Shown here piece by piece: positions 1 through 64,000 of a DNA stretch of 64,000 bases. Position numbers and translations under genes: made by a program. The notes under the pieces were generated by a model. That model was not told where the DNA came from. It did no database searches and saw nothing but the letters and a program-made list of their open reading frames with translations. Numbering within the stretch: position 1 is the first letter of the stretch; each line of letters starts with the position of its first letter. Source of the stretch: Schistocephalus solidus (taxonomy: Eukaryota; Platyhelminthes; Cestoda; Diphyllobothriidea; Diphyllobothriidae); assembly GCA_017591395.1 (NCBI GenBank), contig WEDG01000467.1:1-64000 (forward strand), in the 5' to 3' direction.

Positions 1-45
1 TTATCTGAACGAGCTCCAACTCCTATTATGCCGTCAGCTTTAATG

Positions 46-345
46 TGTTTGGTGTGGAGTGGTGGGTTGAGGCAGGCTGTGATGGCTCCACCTTTAATGT
101 GGCCTACAGGGCAATCTGAGTTAGAGCGGGTTCTCGCAGCGCCCGCCACCAGTGCTCTTCTCCGTCTCCGGATTTCTTGGTTCTGTCATGGCAACGGGCC
201 AAGGTAGAGAGAGGAGGGATAGTGAGGTAGATGCATCGAAGCCTAATATCACTGCCATAGGCTAAATCAAGCGAAGTTACCGACTCTGCACCACCGCCGT
301 GGAGCAAATGGTGGACCTTGTCAGAATCGACATTCAAACCGTTAC
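46..345 (+). repeat. Dispersed repeat family B, diverged copy
   Basis: It shares GTGTGGAGTGG, CAGGCTG.GATGGCTCC, CGCCCGCCACC, TCTCCGTCTCCG and GAGGTAGATGCA in the same order with the fuller copy at 18985-19300. Confidence 0.7.
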
Positions 346-3300
346 TTGCTGATTGTAATTCACGATGACGTTCATTATATGCTTTCGTTTCTCTTCACCT
401 TCCTGGAAAAAGGAATTTGAAAAGTAGTATTATATGTAAAATTTTTATAAATTTTGAACTATTGGGGTTGAAGCATTTTGAAGAAAGCAAAGATAGGATA
501 GCATTGTTTAAGTTGTAGTTAATTCTGTAGATAACTGTTTCACATGAAAACTTCCCCCAGCATTTATTTATACCCCGACTGGAAACGGGGAGTGAAGTGT
601 TCACTCTATAGAGCACGCAGCCTATTCTAAAACGGCAGTTCACACAGAAATTTAAACAAATGCATAATGTAAGTGTACTGTTTATTCAGAAGAAAACAAA
701 GCGTGTGCCTACACTTTTCAGAACTGCCAAATCAATCGTAATGCAGTTATTGGTGTTTTCGGGATGTATTTGCATTTTATTGTAACAACAATTAAGTGGA
801 CCTTTTACTAGCAGGGAATACTGTCATCGTAGATCATTCACCGTCTTGTATGACTTCGCTGTGATGGCGACTGGCAAGGCATACACAGCATCAGCTCGAA
901 AGTACCTCCATGCCCATGCTTCCAAATCGGAACCTTGCTCTACAGACTTCTGTCAGAAAGTGTGCCGATCCGCCGACTCACTCCTTTGATGCAGTTACGA
1001 AACCCAAGTCCACGAACAGTGCTCACGTCAGCCCGCATGTATGGTTTCGTGCGCCAGGAGGCACAGCTACGCTGCCTCAACCTGTCCGAGCCTGCCAGAT
1101 GGCGGCGAGGCAAAACGCCTGCACCCATTAGCTCCTGTGAGAGGTTACTGTGCGATGCGATTTGACCTGTTAGACGTCTTCGAAACTACTGCAAAAACAC
1201 TACTAACACGACCCCACTGACCTGTGTGAAAAATTCAAGAACTGCCATAACACTTTGAAAATGCATCCAAACGTGTATGAATAAATGCTGTGGGTATAAT
1301 CATATTTATGCAATGATGCTACTCGAGGTTGATTGATCTTATCTATTCATTTAACCCAACTTTATTTTAATGTTCATCCTTTGCTAGGAGGTTTTTGCAA
1401 GCAAGGTCCAGTACTTAATGGACGTCCGGCACCTACGAAGCTGCATTATGGTTCGTCCTCCGAAGTCCATGTTAACATCTAAGGTCTGCGGGGATGCAGA
1501 GTTGACTCACCCACGATTCAATTTAAATTATGGGAAGTATGCTTGTGTCGACCTCACTTCCTGCTACCTGCCCATCATGCGACAGTTCGATGGCCGTTTC
1601 CGACGAAATCCACCGTGCACCACACATAGCAAGTTTTGGAGCAGAGACGGGAATTATTTTCAGGCGACAGTCGACTTGGGCACCACCCGTCACACGCTCT
1701 CACCTGGCCTCATTGTTATAACCAAATCAAGAAGACCGAAGGCGAGCGAGGGTGTGGATGTCTAACGTGGCGGGCTGCCTCACCGAGGCGTGCCGTCACA
1801 CCACATGTGCGGCATCTGTTATGGGAGCACAAACCGAATAACATTTGCCGTGCCCTAATCTAGCCTCCCCCCCCATTATGGGTCCAGTGCATCTGCCGCG
1901 TGGTCCGTTTAGTGGCAGACTGCCATGCACTATCGGCAAGACTAGATCAAGCAGTCGGGAAATGAGATTGGTCACAGTGGTTGAATTAGCATGCATTTTC
2001 TGACTACTCCTCTGAGGTGAAGAACTCCCGCTTACTGGGATATTTCATGGGTTAGAGGTGCCGTAAGGCCGCTTAGGAATGTAGCCGCTGAAGTCTAGCC
2101 ATCTCTGCTGTTCTAACACCAACCTGCAGTCTTCCGTGTCGTGACGCGTTTAGGCCGTTGCGGCCGCTGGAAAATGCATCATCGATAATTTAGGAAGACT
2201 GTTTGCACGGTACCAGTGCCAATCCGTCTCCCTCTCTCTTCTCACTTCTCCTGCTTTTGTTAGCTGGAAGACTGCATTAATCCGAATGGAGGTAAGATTG
2301 ACAAAGCTGATCTCGTGGAATATAGCCCCCTCGTGGTACCTGTTCGCTGACTTGAAGACACGATATCGGACGGTCTTCTTCTCAAGTTTAATGCCGGGCC
2401 ATTGCAGAGCACAGCGTAGTTCAAGATCAGGTTGGATTTGAGGTAGTTCAGTGCTCCGTAAAATTAATGGTAAAAGAAATTATAGGCGACTAGAGATCAT
2501 TATGACCATACCATATTGTATGAACGATGCGGATATTAGGTATTTGCACGTTGAGCCGTGGTAGAGGTAGAGCCTTTGCAAAGTTTCTCTGTGTGCAGTG
2601 AACTGGATGACCTTCGCTTACGCTGTCATGATGAGCAGTTTCCAGGATGGCAATAGGCAATTCTTGATCGGCAATTTCCGATCACACAACTGATGGTGTG
2701 TTGCAAGTTGTTATTTCCTTTCACTCAGAGCTTAAAACCGAACGGTCGTTTCTAACTGTCACCATGTGTGCTCACTGCTTTACCTGTTCCTGTGAGCCCC
2801 ATTACATTACTCATAATTTTTTTCACAAGAAATCTCCTTCCAGACTGACTGGAAATTGTCTCTAGCTCTATCTTAGCATATCAGTTCGGCTGAGGTCTTC
2901 CCTTCGAAGCTGCTAGAACTCTGACAGTAATCCGTAAGGTTTTTTTGCTACTCTTCGCGGCAGCGCTTTTTTGAGGTCCCCATCAAAGTAAAGAACCATC
3001 TGTTCCTCCGCGGATACATTTTGACCTGCCCTTGCGTATTCCGCACCGTAAACCTATCCGCATTTGTGTTCCTCGCACTCATTCGCTTTCCCCCCCCTGC
3101 TTATTCCCAACCCCCTTTGGTATCGTGCCATCTTACCGCCGTCGACATTGGTCTTCATTAACGGTTGAAAATCGTTAGGTTCTATGTTGAAAGTTTGGCT
3201 GTAGCTTTAGTGGCCTTCCTGTCCGTGCACTCGTCGAAATTTCCCATTTGTCCCCGTTACCTTTATTTACCGGTCATATATGTAGTCAGTTGTGGTGTGT

Positions 3301-4334
3301 GGGAACTACTTAGGTAAATTGGAACTGTTCAATCTATCTGTTGAAATTCACTGACTGTCTCTACCTAGACCGTCCGCGCTTTTACCTGTCAAATTGTGCA
3401 GACAGATTGAGCCACCTAAGGTAGTTTTAGGCGTCTTCGTCATCCATTCTCTCAGCTGCAGGCCCTAACTAGAATACCAGCATGGCAATAAAAGCTGCCA
3501 AGCTGTCTGCTAAGCAGCAGGCTCGGTAGAGTGGTTCTTGGCTCACCGTATTCGGTTTCCTCTACTGTACAATGGAGTATGTTGGGCCTGTTCTATCTGC
3601 TGTAAAAAAAGACCTTAGTGTATGTTTTCTTACTAATTTAAGGCGATTTAGTTTGCACCCACTCGATGTTTATGTCCTCGTGGGTGTATGGGTGTCAAGG
3701 ATAGGGCCGTCAATTTGATGATGATCATTTCACCCTGACCCCACCAGATACCCAGCTCGCAGGCGCTGCAACGCCAAACACAGCGATCCTATCTGTGTCG
3801 ATTGGCGATCGAAGCCAGGTGAGGTAGCGGTCGTGTTTTCTCACACGGTGGCCTTGACTGTGTTTCGGTTCAGGCAGTTGGGCAGGGCTAGCTGTGTTAT
3901 GGCACGCGTAGACGCTTCTTATTCGACATCGGTCAAGGTGTCTTGCCTTATTGGAATACGTCTTGTCCGTGGACTGCGAGGGGATCGGAAATCTCATGCA
4001 TATTTTTCAGGAGTAGACAATTTATGCGAGGCATCGTCATTAGCCATTTGTCTATGTGCATAAGGGGTTTAAAGCTGAATAGCAAGTTGCACTTTTGCGC
4101 CCTATGGGAGTATGATTGTGTCTTTTTATGTGGGGGAGAGCTCAAGATCTTAGTGCGTACTGTTGTAGCACCAGGTTGTCAGATCCTTCATTTGGCTTAT
4201 GATAACGCTTTATAAAATACAGTTAAGCCTCGGGTGGTGAGCATTTCAGGTACCGAGCGGGCCACTCGCAGAAACTTGGTTTAGCTTGACGAGCTTCCGC
4301 TCAGTTAACGAGTTGTCAATGTGTGTTTGTGGTC
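346..4334. other. Gene-free upstream DNA
   Basis: Only short unsupported frames are present. No RNA gene, splice-supported exon or repeat I can name was seen. Confidence 0.6.
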
Positions 4335-4470
4335 TACATTTAAGATTGGGTATGACTAACTGATAACGGATAATACAACAGAAATGGTCATTCCTGCCTC
4401 CCTTGTCTTTTTCGATATTCCATCATATGTATAAGCTACCAGTCACTATGTGACTGCCTGTGAGGGCTAT
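4335..4470 (+). repeat. Decayed dispersed copy of the satellite unit
   Basis: The stretch GATTGGGTATGACTAACTGAT, then CAGAAATGGTCATTCC and CTCCCTTGTCTTT, follows the order of the unit. It ends in a piece like ATGTGACTGCCTGTGAG. The ribozyme core has become CTGATAA. Confidence 0.75.
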
Positions 4471-4539
4471 AGATTTAGCCCCAAGACACTACGTGACAAG
4501 CATGCTCCGTAACTTAATTGGTGAGCGCCACTTCATCAT

Positions 4540-4737
4540 TGATATTACCGATCACAATCGACAAGACAACGTGTCCTTGGCTCATTGGTAGGGCGTTTGA
4601 CTCTGATCAAAGGTCGCGGGTTTGAATCCCAGGTGGTCCAAACTTGCGATTGGGTATGACTGCTTGTAAGCCAGAAATGGCCACTCCGATCTTTCTTTGT
4701 CTTTGTCAGTACTCCATCATGTGTATGCCTGTGTCCG
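4540..4737 (+). repeat. Dispersed copy of the SINE unit with tRNA-like head
   Basis: It contains TTGGCTCATTGGTAGGGCG and GGGTTTGAATCCC (A and B boxes), with an anticodon-arm-like TTTGA...TCAAA between them, then GATTGGGTATGACTG and CCAGAAATGGCCACTCCG. The ribozyme core between them is deleted. This single copy shows the family also occurs outside the array, as a mobile SINE would. Confidence 0.8.
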
Positions 4738-7289
4738 CTGTTGGGGTTTGATCCCAGCGCGTTGGCCCTCGGTTGCCTGCAGCCAATCAGTGAACTATTA
4801 CAATTTGATTGGCTACGATCTCTTTCGTGAGGCTGGTGCTAATACTCGCGCGGTTCCAGCACCGACCTAACCATGAGCGTGGGACAGACAAGATGACCGC
4901 GCCGGTAGCGCCAGCATTGGTAGGCGAAGGCAAGATGAGTCAGCGGCGGTGGCGGCGGCGGGGCTGATCGTGGAAGCGGACCGCCACAGCATCCGTCTCC
5001 ATTTATTTGTGCTTTTATTTTGTTATTTTGTGACTACAATTGATAACCTATAATGTCGCCAGGGAAGCTGCTTGCTAAAGATAGTGTTTTCGAGAGGATG
5101 AAAGACACAGTTATTGTAAATTTGAAGAATTCAATCATAGCACGGGTGTGATATTTATGTGACTGATCTCGTCAGGGAATATGACAGGTCCTCATCAACA
5201 ATCTGCACCATCTTGAAGAGGAAGGAAGCATTTAAGAAGCTTGATGTGGCTTAAGTTTATAATTACGTTATCAAATTTCCTATTTATATTTTTGGGGGTG
5301 GAACGGATTATTTTTATTTCCATTATTTGAAATGGCGAAATTCGCTTCGCAAGACAAGCGTTTCACATGACGAGCTCGGTACCGAAACGGAATAAACTCG
5401 TTACCCGAGGCTCCACTGAATATGTTTATGGAGTAAACAGGATGATGCTTTCATTACCTTTGGTTCGGTGAGTAAAATGGATTTTTAATTGTTTATTTAT
5501 TTATTGCCAGTTTACAGGCATTTTCATTTTCTGTGAAGGTTAGCCTATATGGCCATTCGGAGGCTGTAAACTTTCTCACTATGGTCTCCACATCTGCTGC
5601 CAAACTGGAGGCTCAAGGCGTTACCGACACCAAGTTCGCGCCGGAACCGCAGCCACCGAGCCTCGTAAATTCCTCGGGGGGTCTTATAATGTTTTCTGGC
5701 GGTGTTGGCTTTGTAACCCATCGCGTGCCCTGTAAGTCCTCTTTCCTATCTGTTTATTTCGTAGACATTTACATATCTTCTTGCAAATCAAACATCTCTC
5801 GGTCCCTTTCCTTTGGTTCTTTAGGCATATGGTAAACGCACACTATGCTATGGTTAGCCAACGTTTTCGTTACTAGGCTTCCATTGAATCGTATCCTCCA
5901 TGTAGAGTCACGTTCGTTCAGCTTGTGGTGTCCCTGAATGTTGTTTACGACTTCCTAATTAGTATATATCTCTACGCACTTTTCGAGAAATTCGCGGTTT
6001 TTACTCGACGGAGAGCTCTTCGCTACCAAACCTTTTGCGGTGTCCCCTGTGTGCATTATCACTTGATGTCGATGATGAAACTGCCTTATCACTACTTGGC
6101 GTTCGCATATGCGGCAGAAGTTATCCTTCTGTTTGGCCACAGTACATCGTAACCTAACCACTGCAGATTATTCTTCTTGTTTAATTCTCTACTCCATTGG
6201 ACACCTCTGTTGGATGTGCAATGTGGCTGTGGATATGAGCACTACCAGCCTCCCTTGTTTTCTCGGTTGTCCTTGTGTGCGCTTATATGCACTCTTGGCG
6301 CGGGGGGGGCGATTTTCCGGCATTATTCAGTCGGGGATTCTAACTTGCTTTTGGGCCATTTTATGTTGGTAGGAGTTTTTTGCTAACTACTGCTTGAAAT
6401 CGTAGTAGTTCGCTAGCGATTGACGTTATTGTGCGACCTCGCTAATTGAGGTTTGTCTTTTAGCCAAGTAGCGAAGACTACAATGTTGGAAGCTGCCGCT
6501 CTTATCCCTCTTTTCGTTAAACTTCGGTTGTTTTACAGTGCACCCCTGTTTTTTTTCAAAAGTCTGCGCCTGCGTAACATGACTTATCTTATGCTGAGGA
6601 ATTCTCCCGTCTAACTGATTAGCATAGCCTGGAGATACCCGTCAACTATGCGGGTCACTTGAATGCACTTTACACTAGCTGACTGTGCCTCTCTTTGTCC
6701 AACCTATCCTCTAAGCCCCCACCCCAAATTAACCCGAAAAAGCAGCCCAAATAAGTGGCGTTGAGATATGCACGTGGTTTTTTGTCAGCCAATGGTTTTA
6801 ATGTACCATGGTCCCAGATACCTGAACCCTTCACTAGGCTCTCATCGATGGGTGTGTTCAGTCATACTCTCTTCAAATTTCACTTTTCACCGACTAGGCG
6901 AAGTTTCATGCTACTCGGATCAGCATGTCTACCAGGTTAAGTTATTCCGTGCAAAAGCTGTAGAATTGGGCATTTCCTTCCTAAGCATGACGATTTTTAC
7001 GCGTTTCATTGGCGACTCGCTTTCAACAGGTCGGACCCAGAGCACTTGGCCACTTGTAGGTCAGTTTACCTCTTGCACACTGAAGGACCTGGTCGAGCCC
7101 AAAGTGGATAGGTGGTTCCTAGGTATTCGTTTGAAACCTAACGAACTGCCTGTGTCGCTTAGTGTCATGCCAGATGGAACTAGCTGATGAGTGGGGCTCG
7201 AATCGAGTCTTTGCCATGCCGTGTGAATATACAACTTCCCAGGTATAGGTTCTGGCTGATTCCTCGCCGTATTAAAAGTAGGATTTATT
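4738..7289. other. Gene-free upstream DNA
   Basis: Apart from the doubtful exon at 5520-5716 nothing is recognised. A GC-rich GGCGGTGGCGGCGGCGG run occurs near 4945. Confidence 0.55.
5520..5716 (+). other. Doubtful isolated exon candidate
   Basis: An open frame (VSLYGHSEAVNFLTMVSTSA through SGGVGFVTHRVP) is bounded by TTGCCAGTTTACAG and TTTCTGTGAAG acceptors and a strong donor CCT|GTAAGT at 5716. I recognise no family and no partner exon. It could be a chance ORF or a 5' exon of an unseen gene. Confidence 0.2.
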
Positions 7290-7545
7290 CGGGTGAGGAT
7301 TGTTTCTATGTCCCCCCGCTCCGACAGGACATGGGAACATGACCCGCGCTGAATACCGATGGCTTTGCGTAAAATTCCAGGGAAATTATGGTTAGGACTA
7401 AGATTAGGATAATGGTTAAAGTTCCGGTTCGTTTAGGACAGGGAAATATTTAGTCTTCTTATAATCTGGCGCCAGGTCATCTGTATTACTTGGGGGAAGA
7501 AGACATTCCGACTCCGTGCCCTGTCGGATGGGTCATATATCAGCA
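7290..7545 (+). repeat. Dispersed repeat family C, copy 1
   Basis: It shares with 12124-12560 the blocks AAATTCCAG, GGTTAG-rich runs, GGAAATATTTA and CAGGTCATCTGTATTAC, then GGGGGAAG, in the same order. Function unknown. Confidence 0.6.
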
Positions 7546-8453
7546 ACCCCGGCTTTTATTGGGAGGGAAAACTAATGCTAACAAGGGTACTGGCTAAGTT
7601 CTTCTTATTGTACCACTTCCTTCCGACACTTTAGTCCAATCAGATAGCAAGGCATTCTCGACTGCAGCTGAAGGCGAGGGAACGCAACGCACTGGGGAGA
7701 AGGTGACGACGACAACGACAACGCCGCCAAAAGGGACCGCTGAGTCCGTCGGACATCTGGTGGCCTGGTCTATCCCCTATCGTGACCAGCATCAACTGGC
7801 CTCTACCACCTCCACTTGAAGTAGCTGATAGAAGCCTCTGCCATCGAGCACTGTTCGGCATTACCTGCCATCACCTGTTGCATCTGCAGTCCCCGCTTTG
7901 CATGTGCAGAGGTGGGGACATTGCCGTTTGGCCGTCTTCAGACTTCCGTCGCCCCCACCCTGCCCCCCCTCTGCGTTCCCTCTTCTGACTTCCTGCGAAA
8001 TCAATTGTTCCTCCCTCCGTCCGCCGTTCTCTTTACCCTGCATTACATGCACTGTGATCTTTTGCCTACTGAGCAGTGATTTCTTTGTTTGAGTATTTTT
8101 TGTACTATTCCATCTACCCTCTCCCCCTCATCCTGCCAAATAAATGCACACTGTCACACTCAACATGCGCATACCCGTGTTATTTCCTTGTATTCTGGGC
8201 GATCTGATTGTCGGGGTATAAATTGTCCTCCGCCTAGGCAGTAAGAACAAATCGCAATTCCTTCCGATCGGGACTTCACCGTATTTCATTTCCTTCTCCC
8301 AGTAGCCCGCGCAAGGCCAGCAATCCAACAATAGTCAGTAACACATGCCTACTTAAGTGCAATTAGTAGATAGTTCTGTATATTTAATCCAGTGAGATTG
8401 CGTATCCTATCTCGTTGTGTAGTTGACATCCAAAAATATTCATTTGGCTCACT

Positions 8454-8546
8454 TCTGAAAACTCGATGGGATTCGAGCCCACGCCAGCAAGTAGAAGGCT
8501 TTAGTTCAGCCAATGTTTTGGTCAACTGAGCTACGAGGCCCCTACA
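8454..8546 (-). repeat. tRNA-like SINE head
   Basis: On the - strand: GGGGCCTCGTAGCTCAGTTG (A box region), a long middle part with GGCTGAACTAAAGCC, and GTGGGCTCGAATCCCAT (B box with one mismatch, T stem intact). The middle is too long and the acceptor ends do not pair, so it is a tRNA-derived repeat rather than a tRNA gene. Confidence 0.55.
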
Positions 8547-9394
8547 GGGAGCCGTAAGTTTTATCACAATTGGGTCGAGTTGACCGTCTCACACTTTGGA
8601 GGTTGCACCCGTGGCGCCGTCCGGCTGCTGACTTCATCCAGCCCCTTTCCGATGGTCCTGCACAGAATAAATATCCACCCAACTGGCGTCGTGCTTCTTC
8701 TTTTTTCATACGGAACCGGGCTTGAAGATCGTAGTGGCTTGGGTTTTCCTTCTTAGCATAAGTTGCTGCGATAAACTGTCCCCTCAGGAGACATTCGGTC
8801 ACAGGCAGATCGAAATGGCAGACTTCTGTGGCAACGAGTTTGATTCGAAAGAAACACGAGTTGTGAAAAATTTTTACCAATGGAGATCCCAGGCTTCAGA
8901 TGGCCACGAAATCTCCGTGAGGCATGAGTTCCTTATGAATTCCGGCTCTTGCAAGAGAATGCAAAGATCTAAAGCATTTTCTGCTTCCATCAGAACAAAT
9001 ATTAAGAAGCTTGACCGCCCTGCAACCTTAAAAGCCGAAAACAACCAAAGTGTGGGCGATGGCCTTCCAAGTGCTGAGCTTCTCTCGGCGTTTTTCTAAA
9101 AGAACCACCTCTTCAGCAGCGTTCGGTCACGTTTCATCAACAACCCACTTATAAATACCGTATTCGTTATCTCACAGCGATTTTTTGCGGAATTTCAAAA
9201 TTTCTGATCCGGCCAAGCTACCTGGATGGATGAGACTGTATGTTTAATCTTACGTCAACTAGCTAAAGAGTTAGGTGATCCACCGTCTATCATCTTCCGA
9301 AAATTACTTAAAGTTGGTTCACTTCTTGATATATCGAACGGAGCAAACGTTGTATCCATCCGACAGTTCGGCTGTCGATTACGACGAGGTTCAA

Positions 9395-9650
9395 CCTATG
9401 CTCCACGAAGAGTGGTGCGGGAACATTTACGTGCGCGTGATTTAGTTTAAAGTGATAGTAGACTTGCGCTGCATTTACCGCACACTCCTCCCCCACCTGA
9501 GCCCGATGTCATCACAGAGTCAAGATTACCGAAGGTGGGAGAGGGCGCAGGTGGCTGGCGCGGCCGGAGCCGCCCTTGGGCGTACCACCACACCTGGCTC
9601 GTATCCCACGGAGTGGGAGTGCCATAAAAGCCACATTTAGAAGGAGTGCA
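9395..9650 (-). repeat. Dispersed repeat family B, inverted copy
   Basis: The reverse complement matches the copy at 18985-19300 closely, for example GAGCCAGGTGTGGTGGTACG, CAGCCACCTGCGCCCTCTCC and GCGCAAGTCTACTATCAC. Confidence 0.8.
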
Positions 9651-9689
9651 CACACACACCTCTGCACTTCATGTACCTCCATGGCTTTT

Positions 9690-9786
9690 ATCTGTGACTG
9701 TCTCTGATGAAGGGTTCGAGAGTGAATTCGAAACTTCAGTCCAATAAACTGCTTGTTGAGGTGGTCGCATCTTCTTCTGAACTGTT
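9690..9786 (+). ncRNA. Penelope-type hammerhead-like remnant
   Basis: CTGATGA at 9706-9712 is followed by stem II GGGTTC-GAGAGT-GAATTC (six pairs, two of them G-U, with one extra A before it) and then GAAAC. The usual ACGTC at the cleavage site reads ACTTC. GACT/AGTC can form part of stem I. A short stem III of this kind is known from hammerheads in Penelope-like elements. The substitution at the cleavage site suggests a dead copy. Confidence 0.5.
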
Positions 9787-9829
9787 TCCAGGAGCTCGCC
9801 TCTTCGCTTTTATCGGCTACCTCTCTGAA

Positions 9830-10450
9830 GCACCTGCAAATTAATCCTTGAACCTAAGTTCTCCTCTTCAAAAATCAGTAGGCCTAGCGAACCACATTGC
9901 AGTCTTCGAAGCCAACCACATGGCGGCTGCAAGACAAAAAGAGGGGCCCGCAGAACTCAGATGTCGCTAACTAACAACGCGAATACCAAACCCTTGTCAC
10001 CGTTTCAACGGTTAACGTGGACACATTGCAATGTCAACACGTCATTTCATCAAAAGCCTCCCTCCAACCGATGTGATCTCGTCCGCCGTTCTGTCAGTCA
10101 TCGTCTTTTCCACCAACAAGGTGGACTTAGATCCTTCGAGTCACGCATCGGGCTGACGAGCCACTTGCGAATTTATCACACTAAGACCGGTAAATTAGTG
10201 TCTGGAGCCCTGACGTATACTGTCGCTCTCGCCTAGCCTGCCCATGCTAACCATGTACTTGAGACTATCGCCTGGACCTAACCAGTCGCACACACCACCA
10301 TAAATTCTTCAGTAAAAGACCGCTGTCCGGAAACCACCAACACACCTCACTATACGTGCCTTCAGACATTCAAACTTATATGTGAACCTCCATAACATGC
10401 GCATACACCCCACTCCCGTAACACTAGGCAGCTCTCCTGCATTAAGCATG
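9830..10450 (+). mobile_element. LINE 3' remnant with C2H2 finger tail
   Basis: Reading frames with breaks give EANHMAAARQKEG, then FESRIGLTSHLRIYHTKTGK. These resemble the C-terminal tail of a flatworm LINE that ends in C2H2-type fingers (an EANRIAAAKAKR-like stretch, then GLVGHLRIHRTETGE-like repeats). The cysteines of the finger are mostly lost. It is probably the same family as the RT remnant at 56.45-57.65 kb. Confidence 0.55.
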
Positions 10451-11454
10451 TAGTTCACTTTGCAATCGTCGATACGGTGGGCGAAAGAAGCATATTATAT
10501 CAGTCATATCTAACCCAGGTAGATAACATGTTCTTTGGTGCATATTTAAATATCTGTCGTGGGGACAAGGTTGTGTGTGGTACGTGTAGACGGTTCGTTT
10601 AGTTCGCTCAACCACTGCGGCCAAGCACATCGTCTGATGACTGAGAGAGTGGGACAGTGGGCTTTTGTGTGAGAGAAGGAAGGAAGGGAGGCCTACAGTG
10701 GGGACTGTTCTCACAAAAAAATAAGTGCATTCCTCACGTCACTAACTCTGAAGCGCAAGGTCAGGCAGAACGCCTCACACGTGTTTCACATTTTTTAGCC
10801 CTGACGGAAAAGCGTCATTTGTTTTGGGAGCTCAGCCAAGGGCACAAGGCATCTATCACAAATGCATACTATTGAAATAAATTGCTAGGGGGATCCACAA
10901 AAATCGCGCTAATTAGACCTCACATTGGAAGAAATAAAAAAGCAAGAGAGACTAGGGTAGCCATCTTCGGCCGTTTAGTTAACCAGGTGCACCCACCTCA
11001 GGTTTGCATGACCCGGGATTAAACTTCGGATTCTTTCGTCACGGAGGGTTCATTCGACCGCTCTATAATTAAGCCAAGGGGAGGATCACGGCCATATCCT
11101 TGACATGAATCTGCTGTTAGCGGCTGGAGAGGATAGTTTAAAAATGGGTTTTATCACTTGATGCATTTTGTTGTCAAAGTGGCTCAGTTCAGTATTGTTT
11201 TTTCGAAAAGAAGTCCTGTCTTGAAAACTTCCTTACGACACGTGACCGCTCTTCAATGAACGTGTTGAAGAAAGTCCAGTGGATGTCACTTATTTTGACT
11301 TCAGAAATGCCTTTGAGTGCGTTCCATAAAAGCGTCTCATTAAAAAGATGTGGGATTTTAGGGATAAGAGCAAAACTCCTTATCGGTGGAGGAAAGCTCA
11401 CCGGTTGGTTACGGGAATCACTCATCCCGTTCTGCCTTGGGTTCACTCTCGAGC

Positions 11455-11548
11455 CCTGCCAGAAGACAAGGGAGACTGTACTGGCCATTTCTGCCTTGTT
11501 AACCGTCGTCAGCCGGTCATACCCAACCCCAGGTGGTGCACCACTCAT
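11455..11548 (-). repeat. Dispersed SINE unit fragment with decayed ribozyme core
   Basis: Read on the - strand it gives GGGTATGACCGGCTGACGACG, then GCAGAAATGGCCAGTACAG and CTCCCTTGTCTT. The core has changed from CTGATGA to CTGACGA and stem III no longer closes. It is followed by a (TTC)n run at 11557-11577. Confidence 0.75.
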
Positions 11549-11556
11549 AAACGCCC

Positions 11557-11577
11557 CTTCTTCTTCTTCTTCTTCTT
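11557..11577 (+). repeat. (TTC)n microsatellite
   Basis: Seven uninterrupted TTC-type triplets sit just after the SINE fragment. Confidence 0.9.
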
Positions 11578-12123
11578 GACTTACCACCTGAGCATCACCT
11601 TTACTATTTGTGTGTTATCTGCCTTATTAAGCGTTCGCCAGAGCCTAACACCTATAATGAGGCCCTTTCAAAATATATAAATATGACTTACTTGGTTTAA
11701 TAAGTCATTTTGTTTACACGCCCTTTGTTATTCTCTATATGGAAATTTGGTGTGTTCTTCACTGTCATTTCACAATTTCTCAACTGTTTACCATTCGCAT
11801 TTCATTATCAGTCTTATACATGTTACTTTCTAAAATTGCCTGAAAAATATTTGCAACTTAACTACAGTTCCTGCTTCTCTCATTTAGTCCAACTACGCTG
11901 ATTGACACTGCTTGGCTGGACTGTGAATTTGCGGCCAGCCGCCTCGCGAGTTTGGGTGTACTGGGTACTGGGTGGAAACCAACGGACTATCCTTAACTCG
12001 TTTAGAGTTCTAGTAGAAACAGGTGCCTTCGTTTACGCTCCTGTGCAGAGGATGGCATTATAGTTCTAAGGTAAAAAGGGCAATTTCCAAAGTCAAATGT
12101 CAGGGCAACAGAATAAGCACGAT

Positions 12124-12560
12124 ACTCCTCGGGAGAGCAGGGTCAGCCGAGAAGCAAGTGGGGCAGGAATTACTCATTTAGTCCTCCGCGGCCAGGCATG
12201 GGACCAAGAATCACCCGGGATAAATTCCAGAGCAATTAGAGTTAGCGTTAAGAAAAGGTTAGGGTAACATTTGGAGTAAGGTTAGGGTCTGGGAAAAGTT
12301 AGGCTTAGTGCAGATGGAGAAGATACGATCGCAGGAACAATAATTTCGTTGGCCTGACGTTTTCGGATTTTCGTGCGGACATATCATCAGAGACCATCAC
12401 ATATTAGTTTTAATACTAGGGTTGCGGTTACGGTTAGTTTAGGGTAAGAACGCGGAAATATTTATCCTTCCTGCAATTCAGCGCAAGGTCAGCTGTATTA
12501 CGGGGGAAGTTTGGCTCCTTTTCCCGGGTTCTGTGGTAATAGGCCATATAAATAGTCCCG
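12124..12560 (+). repeat. Dispersed repeat family C, copy 2, interrupted
   Basis: The same blocks occur as at 7290-7545, but about 100 bases (12305-12405) interrupt the GTTAGGG-rich middle. The insert is the Penelope-type ribozyme remnant. The GTTAGGG-like runs recall telomere repeats but are not a regular tandem. Confidence 0.6.
12305..12405 (-). ncRNA. Second Penelope-type hammerhead-like remnant
   Basis: On the - strand it reads GTCTCTGATGA, a diverged stem II region, then GAAAACGTCAGGCC. It is homologous to the motif at 9690-9786 in core, GTC cleavage triplet and flanks (AACAA...TTGGNCTGA on the other strand). It sits as an insertion inside repeat family C. Confidence 0.45.
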
Positions 12561-13982
12561 ACCGTTAGCGACAGCAGTATTTCAACCAAGTTAAGAGTCC
12601 ATCGCTTACGCTGTGTTCGTCAGCGCGAGGCTCCGGGGTGCGCCTGAGCTATGCCCTGTTGCAGCAAAGTATTTAAGACCAAGCTATCGTTTGGCGAAGC
12701 GGTTTCAGCAGGTCAAAGACTGAGTCGCACGATGCGCAAGCAATCCATTGGAGAGAGAAGGTTTAATTGAGGTCGCCACGTCAAATAGACTTTCACACTG
12801 CTTTATTTGGTTACGGCTAAGCTCCGGGTTCCAGATTAGCACAGACTATATAGCTGTCGGCGAGTGGTACGCATTTTAACTCCTACAAGGTGTATTCCAT
12901 TACCTGGGTAAACATTCTCGTCCGCAACGCTAATTCAACCTTACTCCCTCGGAATTCGGTTGTTTCTACAAATGCGTTAGGCTTTTTTGGGCTATCCTTG
13001 ATGCAATTTGTCCACACTCTAAGACATTAACTCCGTACAACGCCCTGAGGCCGTTTTCAGCAATTTTTCGCTTACCCATTGGATCTGCTCATCTCTGAGC
13101 ACATGCTGCACCCTCATAGCTTCATCTTTTGAACACGCCAGTCACCTCTTACCAACTTCCCATGATATTTCCTGTTTATGATAGACGGTTTGTCGTGGGG
13201 GGGGGGAGTTGACGTTAAGAGACGCACACTCACTACTGACCGGCTCGGGTTGATGATCAGAATTCCACATACTTCTTCCTCTACCAAGGTAGATGAGCCT
13301 CACCGACGCCCATATTTCTGAGCTGGTCTTGTTGTGACAGCCCACACTGCATCCTTTACCTGAAAATAGCCCACCTTCAGGATGCGCCCTGTGGTCAATA
13401 AATGCACTAGTTTGCTAGTTTCCTTGCCAGTTGACGTGCATGCATGCCCGGCACTCACCATACTTTCAGTATCCTTCTATCGAACCCGATCATCCTTGTT
13501 GCGCGTGCAGCCCTGGTCGTTGAAGAGCAAAAATCGGAGGCTGGAGCCAAGCTCTCAACTTGCAACGCACGTTGGAGAAGCTGCCCATACCTTCGATCTC
13601 CAGGGAGCTCCATCTTCGGCTGGTGCAACCCAAAGACGGAACGGCTAACACTTAAGGCGTGGTATTCGGATTCCAGTTCCATCAATAGGCATTTTTACCT
13701 TCCTGCAGCCTACAAAGTCTTGCATCATAACGTAGGTGCAGTGCAGGACAAGATGGCTGCATAGAACTTAAGAAAGTCGCACAGACACCGTCCGAGAACA
13801 AACGCATCCGACGAAGAAAAAGAGCCACCAGACGAAAAACATCGCCAGAAGCTCAATCGCTTCCTCCCCTCCCCCATTGAAGGGTTGACTCATGGCACAC
13901 GCAGCTACGTTGCCCGCCAAACATCCTCCAAAGGGCCGATGCAGCCAGCAAATAATAAATCAGCAAGCCGCTTCTGGTCCTA

Positions 13983-14110
13983 CTCGTACTAACACGCATC
14001 AGCCAATAAGATGCCTCGTAGATACTTCGTACTAACACTCATCAGCCAATAAGATGCTTCGTAGCTAATAACACTCATCAGCCAATAAGATGCTTCGTAG
14101 CTTCGTAGCT
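13983..14110 (+). repeat. Three-copy minisatellite
   Basis: The segment ACACTCATCAGCCAATAAG with ATGCTTCGTAG occurs three times in a row with changing spacing (units about 40-48 bases). Confidence 0.85.
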
Positions 14111-16864
14111 AAAACTCCGATAGTCACTCACGTACACACTTATCAACGCGTACTCTGTCAGAAGGTGCATAATAAAACTGCGTCTTGCACAGGTCCTCAT
14201 GCGCCTGCCGGACGCAAATTACTCGTAGGCGATTGAGTCTTCTTCGTAGTTCAGGCCGTCAGACTAGTACTGACCGAGGTTATTATTGTAAATTAGGATT
14301 GATAGTCCTCTAGGCTAGAGATTTTCTCCTTCCCATGTAGTTTTTAACTCGCTGATTCAGTCCACGAGAGTGCTCACATGCCCCCGCCCCCCGTTGGTTG
14401 CCATGCCTATGCCTGAATAGCCTATTGTGAAAACGTGCATAACGCCCTTCAAGCAGGTGTTTCACCTTCAGTCATGGAAACCGCTTTGTTACATGAGCGA
14501 ATCAAGTTTGGAGGCCAAACACTTGTATTTAAAATCAGACGTAAGGGGTTTAAACTTCAAAGGGAGAAATTCTGAGCAAAGTTTATGTGAGTCCCTTTAC
14601 CCGCAAATTTAACCACAACACGAGCATTTTCTGGCCATTTTCCCTCCGAAAGTCGACTTCAGTATTTTATTTTGACTTCCCTTTTCTTATTTGGCCTTTG
14701 CTCTGGAGCTGGTATGTTTATCTTCTTGCCTTTCTGAACGGATCCCATTTTGGTATGCTGAGTTTCTTCGCTTTCCCGTTCGCTTCTGTCAGGTTGATGT
14801 TTCTGCTGCTGCTGTTTTCTTGTTTGTAGTCATGACACCTTTTACTCGGGGTAGTATTTAGGGCACTCAAAGGTCTACTCCCTTCCCCTCATCTCTTGCC
14901 TTTCTGACTAAATAGTTCTCAGTAAGGCATGAATGTTTTAAAGACGTTCGAAAATGACTCTATATCCCTTTTTTCATCCCAGCTACCCCCTCCTCCTCCC
15001 CCATCCCGATTATTCAATAGCTCGTTAAAGCAGGCCAGGTGTTTAGTGAGTGGGGAAGTCGAAGTTGAATGGGACACGGGAATAAGTACCTCCTCCGTAT
15101 TGCATGTGACCTTGTGCTGAATTGTAGGAGGGTACCTACTCCTCACCCTCCTTACCCTACCACTCACACTAACTCCAACAGAATTTAGCCTAAGGCCGCC
15201 GTACCTAACCTGATGTTTAACTTACGCATGCCTGTCTACATAAGAGTTGCCTGAATTTCTGTGTTAAACTGCATGCAGTTCAAGGAAGGGCAGCTAAGTT
15301 CAAAACAATATTAATTACAGGTGTTTTCCCCGTGACGAAGTCTCGATTTTACTTTTAGAAGTATGATATCGTACATTTGACCAGTTTTTCCAGTCGATTA
15401 AAACTTTCCTGAACGTAACTTCCTTGGCAATATCGTGGAGGACGTTCGAAATGTCAATGCCGCCTTCACACAGAACCACTTTGTAGACTAGTCCTTTTCT
15501 TTATTCGTTGTAAAAAATTCAAACTGTTAACCCCGTGGAACGCCACTTTATCTAAGGTTAAGCGTCTCTATAGTTTGTGTCCTATTCAGGCAAATTTGAT
15601 GTCAAAGAAAATAGTTTCCTATCTTACCTCCGAAGGATAGATGTAGCATCCAGTACCGTCAACTGGTGGAACAGTTGCTGATGAGACACGCTAGTGATGC
15701 ATTGCAGATTTCAACGTGTTTTGCGTTATTCATATCTCTTCAGCTCCACTTCACATGAAAACAATTATTCATACGTGATGGACGTCCTGACATTGCAACA
15801 GGAGGTTATAATTTTCTAAAAGACTGTCTAATTTTCTTTTAGTTGTTTTTTCTATGATTTTGCACCAAAGTTATATCAGATCTACAGGTTTGTAAACGTG
15901 GCTGTATGGACAAAGGGCAACGCATGGTTGTGCGACCGGCAACGAACTAGCGTACGACCCTACTGACCCGACAATGGTCTTATTCAGTGCTAAAAAACCA
16001 GCTCACTTGCACGATGACGGTGGGCATCTAAATTTCTTTTTATTGCCAGCATGTTTTCACCCTTTAAAATGCCCTACCTCCAATGCCACCGTTCATGTAT
16101 TACATATCTGTCTGTCGATTTTGTTCATTAGTAGGGTCACCAAATAGTTCGTTTTCGGTTAGCTGAGTCGCACAAGCATCCGCTTCCGAACAAAATAACC
16201 ACTATTTAACTGGGTGTTATAGTATGTCATATTTCATTCTGCAGAATGAATTCCTTTGTAGACGAAGCTCGGGTGAAGTCTTAACCAGTTCCTTGTCAAT
16301 TTATTTCTAAAGTTTGATTAAGATTTCATCAGGGCATTTACATCCCGCCTGATCCCCTTATTATTTATAGAACGTTTCTATTTAAAAGTTTTTTTCCTAC
16401 TATAATTATCCGGTCATAGTGAGTGCCTTCAGGTATTTTGTAGTGCCTACCATAGTCATTAACATCAAAGCACTTATGAAGGCTTACCGAGAGATGAACG
16501 AAAACTAGAATGACCATTTAAGGGTCCCTTGCCGTTCTTAGCCGGGCCCATACTGGAAAGATCCCCGATTTCAACTGAAGTTCAACGTTTTCATAATTAT
16601 TATGCTCGACAAGCTGGTCACGGTTTGTGCTCAGTGATCGAAAATGCTAAATTCGGGTCGAAATGACACTCACCTATTCTGCCTGATTACTGAACGACAC
16701 ATGACCGTTCCGGATCAATTCGATGCTCGATTCCGACGAAGTCTACCATGTTCACCGCAGCAAGCTGGGTGCAAGGGCGGAGACCTGCCCCTGAGAAAGT
16801 GATTACAGGCGTTGGTTGCATCTACTGCACTCTCCCGTTTTCCCCACGCTAGCCCGTTTTCATA

Positions 16865-17030
16865 GTCCCGTCAAGAAGCCCGGAGGCGGGAGCGGGCGCA
16901 GGTGACTGGCACGGCGTGAACCTGTACCTAGGCGCACAACCACACCCCGTCGTCCGCGTAACAGAATTTCGCCCAATAGTAAAGGGGTCGGTTAGGAGTT
17001 GAACTGATTCAGAATGCCATATAAGCCAAA
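16865..17030 (-). repeat. Dispersed repeat family B, fragment
   Basis: GGAGGCGGGAGCGGGCGCAGG, then GGCGCACAACCACACC and GAATGCCATATAAGCC, correspond to the reverse complement of family B. Confidence 0.55.
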
Positions 17031-17430
17031 TTCAGAAAAAGCAATTGCCGCCTGACTGTCCATTCTTTGAGGAGAAACGAGTTGTTCCTTTAGCTGACAG
17101 TGTTTTGAGCCCCAATCTAGAGACACTTAATGGTGGTCTATGACCAAAAGCGACGAATAATCGAGAATTTTTATCGATAAGTTGGATTGGTCATTTCTGT
17201 CTTGCTCACCAGGATTATAGACCGAGACTGGCTGGCTGGCTCCGATGCAGAACTCCGCAACGGTTAACGCCATGCTCTCGTCAGATGAAAAACTTATTCG
17301 AACGCAGTAAATTTTTTGATTCGTGGTTTGACCCCCTCCCTGTCTGGCCGCGTTTTCAGATAATGTTTATGAAGGAAGGCCCATAATGGCCACCACACTC
17401 GCTACTTTCAATTTTTTTGTTGCAGGCAAG

Positions 17431-17644
17431 ATGTCAAAGAAGGAGTTGCCATCATGCCAAAGGTCATCATTGACTGGTGGATCCTTTGAAATGACCGAAG
17501 TGGAAACCCAGTCAGCCGGGCACCGGTCTCTTTCGCTTAGGGGTACATTTGTCGAAGATCCGTGCGACGAAGGACAGATCGCAGGGAAGAAACCCGAGCC
17601 AAGCAAATGCTGTAACAAGGGCTCCTTTATTAACTTCTTGAAAG
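17431..17644 (+). CDS. PKD2: PKD2 exon 1 (cytosolic N-terminus)
   Basis: It encodes residues 1-71, a polar cytosolic N-terminus ending CCNKGSFINFLK. The donor is AAAG|GTTAGT, phase 1, and joins exon 2 to make the codon for A72 in KAIWATR, which matches the conserved stretch ahead of S1. A strong pyrimidine tract and CAG end at 17425, six bases before the ATG. Confidence 0.75.
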
Positions 17645-20600
17645 GTTAGTTTGGGAGCCCCGCTTTGATGGACGAGCGATTGATTGATGAATGGATGCGA
17701 TTTACTAGTTGTTGTTCTATTAGCACACGCATCGAAAAAAAGAAAAATTAATTTCTTTTCAGTGTTTTTATTGGAAGTGGACTAGGTAAGCAGTGAAAAT
17801 GTTCCATCGGGTGACCGACCTCATCCCTCAAAGTTATTGTATCCCTGGATGTTGAGATAAGCGAACAGGTGAGTTCCAGGAAGCAGTTCAGAATAAGAAA
17901 AAGAAGAAGAAGAAGAAGAAGAAGAAGAAGATATGGAAGGGTGACTCCTCCCCTAAAAAGACTGTGCATTCTACTGTTTACTAATCCCTGAGACCTAAAG
18001 CATTGACGCTGTTCATCAGCAAATTGCTTTGAGAGACGTTGGACACAGGGCGACGATTTTCATAGGCACCTCCAATTGAGTTCGTCACCTATGGTGAGAC
18101 TGAGAACAGCCTATGAAGGGTGGAACATTGTAGCTGTCGAGGTCTGGCTTCATTCGGTGGAAGATTTAATAAAGAATCAATATACATCCACGCTGGAAGT
18201 TTTCCCTCTCCGAAACATTGTTATTCGATGCCGCCTAGGTGCTTATGGCCACATTTAATGTTAAAATGATATTTGAAGGTACTAACAAATAATTCATGAG
18301 GGACTAGCTAGGACGCACATGAATTTAATTTAGTCTGTAGAGACAATTAAACTCTAGTCATGCTGACTGGCAGCGAATTGTATTTGCTTGCCACAAATCA
18401 GTGCCTCATAATGCACAAAATAAGTAAGGCAAAAATGTATTATTTAACATCACTCAGGGAGCAAAGGATACGTTAGCGTGTAATACGTGACATTACTATA
18501 TGCCAACGTAATGCTAACTGTATATATTGTTCTCATTTAGTGTTCGCATTCTTTGCTGGGTTAGTAGGGTCACATAATATTTTGTTGGCTGTTATGTGAA
18601 GTGGCTGACTGGTGGTCTGAGAGTCAGGCTGCGATAGCTCCTTCGTAACGTGACTTCTGGCTATCTCACACATGTGAGATGTAAGCCGTTCAACCCCCTG
18701 TTTTGTGAAATCCTGGTGCTCGTGTTTGGGGGACCAGGTCGTGTACGTAGTACATGTAGACGAGGTCACCAGCAGCTGCGCCCACTTCCACATCAGACAA
18801 CTGACCGACTCGGACAGCGGTTTGACTGTGGGGGTGGGGGAGAGAGCGAGGTCGACAGCTCAGCGCATATTCCTCACTATAAACAATCTGACGCGCTTGA
18901 AACTATCACGGTGAGCTAAAAGCCGTGGCTTGGAAGGTTGCCAACTGACGGGATAACTCGGACCGCGTGGTCAGCCCAATGGGTGTTTTGTGTGGAGTGG
19001 CTGACTGGCGGACTGAGAGTCAGGCTGCAATGGCTCCTTCTTACTGTGGCCTTTATGGCACTCTCACTCTGTGGGATCCGAGCCAGGTGTGGTGGTACGC
19101 CCAGGGGCGGCTCCGACTGCGCCAGCCACCTGCGTCCTCTCCCGCCTCCGGTCTTCTTGACTCTGTCTTGACACCGGGCTTAGGTGGGGGAGGAGGAGAG
19201 AGTGCGGTAGATGCAGCGCAAGTCTACTATCACTTTAAACTAAATCACGCGCAAGTCACCGTCCCTGCTCCACTTACCCATGGAGCATACGGTGGACATC
19301 GTCGGACTACGACGGTCGAACTGTCGTGTTGGCTGTAGACAGATCGAAATGTTGGGTCAAACGGCAAATTTCCAAGCGGCGACTATTATGATCGCCACAG
19401 TAGGCTCAAAAACCACCCCGGTTATTTTGACAATTAAAGATCGTGCAGGGTGGGCCTCATTCTTACGCTCGTCGAGGGTCTGAATAAACGTGGGTCAGGT
19501 CAGCTGGGAATGATCTCATGCATATTGGTCGGCGTGAGGTTAGGCCACCGGATCTGGCAATCCCCAAACTTGTCGGGGCAACAAAATACTGTGTGATCCC
19601 TATAACCCGACAACAAAAGCTAACCTTAAAGAAAAACAACGAATAGAACTAGGATTAGGTTGGCGCTCGCATTTTCTTCATTTACTCCATCCATTAAAAT
19701 CCAATTACACGCTGACGTCTCCTTGGTTCCCAGAGTTGTGTCACAAATTACGTTCCTGCCATTAGTAATTGCCAATTTCTCAAGGGAACCCTTGGTGCCC
19801 CAACTATTTCGGTTCCATTTGGGTACGCCAATTCCTCGAGATAGGCGCGTTTTGAAGGTCCAAGTCAAGGAGTCGGAAATGGATGGATGGCATTTACTGA
19901 GTGAGATTACATAACCAGCTGGTAGCGACGAGTCAATGAAGTTTCAGGGGAATGGCCCTGGCCCCATAAACACGAAAAAGTTTGTTCCCCAATTGATGAT
20001 TAATCACCGAGCTTCCATTGGTGCTGACGCAAGGCGGATGACAAAAACCAACCAGCAGATAACAGCAGCTGCTGCTAAAGTGCGTGAAATGGAAGAGGCG
20101 TTAGAACATGGCATGGCAGCTGGATGGGAATACCCATCGCAGTTTCGGACTCACTTTTGACTTCAACAAGGCAAAAATAATCTAATTTGTCCTTTTTTTT
20201 GCGATGTTCGATTCCACAAGGCAATCTTTTTCACAACGCCTACTTCCATGCTGCCTTCTTAGCTATTTGGGCCACCAGAAATACTGAAATCACGCGGGAC
20301 AAACAGAAGGTCATTAAAACAACTCTGCGTGACCTGGTCATCTACTGCGTTTATCTAGTTCTCGTCTTGATCAGTAAGTTGGTCTTTTTGTTTCGTTCCT
20401 TCTGGTTGATTTTGTCCGCTCAGTCTTTACTAGTGCTGAGAAATGATATGAGATAGCAGACTTTGATGTGACTAACCTCCATCAGCTCCAGTCTGGAAAA
20501 CTCCTCAGTCCACTCTGATTTACGTAAAAATAGGGCACAGTATTTAAATTGATTTGAAAGAATTGGAAATATTATTGTCGATAACTCAAGAGTTCCAAAA

Positions 20601-22847
20601 TCATAAGGCAGGGCAGATAGGTACAGCCAGGGACCAATGTCCTGAAATGTTTACCTAAATCCGGAAATGCTTGTTCGATTAGGATAGATTACATAAGCGG
20701 GGTTGTAAGATTGATCATCGTGTGACATAATCCAATGATATTATAGATACGTCAAGATATCGGCTTTTGAATTCACCTCTTTTCCACAGGCTGCGAAAAC
20801 CGCACACGGTAAAAAAATGCCAAACTTAAATATCAGTCTTTTTTATTGATTTAACATGCCCTTATAAATTTATACGTTTTATAGAAAACCTGCTTAAAAG
20901 TATACTTTTTAGACCTTATTCGATAGCAAATAATGTCTCCTCTACATTTTATACCCGAAGAAATACAACTTTTCAGTTTGAAAATTTTCCAATCATTTTA
21001 TTTTTTTACTGTACAATGTCCATTCAAATTGATTCATGTCTGTTCATTTATTAATGCCCACCATGAGGTACACACCATAGTCCACACCCATTGCAAAATG
21101 TGGGGTATTTTCTTACTACCATAGATAAATTTGAATTTTCTTTACTTGGAAAGCCTACAGTTTGTAAATTGAAAACCCTAAACGCAGACAAGGCTGAAAA
21201 TAATACGAAAATCGGGCAACGTTTTTTAAAACCTAAACGTACCTTGTCTTAATCTGAAATTTGTAGGGGACGTGATTTTCAACCAAATGAGTAAAAGGAA
21301 TAATATTTTTGAGCATGTTTTCCATAAGAGATATTGCAAAATCAAAAATCAAAAATCAACAGAAACAATGCGTACGACCTAAGTAGTCATTTTTTACCGA
21401 GTGCGGTATTCGCAAGCAGCCGAAAAGACGTGTATTCAAAAGTCGCCATCTATATGTATCTGAAATATTATGGAATTGTGCACACGATAATCGATAAGAC
21501 AAACCCATGTAAACAATCTTTCCTAATCGAAAATGCATTTTGAATTTCGGTTAAGGTTTCACGAGGTCGGTGGTTGACTGTTGGTGCAGGAGCCTCTACT
21601 GAGGCAGAGAGTTTAAACGCGGCACTGCAATCAGTTGCAACGAACGTTATCTGGCCAGTCGGTGAAGAGGGAAATATCGATCGGCGTAATGGCACCGCAA
21701 CCTGGAGGTTTAGTCGCGCGTATTAGGTGGAACGAAGGCGACATAAGTAAGCGAGGACACTGACACCCATGAGAGCGGTTATCGACTGGCTCACCGGTGG
21801 CAGTTTACAAAAACAACATTGGACACACCCGAAGTAGAGAACATTAAACAGCTGCCAAACGCAAGACACTGATCTCAATTATTTTTTGAATTTGCTGCGC
21901 TTTTCCCTAGAGTTGCGAAAATTCCCATTAAAAGATTCAAAAGATGACTTGGTGAGCATACGCGCTGCTTTCGATAACTTCTCTTCAGGCCAGTACAGTT
22001 ATAGGGAAACGTTGGTACGCAGTAGAAATTTAAAACATGAAATCGATAATATTCATCCGTTTGTGTGGGTTGTCTGAGAGGAGGAGGATGATAAGAAACA
22101 GTGTGATAAGCGGCAGGGAGTGTTTGGTAGAGCTATTCAAGGGGAAGGGGGAGGACAGAGATGGCGCGGGAGAATGAATGCAGTTAAGCGGCCGTTGGCC
22201 AAGCTAAACGTGGAGCTTGTACGAGGTTCTTTTGTGCACACAAGACCGGCTTCTTCAACCTTATGAGAGTCACTTCTGCTGCTGCTAGTAGACGTTGACC
22301 CAGTGGCTTGGGGTAGTTTGGTGGGACCTTATAAATTACATGGAAAGCTTCGCTGGGGTCCACACTATGTCCGGTGTCAACAAGATGTGCAAGGATGGTG
22401 CTTTTTATGCTCTTGACTTCCCCTTTGTTCAGCCATGCTGGGAACTGTTCTCTTATTCTTTTTGGATAGGCGCCGACTCGTGCGACCAATATAACTTGCT
22501 CTACAGGAGCAAGTAAATGAGTAAATGCACATGGAGGTTGTCTGAGCCGGCAACCTATCCTTACCTTCACCTCGTAAAAGCGGGTTGTTTGAGAACACTT
22601 TTCCCTAGGTTGATTGGCGTTTGTCAGTGAGCCGCGTGTTTGTCGTTCTCAATATTAATCATTCTAAGCTCTGGAGGTGGTTTATGCACGGAGTTGCGCT
22701 GTGGCGGCTTTCACATATTCAATTATAATTCGCTTTCAGCTTTCAGGGCAACTGGTGTCACCGTCGGGAATTAGTGGCGGATCAGGCCTCTTTCCTTACA
22801 GCCCGTTGCTATGTTGTTTAATGTAATACAGATGGCGGGATCAGTCA

Positions 22848-22888
<41 letters not shown>

Positions 22889-25800
22889 CACATCTTATGC
22901 TCATACACAGTGCTGGACAATACATCCGGTAATGAGTGCGCTCATAGCTTTCGGCCGGTCATTTTCTCGAAATACGCGTGCCATTTAGACTTCATTTATT
23001 CCAGTATGCAAGCATAACGGACTACACAGACAGTGCAATCGTATTCTGAGCTCTTTCCGACTATTGCCCCAGCGCCACCAACTTTGAAGTCCCTTTGACA
23101 CACCCATGTTGTCGATACAGTCTTCTACCTTGCTTTTCTGTAGACAGTTGCAGTCTTGTGTTTATGATGGTAGATATTCTTCTTGAAACAGGGTTGTTTT
23201 TGCCTTCTCGTTCGCCTACAGCCATTGTTTCTTTCTATTCAGTTGCACTGCTGCCAACTATATATATGAAGACGCACTTCTATACGGACATCGTTCAGCG
23301 GTTCACCTTTCCTCCAAACTCTACCGAGAGTGAAAGTTTCAAGGTCATTAACAATCAGGAGGACATGTGGAAAGTGCGTTTTTTGTATAAATTCCATGCT
23401 ACAATGACAACTCTCCACGATCTAAGGGCCTCATTAAGCGGTTGCAGTGGTTGGCGCTTTTACGAATGGTAGGAAGCACCAAGTAATATGTCATACTGGA
23501 AACAGCTCGTTATTGTGTAAGGTTACTTGGATGCTGCATCTCGACAACTGTCGTTCTGATATCTCGACAGTTTTTTGCTTTTCGTTTTAAATCTCATATG
23601 GTATTCATGGATCGAAGCGACTTTAGGTGTGTTTTATTCCAGCAAACGTTTTCATGTTATTGTGTCCGAATCCCAGTTAAGTTATTGGATTATTTCTTAT
23701 TTCGGTTTGATGTAGACCAGGGCACGGATATGAGAGGGGGACGTGGTGCCTTGGAGCTCACTTTAGAGCCCTCTCGCGGGCAGTCGAATTGCGAATTAAG
23801 GTATATTATGATAAGGTGGAACCGACAAAGACAAGGGAGACCGGAATGGCCATTTCTGGCTTATTAGCCGTCATACCCAATCCCAAGAGTGGCACACCTG
23901 GGATTCGAACCCATGACCTTTGGTAATTGAGTTGAACGCTCTACAATTGAGCCATGGGCTCGTTTTTTGTCAGTTGCGATCGGGAATATGATGATAGTGC
24001 ATTGCTCACCGATCTGATTAAGGAACATGTCTGTTCCGTTGTGCCCTGGATCTCAGACTAGAGCCCTTGCAGGCGGTCGCATAGCGACATGTAGCATTTG
24101 TTGATAGAAAAGGAATCGACAAAGACAAGGGAGACCGGAGTGGCCATTTCTGAGTTATAAGCCGTCATCAGCCAGTCATACCCAATCCCAAGTGTAGTAT
24201 AACTTGGATTCCAGTCTCCCTTGTCTTTGTCGGTTCCTTCTTATCAACAAATGCTACATGTCGCTATGCGACTGCCTGTGAGTACTCTAGTCTGAGTTCC
24301 AGGGCACAACGGAACATAAATGTTCCTTAAGCAGATCGGTGAGCCACACACTATCATCATATTCCCGATCGCAACCGACAAAAGCAACGAGCCCGTGGCT
24401 CAATGGTAGTGTGTTCGACTAAATTACCAAAGGTCGCGGTTTCGAATCCCAGGTGTTCCACACTTGGGATTGGGTATGACTGGCTGATGACGGCTAATAA
24501 GCCAGAAATGGCCATTCCGGTCTCCCTTGTCTTTGTCGGTTCCAAATTATCAACATATGCTACACGTCGCTATGCGACTGCCTGTGAGTACTCTAGTCTG
24601 AGTTCCAGGGCACAACGGAACATAAATGTTCCTTAAGCAGATCGGTGAGCCACACACTAATCATCATATTCCCGATCGCAACCGACAAAGCAACGAGCCC
24701 GTGGCTCAATGGTAGAGCGTTCGACTCAAATACCAAAGGTCGCGGGTTCGAATCCCAGGTGTTCCACACTTGGGATTGGGTATGACTGGCTGATGACGGC
24801 TAATAAGCCAGAAATGGCCATTCCGGTCTCCCTTTTCTTTGTTGGTTCCAAATTATCAACATATGCTACACGTCGCTATGCGACTGCCTGTGAGTACTCT
24901 AGTCTGAGTTCCAGGGCACAACGGAACATAAATGTTCCTTTAAGCAGATCGGTGAGCCACACATAATCATCATATTCCCGATCGCAACCGACAAAAGCAA
25001 CGAGCCCGTGGCTCAATGGTAGAGCGTTCGACTCCAATACCAAAGGTCGCGGGTTCGAATCCCAGGTGTTCCACACTTGGGATTGGGTATGACTGGCTGA
25101 TGACGGCTAATAAGCCAGAAATGGCCATTCCGGTCTCCCTTGTCTTTGTCGGTTCCAAATTATCAACATATGCTACACGTCGCTATGCGACTGCCTGTGA
25201 GTACTCTAGTCTGAGTTCCAGGGCACAACGGAACATAAATGTTCCTTAAGCAGATCGGTGAGCCACACACTATCATCATATTCCCGATCGCAACCGACAA
25301 AAGCAACGAGCCCGTGGCTCAATGGTAGAGCGTTCGACTCAAATACCAAAGGTCGCGGGTTCGAATCCCAGGTGTTCCACACTTGGGATTGGGTATGACT
25401 GGCTGATGACGGCTAATAAGCCAGAAAATGGCCATTCCGGTCTCCCCTTTGTCTTTGTCGGTTCCAAATTATCAACATATGCTACACGTCGCTATGCGAC
25501 TGCCTGTGAGTACTCTAGTCTGAGTTCCAGGGCACAACGGAACATAAATGTTCCTTAAGCAGATCGGTGAGCCACACACTATCATCATATTCCCGATCGC
25601 AACCGACAAAAGCAACGAGCCCGTGGCTCAATGGTAGAGCGTTCGACTCAAATACCAAAGGTCGCGGGTTCGAATCCCAGGTGTTCCACACTTGGGATTG
25701 GGTATGACTGGCTGATGACGGCTAATAAGCCAGAAATGGCCATTCCGGTCTCCCCTTTGTCTTTGTCGGTTCCAAATTATCAACATATGCTACACGTCGC

Positions 25801-28800
25801 TATGCGACTGCCTGTGAGTACTCTAGTCTGAGTTCCAGGGCACAACGGAACATAAATGTTCCTTAAGCAGATCGGTGAGCCACACATAATCATCATATTC
25901 CCGATCGCAACCGACAAAAGCAACGAGCCCGTGGCTCAATGGTAGAGCGTTCGACTCAAATACCAAAGGTCGCGGGTTCGAATCCCAGGTGTTCCACACT
26001 TGGGATTGGGTATGACTGGCTGATGACGGCTAATAAGCCAGAAATGGCCATTCCGGTCTCCCCTTTGTCTTTGTCGGTTCCAAATTATCAACATATGCTA
26101 CACGTCGCTATGCGACTGCCTGTGAGTACTCTAGTCTGAGTTCCAGGGCACAACGGAACATAAATGTTCCTTAAGCAGATCGGTGAGCCACACACTATCA
26201 TCATATTCCCGATCGCAACCGACAAAAGCAACGAGCCCGTGGCTCAATGGTAGAGCGTTCGACTCAAATACCAAAGGTCGCGGGTTCGAATCCCAGGTGT
26301 TCCACACTTGGGATTGGGTATGACTGGCTGATGACGGCTAATAAGCCAGAAATGGCCATTCCGGTCTCCCTTGTCTTTGTCGGTTCCAAATTATCAACAT
26401 ATGCTACACGTCGCTATGCGACTGCCTGTGAGTACTCTAGTCTGAGTTCCAGGGCACAACGGAACATAAATGTTCCTTAAGCAGATCGGTGAGCCACACA
26501 CTATCATCATATTCCCGATCGCAACCGACAAAAGCAACGAGCCCGTGGCTCAATGGTAGAGCGTTCGACTCAAATACCAAAGGTCGCGGGTTCGAATCCC
26601 AGGTGTTCCACACTTGGGATTGGGTATGACTGGCTGATGACGGCTAATAAGCCAGAAATGGCCATTCCGGTCTCCCTTTGTCTTTGTCGGTTCCACATTA
26701 TCAACATATGCTACACGTCGCTATGCGACTGCCTGTGAGTACTCTAGTCTGAGTTCCAGGGCACAACGGAACATAAATGTTCCTTAAGCAGATCGGTGAG
26801 CCACACACTATCATCATATTCCCGATCGCAACCGACAAAGCAACGAGCCCGTGGCTCAATGGTAGAGCGTTCGACTCAAATACCAAAGGTCGCGGGTTCG
26901 AATCCCAGGTGTTCCACACTTGGGATTGGGTATGACTGGCTGATGACGGCTAATAAGCCAGAAATGGCCATTCCGGTCTCCCTTTGTCTTTGTCGGTTCC
27001 AAATTATCAACATATGCTACACGTCGCTATGCGACTGCCTGTGAGTACTCTAGTCTGAGTTCCAGGGCACAACGGAACATAAATGTTCCTTAAGCAGATC
27101 GGTGAGCCACACATAATCATCATATTCCCGATCGCAACCGACAAAGCAACGAGCCCGTGGCTCAATGGTAGAGCGTTAGACTCAAATACCAAAGGTCGCG
27201 GGTTCGAATCCCAGGTGTTCCACACTTGGGATTGGGTATGACTGGCTGATGACGGCTAATAAGCCAGAAATGGCCATTCCGGTCTCCCTTTGTCTTTGTC
27301 GGTTCCAAATTATCAACATATGCTACACGTCGCTATGCGACTGCCTGTGAGTACTCTAGTCTGAGTTCCAGGGCACAACGGAACATAAATGTTCCTTTAA
27401 GCAGATCGGTGAGCCACACACTAATCATCATATTCCCGATCGCAACCGACAAAAGCAACGAGCCCGTGGCTCAATGGTAGAGCGTTCGACTCAAATACCA
27501 AAGGTCGCGGGTTCGAATCCCAGGTGTTCCACACTTGGGATTGGGATATGACTGGCTGATGACGGCTAATAAGCCAGAAATGGCCATTCCGGTCTCCCCT
27601 TTGTCTTTGTCGGTTCCAAATTATCAACATATGCTACACGTCGCTATGCGACTGCCTGTGAGTACTCTAGTCTGAGTTCCAGGGCACAACGGAACATAAA
27701 TGTTCCTTAAGCAGATCGGTGAGCCACACACTATCATCATATTCCCGATCGCAACCGACAAAAGCAACGAGCCCGTGGCTCAATGGTAGAGCGTTCGACT
27801 CAAATACCAAAGGTCGCGGGTTCGAATCCCAGGTGTTCCACACTTGGGATTGGGTATGACTGGCTGATGACGGCTAATAAGCCAGAAATGGCCATTCCGG
27901 TCTCCCTTGTCTTTGTCGGTTCCAAATTATCAACATATGCTACACGTCGCTATGCGACTGCCTGTGAGTACTCTAGTCTGAGTTCCAGGGCACAACGGAA
28001 CATAAATGTTCCTTAAGCAGATCGGTGAGCCACACACTATCATCATATTCCCGATCGCAACCGACAAAGCAACGAGCCCGTGGCTCAATGGTAGAGCGTT
28101 CGACTCAAATACCAAAGGTCGCGGGTTCGAATCCCAGGTGTTCCACACTTGGGATTGGATATGACTGGCTGATGACGGCTAATAAGCCAGAAATGGCCAT
28201 TCCGGTCTCCCTTTGTCTTTGTCGGTTCCAAATTATCAACATATGCTACACGTCGCTATGCGACTGCCTGTGAGTACTCTAGTCTGAGTTCCAGGGCACA
28301 ACGGAACATAAATGTTCCTTAAGCAGATCGGTGAGCCACACACTATCATCATATTCCCGATCGCAACCGACAAAAGCAGCGAGCCCGTGGCTCAATGGTA
28401 GAGCGTTCGACTCAAATACCAAAGGTCGCGGGTTCGAATCCCAGGTGTTCCACACTTGGGATTGGATATGACTGGCTGATGACGGCTAATAAAGCCAGAA
28501 ATGGCCATTCCGGTCTCCCTTTGTCTTTGTCGGTTCCAAATTATCAACATGTGCTACACGTCGCTATGCGACTGCCTGTGAGTACTCTAGTCTGAGTTCC
28601 AGGGCACAACGGAACATAAATGTTCCTTAAGCAGATCGGTGAGCCACACATAATCATCATATTCCCGATCGCAACCGACAAAGCAACGAGCCCGTGGCTC
28701 AATGGTAGAGCGTTCGACTCAAATACCAAAGGTCGCGGGTTCGAATCCCAGGTGTTCCACACTTGGGATTGGATATGACTGGCTGATGACGGCTAATAAG

Positions 28801-31800
28801 CCAGAAATGGCCATTCCGGTCTCCCTTGTCTTTGTCGGTTCCAAATTATCAACATATGCTACACGTCGCTATGCGACTGCCTGTGAGTACTCTAGTCTGA
28901 GTTCCAGGGCACAACGGAACATAAATGTTCCTTAAGCAGATCGGTGAGCCACACATAATCATCATATTCCCGATCGCAACCGACAAAAGCAACGAGCCCG
29001 TGGCTCAATGGTAGAGCGTTCGACTCAAATACCAAAGGTCGCGGGTTCGAATCCCAGGTTTTCCACACTTGGGATTGGATATGACTGGCTGATGACGGCT
29101 AATAAGCCAGAAATGGCCATTCCGGTCTCCCTTGTCTTTGTCGGTTCCAAATTATCAACATATGCTACACGTCGCTATGCGACTGCCTGTGAGTACTCTA
29201 GTCTGAGTTCCAGGGCACAACAGAACATAAATGTTCCTTAAGCAGATCGGTGAGCCACACACTATCATCATATTCCCGATCGCAACCGACAAAGCAACGA
29301 GCCCGTGGCTCAATGGTAGAGCGTTCGACTCAAATACCAAAGGTCGCGGGTTCGAATCCCAGGTGTTCCACACTTGGGATTGGATATGACTGGCTGATGA
29401 CGGCTAATAAGCCAGAAATGGCCATTCCGGTCTCCCCTTTGTCTTTGTCGGTTCCAAATTATCAACATATGCTACACGTCGCTATGCGACTGCCTGTGAG
29501 TACTCTAGTCTGAGTTCCAGGGCACAACGGAACATAAATGTTCCTTTAAGCAGATCGGTGAGCCACACATAATCATCATATTCCCGATCGCAACCGACAA
29601 AAGCAACGAGCCCGTGGCTCAATGGTAGAGCGTTAGACTCCAAATACCAAAGGTCGCGGGTTCGAATCCCAGGTGTTCCACACTTGGGATTGGATATGAC
29701 TGGCTGATGACGGCTAATAAGCCAGAAATGGCCATTCCGGTCTCCCCTTGTCTTTGTCGGTTCCAAATTATCAACATATGCTACACGTCGCTATGCGACT
29801 GCCTGTGAGTACTCTAGTCTGAGTTCCAGGGCACAACGGAACATAAATGTTCCTTAAGCAGATCGGTGAGCCACACACTATCATCATATTCCCGATCGCA
29901 ACCGACAAAGCAACGAGCCCGTGGCTCAATGGTAGAGCGTTAGACTCAAATACCAAAGGTCGCGGGTTCGAATCCCAGGTTTTCCACACTTGGGATTGGA
30001 TATGACTGGCTGATGACGGCTAATAAGCCAGAAATGGCCATTCCGGTCTCCCTTGTCTTTGTCGGTTCCAAATTATCAACATGTGCTTCACGTCGCTATG
30101 CGACTGCCTGTGAGTACTCTAGTCTGAGTTCCAGGGCACAACGGAACATAAATGTTCCTTAAGCAGATCGGTGAGCCACACATAATCATCATATTCCCGA
30201 TCGCAACCGACAAAGCAACGAGCCCGTGGCTCAATGGTAGAGCGTTAGACTCAAATACCAAAGGTCGCGGGTTCGAATCCCAGGTGTTTCACACTTGGGA
30301 TTGGATATGACTGGCTGATGACGGCTAATAAGCCAGAAATGGCCATTCCGGTCTCCCTTGTCTTTGTCGGTTCCAAATTATCAACATATGCTACACGTCG
30401 CTATGCGACTGCCTGTGAGTACTCTAGTCTGAGTTCCAGGGCACAACAGAACATAAATGTTCCTTAAGCAGATCGGTGAGCCACACATAATCATCATATT
30501 CCCGATCGCAACCGAAAAAGCAACGAGCCCGTGGCTCAATGGTAGAGCGTTAGACTCAAATACCAAAGGTCGCGGGTTCGAATCCCAGGTGTTCCACACT
30601 TGGGATTGGATATGACTGGCTGATGACGGCTAATAAGCCAGAAATGGCCATTCCGGTCTCCCTTGTCTTTGTCTGTTCCAAATTATCAACATGTGCTTCA
30701 CGTCGCTATGCGACTGCCTGTGAGTACTCTTGTCTGAGTTCCAGGGCACAACAGAACATAAATGTTCCTTAAGCAGATCGGTGAGCCACACATAATCATC
30801 ATATTCCCGATCGCAACCGACAAAAGCAACGAGCCCGTGGCTCAATGGTAGAGCGTTAGACTCAAATACCAAAGGTCGCGGGTTCGAATCCCAGGTGTTC
30901 CACACTTGGGATTGGATATGACTGGCTGATGACGGCTAATAAGCCAGAAATGGCCATTCCGGTCTCCCTTGTCTTTGTCTGTTCCAAATTATCAACATAT
31001 GCTACACGTCGCTATGCGACTGCCTGTGAGTACTCTAGTCTGAGTTCCAGGGCACAACGGAACATAAATGTTCCTTAAGCAGATCGGTGAGCCACACATA
31101 ATCATCATATTCCCGATCGCAACCGACAAAGCAACGAGCCCGTGGCTCAATGGTAGAGCGTTCGACTCAAATACCAAAGGTCGCGGGTTCGAATTTCAGG
31201 TTTTCCACACTTGGGATTGGATATGACTGGCTGATGACGGCTAATAAGCCAGAAATGGCCATTCCGGTCTCCTTTGTCTTTGTCGGTTCCAAATTATCAA
31301 CATGTGCTACACGTCGCTATGCGACTGCCTGTGAGTACTCTAGTCTGAGTTCCAGGGCACAACAGAACATAAATGTTCCTTAAGCAGATCGGTGAGCCAC
31401 ACATAATCATCATATTCCCGATCGCAACCGACAAAGCAACGAGCCCGTGGCTCAATGGTAGAGCGTTAGACTCAAATACCAAAGGTCGCGGGTTCGAATC
31501 CCAGGTGTTCCACACTTGGGATTGGATATGACTGGCTGATGACGGCTAATAAGCCAGAAATAGCCATTCCGGTCTCCCTTGTCTTTGTCGGTTCCAAATT
31601 ATCAACATGTGCTACACGTCGCTATGCGACTGCCTGTGAGTACTCTAGTCTGAGTTCCAGGGCACAACAGAACATAAATGTTCCTTAAGCAGATCGGTGA
31701 GCCACACATAATCATCATATTCCCGATCGCAACCGACAAAGCAACGAGCCCGTGGCTCAATGGTAGAGCATTAAACTCAAATACCAAAGGTCGCGGGTTC

Positions 31801-34800
31801 GAATCCCAGGTGTTCCACACTTGGGATTGGATATGACTGGCTGATGACGGCTAATAAGCCAGAAATGGCCATTCCGGTCTCCCTTGTCTTTGTCGGTTCC
31901 ATTCCATCATATGCTACTCGTCGCTCTAGTCTGAGCTCCAGGGCACAACGGAACATGCATGTTCCTTAAGCAGATCCGTGAGCCCCACACTATCATATAT
32001 ATATATATATATATATACGGCAAATACGTTATACCGTACTTCCGACATAGGTTCTAGCTAAAAGCCCAGACACACATGTGTGAGGCAGCAACGAGGTGTT
32101 TGGCTCCAGTGGGTCCCCCAGAGTTCTCTATGCGGTTTCTGGTATATGAACTCCAGAGATAATCAGGGAAATAAGTTCTGATATAAGTATGTGCAGGACA
32201 TGGATTTCAGTGACCGGGACATAAATGTTTAGGGGAAAAAATTAACTACCACGCTAGTAATACGCAAAATAGCACTATTTTGTGACAGGCAGAATTTGTG
32301 GAACAAAAAAGAGATAATGTCTTATTAACTTCATAGATGACGCCATTCATTACCATGGAAGAATGAAAACGATAATTTTGTTTTCGTTTAGAAAAGTAGT
32401 CAATTGTTCCTACAGCAGCATAAAATAGGTGAAAGTGAAGAGGAAAATTCTGTTTTCGTTCAAAAGCGGGCCAGCCATTAAATGACTGGTTCAGTTGACG
32501 GAGACGATGTTCTAATTCGGTTCGTTAATTTAGCCCATAGTCCTTCTATATTTCTATTCAAAGGCTGGTAAAGTAGATTTCAGGCTTATTTGCTCGCTTT
32601 AGCAGGAGGGCTAATGATTAGTTTTAAATTTTTAAACAAAGACAGAGCAAATTTTCCTGCTCCAAGATATCACCTCTTTTTTTATCCTATCATTTTGGGC
32701 ATAACTTCGACGGGTCCTTATTGGTTGAACTTCATAATCCCTCTCCTCTTTTTATAACAGATTTTCTTTCAAAATTTATCCATCGTATTATCTCAGCTGC
32801 TCGCACCGCATTTTTTGTCTTTTTTCTCTTCCCCCTCTCTGTTATCCACATGCCCGCACTGCTGATCCTCGCTCCACTTTTATGCCTGACCATAAGGCCA
32901 AGATCCCAGGCATTACTTCTAACTTTTTAACGCTTTTGCTCTTATTTATGACTTAAAAAGCAAGCTTATCGCGTTCATAAAATGTGTATACCAAAAGCTG
33001 AAAGCCCGCAGCCTGCGTGACTGATTTCCGAGGATAACTGGCATACCCATTTCACTTTAAAGCTGAGATAAGAATTCTGATTGTTAACTATCATAAACTT
33101 ATGCCTCCCTCTCCGATTGCTTTAGTATATTCGCAGTGGTATGTTAGCAGCACTCTACGTCAACGGACAGGAGACGCGTGAGAATGGGGACACAGAGTTT
33201 CACATTGGGACCGATAACAAGCTCGTGGGTAGACCACGCATTCGGCAAGTCGCAGTACGCAGCGTTGAGTGTGCCCTCCCAAATAGCCTGAAAAAACAAG
33301 TACGCCTTTGTTACCCGAACTTCGACGCGAAATTCGAAAGTACGGCCAAGTTGGAGCCTAAATTTGGACAAAACCTCACCTACAGCACGCGCGCGTAAGA
33401 TGTCTTTATATGTGACTACTTACTATTAAAACGTAGACAATTTTTGGAAAATAAACTCAAATACCCTATAGTCATTAACCAGGCTTTGGACGTGAAATCG
33501 ATAGGCGAATTTGGATCCTAAAAATCAGTAAGCTCTTGAAAAAACTTACAGATATATATGGAAATATTTTGTTTGCAGGTCAGGCATCGTTGTTCGAATA
33601 ACGTGGCCCTACTAGTTGACTTTTTAGACTACCAAATGTTGCAAAAATACCTAAATATCATGGAAGTCCGCATTATTTTCTTTGAATTTTACAATGACTG
33701 ACAAAACACCACCCACCTGACCATTTGTGCTCGAATTATTCCGATATTTAAACATTGAATCCAATCTGAGGAAAAGAAGAAACGATGGGACTTGAAAATC
33801 AGAATGTATATATTGATTTTAGCGGTGTCTTCCAGTCCAGTTAAGTATTTTGGTAATCACCGAGGCACAATCTAGGAAATAAATGCTGCAAAATCCAAGA
33901 ATCTGAATGTTACGTCACTCATTTTCATTTCCGAAGGCTAAAGCACTATTGAAATAAAATGCACTAAATATTACTTTGGGAGTGTCCGTATTCCCTTTGT
34001 GTGGGTGCCGGAGTTTAGAAGCATATATGGCAATTACACCAAATATTTTATGGCCCTGGAAGAGGAGGTATTAAATTATGCACTGATTACCAGTTGCTGT
34101 TAATTATAAATCAGTATTTAGGTTGATGGGCAGTAAAGCTCAATATATGCACACTTATCTTGGTAAATTGCATCTCACAACGCAAAGGCATTTGCTCGAT
34201 ATTTTTTCTAGCTATCACTGAAATTCATAGTCACAGAAAATGCTACGAAATTTGCACAGTTTCATCAGTGAGTACGTATGCTTTTTGCCTTCGTCATTTT
34301 CCTAGAAGTAATGAACATCGAATTTATTTTTTTATAGTCCATTTGTTGGCAAATTACACCCTCATATTATTTTGTCATGGGTTTTCCATTTAAATTATGT
34401 TTGTGATAGTTGAAGTTTGTAAAATAAAGTCATCAAATTATTCATGTTGTAAAAGACTTTCTGTTGTATTAATCAAAAGAACTTAGTTTAAAAGCCCAAA
34501 TCCTATCTACGGCATCTTCCTATGAGCAGCAGGATACATCTTACTTCATATGTGAAACTAAGTTTGATTTTGCGCCATTGAAAACAGATAGCATATAAAA
34601 ATTTGGCCTTTAAAGAACACTTTCAAATGCAGGTTGTGCACCCACTGGTCACAGGATTCGACGGACTCGGTTAAAACCGATCCACTTGCTTCCTTTAACC
34701 GTTGAAAGTGAGAACGATATTTTCTAAAGTATGAAAACAAAATACAGTTTAGGAAATTTTCAACTTTTGGCAGCAGACCCGAAAACAGCTTTTTTCGTTC

Positions 34801-37800
34801 TGTAAACAAAACTAGACCAATGTTTTATGACACTCAGCTCCTAAATTTAATTAGTGAATCATTTTAGGCCTCTCTTTTTAAACCCACCTACAGACCATTG
34901 TAAATACTCAAAACTGGTATTTAAAAATGAATTATTTCTGCAAAGCAGTTTAAATATGTTTAAATTCGAAACCTTAGGTCACCCTGCATTGACTTCCTTT
35001 GAAATATCAGGTCGATTTTGCGAGCTGTTTGTTGGTAGCTCATTGATGTGACCACGAGCCAACAAAACTCGCAATTTTCTCCAAGTTAAACTCTTGTCAG
35101 GTCAGAAATTTACGTTTTCGCTCGATAAGACGTGGCTTGTCGTAAAGCCTTCTTTTCCCTTACAGTTGGACTTGGAGTAGTGTGGAGGAGGTCGGTAGTG
35201 GAAGAATCGATGGAGACATTACAAGTTACCCGGGATCCGGCTATTTTATTGACCTATCCACGGAAAGGAACGTGACGGAAGCAATACTGGAAGAGCTATT
35301 TAGAGGACTTTGGACGACCAAGGCCACGCGGGCGGTTATAATTGACTTTACGCTCTACAACGCTAATCTGAACCTCTTCTGCATTGGTCGGCAAGTTCAC
35401 TGTCGTTAAACATCTAAATCTGTTACTATTTATAATATTTAAGTAGAATCTAATTATGTTTTTTATTTGTGCACTCATCCACAGAATTCTTTTTGAAACG
35501 CCTTACACCGGTGGAGTAATCAGCTCAGCCGTTTTTCGACCTCTACGTCTGCTTCTTGGGACTGGTGTCACAACTAAGTGTGTGTTTACGTGTGAGATTA
35601 TTACTCTGGCCTTCGTACTCTATTTCGTCATTGAGGAAATTCTGGAGGTAGGTTATTCCACCAGTCTGCTTCTTTTTGCTAAACGTGTTAGCTGGAGTTA
35701 AACAGAAGCCCACTTGAGGACTAGTTTCAATTTTCTCTCTCATCACTGAAAATTGGCGGGCAGCATAGAAGAGTGTGTGACTATTGAAATGCCTAATTTC
35801 CTGGCGAAAGTCATGGCTACTAGAAACGAAAGAACTCGCGTATGTGAAAAGCCATAAGGAGACTTACATACCATCACAGTCCTTGTGGGCAATTGCTGAA
35901 AAAATCAGCATTTACCTGTAGCCGCCTGTAATGGTGGCAACCACAAGGTGATGAGGAAACCCAGATGAAACTGGAGACTTCCCTGTATGGACGCCTTTAT
36001 ACAGCACAAAGATCAGATCCGAAAGCCTCAAATTAAAGCGCAGACTGGTCAGATTGAGCATACCCTCAATCTTCAAGGAACAGCATGGTTTCAAATGGCA
36101 TCGGAGTGAACTGGCCCATCGACAAGTCTTAAGTGTACCGAGTATTGCCTCAACGTATCATCAGAGGACAAACCGTCTGGCCATGTTGGACTTACCGAGA
36201 ACAGAAGGAGGAGCGAGGACACACGATTTGAAACTTAATGTAACCAACTGGGGAATTCGATTCGTCACCAGCCCAGCCAGTCCGATTGGTCAGCCTGAAA
36301 GCTTGTCACACAGGCACGTCCGCATTACCTCTAAAGCATCACGGAGGTGGCTACAGACATTTAATATACGAAGACCGAGAAAATTCAGCTGGGGTTACAA
36401 AGATATAGAAAGCGGAGTAGCACTGACCGGTCCAGTAGACAACGAAAAATGAAGTGACCACTTCACTAGATATAGACGGTCAGGCGTAGTGGTCAAACTG
36501 ACGCTTACCGAGGAGTTCTCATAACCCACTTGTAGCCAATCGCAATTAAGAACGTGAGAGTTTCCGTTCCTGTGGACTCATCAGTTTACATGGCAAAATA
36601 TCTTATTGACCACAGAATGGTCCGGTACTACACGAATCTGATCATTAAGCTGTCATCTATGGAGGTCCAGGTTTATATTTTATGAGGAGTGAAGGCGTGA
36701 CAAATGTGAATTTCGAACTGACACGAAAACCCCGAACGCAAACAGGTTCCGCAAGTTAAGCTCAAAAACAAGGCTGAGAGTTAAATTTCCTCTACCTTGA
36801 AGCACGTACAGAGATGATTTTAGATGCGCGATCGATCAAACGAACGCTAGCAAATCATAAATAAATGGCACAACTTCAACGGGTCATTCCTTTATTGCGT
36901 TAGAGTGCTCCGACTGTTGCTAACGAACGCGAACGCGGGTGCGTTGAGCTCAAAGTGCCGATCAGTGCACCAAGACGGTGCGACAAGGCGCACATTGACA
37001 AACTTGTAACCACCGGTCTGTGAGAGCAGGAGAACATTTTTGCTTTTATAGTAATGGTGTGCCCAAATAAGCACGATCACGATTCCATGACAGAATGAGA
37101 TCACATGCTAATTCAGGCAGTAGCTAAATAATCATCTAGGTACGTTAACTGCCGGTGCTCTGAAATCTGGCAAACAGATAAACACGAAAAATAAAACGGC
37201 ATATTTCCCCTTCTACAGATTAGAGAGAGAGAGCTCCTGGAACCCACATATTGCTCATACCAATGAAGGCAACAGAAGGCAGCCAATATAAACGACCATC
37301 GTCTAGTTGTGGTTCGCCGAAGTTAGTAGTCTTGAGTTGCAAAATGCATTAGCGAGAAAGCTGGTAGAAATTGGCAGCAGGACGAAAGCACATTGGAGGC
37401 TCTAAAGTGAGCTCCAAGGCACAGTGGGACATACATTTTTCCCATTGCCGCACAGTATCGTATATAAACAACGAGATGTTCCACTTCCGCTTACATGGAA
37501 ACAAAACAAAGATATAAAACCAATGTTTGGATACTTAAGCTACTATCGGTACGCGCTGACTACCCTGTCTCTTCAGTTTTATTTATATGCTATACACTGT
37601 TCAGTCTGTAATACGGTCGATTTCCTTTTATTTTGGTTTTACTATATAATGTTCGTAAATATGCGGGATTATTATCGGAGGCGTCAGAGGTTTAGGCGTT
37701 CTTCAACCTTGACTGCCTGCAGGATTTACAATCGTTATCCAATACTTTCTTCTTGGTTACAGATTAAACACTTGGGACTTGCATACTTCAGGAAGTTTTG

Positions 37801-40800
37801 GAATCTTCTCGACTTTACAGTAGTTGCTTTCAGCCTCACTTGTGTGATTCTGCATTGTTATGGGTACATCATCTCCTTCAAACTCCTGGGAAACGGCGTC
37901 ACGGCGGACGCTGTTTACCCCGAATTCATAGACATCGCATACTGGTGCCTGCAGTACAACCGCATGTTGGCTCTCTTGGTCTTTTTCGCCATGATTAAGG
38001 TGGGCTGAACTTAAGTGGTTTCTGCATAATGCCTGCGCTATGTGTGCATATACACGCATCCACCACTAACTTCTATCAACAGCTTTTCAAATTCGTCAGC
38101 TTCAGTGAGACCATGGGACAATTGACGGCAACACTGAGCTACGCCATCTACGATCTTACCGGCTTTACTGTTATGTTCGGCATCGTATTCTCCGCCTTTG
38201 TTCAGGCTGGATATCTCATGTTTGGCCGCAGTAGTTTCGAGTTCTGTACGTTCTCGCAAACCGCGTAAGTTATTGTATGTACGTACTTTCACCAAATTCC
38301 CTGCTCTCATCCTTTTTTCTCTTCTAATTCAAGCAATAACAACCCGAAATGCAGTATTTTTTGCGTAAAGGAGTACCGTAAGTCCAAGGAACTTTTGCGC
38401 CATTTATTGATGGAAAGAAAATAGATGAAAAGGAAGAGGCATGGCTTTTGGAAAGGGAATTTTATTCGAGTCCATTCGCAGAGACAGTAGCCCAAACAGA
38501 AAAGGGCTACACTTATAGGGAGTAGAAACCAATGGATGATCAGTGAGGCAAGTCTAGAGGTGACTGCATATGGCGGCGCCAAAGCAATACAACAATTGCT
38601 TGAGTTCCCATACAGGCTTCAAAACAACTCTCAGGTCATCTTGCGTCCGGCGTGGACGGTTATATCGACTAATAGGAAGTTCAACTCATGTCCCGTCTCA
38701 TAGGTGTGGACAGCCACTTGCGATAATTCACCACCCCCTCACACAGCCAGGTTCAGTTCACTTTAGTTGAGAGAAATTTATGTGTGCACGTTTAAATTCC
38801 CTATTTTTTGATGCAGCATTTGGAGATATGTGTATGCATGTACAGTCGATAGTAGAATGCGTTCTGTCAGCCATGTGTAGTTGCAAGGACAGTTTAGGCA
38901 AGAGATATGAAAGTATTTGCCTGATATCACAATCGAACCAAACACTAGAGAGGCCTCTGATGATGATGATGATGAGGAGGGGGAGGAGAAGAAGAAGAAT
39001 AAAAGGAAAAAGAATGAGAGGGAAGGACGGTGGCGACTGTGGACTTAGTGAGGGATGGTCTCGAGAGGTGGTCAGTCGCGTAAAACAGTGCATGATACGA
39101 AAGGGGAACCTTTAAATTTAAGCGATAGGAACAACACTTTTTAGCCCTGGGTCCTGTGTGAGAGGACTCACTGGCAGAGAACAACCTGCTTGTTTCTCGG
39201 CAGAAATTTCACGATGTTGCATTTGGCTCATCGTCGATAAAAAATGTTGCATAACAGAAGAGCTGGTGGGAGGACAGTAGGTTCTGCTGTACTGACCCTT
39301 ATCCAGGCACCTGTTGCAAAGTTGCGCCTCTTGCAGGCACTTGCATGCGCGCACCAGAGGTAGCCTGGTTCTCAGCCAATCATGGCTGTGCAAACCAGTC
39401 AATCATCCTCAAGTTCGACCCGGACTTCCCCCCGCCCCATCTGTAACCCTCGGGGTGCCGTTCTCGTGCCTCCAATGCGCTCTAGTCCTGCTGCCAACTT
39501 CTAGCAACTTTTTCGTCAATATTTATGTACAGAGTAAAACATCCTCCCAACTTTCGTGATCGGGCCTGAAGATCCCCTAGCAGCTGGGGTTTACCCCTAT
39601 GGCTTTTGCAGGCACGGCAACGCCTTCGACGGAAGTGCAAATGCGAGTAGTCTTATGAATCTCTCTCTGTTTTGGATTTGTGTCCATCTTTTCTGCCGAT
39701 GACTGATGTTTTATTTCGTCGTAGAACGAACAACGACATCTAATATTAGGTGTTTAATGGGTGATCGGACTTGAAACGCACCGTGATTATTAAATGCCTT
39801 CGTTTCTTGCCATTATACTTCTTGTGCAACCAACCACAAATCTAGCGTGATCGGTCGAAGCCAAGATTTCTAGGGGTACTGCCGCTAGTAAGACAATTTC
39901 CGCCTCAAATTCACGAATGGACCTCACTAATAAAGTAAGACCGTTAGTACTGCACTTCTATAGATGGTCCGTTATCCGATATGTTCTTGTTCTATAAATC
40001 CTCTCATGCTTTAAATAGCAATTTAACAGACATGGCATCTTAACCTCTAATATTCTGAACCGTTTCGAAATAAAAAGGTCAAAGACTAGTAGGCTTTACC
40101 AAAAACAACAACGGCTGAAGCGAAGCCAATTTCTGATCTAATGGTTCGGAGAGCGCCCAAGGTTAGGGGGAACCTAACTGGAATAAGACTGTAAGAATCT
40201 TTTAGTAGGTATATGAACCAGGCATATCTACATATCCGCATATCTGCATAACAACCGACCAAAAACCTTCAAGTAACAGGTGATGTGAAACTTCCAATTC
40301 GGGATATACCTAGCCAGGATTATCGCCGCTACAAAAAATGACTAACACCTTCTGATAATGCTATCTTTTTACACTAAGTTTATCTATCTGCATTTACAAG
40401 GTTCGTTCTTTATCGTATCATCCTCGGCGACTTTGATATGGAGGCAATCAAAGCCGCCCATTCCACACTTGGTCCCCTCTACTTCATCATTTACATCTTC
40501 TTCGTCTTCTTCGTTCTCCTCAACATGTTTCTGGCAATAATTGGAGAGGCCTATTCCAAGGTGAAGGATCGCATGGCAAAGCGAACTAATGACTTCAAAA
40601 TGATGGGCTACCTGCGTCAGGCAAGACTTTTTTGACCAATTGATGAATGTATTTACTATTGTCTATCGAAAAGTAGTAAAGTTTATTACAATTATTTGTG
40701 CGAATAGACGATCAACGACTTCATGGACAAAGTGACGGGAAAAAATCGGATTCCACTGGACCAAGTTCTCGCTTCCGCCAGCATGCACGAGCAACTAGCA

Positions 40801-43800
40801 GTGACGTTTGAAAAATGGCGACTAGCAATGAAAAGGTGGGTAGATTTCCCGTTCTGGTCTACTTTCTTAAACGAAAACAAGACACTAAGCCGGCTAGGAG
40901 AGAGTGCGGTGGCCTACAAAGTGCCCAAACAACACTCATCTTTAGTCTGATACTCTGTACACCTTCATCGTTCATCTTCACCACCAGCGTTTCGGACTGA
41001 TCCCAAAGAACTTATCTGTCGGCTCGTTAGTCCTATGAGGAGTATAGGTGGGTTGTGTGAATGTCTGGTAGAAGAACTATTACGTATGTGGCCAGGTTGT
41101 TAATTTCGATGGAAAGGCTACAAAGTCGATGCATTGTGGTAGACCTTTGCCATATTTTTATCTATACACAGCTTTCTATAGCTATTCCATTTTTTTCACG
41201 TTTCCTAAACTCGCATTTATCCATATTTGTTTAAGTTGGTGTTTATTAACTTAACGCGCTACACTCAAACTGGTATGAGTTTCGGTATCATTAACTAGCT
41301 TTTCACCCATTGCCTTTGTTCTTCGCTAGGTCGCCGTTGGCCTGGCCTTTTCTGGATTAGTTTTTAGCGTGGGATCGCATTATCGATCGTTGGTACTTGC
41401 TAAAGATTGACGAGTTACTGGCGGTTCACTCAAATTCTGTCGTTTTTTTCACGTTACTACCTAACCTACCCACTGAAGATCATCAGGCCTTCGTCCACAG
41501 ATTGAACCGATTGACATTGCATTTCAAAGGGAATTTGCAGCTCCATTCACATTCCCTTTTGTCGCCGAATTGGACGTTTGACAGGACACAAACGAGACTC
41601 CCTATTTCCTGGGCCCGTAATCGGTCAGCTCGATTCGTTTGGCAGCTCGGCCAACATATCTTACCATAATGTGTCAGAAGAGTGATTTATCCAGTTCATT
41701 TTTGAAGTGAGACGTGCGACCGGATAGTTGTGGTTAGGGGCTGCCGTTCAGGAGCACTTCCGTCTGAATACTTTCCCTCAAAGTTAACGGCTACAAGCAT
41801 TGCACTGCAGCCATGTCGTTGGGTGTCTTCACATCCTCGAAGCCTCCTGAGATATAATCCATAAAGGGTGCATACAAGACATACAGTCTCAACACCCGGT
41901 GGGCCGGTGTGCCAGGGCGCTCAGCGAGCAGGATTACGAAGTTGCCGAGCTGATAGGCCATCCTGCGCGAAAGCATACCTCATGGCTCAAAAGACTTTTT
42001 GCCCCGGAGTCTGAACTTATGATCGGATACTTTCGAGTAAATGGAGACCTGTGATATCACTTAGGTACAAAAAAGAACTAAAAGTCTGGCGTAAGGGGGA
42101 GTCCATATCCAGTGACAAAAGACGCCCATAGAAAAACATGCACCAGAGGATGTGCAGTGAAAATCTCGGGTCCCACCAAGGTCACGCAAACAGAGAGAAC
42201 TGGTGCAGCGCCAAAGAGAGCTGACAGTGTAACAGACGCAACCGTGGAATTGCTCCCGGTCTAGTATACAAGTTCAGGGATTTAGATAACCGATTAGAGG
42301 CATGGAGAGTATGTCCAAGGTTCATATTGGAAGTTCTTTCATACAAACAAAGTTTCAGAAAACCGTAATCCCCTGCTAGTTCCTACGCATACATTAGTTC
42401 TACACGATGAAACTGTTGAAACTTGAATAATTCCCTTTGGTTTTGCTTATCATTCAGAGCAGGATATTCTGAGATCGAAAGCAGCTTCCTCTTCAACAAG
42501 TACGACAAGGACGGCGACCGGGTTCTGAATTTTCTGGAAAGACGGAGAATGAGAGAGGATATCGCTACTGGGGTTTGTTTGAAATTCTTTGCCATTGTGA
42601 AATACCTGTGAAACCTTAGAGAAGTCAGTTATAAAGCCAAATGCCTTGAGCCGATCCATTGCAGTTTTGAGTACCCATTTCGGGGAAATCTTGCGAAAGC
42701 TCTTTATGAAAATACGCCCCTCGGACGAGGCTAATTTAATATATCGAATAAGAATTTTCGATTCTTCGAACCTAGAGGGTTTCATTAGGTGTATTCTGTT
42801 CATCAAACTGCCGGCAGGCGATCGGGAACGTAGTCATAAACAGTGTGGGTTAATAAAGTGATAAATGCACCGAACGAAGAGGGGGGAGTAGCTAGATCAG
42901 GGCAGGACAGGCGTTTTCGGAATGCGCTCCCATAACAAATGCCGTACATGGGTGCGGGGGATGGCACACGTAGGCGTAGGCTGATACCGCACCAGCCACC
43001 TGCGACGAACGCCCAGTTAGTAACAAATGCGGATTGAATGGAAACGTTCAATTAGGCCAGGCTGAACATTCGCTCTGAATTCTTCACGCAACGGTTAGAG
43101 CATTGGAATGATCTCCCTAAATCGTTTGTGGAAGCCCAGTTCCCTACAGCTCTTCAAGAAGCACTTGGACGATTGCTTATTCCTTGTTTTCCCTCGACGC
43201 TCAGTCCGAACTAAATACCACGTAAACGCAAAATAATTTCTTTTAAAACAGGGCTACTTACAATTTATGGATACTATTTAAAGTGAAATTTTACATAATG
43301 CGTGCCCAGACGTACATAACGCACGGACACGCAAACAGTAAGGTTTTCAAAGATATCGCCTATTACTCTTATTCAATAACCTGAAGCAATGGGTTTTACA
43401 CCATTTAAGAACGTTCACAATGAAGGCTTGGTAATCAGTGGTTCAATATTTTTCTTCCAGACAAGAGATATGCGGCCGCGTAATAACCACAACCCAAAAA
43501 TACCGGATACGACGTGCATCCCCACCTTTGGTGATAGGTTCGAGTACTAAGGGAAAAAATGCGGACGAATAAAGAAAGCCACCTTTTAATGCACTTGTGG
43601 TGGACCGGAGCGGAAAGCTTCGGCTTATTTGTTGTCATCAGTTCGCCATGCTCTTGTGGCTAGTTAGGACCTTTTTACCCTTATGATCATGTACTGCTTG
43701 TCGAGTTGCATGCATCTGCATCCGAGCAGACACAAGGATAATCATAGGTTATCAAAAAATCGCCCGCGCAGACGACCTTATGAAACTAAATCAAAAAACG

Positions 43801-45162
43801 GTCACCAGTATTGCAATTTACGCCATCAGTAGTCTCTGAGGGCTAATATCCGCAGTATGAGCCCACGACAGGCCTCGAAGTGAGGCAAGCTGGCCAACTT
43901 ATTATATACGGTCTGGATCCGCGAAATTTTAATTTTAACCTGCTTAATTTGTATCAGCGACTGTTTCACAAATCTGCGAGATCCTCGAGAACCCTGCAAG
44001 TGTTTGACTTTTAAAGTAATCTATAAGTGGTCATGCTTTTAAATTGTTTTTTTTTTATTAAAGATATTTAATGTATACGTACATTTTTATTCGTTTTAGC
44101 GGTTAGCGCTCACACATTTTTAATTATTATTTCTCTATACGTCTTTACGTAATTTTAAATTGAATAGGTACCCGTACCCTCCACGAACAGTACGTACATG
44201 TTTGCTGAAAACTATGAAGTTTACAAAGTTTATCATCTTGAAAATGACAAAGAGGACGTCAGCCATTAAGTTTACAGTCCCAATTAGTTAATTGGAATAG
44301 TGGTAACATTAGCATACCTTACGAACAGTGTGACAAATATCCATTACACGATATTGTACTCTTATTTAACACCAAGCATTTGTTTCCCCTTCGAGTTTAA
44401 TGTAGCAAGTTACCCTTTAAATGAAATTTAATTGTATTTGGAGCATGATATGGATGATATTTAGGGTTTAACCTCTAGAAACAAGCATTGTTGTGACTTA
44501 CTAAACATATGCGATTCCTCCCGATTCGCGACGGGTTCTGAACATAACCTCGCAAACGTTATATGAATGAACTGTCAAAAACAAATTTCCCGTAAATACA
44601 AATGACTACCAACGGTTCCCAGCTAAACTGACAAGTAGAGTTACTCAAAAAATTCCGGGGGCCAAAGTACATTTCGACAGGAAAAAAAATGAAAGAAGAA
44701 TATAATTTTCCTACTATAATGGAATTGAGAGATATCCAGCAAACGAAAAAGCAGGGTTGCTCAATTTTCTTCCTACTCTAAAGGCCGCCTTCCAGCCACG
44801 AGGATGTGATGAAGACGAGGAGGAACGGAAAGAAGCCGGGGTGAAAATGAGGCCGAACGGCAAGGAAAGCGATCCAGCGGACCTGGTAAGTGCTTCCTTC
44901 AAGGACTACGCACACCCGGGTGCTGCGCGCTGTCACACCCCCTCAGAGTACTTGCCAGTTACATTTTTCAAACCCCCTCTTCTTGTTCTTCTTACAGTTT
45001 GCCGACCCGGATGACTGCGCTGAACTGAAAGAACGCATCTGGGAGGCAGAGGAGAGCATGCAGGCTGTAGTGCACCAGATCTGCAACATCATTGGCCACA
45101 TGCAACAGGCAGAGAGAATGCGTCGAGAGGCTGAAAAATCGATATTTCAGCGAGTTCTTTAA
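17431..45162 (+). CDS. PKD2: Polycystin-2 (TRPP channel), 13-exon gene
   Basis: Polycystin-2 family proteins are six-segment cation channels of cilia and ER or plasma membrane. Exons: 17431-17644, 20263-20373, 23243-23384, 33137-33394, 35166-35390, 35485-35647, 37763-37999, 38083-38264, 40401-40620, 40708-40835, 42458-42572, 44784-44885, 44998-45162. All phases agree and give 753 residues (human PKD2 968, PKD2L1 805). Visible in order: AIWATR before S1 (93-113), an extracellular polycystin domain (about 114-325) with PRIRQ and three N-glycosylation sequons, S2 (exon 6), S3-S4 (exon 7), S5 (exon 8), pore RIILGDF (516-522), S6 (538-560), EF-hand loop 643-654 (DKDGD...E) and a coiled coil in the last exon. 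The start is the first ATG after an acceptor-like TTTTTTTGTTGCAG, so an upstream 5' UTR exon or spliced-leader acceptor is possible; ATG 17386 is an in-frame alternative. The family call is firm; exon 1 and exon 12 borders are the least certain. Confidence 0.9.
17896..17931 (+). repeat. (AAG)n microsatellite
   Basis: About eleven AAG triplets occur in PKD2 intron 1. Confidence 0.95.
18590..18650 (+). repeat. Dispersed repeat family B, 5' fragment
   Basis: GAAGTGGCTGACTGGTGGTC and GAGAGTCAGGCTGCGATAGC match the start of the copy at 18985. Two family B starts therefore lie within 400 bases in PKD2 intron 1. Confidence 0.7.
18985..19300 (+). repeat. Dispersed repeat family B, best copy
   Basis: The fullest copy, in PKD2 intron 1: GTGGAGTGGCTGACTGGCGG, AGGTGTGGTGGTACGCCCAG, CCAGCCACCTGCG and GTGCGGTAGATGCAGCGC. 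It has no coding potential I trust. About 300 bases long and present at least five times in the window, it behaves like a SINE or a short non-autonomous element of unknown class. Confidence 0.75.
20263..20373 (+). CDS. PKD2: PKD2 exon 2 (S1 membrane segment)
   Basis: The acceptor is CTTCTTAG and the donor ATCA|GTAAGT (phase 1). The exon encodes the basic pre-S1 stretch and the hydrophobic S1 run DLVIYCVYLVLVLI, which corresponds to human TYLLFLIVLCILTYG. Confidence 0.85.
22185..22600 (-). pseudogene. Penelope-like element, GIY-YIG endonuclease fragment
   Basis: The - strand encodes YSFTCSCRASYIGRTSRRLS and, after a frameshift near 22470, KRIREQFPAWLNKGEVKS, ILAHLVDTGHSVDP and LLAAAEVTLIRLKKPVLCAQK. 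This is the C-terminal GIY-YIG endonuclease module of Penelope-like retroelements; the YIG and following arginine are visible. No reverse transcriptase was found next to it, so it is a truncated, frameshifted copy in PKD2 intron 2. Confidence 0.8.
22848..22886 (+). repeat. (TC)n microsatellite
   Basis: A nearly pure TC run occurs in PKD2 intron 2. Confidence 0.95.
23243..23384 (+). CDS. PKD2: PKD2 exon 3 (start of polycystin domain)
   Basis: The acceptor is TTTCTATTCAG. The exon encodes residues 110-155, including HFYTDIVQRF and the motif EDMWK (human MEDFWK). The donor TTTTTT|GTATAA, phase 2, was preferred over AAA|GTGCGT: only the former keeps the frame into exon 4 and the nine-residue WK-to-LY spacing seen in human PKD2. 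It carries an N-glycosylation sequon NST. Confidence 0.8.
23818..24213 (-). repeat. Two inverted, diverged units of the satellite
   Basis: The stretch reads as the reverse complement of the unit: GGATTCGAACCC here is the B box on the - strand, and the GACAAAGACAAGGGAGACCGG blocks flank it. The first copy has lost part of the ribozyme core. The second keeps CTGATGA but has a changed stem II and CAC instead of CAT before the cleavage position. They meet the direct array head to head near 24213. Confidence 0.9.
24214..31993 (+). repeat. Direct tandem array, 25 tRNA-like heads
   Basis: The ATG inside the A box (CAATGGTAG) falls at 24403, 24709, 25016, 25322, 25631, 25939, 26247, 26553, 26859, 27165, 27474, 27783, 28088, 28395, 28702, 29008, 29313, 29622, 29929, 30234, 30539, 30845, 31150, 31455 and 31760. 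The last unit is diverged after 31890 and stops inside the unit's CACACTATCAT segment, where the AT repeat begins. Confidence 0.95.
24478..24522 (+). ncRNA. Hammerhead ribozyme-like motif (first of 25)
   Basis: Stem I GACTGG (24478-24483) pairs with CCGGTC (24517-24522), with one G-U. The core CTGATGA is at 24484-24490. Stem II is GGC-TAATAA-GCC, closed by a C-A mismatch next to the core. GAAA is at 24505-24508. Stem III is ATGG/CCAT with no loop, so it could form only between two molecules or two units. Predicted cleavage follows ATT at 24516. GGG/CCC beyond an internal loop may extend stem I. The other CTGATGA cores start at 24790, 25097, 25403, 25712, 26020, 26328, 26634, 26940, 27246, 27556, 27864, 28169, 28476, 28783, 29089, 29394, 29704, 30010, 30315, 30620, 30926, 31231, 31536 and 31841. 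All invariant core bases are present; activity is unproven. Confidence 0.7.
31992..32018 (+). repeat. (AT)n run at the 3' edge of the satellite array
   Basis: An uninterrupted AT run begins exactly where the last, truncated satellite unit stops. Confidence 0.95.
32019..33136 (+). other. PKD2 intron 3, part after the array
   Basis: AT-rich sequence without recognisable features, ending in the exon 4 acceptor. Confidence 0.6.
33137..33394 (+). CDS. PKD2: PKD2 exon 4 (polycystin domain)
   Basis: The acceptor is TATATTCGCAG and the donor CGCGC|GTAAGA, phase 2. The exon includes GRPRIRQVAVRSVECALP, aligning with human GVPRIRQLRVRNGSCSIP, plus an NLT sequon. It lies about 1.1 kb after the end of the satellite array that fills the preceding 9.75-kb intron. 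Confidence 0.9.
33395..35165 (+). other. PKD2 intron 4
   Basis: 1771 bp, AT-rich, with no element recognised. Confidence 0.75.
35166..35390 (+). CDS. PKD2: PKD2 exon 5 (end of polycystin domain)
   Basis: The acceptor is CCCTTACAG. The exon encodes YPGSGYFIDLS and TRAVIIDFTLYNANLNLFC, which match human YSGAGYYLDLS and TRATFIDFSVYNANINLFC. No GT donor keeps the frame. GGTCG|GCAAGT, a GC donor in phase 2, restores the conserved arginine (CG+A) at the junction with exon 6. Confidence 0.9.
35391..35484 (+). other. PKD2 intron 5, GC-AG type, 94 bp
   Basis: This intron begins GCAAGT, the usual consensus of GC donors, and ends CATCCACAG. The GT dinucleotides nearby (phases 0 and 1) do not give the phase 2 that the next exon requires. 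Confidence 0.7.
35485..35647 (+). CDS. PKD2: PKD2 exon 6 (S2 segment)
   Basis: The acceptor is CATCCACAG and the donor GAG|GTAGGT, phase 0. It encodes TGGVISSAVFRPLRLL and the S2 stretch ITLAFVLYFVIEEILE (human FCFFIFYYVVEEILE). Confidence 0.92.
35648..37762 (+). other. PKD2 intron 6
   Basis: 2115 bp. A 132-codon open frame (36054-36452, GGARTHDLKL...) has no splice or family support and may be part of a dispersed repeat. Confidence 0.7.
37763..37999 (+). CDS. PKD2: PKD2 exon 7 (S3 and S4)
   Basis: The acceptor is TTGGTTACAG and the donor AAG|GTGGGC. It encodes FRKFWNLLDFTVVAFSL (S3; human FRSFWNCLDVVIVVLSV) and YNRMLALLVFFAMIK (S4; human FNNIAAVTVFFVWIK). Confidence 0.93.
38083..38264 (+). 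CDS. PKD2: PKD2 exon 8 (S4-S5 linker and S5)
   Basis: It is separated from exon 7 by an 83-bp intron. It encodes LFKFVSFSETMGQLTATL, then the S5 run GFTVMFGIVFSAFVQAGYL (human GFAIMFFIIFLAYAQLAYL). The donor is ACCGC|GTAAGT, phase 2. Confidence 0.93.
38265..40400 (+). other. PKD2 intron 8
   Basis: 2136 bp. Only the purine-rich tract stands out. Confidence 0.75.
38959..39020 (+). repeat. Purine-rich low-complexity tract
   Basis: A GATGAT run merges into G/A-only sequence (GAGGAGGGGGAGGAGAAGAAG) in PKD2 intron 8. Confidence 0.8.
40401..40620 (+). CDS. PKD2: PKD2 exon 9 (pore and S6)
   Basis: It encodes the pore helix and filter YRIILGDFDMEAI (human FRIILGDINFAEI) and S6 YFIIYIFFVFFVLLNMFLAI, followed by the start of the C-terminal tail. 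The acceptor is GCATTTACAAG, phase 2. The only in-frame donor is CGTCAG|GCAAGA, a second GC donor. Confidence 0.93.
40621..40707 (+). other. PKD2 intron 9, GC-AG type, 87 bp
   Basis: It begins GCAAGA and ends TGCGAATAG. Reading on past the donor meets TGA five codons later. Phase 0 splicing joins YLRQ to TINDFMDKV, matching the human NTVDDISESL region. Confidence 0.7.
40708..40835 (+). CDS. PKD2: PKD2 exon 10 (C-terminal linker)
   Basis: It encodes TINDFMDKVTGKNRIPLDQVL, corresponding to the human stretch that precedes the EF-hand. The donor AAAAG|GTGGGT is phase 2 and makes an arginine codon with exon 11. Confidence 0.85.
40836..42457 (+). other. PKD2 intron 10
   Basis: 1622 bp with nothing recognised. 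Confidence 0.7.
42458..42572 (+). CDS. PKD2: PKD2 exon 11 (EF-hand)
   Basis: It encodes one EF-hand whose 12-residue loop runs DKDGDRVLNFLE, with acidic residues at positions 1, 3, 5 and 12 as calcium binding requires (human DQDGDQELTEHE). The acceptor is ATCATTCAG; the donor is GGG|GTTTGT, phase 0. Confidence 0.9.
42573..44783 (+). other. PKD2 intron 11
   Basis: 2211 bp with a family B fragment near 42945; the rest is AT-rich and unassigned. Confidence 0.65.
42945..43020 (+). repeat. Dispersed repeat family B, fragment
   Basis: GTGCGGGGGATGGCACACGT and GCACCAGCCACCTGCGACG match the middle of family B. It lies in PKD2 intron 11. Confidence 0.5.
44784..44885 (+). CDS. PKD2: PKD2 exon 12 (acidic linker)
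   Basis: It encodes a short acidic and polar linker (CDEDEEERKE) of 34 residues. The acceptor is CCTACTCTAAAG and the donor CTG|GTAAGT. The sequence is poorly conserved, so the exon rests on splice sites, phase and position. Confidence 0.7.
44998..45162 (+). CDS. PKD2: PKD2 exon 13 (C-terminal coiled coil)
   Basis: It encodes 54 residues rich in heptad-like hydrophobic positions (LKERIWEAEESM...VVHQICNIIGHM), the counterpart of the coiled coil by which polycystin-2 oligomerises. It ends in TAA. The preceding intron is 112 bp. Confidence 0.85.
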   Translation, partial: FADPDDCAELKERIWEAEESMQAVVHQICNIIGHMQQAERMRREAEKSIFQRVL

Positions 45163-45667
45163 GGGTGCGTTTGCTGACAACGCGCTGAGCCTACGCAAGT
45201 TCCATTAATTGTAACTAAATGACTACAAACTGTTAGACTGATTTGGCGCTTCTTTGTGCTAACAATCTTGAAGGAAATTGTATTGTTCCGTTAACTAATT
45301 ATTTCAGGTCAAGAGGCCCTCAGACTGAAAAAAACCAGAACCTGCAATGTCTCACTAAACACGTTGCCAATAGCCACCTATTTGACCATGCAATCACCCA
45401 CAAACGTTGATTACAGTGTCCCTATTGCACATCACCAGCTCAATGTTGTTCTGCCCAACGACATGCATTCAATTTAAACTTAATATCATGCAGAAAAGAA
45501 CTGCGATAAAAATGCTTTTGTCTAAGATGCTGTTCTTTATACATATTTGTATGCAAAAAGAGGGCCGACAGGAAGATAGACAAGGTAAGGACGTTCCAAT
45601 GGAAAAATCGACGAGGAAGGGGGGGCAGGTTCAAAGATCATTATCTGAGCGCGTGTGAAAACATAGA
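45163..45667. other. Intergenic gap between convergent genes
   Basis: 505 bases separate the PKD2 TAA from the CDK stop. Both 3' UTRs must lie here or overlap. I saw no AATAAA on the + strand close to the PKD2 stop. Confidence 0.7.
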
Positions 45668-46063
45668 CTAGTCCACAGACATGTTCACTTGGTGGCTCTC
45701 GACAAGGGGCTCGATGGCGGGTTCTTTGCCCACCATTACCGCTTCTACCTGTAAAACATTTGAAGAATTTTTATCCTGCAGCTTGGCCGCAGACACGGAG
45801 AGTGGGAACGAGGCGGCGCCGAGGGTGATAGTTGAGGCAATGACGGGCATTTGACGGAGGTCAATATTCTCGGCATCCGGGTTCGGCTGCTCCGCGGCTG
45901 CAGCGAAAACGGCGGCCAAATCAGGAGGCAGTTGGTTGAGTGGCAGGCCAACGTACTCCTCTCCGATGGCGGGGACGCTTGACCGATCCAAGTCGGCAAA
46001 GTAACTGTGAAGCAGAGCCTCCCTGACGTTAATTCGTCGGGCTGGCTCGTAGATAAGCATCGC
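45668..46063 (-). CDS. CDK1: CDK1-like exon 6 (end of kinase plus extension)
   Basis: It begins [20 protein letters not shown], the end of the kinase fold (human [20 protein letters not shown]), after acceptor GTCCTAG. The remaining 100 or so residues are rich in A, P and L, with no domain I recognise. A further short intron ending TTTTACAG near 45750 cannot be excluded and would shorten the tail. The stop is TAG at 45668-45670. Confidence 0.85.
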
Positions 46064-49000
46064 CTAGGACAACCGGAATCAAGCAGAATAAAAATGTGTA
46101 CTGTGGGGGAAAATGAAGCCCGTCGTTGACTTCTGCTGGCACACTCTTTAAGAGACAGGGTTACTGAGTCTAGGGTATAGTAAGCTCTGCAAGACCATCA
46201 GTAAGTTCTTTTATCATCGAGGCATTAGCTGCATAGGAGCCTAAAATTACACATGGAGGATGCCTGAGTGTTTGCATAAATGTAACAATAGTCCAGTAAG
46301 TAAGGCAGATTACCCGGAAACCACTGTGAGAAGTTAAACGCGTCAGCTGAAATCCTGTTCGGGAAGTGGGGGGTGGGAGGTATTAACATTTTGATCACGA
46401 GAAATTAATTAATATAATATGCTTATTCTACCAAAACGTAATTAAGAGAAGGTCAGCTGGGCGCTCGAGGACTGTCTAGCATACGGTAGTCGAGTTCACA
46501 ACACATTTCACAAGGGATAACTAACAGTGTCTGAAACAGAGATCAGAGCCCCAATACTTGTCAAAATTAAGCGAAAAGTGTCGGCCATAGTCTAAGGTCA
46601 GTCAAGGAATGCGTGGAGAGATGACAAATAAAACTATGATTCACGAATTTTCCACGGTTGCGAAAGCCAGTGAATTAATAAATAACCGAATTTGCATCCA
46701 CACACAAATCCCTATAAAAATAGTATTGACTATATGTGAGTAACAGTGTAATTGTATATAAATTAGTCATGAGGAGGGGCAATGCCCATCACCAGGATGC
46801 CTGGTGGAATCGCCCCGCAACAAACGAAAGCAGGCTAAAGGCCCCAGCCACAATTTAGGATGCACGTGGCAAAGTACACCGGAGATATTAGTCCTGATGG
46901 CAGAAGCTAGCGTATGGTTATCTCCAGCGCAGGTTGTATTTTGCGGTCTGACTTTGGCGGCAGGGAATTCAACTGCCAGTATCTTCAAACCCATCTACCT
47001 TTAGGTAATGCCAAACATAACGGAAAACTCGCTTTCTAAATACGGAGAAAAACTGCCGAAGGAAAATCGGGCTGCGCCCTGCAGGCAAGTAAACAACCGA
47101 TCCCCCGAAAATTGCTAAAATTAGGTAAAAAAACTGTCGGCCAGAGTTTACAAGTTAAAAGCGCCTGTTAAAATGAACTGTATGAACATTGGATGTAAAA
47201 TTCCCTGACCCGTGAAATTGACCGTTTCCCCCATCCCCAGTGCCAAGGTAAAAAGCCATCCAGTGTGCGCACATTTTCTCTCACTTTGGCGGTAACCGCA
47301 CGAACAGTGGTACTTATAGACATTACTGCCTGTGCTAAGCGATATAGTGCACACTACCTTAACCCGAAAAACGAAATCGACACAAATCTCAGTTGGTCGA
47401 TTTCAAAAGCGCGAGACTGCTCGCAGAATAAGTCGTCACGAGCAGGATTTGAACCTGCGCGGGGAAACCCCATTGGATTTCGAGTCCAACGCCTTAACCA
47501 CTCGGCCATCGTGACACAAGAAATCACGTCAAGTAATTATTCCATGGCGTGTTCTAGACACCCAGTCACACCCATATCGCCAAAAGGCCACGAAAATCTA
47601 GATTAGACAGATTTCACTGCAATATCACACACACACACAATCACCTGGCTTAGGTGGGGCCCCGAAGTCAAAATTTTTCGGTTGTCTATCGATCCATGAA
47701 AAACCATCTTAGTTTACTCCCTCTTCATACAAATGTCCGCATGTTCGACGCTGCCATCTAAAAGAAACGGACGGTTATTTTCAATCTACTGCATGCTTCC
47801 GTCTACCTTGACCATCAAACGTCCCCACACAGCTCCGTTCCTCCCTAGCTTGGATAAGTAAACTCCCCTTAAAGTGGGGTCTCAAATCAGAAGAGTTGAT
47901 TTGAGATTAAAATATTTTAAACTTAAATATATGAAGTACAGACTTACGAAATTTCAGACTCAGAACGAAGAGGATACATGCTTTGCTATATTAATCACAA
48001 ACTTTAGGATAAGAAATCATGTGTATTGAATTATTATCATGCTTACTTATGAATCTAAGTTTGAGTAGAGCATTGCGTCACGTAAAATGATGCTGAATAA
48101 CGACTTACGAACATTTTGAGTTACGACGGGCCTTTCGGAACGTAAGTTGGGAGTGTCTGTATTTCTGACGTTTCAAATGTGTAGCATTGAAGAGGAGGAG
48201 ATCAGGCATGCTGCACATGGACATTGAAACACCTTATTCGCTCTTGAAAATTAGTTTGCGAAACGCTAATTTATCCACGAGTATCGGATTCCTTGTTGCC
48301 AATTATATTCTGGTGAAAATCCTCTTTTCTTCAGAAAAAAATGGCACCGTTGTCTCCGGAGCATGGAATAACTTCATCCAGAAGTTTGACGTCTCAAGCT
48401 ACATTCGATTTTTTGAACAAATGATGGTACACGAGGCTGGGAAAGCTGTCAAACGTGTTAAGTGTGAAGACATTTGCAAAGTGACTACTTTCTAAGTACT
48501 GGGGTTACGACACCCCTGAATCCTATATTTCAGGAGCCTACCTCCCGATTCATCAGGAGAATAATAAAAACAGGTCAGTCGGGAGGTCACATGCTAGACG
48601 CCTCGACGTCGCCAACACCCGGCACTGCCGAGGCCCTGAACAGAGAAATTCGATCCTGTTTTACTACATGAACGGACGGAGAAGGCAGTAGTGAGCGGTC
48701 ATCGCTGAAGGAATTAGTTTATGGGGCAACTGAGAAACCCATGGATATAATCGGCGACGAAGCAGTAACTAGATCAGCATAAGAACCCTGTAGTTGTCTA
48801 CCCAGAAGGCTCGAGCCAGGTTCTGCAACGACGCTTCCTTCCACCAACTCCGAAAGATGACCAGAAGAAATATTGGGCTAAAATAGCAACTTCAATGGGA
48901 CACTCAAAAACTCTATCAAATTATCCGCCAAATTAGACATAAGCCCTCGATACTTAGAGACTCTGTTTGCGATGTGAATGGCAGCTTTATTGCTGACATC

Positions 49001-52000
49001 TCGACCAAGGTCGAGCGATGGCGTTAGCACTTTGAGCAACTTCTCAACTTCGATACCGAGCCCAGCAACCCCTTCCCATGTGCAACGGAGTCTCCTTCCT
49101 CGCCTGCCTATACAATGTCATGCGACCCCTCCCCCTCCCTTCTGAAGAAGTCACTGATGCCATTCAAAAGTTGCACAACAAGGCACCTGGAGAGGACGGT
49201 AGATCCGCTGAAATCTGCAAGTATTGTGTTGAGAAACAGACACCCTGGCTCCATGAAGTGATTGCACAAGCGTGGAGAAAGGAGGTTGTTCCTGATGACC
49301 GGGGCTCAGGCATCCTTGTGCCAGTCCACAAGAAGAGAGATAAGATGAGATGCGAGAAGTACCGTGGCATAAGTGTTATCCGTGTTGATGCTAAGATCTT
49401 CGCTACTGTCCTTCTCAGGCGATTCCAGGCTGTGCGTGGATATGCGGACAAAATATTACCACTAAGGCGCATCCTTGAATCCTGCCATAGTAACAAGCAA
49501 CCGACGGCCGTCTGCTTTGTCGACTTCGCCGCCAAGTTCGATTTTGTCCACTGTGAATCCTTATGGCGGATAATGACACTACATAGTCTATCACCGAAAA
49601 TGATCGCCAAGATGAATGCCTATGTGCAAGTTTTGGTCTATGACAATCTTTCACAACCATTCGGTATTCGGGCTGGTGTTCTACAAGGTTGTATTCTGTC
49701 GCCCATTATGTTTAACTACGCCATCGACTAGATTCTTGAGAAGGCCCTACATGAATAGGACGGTGCTCAGCTTGCACCCTAACTCCGGCTGACTGTTCTC
49801 GACTACGCAGATTATATCACCTTTCTAGCTTTAAACTTCAGTGATCTGCAGTCTATGGTGTCGAGGGTGAATGAGCTCACTACATCGGTCGGCTTGTCCA
49901 TAAACGCGGGGAAGACCGAAGTTTTTTCTAGCTGCATCCCTGTCCAGGAGAAGGCACCTCTCCATATTAGGGGCTGTCAACTTGAAGAGGTAGGCAGTTT
50001 CAAATACCCCAGGGCGAGGTTGCTGCCGAATGGACAAAGTAAGGATGATATTGTCTGCCGAATTGATGCTGCTCGGTGGGTTTTCTAAATCCTTAGAAAG
50101 TGCCTGTGGACGCGACGCGACATTTTTATCCCTACAAAGATTCGCGTGTACCGTGCCTCCGTCCGGTCTCTGTCCTTTTCTATGGCTTTGAATGCTGGGC
50201 TATACGCGTGGAAGATGAGCGAAAATTGGAGGCATTTGAACACCAGTCTGTGGAGCACCCTCCGAGTGAAGTACACCGACTTCGTCACAAATGAGACAGT
50301 TCGAACTCGCTGCGAAAACATCGCAAGGATATCCCAAGCCATACAAGTACGACGACTGAGGTGTTTTGGACATGTTCCTTGTTGTCCAGCTCACGAGCTC
50401 AGTGTTACTACCGTTGATCCGACCCCACTACCCAATTGGAGACGCCGAAGAAGGGGTCAGCTCAAAACCTGGCTCGAAACAGTTCGTCAAGACATGAAAG
50501 TTGATCTTGGACCTTCAGTATTCGGCGTCCTTCGTTGGATTGATCTGTCCAGGTCTGCTGCCGCGGGTCGTCATGCGGGGAAAGGCACAATCCGTGACAT
50601 CATCGAGGCCGGCTAGATCAAGCATGATCGCAGTCGTACCAAGTACATATTCAATTGCATGTTTTATTACCCAGATTTTTTTCCTAGATAACATTTTGGC
50701 ATCTGTGCATTTTCCTACTAGAGTGACATAATTAAAACCGAAAAGTTTCGACCGACTAGCATTCGTCCGTTTTAAAATTGCCTTTTTTGGTTCGTGTAAA
50801 GCGGAGCAAGATGTGAGCAGGCAAATTATTTTTCGAAAAAGATCCCTCTAGTGTCTGTGGTACCACCATACTGCCCAGTTCATCTCGGGTTCATGGTCTA
50901 CACAACCTAAGACCGACAAGGGGTGCTGAGCCAAAAAAACGAAAGGCATAATCTAGCTGGTTGGCATGTGTACTGTGTACAGGCTAGAGTTTATGCTGTA
51001 ATAACTTAGCGATTCAGAGTCACAATGCGCAACCGGATAATTTAATAACAAGTATGGATACTTACAGGACGTGCGACTCTAGGATTCCCTAAATGATCAC
51101 ATTAAGCTATGCATGAAATAGCTGGCAGGGGGCGGAGATGGGCAACCAGAGGCATACACCTCCCGAGAGGCCTTGACCGGAAGGCGGAGACTTAGGGCCG
51201 TCATCGATAGGGTTAGCGCTAAATTTATGTCTGTCTAAAAAAAATATGCCCGTGATCAGCATTATCGCTGGGGTCTAAATGTTCACTAGATAACGGAATA
51301 TGAGTGAAAAGTTAACAGTTACCGGACATATGCGTGGCATTAACACTGCCGCGTCAAACTTCGCTGATGGGTATTAACGATGAGCGTAGTTGAGTAACCG
51401 CATGGCTAGTTTTCATGGTAGCCATCGGCTAAGTAATCTGCTTTAAACGCATGATGGTGGTGTATCGTGGGGAGCATTGTTTTCCCATGCCTAAACCGGC
51501 TGGAAGAGGAAACCACGCTGTCACACGATAGCAGGGGGTAATGAAAATAAGGAGGCTGACCTCGCCCTGCACAGTTGCACCGACTGCATCACCCCCACCC
51601 TAAAACGGCCACTGGTCGCCAACACGTGCTTTCAGCATCACCACAAGCATCTCCTGACCGACTATCGTGGGGATTGTCTTGTGGTGAGCTAAGACAGCAG
51701 ACATTACCCCAGTCCGAGAGACCATCGAAAGGATTAGCGAAATCGCCCTACGGTGACATAGTAAGATCAACCGCAGAATCTCACAGTCATCTGCCCAGAC
51801 GACTTGAGCTAGATTCCACAATGAAGATTCCTTCTATCAACTGCGCAAAATGATGCAAAAGCAGATAGAAATGACCGCAAGCACGACTGCGACAAAGATA
51901 TCACTCCCACTGAGCTGCCATCCAATGTGCGCGCACTTGAAAATTCTAATAATTTCACTAAGTCATCGGAGGGAACCCAACGCTGACTGGCTCTGATTGC

Positions 52001-55000
52001 AAAGATAGTGGCAACCATACTACTGATTAATCGGTCATGGTTTGGCGCTGACATGAGTACAGCAAACAAGCTCTATTATCAAGCAATCCATCTCGTAGGA
52101 AGAGAGCTTTGCAGTTCTATGGACTACACAGCGCCATGTGGTTCGCGTTCCTGCAAGGGATCGCAGAGGCAATAGAAAGGCTGTTGAGCAAAAAACATTG
52201 AAGACTGCATCACAGTTAAAATCTGCAGGTCTCATGGCTCCGTCAGGCGACTGAACTCGGAAGAAAGTTCGAGCATCCACGTGCCTACTGTCAAGAAGCA
52301 GGCTACTGTCGCGACATAATTAAATGATATTGCATAAAAAGCATTATTCGTCACACTTCTCAGATGAAGTCCAACAAAACATGGTGGACTTATGTACCCC
52401 AATAAAATACCCACATCACGTCACATGGTAAAATTCTATCCTGGTTACTAGAAATCGATGGTTGTCTACATAACTGACTTGATCCAACCTGAAAGGGGTC
52501 TATGTGACTAAACCTAGAGTTGAAAAGTGCACTTGCAAGAACTGTTGCTATAATCAAGGCCTACCATCGATGGAAAACTGCACGATTCGTTAGCTAAGAC
52601 AGCGTCCGATGAAAAATGCATGCTTGTTAACTATTTAATTTGTCAGAAATGCTACGGGCGACTTTGATGACGTTGAATCTTCTTCAGGGGGACCGCTAAC
52701 TGACATCGCAGAAGTCGGTGATTTTGGCTCACTAACTTTAAGTAATGTGGAAAGACAGAACGCAGTCTTCGGTGATCAAGATGGCAAAACTAGTTGGTTT
52801 GCCAAGCAGCTTTGTAAAAACGGCTGTATTACGGAACTGCATAATTCACTAGAAGGTATCCCTCATGACTATGGTATATCAAGTGGAGGGGACTGGCAGT
52901 TACAAGCATATAACGGAGTTACTGAGAGTAGGGCAGGGTATGGACGAGAGCATCGTTCAAAGTTATGCCGTTCAGAGGGCCTTTGAACTGTGACGACAAG
53001 AACTGCAAGAAGAACCTACCGGACACATCAACAGGCAACGAGGGATAGGAGGACCCTCACTTAAGGTTAGTCATGATGCCGGCACTATCGGGTCTGACGA
53101 AAGACCAACAGCATACTACACAACAGTAAAATCTTCGGACGCAGCTACACATTAATCAGGGGAACCATGTACCCATGAAAAGGCTGCAAGCCATAGCAGT
53201 ACTACGACACGGCTAATGCCGCCTATCATGCGATAGGACATCACTCACCAGCTTTCAGATTAGCCTCGGAACGTCAGGATGGTGTGCCGGAGGGTTGATA
53301 GAGGCATATACCTTCGAACCCCACCAGACCGTCCAGCTACAACCCAGTTATTTTTTCAACGACTGGATGAGCGGGCTAGACTTGTCAGTGATTAATATAT
53401 TGAACATAAGTATGTCACCGTCCACAAACAAAATGAAAGTCAATTTGAACTATAGCAATGGACAGATAAGACTTCTTGTTCAGCAATCAGCTTGAAATGG
53501 CGCCTGTGACCAGAATAACCTGGGAATTGAGGCCCCAAACCAGGTTATGAAGGCTCCCTCGTAACCTTTTTGGCGGCAATCCTGACAGACATGAGTGTCC
53601 CAGCGTTCTAAGTCGAGTTTAGCTAACAAAAGCGGTTAGCATGTGCTGTAGAAAGAGCCGAATAAACGGCTAACCATTGCTTCTGTTTTAACTTTTTTAA
53701 GTAACCTTATAAAATGACTGTGAAGAGAGACGGTACCACAGAAGTCTTCCTTACTAGCGCTAGCCGGAGTTACGAAGCCTTACGGTCAGGCCACAGTTGA
53801 CGTTGATAACTGTGAACTATCTGCCTCTGATTTGCAATCGACATCGCTTCGATGTCAAACCAGAAAACGTACGACTCATGTGAGTTCCTCGGCATACTGT
53901 ATATTATCCCGGCACTCGCAGATAACGTGCCATCGAGGAAACGGAACGTAGGCGTATGTGCGTCATTCTAGTGGATGCCCTCAAAGAAGCGTTTAGCCTC
54001 GGATTAGTTCGGGTGCTAACCGACTGACTTGACAGGCGTCCTTTGCCAAACTTAATGTTCAATCTAGCTGTTGAACGCTATACAGACCCATCAGCTGACT
54101 GAGTTAATGCCCACGAACTGTAGTTTGCGAGTGCGATCTTGTCGATTGACAAGCACAACGACCGGTTAACATCCATGCCCGATGATAGTGAATTACTGGA
54201 TGCCCTCAATCCGTAATGGCTCGAGGAAACGTAAACAAGACAGTAGATAAAACAAATGGCGTCCCGGAAAGAAAGGTTGTTAGCAATAAAAAAACATACT
54301 CTAGTGAAGGTATAGTTAAAGTACCACAAACAAGTTCCATTTGTAAGGACAATTCCGAAAGCTTTCAGGACTGAGAAAAGACTGGGACATCCCAGTCGCA
54401 GCGAGTAACTTATTGCTAAAAAGTAGACTACGTCTAGTTAAATGCTAGCTTCGGTTAATTACCTCTAGGTCCCGGTAACTACAGGAAAGATGCAAAATTA
54501 TTTAGCGCATACAGGAACAGATAGCAAACCTAGATGATCATCGTCATAACTGTAAATTACAGTGCTACTACTGTAGAGACTTGTGATAGTTTTGTGGTAT
54601 TTCATAGGACAGAGGAGAGTTCATTTTATTTTCTAAACTTCTTACATGTGCATTATAACTGCTTGCTGTTTCCAGCCCACTTCCTCCAAACCATCCTGTT
54701 GCTTGCTCTCGTTTTCTATTATTCAACCGCCCGTTTCACAGTAACAAATGAAGAATTAGATACGCGTTGGGATCGTCCTAGGTGACACCTTTACTTCGTG
54801 TCGTCGAACTTGACGTGAACATCAGCCGCAGCGAAAGTATCTGAAAAGGCTTTGAGCCAATCGTTCCTTATAAATTTGCTAAGTGCATTGCCCTAGACGC
54901 GAAATTCGGCAAAGATTCTTCTTTGCTGACATCAGCTTTCTCACTGTTCACCTGCGTACCTGTGACAGAAGCCGTCCACAACCTATGTTAGTACACATAA

Positions 55001-58000
55001 TTTTTCGATGACGGAACACGAATGCCTTAGGATTATCTCCGGATTCAGACCTAGTCGACGCCGTTACGGGGAAATGGAGGAAACTTCAGTTGAAGGAATG
55101 CGGTCGAGAGAACCGGTACGTCCGTTAGCTGTCAATCTGGCGAGTAAATGGGTGGTAGACAACGAAGCGACCACCCATAAGTGGGCGCTGGAGTCCGACG
55201 AATGAGCAGTTGTGGACCAATGCCATCGGGATACCGAGTGATATTTGACAAATCGATTGCTACATAAAGTGCTGCCAAAAGCCAATGATGACAGTGTAGC
55301 AAGGTTGTTGTGAAGCGCCACTGAACAAGTATGTTTGTTATCACCGTCTTGTTAAGGTATTGGCCCAAAGCGCTAGAGGAGACCACCTCAAGCAAGAATC
55401 CAGGCCTGTTATGCGTTCGTGCCATTAATTTGCAAGAAACTTGAAGAAAATGTCCGAACATAGTATGCGATCCATGTTAAATGTCACCAAAACCAAAACA
55501 CTCCACAATGATAATCCAAATGTACGAGCGAAAAGTATGCCACCAGGACTATTCCATCAGTAGCCGATTCTTAATATTCGGTAGTGATATATGCAAACGC
55601 GCATAAGCCCTGGTACCCGAAGTATTTCATCAGCACTACGTAAACGTGTGTTGCCTGTCTTTGATGAGCTTTCACTTCACCCCATATCTTGGCGATCATG
55701 CAGCTCCTTTGGTATACCTTGTGTGGCTATAACTAAAGCGCAACAGGTGAAATGGGCATTGCTTGCGTGGGAAGCAGCCAATGACTGATCGGCCTAGTTA
55801 AAACTGAAGGGATAGTTTAACATTCCGACCGTTTTCATCTACGCGCAATTACCAGATGTCGACTGGCATGATAAAGAAACTTTCAATTACGAGTGCAAGA
55901 AGTGCTTGAAGGACTGACTCGCAGTGATTTTGTTCTTATGGGAGGTCGAATGGTCGAACTGGAGATCATGCAGATTTTCAATCACCTGGCAGCCCATTAT
56001 AAAGTTGGTGCCCAATGCAACGGCGGTGAACTTCGCTAATAAAAACTGGTAAATAGTTACCTTGTCACGTGCTTTCTGCATGGCCGAAAACATCTGCTAA
56101 TATAGTATTTAAAGGTGGATAGTGCAAGCCGAAGTGATTACATTCTAATCAGCTGCGTTTGTGATAATCAATTGATGTGTGGCGCCGCAAATGGCAATGC
56201 CTATGGATCAGACTAGGTCCTCGTTTGCACACACTTGAAGGTTAACCCTCCATTTGCGCCATCAATGTCTTGTAAAGAGACTTGAACTTAATATCATTGC
56301 ATAAACGTAACACAACCGTGGCCCCGAGAGCAGAACTCTCGTTATGAGCTGCAGCCCAAGTCGAAGAAGCATTCAAGGCGGACGAGAGAATTTTTGGGTT
56401 TACCTAGAGCGCTGCAATGATTGGATGAGCTGAAGAACCTTGTAGGTACTTGCCAAGACAGCTAGGGTTATGTCCGCAACGATGATTCTAGCAGCCAACA
56501 CAGAAAAATGACGGCAAAGTTGGTTATAGACAGCCTCGAAAACTGCTGGGCTGTCACGACTTCCATTAACCAGGTTTCAGGCGGCGATAGTCCAAAATTC
56601 TACCCAACTACTCACAAAATTAATTGTGGATCGCCTCCACTGACTGACTTTTCTCAACATGTGCGTAGCGGTTTTACTGTTTATAACTGCATAGGTCGGA
56701 ATATGGCGCAAGAACTCCGAGTGCTCTGTCAATGGCAGGGTTTTATCCATCTACAGTCAACGTAGTGTCGTATGACCTTCCTTCCTAAAAAGAAATCACC
56801 AACGCAATATCGAGACTGCGTAATGAGGCATCCATCAGGGTTGGGTTCAGAGGACAATGTGGATGCACTGGTCAAATACACTACGATATTCAGTGTCTGA
56901 TGATCGATTTTTTCCAGTTAGGCTGCCGTAGATTTTCACCTGTAGAGAGAACACAACAGGTCATTTATGCAAACGCAAGGGAACCGACAAATCTGCGATA
57001 ATCACCGAGAAAACTTCCATCTCAGTACGGTTGGCAAAATCACCGTGCGAATACTAATCAAACGCTAGAAATCTATACGTAGAGGAGGTTCTCCCTGACG
57101 GCAAACGTAGATTCCGGATAGCCTTGGGAGCACTGACGTGATTTTGTATGTCCTAGGAAATAAGGCCATCTTACACACTACCTTTATCGATCTCATCAAA
57201 GTCCTTGACATCGTTAATCAAGAAGGTCCATGGAAATGCAACGACATTTAGATATCCAGAATGACCCGAACTGGTGGGCGGACAACAAACGATTGCTATG
57301 CGAAGAGCTCAACTACCGAATAAGCCTAACCCATGGTATTTGTCACCGGCAATACCATCGACGTGATAAACCAATGCCCTTACTTGGACAGCACCAACGC
57401 AAGGAACATCAAAATCGATGAAGGAGTTGAATTCCGGAGTACCAAGGCAAGTCAGACCTTTGACAGTCTATAATATACTCGATTTGGGGTCACCGCGGCA
57501 TTCTTCCCAGTGTAAAACTTGTGATGCATATGGTTGTCATCCAGACAGCAGTATTCCACGACAGACATATTCAAACAACTAAACACCACAGTTTTTAATT
57601 TTCATCTACACATTATTTTGTGCTGTTCTAAAGCCAAATCTAGTATACATGAACGGTTGCCGAACGTTCTACTGGGTTCCTGAAAGAGAAAGTTCCCAAT
57701 GCTTACAGGAGGCAAGAAACAGACAATGACTTATCAGGCCGAACTCGATCAATATATAAGAGCAAAGGGAAATTAAAACCAAGATAAAGTAGGATTCTTT
57801 AAGGACTCTTCGTGACCTGAGGCATTTATAGATTTCCTATGGGAGAGGAGATGCAGATACCTAACAAAAGATTTCAAATAATTCGATCGTTACCAAAAAT
57901 ATTTCTGCCATAAAGGTTTGAATAAGTGACGTGTCTTGGATTGTAAACAATAATTGCCTAAGGAAATGGAAATCCAACAAAAGGTCTACACAGCAACTAG

Positions 58001-60039
58001 AGAATTAGGATCTCCGCTGAGGAAGAGTTTGCAGTTTATAATAAATAAGAACTAAATAAACCAAAAGCAACAGTGGCCGTTTCTGCGATGGTTGCGCAGA
58101 ACGACAAGACTTCAGGCAACAGGACATGCCCTGAAGTCGGCAGTGCGTACATCAGAGAAAACAACAGGCAAAATTGACTAGAGTGTGAAGACAGGGATTT
58201 TCTGAACAGGGTGATAATACACTAAGCTTTTTCCTGTGTTCTACGTGCACAGCTTGCAGTGCTAACTGCATAACACGATTTTTACCTGCACTGATGGGTG
58301 GTTTAGACAGAGAACGACGTCGCAAAAATATGGCGCAGATCAAAAATGCCTACTTTAAGAAGTTCCAGTCCGGTGCTGCCCATGGTCTTTTGCATCTTCT
58401 CATTTTCAGTCAGTTTTGAATCCTGCCAAGTGGGAAAAGTCTTTTTTTGGAATTCTGGCAGGCTCGTGACACCGGACCACACTTCCTCTGAAGGCGTACC
58501 GAGGGCACGAAAAATGCGAAAGATCTGATCAATTTCCGAGTCCCCGCGGAAGAGAGCCTCTTTGGTTGCCACCTCGGCAAAAATACAGCCCATTGACCAG
58601 ACGTCGACTGCACAGGAGTAGCGCTGTGCGCCGAGGAGAATTTCTGGGGCTCGGTACCAAAGCGTGACCACCTAAGTAACATGGAGGGATAATATTTCCC
58701 TATATTTTCGATAATAAATAGTAAATAAAATTTTGTAAGCCCACAAAGCATTTTCCAAGAAAAACAAAAAATCTATAATTTTGGTTAGACCGGTTTGTCT
58801 TGATAAGGCTTGGGAGAATAGAAACAACTTTTTGCTGATATTAAGCCAAAAAGTGCGCTATTAGTAGCGTACTGGGAAACAAAGTTGAAATAAAAAGAAA
58901 AAAATACGCAAGAGCGACCGGAACTTATACAAAGTTGAAGTGCAACAACAAAAATTGTGGCCCATCGTACAACATTTCAAAACGCTTGGGGCCGTTAGCT
59001 CAATAGTGAACTCTCCCTATGCTCAACAACGATTTGCAACCAGAATACTGTCATTTAAATGAAACTTCGGATCCAAGATCGTAAATTAGCAGTGCGGTCG
59101 AGCTGCATGCACAAATATGAATTGTTAAACAGACTTTAAAATTTGACTTTCTAAATGATTGGAAACATTTAACCTTCACGTAATTGCAAAAAAATGCAAT
59201 TACTTTCTCTGGGAACCACTTCACCATTATTCTCTTTCCACGCCTAATGTTTCCGATAACGGAAAGGTGTCAAAGCGAACGATAAAAAAGGGATGTGCAA
59301 TCTAATGTCGGGGCAAAGCCGAAGGTAGCGATGATTTACATCTTCAAATTTTAAAATTTGTCTACAGGTTATTGGGAGAGGTGGTATACATTATGTAGGT
59401 TACCGACAGTGAAAACAGTAACTAACCTCGTGTGTAAGAACACGAACCGGAACGCCGAAGGCTCTCGCTAGCCCAAAATCTGCTAGTTTGACAATCTTAT
59501 TGGGGACATCAACCAGCACATTTTGAGGTTTCAAGTCACGGTGAATGACACGTCTGGCGTGGCAAAATAAAAGACCTTGGAGCATTTGGTACATAAAACT
59601 CTAAACCGATTAGACAAATACGAAGTTACCTTGACAAGCATGGGGTCCAGTAAATTTTGTCTTCCATGCTCATCTAAGTATCTTTTTAGGTCCACGTTTA
59701 GGTACTCAAATACCAAATACAATCGGCCGCGCTCCATTATAACCTGCTGCAAGCTTTTGTACGCATACGCGAACAAGGTAAGCTTACTTAACGATATTTG
59801 GATGAGAGAGTTCTTTGAGCAGGGAGATTTCTCGTATGGCCGTGGACGGCACGCCTTCCTCCTCGTTTTCCAGTCGAATTTTCTTCAACGCTGCCAGTTT
59901 GCTATTCTTTTTATTTCTACATTTGTAAACAACACCATAGGTGCCTGGATTTAATGATAACTGTAAAATTAAAAAAACCTTCGCCGATTTTTTCTAATCT
60001 GACAAAGTCACTCAGCGCATAAGAAGGCTGAGTGGTCAT
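45668..60039 (-). CDS. CDK1: Cyclin-dependent kinase, CDK1-like (PSTAIRE), 6 exons
   Basis: CDK1 pairs with A/B cyclins and drives entry into mitosis. Exons in order of translation: 60039-59979, 59944-59788, 59753-59630, 59600-59427, 58671-58354, 46063-45668. They join in frame to 409 residues. Visible: glycine loop GEGTYG with the inhibitory T22/Y23 pair, ATP lysine K41, PSTAIRE 53-59, HRD 134-136, DFG 155-157, activation-loop T170, APE 180-182 and [25 protein letters not shown] and MLIYEPARR favour CDK1, whereas RAPEILLG also suits CDK2; the PSTAIRE class is firm. The catalytic core ends near YFADLD, where human CDK1 (297 residues) stops a few residues later, so a tail of about 100 residues is unusual. 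The start is the first ATG after an in-frame TAG; a TATTTTAG acceptor upstream suggests trans-splicing or a 5' UTR intron. Confidence 0.9.
47434..47515 (-). tRNA. tRNA-Ser (anticodon CGA)
   Basis: 82 bases fold fully: acceptor GTCACGA/TCGTGAC (7 bp), anticodon stem TTGGA/TCCAA with loop CTCGAAA (anticodon CGA), a class II variable arm GGGG-TTT-CCCC, T stem GCAGG/CCTGC and discriminator G. The B box is GGTTCAAATCC. No CCA is encoded, as is usual in eukaryotes. A TTTT run about 25 bases downstream may terminate Pol III. It lies in CDK intron 5, on the same strand as the gene. Perfect stems argue for a working gene. Confidence 0.93.
48790..50640 (+). pseudogene. RTE-like LINE, reverse transcriptase and C-terminus, broken
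   Basis: The longest open piece (49078-49731) shows [45 protein letters not shown] (motif A) and [20 protein letters not shown] (motif B), then a TAG. Later come [22 protein letters not shown] and the C-terminal [10 protein letters not shown]...[19 protein letters not shown] to TAG at 50616. The catalytic YADD reads YADY and the segment between the fingers and motif A is shortened, so it is inactive. The 5' part with the endonuclease is missing. The clade is tentative. It is antisense to the CDK gene, inside intron 5. Confidence 0.85.
51600..52110 (+). pseudogene. Possible older copy of the same RTE-like LINE
   Basis: [18 protein letters not shown] (about 51808-51865) parallels [17 protein letters not shown] upstream of the RT at 48.8 kb. 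The rest is too decayed to align by eye. Confidence 0.4.
56450..57650 (+). pseudogene. Decayed LINE reverse transcriptase
   Basis: In broken frames one reads [20 protein letters not shown] (RT motif before the palm), [18 protein letters not shown] (motif A, aspartate present) and [11 protein letters not shown] (thumb region). Many stops and shifts separate them. It lies in the CDK intron 5, on the strand opposite to that gene. Confidence 0.65.
58354..58671 (-). CDS. CDK1: CDK1-like exon 5 (C-lobe)
   Basis: It encodes [30 protein letters not shown] and [18 protein letters not shown]. The acceptor is TTACTTAG and the donor CTTAAA|GTAGGC, phase 0. A 755-bp intron separates it from exon 4. Confidence 0.95.
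58672..59426 (-). other. CDK1-like intron 4
   Basis: 755 bp. A fragment GGGGCCGTTAGCTCAATAG near 58990 is vaguely tRNA-like but has no B box. Confidence 0.8.
59427..59600 (-). CDS. CDK1: CDK1-like exon 4 (catalytic and activation loops)
   Basis: It encodes [14 protein letters not shown] (catalytic loop), [11 protein letters not shown] (metal-binding DFG) and RVLTHE with the activating threonine. The donor is GAG|GTTAGT, phase 0. Confidence 0.95.
59601..59629 (-). other. CDK1-like intron 3, 29 bp
   Basis: It runs GTAACTTCG to CGGTTTAG. The join gives [12 protein letters not shown], matching human LVKSYLYQILQG residue for residue in spacing. The 29-base length cannot be translated through without a frameshift. 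Confidence 0.8.
59630..59753 (-). CDS. CDK1: CDK1-like exon 3
   Basis: It encodes [20 protein letters not shown] and DLKRYLDE, the hinge and helix D region of the kinase. The donor is GTCAAG|GTAACT, phase 0. Confidence 0.9.
59754..59787 (-). other. CDK1-like intron 2, 34 bp
   Basis: It runs GTAAGCTTACC to GTACAAAAG on the - strand. Removal gives [19 protein letters not shown], the expected kinase sequence. Confidence 0.85.
59788..59944 (-). CDS. CDK1: CDK1-like exon 2 (glycine loop, PSTAIRE)
   Basis: It encodes [12 protein letters not shown], the ATP-binding ALKKIRLE and the cyclin-binding helix [17 protein letters not shown]. It ends GTTAA|GTAAGC, phase 2. Confidence 0.93.
59945..59978 (-). 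other. CDK1-like intron 1, 34 bp
   Basis: On the - strand it runs from GTTTTTTTAA to AAATCCAG. Its removal is needed to make [10 protein letters not shown]; 34 is not a multiple of three, so retention would shift the frame. Confidence 0.85.
59979..60039 (-). CDS. CDK1: CDK1-like exon 1
   Basis: It encodes [20 protein letters not shown] and the first base of the next glycine codon. The donor is GAAG|GTTTTT, phase 1. It leads into the glycine-rich loop shared with exon 2. Confidence 0.85.
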
Positions 60040-61190
60040 CGCAAGTCTAAATGGATCTATGGCCGAAATTTCCCGAGGCGAGGGCACCTAAAATATCAGC
60101 CACTTGATTGGTTTAAAAACGGCTCGCAATTTTGAAGACCGAAGTTTAGTCCATGCATCATATATATCCGACAGGCAGCTATAATTTTTATCAAGTACTA
60201 AAAAAACAGTTTAATTATTCGTTTTATGAAGAAAATAAACAGGAGACGATAAATTAAAATGTTGTGCAGAAGCATACTAAGAATTAGGGATGAAAAAGCG
60301 TGAACGAATTCAAAACAAGCAAATGACAGCTGTGGCATAAAACGCCTGAAAATGGAAAAAAACTTTTTGTATCGAACAAAGCCAAACTTGGATGAAACGT
60401 AAAATTTGCTAACCTAAACAGTACGATGTTATACATATCAACTATTTCTAAAAGAAATATTGCAAAATTTAAGTCAACGTTTTACAAAATTTGGACATCC
60501 GTGTTGGAAAATATGGGCATGGGATGTACCAGATTGTGAGGCACATTTGGGGGAACGGATTGCGTTGTCCGCTACGCTGATGGACGGGATAGTTTTTTAC
60601 TAATACATGTTTGCTAAAATTGTTTAGAGTTAAAGTCGATTCTATTATCCTATTCCGTAATTGATCGTTGGTAAATTTATAAACGCTACATACACACCAC
60701 CACCCCAGAAAATTTAAAATCCTTATTTGATTTAGACAATTTATTAACAGTAAATATTGTTATTGAAAATAAATCAATTAATTTTCTATAAGGAACAAAT
60801 TGACTGGGAAGTACTGAGCTGCAGTACGTTACTTTTAAAAAATTTTAATGTGACTGGAACAATGCAGCTATCTGCCCTTGATCATAATATCGTACATTTA
60901 TACAAGCATATAAATTGCAGCAGTTTCTTTTTTGTTTTACTGAGCACTCAATGCCGCTCTTTATGAAAAGACTAATCACTTTGTCTGAAATGGTATATGT
61001 TCGCGTTAAATGTGTTCCTTTTAAATTAAGCGCAATTTTTGCTTTAGTTTGGTTCCAGGCTAATAAAACAAGGAGTTAACGATTTTTTTTCAGTTCAGTG
61101 TATTTGAGGAAAAGAGTCTTACGCCTTTGAAATCCCTATTTGTTACATAAAATTAGCAAGAATAAGAAGCAAATTGAAGAAGTAACAGTC
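60040..61190. other. AT-rich spacer between CDK gene and LINE
   Basis: No gene is recognised. The CDK promoter is expected here, since the gene starts at 60039 on the - strand. Confidence 0.6.
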
Positions 61191-61235
61191 AAGTGAATGC
61201 AGGCAGGTTTACGTGGTACACTGATATTGTTAAGG

Positions 61236-64000
61236 TTAAGTAGTCACATAGTCTTCGTGGTACTGTAACATATGTATGTCAAGCCGATGTTTGAATGCAT
61301 ACACAGACTGGCACATAACAATCGCCTCAGGTAGGTTATTCCACGGTTCCACGACACGGTTGGTGAAAAAATACTTCCTCACATCCAATCTTACTTGGGG
61401 CACACTTAGTTTGAATGAATGACCTCGGAGATTTTTCGTAGTGGCAAGTTGGAAAAAGTCATCACATAGGAGGGCGCAATCCATGCCACGCACGATACGG
61501 AAGGTTTGTATCAAGTCTCCGCGCAACTGCCTATAACTCAGAGGATAGAGCTTTAGGTTATTTAGACGAATCTCATATGGCAGTTCAGATTGACCTCTTA
61601 CTAATTTTGTGGCTCGCCGCTGCACCCTTTCGAGCATGTTGTAGTCCTGTTGGGTCCACGGTCGCCAGGCTTGGATCGCATATTCAAGATGTGGCCTTAC
61701 AAACGTACCAAAGACTTTAGAAAAGCAGTCTTCATCGAAAACTTTAAATGCCCGCTTGACAGCGTACAGTATTAAATTGGCGGATTTAGCTGACTTGGAA
61801 CATTGCGTAGAAGGCTTCAGGTTGTCTTTCATCCAAACTCCGAGATCCTTCTGTGTGTGTGCTTCTCGGAGTGGCAAACCGTTCAAATAGTAGGGTCACA
61901 TATCAGTGACCTGATTTCGATTTCCAAGACGTAGCAGGGTGCATTTGTTTGAGTTGAAGGACAAGAGCCATTGGCGGGACCACTCATCCAATCAAGGAAG
62001 ATTTTCTTGGAAATTGTCTGCATCAGCAGCATTGTGGATAACTTTCCAGATTTTTATATCGTCCGCAAACATAGCAAAGTTACAGTCCAATTCCTGTACA
62101 CAATCATTAATGAACAAGAGAAATAGGATCGGTCCGAGCACTGAACCTTGTGGGACTCCACTCTTGATGACTGTGCGCTTTGATTGCGATCCGCCTACGC
62201 AGACCACTTGGGAACGACCGACGAGAAAATTCTTGATCCACGTAAGAAGTTTGCCGCCAATACCGAACATTCTCAACTTGTGAAGGAGACGCTGGTGTGG
62301 AACACTATCGAAGGCCTTCTGGAAATCAATGTAGGCCACATGCACAGTGTCTTTTTGCATCGAGTGCTTTTGTCCAGCTTTGCATCGTATAAAAGTAAGT
62401 TCGTAACACACGATCTTCCCCTACGAAAGCCGTATTGTGCAGTCGATAAGAGGTTACGGGTTTCTAAAAAAATCATCAATTCCTTTTTTTGACAACCTTC
62501 TCCATAACCTTGCAACAGATTGAGGTCAGGCTGACAGGCCTGTACTTTGTAGCAAATGCACGACTACCACTTTTGTGAAGCGGTGTGATGTGGGCTGTTT
62601 TCCAGTCGGTAGGAAGAATTCCCGTATCGAACGATTTCTGGCACAGCAACGATAGCGGTTTCGCCAGCTCTAGAGCAAGTTCGAGGAGTAGCTTTGCTGG
62701 AATCTCGTCTGGGCCAGGGGATTTGCATGCCTTCAGACTTCTTAGTTCTTCAAAGACCGCCGCTTCTTGAAAGAGCATATCCTGAATAAGTGGCACTCCT
62801 GTAGTCTCGTAACTTGATGGAATAAAAACAGCTTCTCTAATGAAAACCGACTGAAAGAACTGGGAAAAGTGTTCAGATTTGTTTTTATTTTCTGATATCT
62901 CGAAACCGTCATCGTTTCTCATAACAGGAATCGAGTTCCTGTTACGTGTGGTTTTTCATACATAGCTGTAGAGTAATTTGGGATTGTGAACTGCTCTCTG
63001 GAGCAAATCCCTCTCGTAATCCCGTCGGCTTTGGAAGATCAAGCTTTTAACCTTGTTCCTTTGAGTTTTGTATGCTTGCAAGGCTGAATTTTCATTGGAT
63101 CGGCAAAATTTCTTCCAAAGCCTTCCTTTCCTGTTAATCTCTCTTTTTAGATCCCTTGTTAACCACTGTTGTCTGTTAGATATCCTAAATTGTGATGGCG
63201 GACAATGGCATTTTATTAGATTCAACAAATACTCCTTAAATAAATTCCAGTCCTCAGTGACATTCCCGGAGAAGAGAAGATCCCAGTCTATTCGTGATGC
63301 CTCAGCTCTCATCTTGCAAAAGTCTCATCGCCATAGATTCGGCCTGGTTTCATTTATTGCAGATGGCACAGAATATAAACCATACTCCCATGAAAGTACT
63401 GCATGATCACTTCGACCAAGTGGAGGTAGGCAGTGTACCTCGTCTATACTGTCAGGATCTTTAGTGAAGACGAGATCTAAACAACTAGCCTGTTGTCCTC
63501 CACGCGCTCTCGTTGGAACAAATACATGTTGGGTGAAAAGAGCTTCAAGTGTTGTCTTTAGCAGACGATGATCGAAGGAAAACTTTGAGCTCTGTGCCTG
63601 CAGATCGTTCCATCGAATGCTGGGTGCATTGAAGTCACCCATGAGAACAACATCAGGTCGACTGCTAATCTCCTTTATGTTCTCCAACAAACAAAGTATC
63701 AGCGTCAGTGTCTGTCCCCGGTGGTCGGTAGAGAGTCATGACTTCAAGGGACTGCGATCCCCGCGTCTTTATTTTCAGCCAAATAGCCTCAATACCATTG
63801 CTAATCTTCTCCGTCATTTCACACACTGTGAAATTGCTTTTAACATACATCGCAACTCCTCCACCCTGGCGTCGGGTGCGGTCTCTCCTAAACAGCTGGT
63901 ACCCGGATAAGGCTACTTCGCAATCACTGATGTTCTGTGACCCATTTTTCTGTGATTGCTATAATATCGGGAGACAGAACGGCTACCTGAATTCTCAGTT
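61236..64000 (-). pseudogene. CR1-like LINE ORF2, nearly full length, broken; runs off window end
   Basis: In order on the - strand: an endonuclease domain (GGGVAMYVKSNF, LYRPPGTD, VLMGDFNAPSIRW, CLDLVFTKD, GRSDHAVLSW), a linker with RNKVKSLIFQSRRDYERDLL, the RT fingers (KACKSPGPDEIPAKLL, ITPLHKSGSR, YRPVSLTS, QYGFRRGRSC), palm AYIDFQKAFDSVPH (motif A), SGVPQGSVLGPILFLLFIND (motif B) and FADDIKIWK (catalytic FADD), and a C-terminal domain ending at 61236 (RPHLEYAIQAWRPW). Four in-frame stops (near 63315, 62954, 61997 and 61899) are all TGA, and frameshifts lie near 62480 and 62390. Catalytic residues are intact, so the decay is recent. The start lies beyond 64000. Confidence 0.88.

Follow-up and report, generated by a model that had tools for sequence, protein, structure and literature searches.

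The Sm-alpha repeat of schistosomes cuts itself as a single hammerhead motif. Sm-alpha and Sj-alpha (Schistosoma) combine a flatworm host, a tRNA-derived head, the type I hammerhead order and a high copy number, as far as the available text of PMC2770079 and PMC8490949 describes them. In metazoan non-LTR retrozymes, type I hammerheads recur in tandem units of about 150-450 bp that have a GC content under 50% and a strongly self-paired RNA (PMC7229834), and pairing of the unit RNA exceeds 70% in the examples given in the available part of PMC4918200. Satellite hammerheads of the newt and axolotl have a weak palindromic helix III and act as dimers (PMC7229834; PMC6155905, available part), and Penelope-like elements carry tandem minimal type I motifs that are thought to cut as dimers (PMC7761336, available part). 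Here we describe a tandem array from the tapeworm Schistocephalus solidus that has features in common with each of these systems.

The window is a stretch of 64,000 nucleotides (contig WEDG01000467.1, assembly GCA_017591395.1, positions 1 to 64,000). Within it, Tandem Repeats Finder reports 25.2 copies of period 306 with 98% matches (24208-31925). We divided these into 25 units, each 305-310 bp long, which are followed by a diverged partial unit whose first bases complete the 25th hammerhead (Table 1). The length of the units agrees with the 150-450 bp type I hammerhead repeats of retrozymes, with the reservation of a C.A mismatch described below. Pairwise identity among the units averages 0.976 (minimum, 0.935). 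The GC content of the array, 0.490, is below the 50% given in the text of PMC7229834 but above the under-45% of its figure legend. As in retrozymes, the unit RNA is highly self-paired: folded as a 306-nt circle it has a minimum free energy of -107.4 (z of -5.6 against 200 dinucleotide shuffles), with 65% of its bases paired. Although TTTT is missing from 21 of the 25 units, its scarcity is without significance (P of none, 0.45), and we rejected it as a sign of selection.

Table 1. Coordinates of the array, its parts and its dispersed copies in the window
Feature	Position	Strand	Basis
Copy A, old, dispersed, 1.3 units, broken hammerhead site at both ends	4329..4716	+	
Copy B, old, dispersed, broken hammerhead region only	11463..11535	-	
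Copy C, inverted, 1.57 units, two broken hammerhead sites	23742..24211	-	
Array of 25 tandem units	24208..31870	+	repeat finding, unit cutting
Hammerhead motif 1, first in the array, with its predicted cut site after 24516	24478..24522	+	
tRNA-like head, one unit (example)	24695..24765	+	Rfam
A box TGGCTCAATGG, same unit	24702..24712	+	box consensus
B box GGTTCGAATCC, same unit	24745..24755	+	box consensus
Hammerhead motif 2, example repeat copy	24784..24828	+	
Hammerhead motif 25, last	31835..31879	+	
Partial last unit, diverged; (AT)n run at its end	31871..32000	+	

Each unit was expected from a sequence-only reading to be SINE-like, and the Rfam tRNA model bears this out: with E allowed up to 10, it matches all units but one (24 of 25); the best match scores 35.7 bits, and eight units reach or exceed the Rfam cut-off of 29 bits. 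The head also contains what we take, from the box consensus sequences, to be an A box and a B box. The tRNA of origin was not found by ARAGORN at default settings in three heads, while at lowered stringency the same heads were called Leu(CAA), Arg or unassigned. Measured in one unit, 28 nt separate the B box from stem I, which begins at 24784, close to the 25 or so bases claimed for this interval. A tRNA-derived, Pol III-type head is joined to the type I hammerhead order, as in SINEs of the Sm-alpha type. Among metazoan repeats, the available text of PMC4918200 notes a tRNA-type promoter only for those of schistosomes; one is visible in the tapeworm unit. No tRNA-like head is described for the newt and axolotl satellites in the available portions of PMC7229834 and PMC6155905, whereas the tapeworm unit has one.

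The same reading had placed the hammerhead order and invariant core in essentially all units, and both are complete in all 25 motifs. With one-base variants allowed, the arrangement GACTGG-CTGATGA-CGGCTAATAA-GCCA-GAAA-TGGCC-ATT-CCGGTC fits every motif; CTGATGA, GAAA and the ATT at the predicted cut are kept throughout, and we agree with the position proposed for that cut (after 24516 in motif 1). The type I core, comprising CUGANGA, GAAA, the 15.1-16.1 pair, H17 and an open stem I, is likewise present in 25/25. The stretch from TATGACTGG to CCGGTCTCC is identical in 22 motifs, and the remaining three have a single change each; the motif with its core at 25403 has an additional A following GAAA, that at 28476 an additional A inside loop II, and that at 31536 a G to A change within the stem III palindrome. 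Stem I is 6 bp long, with an internal loop (UAU/U) beyond it, and loop II is AAUA. Helix III is an 8-nt palindrome, with 4 bp if it has no loop and 2 bp if GGCC is looped out. Stem II has 4 bp above a C.A mismatch at 10.1-11.1, the doubt raised at the outset, which occupies this position in place of the customary, though not strictly required, Watson-Crick pair in all 25 motifs. Natural hammerheads tolerate U.U at 10.1-11.1 (PMC3088659, available part; PMC7229834), and HHR_Amex2 (PMC7229834) carries a U.U mismatch where stem II begins, at the position where the tapeworm motif has C.A. Because U.U gives more cleavage than other mismatches at this pair, according to the available part of PMC3088659, C.A is expected to be the poorer of the two.

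Folding was one of the checks proposed for the motif, and its outcome depends on how many motifs are folded. In the lone motif for which energies were computed, the minimum fold (-16.3 kcal/mol) lies well below the hammerhead fold (-7.7 kcal/mol), and the predicted misfold pairs GAUG of the core with CAUU at the cut. Folded two at a time, by contrast, motifs are predicted to pair through the ATGGCCAT palindrome as a double hammerhead, and this is the minimum fold of 23 of the 25 pairs tested. The 31536 motif is among the two misses and must fail, since the dimer test requires AUGGCCAU on both strands. In the predicted dimer, A14 and the U17 of the cut site form a pair that would need to open. 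The energy gained on dimerisation is unremarkable, being matched by 36 of 200 mononucleotide shuffles, and we rejected it as evidence by itself. These models suggest that the ribozyme is probably active as a dimer, and not as one type I motif alone.

Copies A, B and C lie outside the array, with copy C standing head to head with it, and all five of their hammerhead sites are broken. Copies A and C have a motif-body-motif form, and the head of copy A scores 20.6 bits with the Rfam tRNA model, below the cut-off. The copies start at unit positions 246 (A), 254 (B) and 237 (C), none at the cut, and a direct-repeat search around copy A gave no clear target-site duplication. The left edge of the array does coincide with the predicted cut site. 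Four bases of the head-to-head junction are shared with copy C, however, and we rejected the edge as proof of cleavage. Elsewhere in S. solidus, the translated unit matches four 'proteins' (all four candidates scored) that are annotated in error; one of them, P0007, contains two motifs 101 codons apart, or about one unit. At nucleotide 10.1, P0008 implies U and P0007 implies A. Among independent S. solidus copies, the motif has 3 changed residues out of 72, compared with 32 of 264 outside it, a borderline difference (Fisher p 0.052), and none of the three motif differences is in the catalytic core. Two other frames in the window were also compared with known proteins. The only match to a polycystin frame is from Dibothriocephalus latus (77%, covering 45% of the query), and a GIY-YIG-type frame has five matches, three from Schistocephalus solidus, one from Spirometra and one from Echinostoma, with tapeworms ahead. 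On these matches and those of the unit we rejected a fluke as host; they point to a diphyllobothriid tapeworm.

One explanation for these observations is that a plain tRNA-derived SINE turned satellite and resembles a hammerhead by chance, which we consider very improbable. Covariance models give no support to a hammerhead: this second proposed check was negative, as the Rfam hammerhead families have no match over the window at gathering score, and none at E up to 10 for the array or a single 66-nt motif, in runs made without a known dimer-type hammerhead as control. Sm-alpha, in contrast, was found by the Rfam model, according to the available part of PMC2770079. It also speaks for chance that our strict descriptor, which permits the C.A mismatch, was shaped after the motif was known, and that the 25 motif copies are kin and not independent of each other, and therefore count as one event. 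Nevertheless, the strict descriptor matches 24 of 25 motifs and no other site on either strand of the window, order-1 Markov sequence totalling 40 Mb yields it 0 matches, and a looser descriptor has 3 matches in 4 Mb of random sequence; at rates this low, the expectation by chance is well under 1 in 1000 per 306-bp unit, both strands included. Even the loose descriptor finds no hammerhead in the window outside the array (we rejected CTGATGAGTCC, on the minus strand at 36584, because it fails this descriptor), and the S. solidus copies keep the core. One exact pattern had no occurrence in viral contigs or in genome contigs, both collections being non-animal.

A more serious alternative, though still a doubtful one, is that the hammerhead of this family once worked and is now a relic, the array being an ordinary satellite that grows by unequal exchange and whose C.A motif has no useful cutting. 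The mismatch in every motif, the lack of an Rfam match and the five broken sites of the dispersed copies are all consistent with this, and conservation within the array proves little against it because the units are so alike. However, 25 young copies retain an intact core, two intact stems and an intact cut triplet, whereas core changes should accumulate in a motif that is dead and belongs to a fast-turning array, and the independent S. solidus copies vary only outside the core. The tolerance of natural hammerheads for U.U at the mismatched pair also weighs against a relic.

The explanation that we prefer, and judge rather probable, is that the array is a tRNA-promoted, SINE-type non-LTR retrozyme whose RNA, transcribed through several units, would undergo one cut per unit through the joint action of two adjacent hammerheads. 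It draws on the 25 complete motifs, the empty 40-Mb search and the 24 tRNA-like heads, and further on the 23 dimer folds, the strongly paired unit, the core kept in S. solidus copies, the two motifs of P0007 and the motif-body-motif form of copies A and C. Counted against it are the missing Rfam match, the C.A mismatch, the A14-U17 pairing and the copy starts away from the cut, together with the unremarkable dimer energy, the insignificant scarcity of TTTT, the borderline conservation and the lack of a clear target-site duplication at copy A. Since each unit carries a tRNA-like promoter and a hammerhead motif, RNA from the array would likely be cleaved by its own motifs into single units, which may then circularise and re-enter the genome as new copies. 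In such a cycle, Pol III would initiate in the tRNA-like head and transcribe through the units, and a cut after ATT would free RNAs of 306 nt that begin with a 5'-OH and end in a cyclic phosphate, which a host tRNA ligase such as RtcB could circularise. The circles would remain uncut because the lone motif is predicted to fold inactively. A reverse transcriptase supplied by a non-LTR element, Penelope-like or other, might then copy round the circle, and the tandem units inserted would each bring their own promoter. Animal retrozymes behave in the manner proposed here, the amphibian ones as dimers (PMC7229834), and Penelope elements make up about 10% of two diphyllobothriid genomes (PMC8166898, available part).

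A bolder form of the retrozyme reading, which we put forward tentatively and regard as rather unlikely, is a tRNA-promoted SINE that senses its own tandemness. If the lone motif locks itself, then only RNA with two or more units could cut, and circles would be safe. The combination of tRNA promoter and hammerhead would have arisen repeatedly or persisted in flukes and tapeworms, and the ribozyme would work with C.A at a pair held nearly invariant.

By its described features, the tapeworm unit resembles Sm-alpha and the metazoan retrozymes in kind, and we do not assign it to the Sm-alpha family. The proposed flatworm relationship stands in this sense of host and likeness; the ribozyme is refined from a single type I motif to a predicted dimer. 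The unit differs from Sm-alpha in its C.A at 10.1-11.1, its palindromic helix III without a loop and its tapeworm rather than fluke host. Metazoan retrozymes have RNA circles, which for the tapeworm unit are a prediction. Penelope-like hammerheads are without helix III or loop contacts in the available text of PMC7761336, in contrast to the 8-nt palindrome seen here, and the tapeworm unit has no adjoining Penelope coding region. The suggestion that such a repeat may be undescribed for this lineage is supported by the openly readable literature that we searched, in which we found no tapeworm hammerhead; subscription papers lie mostly outside that search, and retrozyme supplements may list tapeworms.

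Annotation based on libraries can miss repeats of this type, and gene builds turn them into false proteins. SINE-hammerhead composites would extend from blood flukes to tapeworms, and a Pol III-type promoter together with a ribozyme predicted to act only as a dimer would offer a simple answer to how animal hammerhead repeats are transcribed, stay circular and move.

Cutting the single long tandem array of the window into units gave 25 copies of 305-310 bp with a mean pairwise identity of 0.976. When E up to 10 was allowed, the Rfam tRNA model matched 24 of the 25 units (best 35.7 bits), and 8 of the 24 reached its cut-off. In the unit measured, TGGCTCAATGG and GGTTCGAATCC agree with the consensus of the A box and the B box, respectively, and the latter is separated by 28 nt from the motif GACTGG-CTGATGA-C-GGCTAATAAGCC-A-GAAA-TGGCCAT-T-CCGGTC, close to the 25 or so bases past a Pol III B box that the sequence-only reading had proposed. 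The elements of the motif are arranged as in a type I hammerhead, and CTGATGA, GAAA, and ATT are kept in all 25 motifs, which bears out the claim of an ordered hammerhead with its core in essentially all units. The stretch from TATGACTGG to CCGGTCTCC is identical in 22 motifs, and the other three have one change apiece. The same reading had voiced doubt over a C-A mismatch at the base of stem II; the pair there (10.1-11.1 in hammerhead numbering) is C.A in 25 of 25.

Features of the repeat and of its surroundings in the window
Feature	Position (strand)	Extent or make-up	Remark
Array	24208-31925	period 306, 25.2 copies	Tandem Repeats Finder
Stem I of motif		6 bp	
Core of motif		CTGATGA, then GAAA after stem II	
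Stem II of motif		4 bp above C.A mismatch	
Helix III of motif		ATGGCCAT	
Predicted cut	after ATT at 24516		and equivalents in other units
Copy A (dispersed)	4329-4716	1.3 units	motif site at each end
Copy B (dispersed)	11535-11463	motif region alone	
Copy C (dispersed)	24211-23742	1.57 units	inverted; motif site at each end
GIY-YIG-type frame	22184-22648 (-)		upstream half runs on in another frame, 22377-22604
Non-LTR retrotransposon pieces	61236-63735 (-), 49036-49731 (+)	endonuclease and reverse transcriptase frames	
tRNA-Ser (CGA) gene	47432-47516 (-)		regular
Polycystin-type channel frame	37406-38008 (+)	host gene piece	sole protein match Dibothriocephalus latus
Protein-kinase frame	58303-58671 (-)	host gene piece	

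A descriptor of the whole hammerhead, with the mismatch allowed, matched 24 of the 25 array motifs (the one missed has an extra A). It had no further match in the window, whichever strand was searched, and none in 40 Mb of random sequence drawn from an order-1 Markov model of the window minus the array. With a looser descriptor there were 3 matches in 4 Mb, and the window gave none beyond the array. Although the descriptor was designed after the motif was seen and the 25 copies are kin, the probability that a single unit carries the motif by chance remains well below 1 in 1000. The covariance-model check suggested by the sequence-only reading came out negative, as the Rfam hammerhead families had no match in the window at the gathering score, over the array at E up to 10, or on a single 66-nt motif. 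This result and the C.A pair both count against a normal hammerhead. Natural hammerheads with U.U at 10.1-11.1 are described as exceptions in PMC3088659, and since U.U there gives more cleavage than any other mismatch at that position (PMC3088659), cleavage with C.A should be poorer.

Folding, also suggested as a check, predicted a hammerhead for two motifs together rather than for a lone one. For the one motif computed, the predicted minimum fold was -16.3 kcal/mol versus -7.7 as a hammerhead and paired CAUU at the cut with GAUG of the core; stem I was part of the minimum fold for 24 of the 25 motifs taken alone. Two motifs were predicted to form a double hammerhead, with stems I in trans and both palindromes joined in a single helix III, in 23 of the 25 pairs tested (24 neighbouring pairs, plus the last motif with the first). 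Both failing pairs include the motif at 31536, which cannot pass because the dimer test requires AUGGCCAU on both strands. The predicted dimer also has A14 paired with U17 at the cut, a pairing that would have to open, and the energy gain on dimerising was not special, being equalled by 36 of 200 mononucleotide shuffles. As a circle, the 306-nt consensus unit had an MFE of -107.4 (z -5.6) and 65% of its bases paired, with the hammerhead absent from its minimum fold.

The dispersed copies A, B, and C have five hammerhead sites, all broken by substitutions or deletions, and the loose descriptor matched none of these sites. The copies begin at positions 246, 254, and 237 of the unit, respectively, none of them the predicted cut; these near-identical starts lie just past the B box, ahead of the hammerhead. 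The left edge of the array is at the predicted cut but meets copy C head-to-head at 24208-24211, with four bases shared. In copy A, which is old, the anticodon stem can still pair (TTTGA/TCAAA, within 4574-4642); the array units have lost this stem and kept the A and B boxes.

One unit has an open frame of 98 residues, which matched four database entries; these were all that the word-based search scored, and all are from Schistocephalus solidus (order Diphyllobothriidea). These entries (P0007-P0010, named Secreted protein, Uncharacterized, TPP_enzyme_N, and Copine domain-containing) had no match in Pfam with E allowed up to 0.1; compared with window positions 25262-25558, they are translations of the tRNA-plus-hammerhead repeat and hold five motif copies, one of them partial. 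Once the entries had been trimmed by hand to the part that matched, 3 of 72 residues differed over motif codons and 32 of 264 outside (Fisher p 0.052). Two of the three motif differences change the middle base of codon ACG, nucleotide 10.1, to A or U, and the third is in loop II; 11.1 occupies the third position of a proline codon, which leaves it unreadable from protein. P0007 has two motifs 101 codons apart, so S. solidus also has copies in tandem or of the motif-body-motif form, provided that the gene model has not fused separate pieces.

From transcription onward, we infer the following steps. Pol III transcripts would begin at the tRNA-like head and could span several units, because TTTT is absent from 21 of the 25 units, an absence not significant when taken alone. 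Neighbouring hammerheads would cut the RNA to units of 306 nt, leaving 5'-OH and cyclic-phosphate ends, and tRNA ligase would close these into circles, as RtcB does with retrozyme RNA in vitro (PMC7229834). The circle would stay closed since the lone motif is predicted to fold inactively, and reverse transcription round it, by an enzyme of Penelope-like or other non-LTR type, would yield tandem insertions. The remnant of a GIY-YIG-type frame is found 1.1 kb from copy C and has its best match in S. solidus (83% over 60% of the query). GIY-YIG is a mark of Penelope-like elements, and two relatives of the frame are named Penelope-like in UniRef; Pfam made no call on the window frame and reached only E 0.066 on one relative. 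The copy looks broken, given the shifted frame of its upstream half. For Sparganum and Spirometra, Penelope elements are put at about 10% of the genome (PMC8166898).

Sm-alpha and Sj-alpha of schistosomes are described as SINE-like elements bearing hammerheads, with tRNA-Gln as the origin of Sm-alpha (PMC2770079). Among the metazoan hammerhead repeats analysed in PMC4918200, a full tRNA is reported for schistosome repeats only, whereas the array units have a tRNA-like head. Amphibian hammerheads whose helix III is weak and palindromic are poor at cutting singly and do better as dimers (PMC7229834), and helix III of the array motif is likewise palindromic; axolotl HHR_Amex2 also has a mismatched stem II base, U.U (PMC7229834) in place of C.A. 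Platyhelminths are listed as holders of retrozyme-like repeats in PMC7229834, the main-text passages of which name no tapeworm, and our literature search found no paper on a tapeworm hammerhead. We therefore call the tapeworm array a further member of the known SINE-hammerhead and retrozyme-like repeats, unusual in combining two traits: the C.A mismatch under stem II and, next to a tRNA-type promoter, a helix III that is palindromic and lacks a loop.
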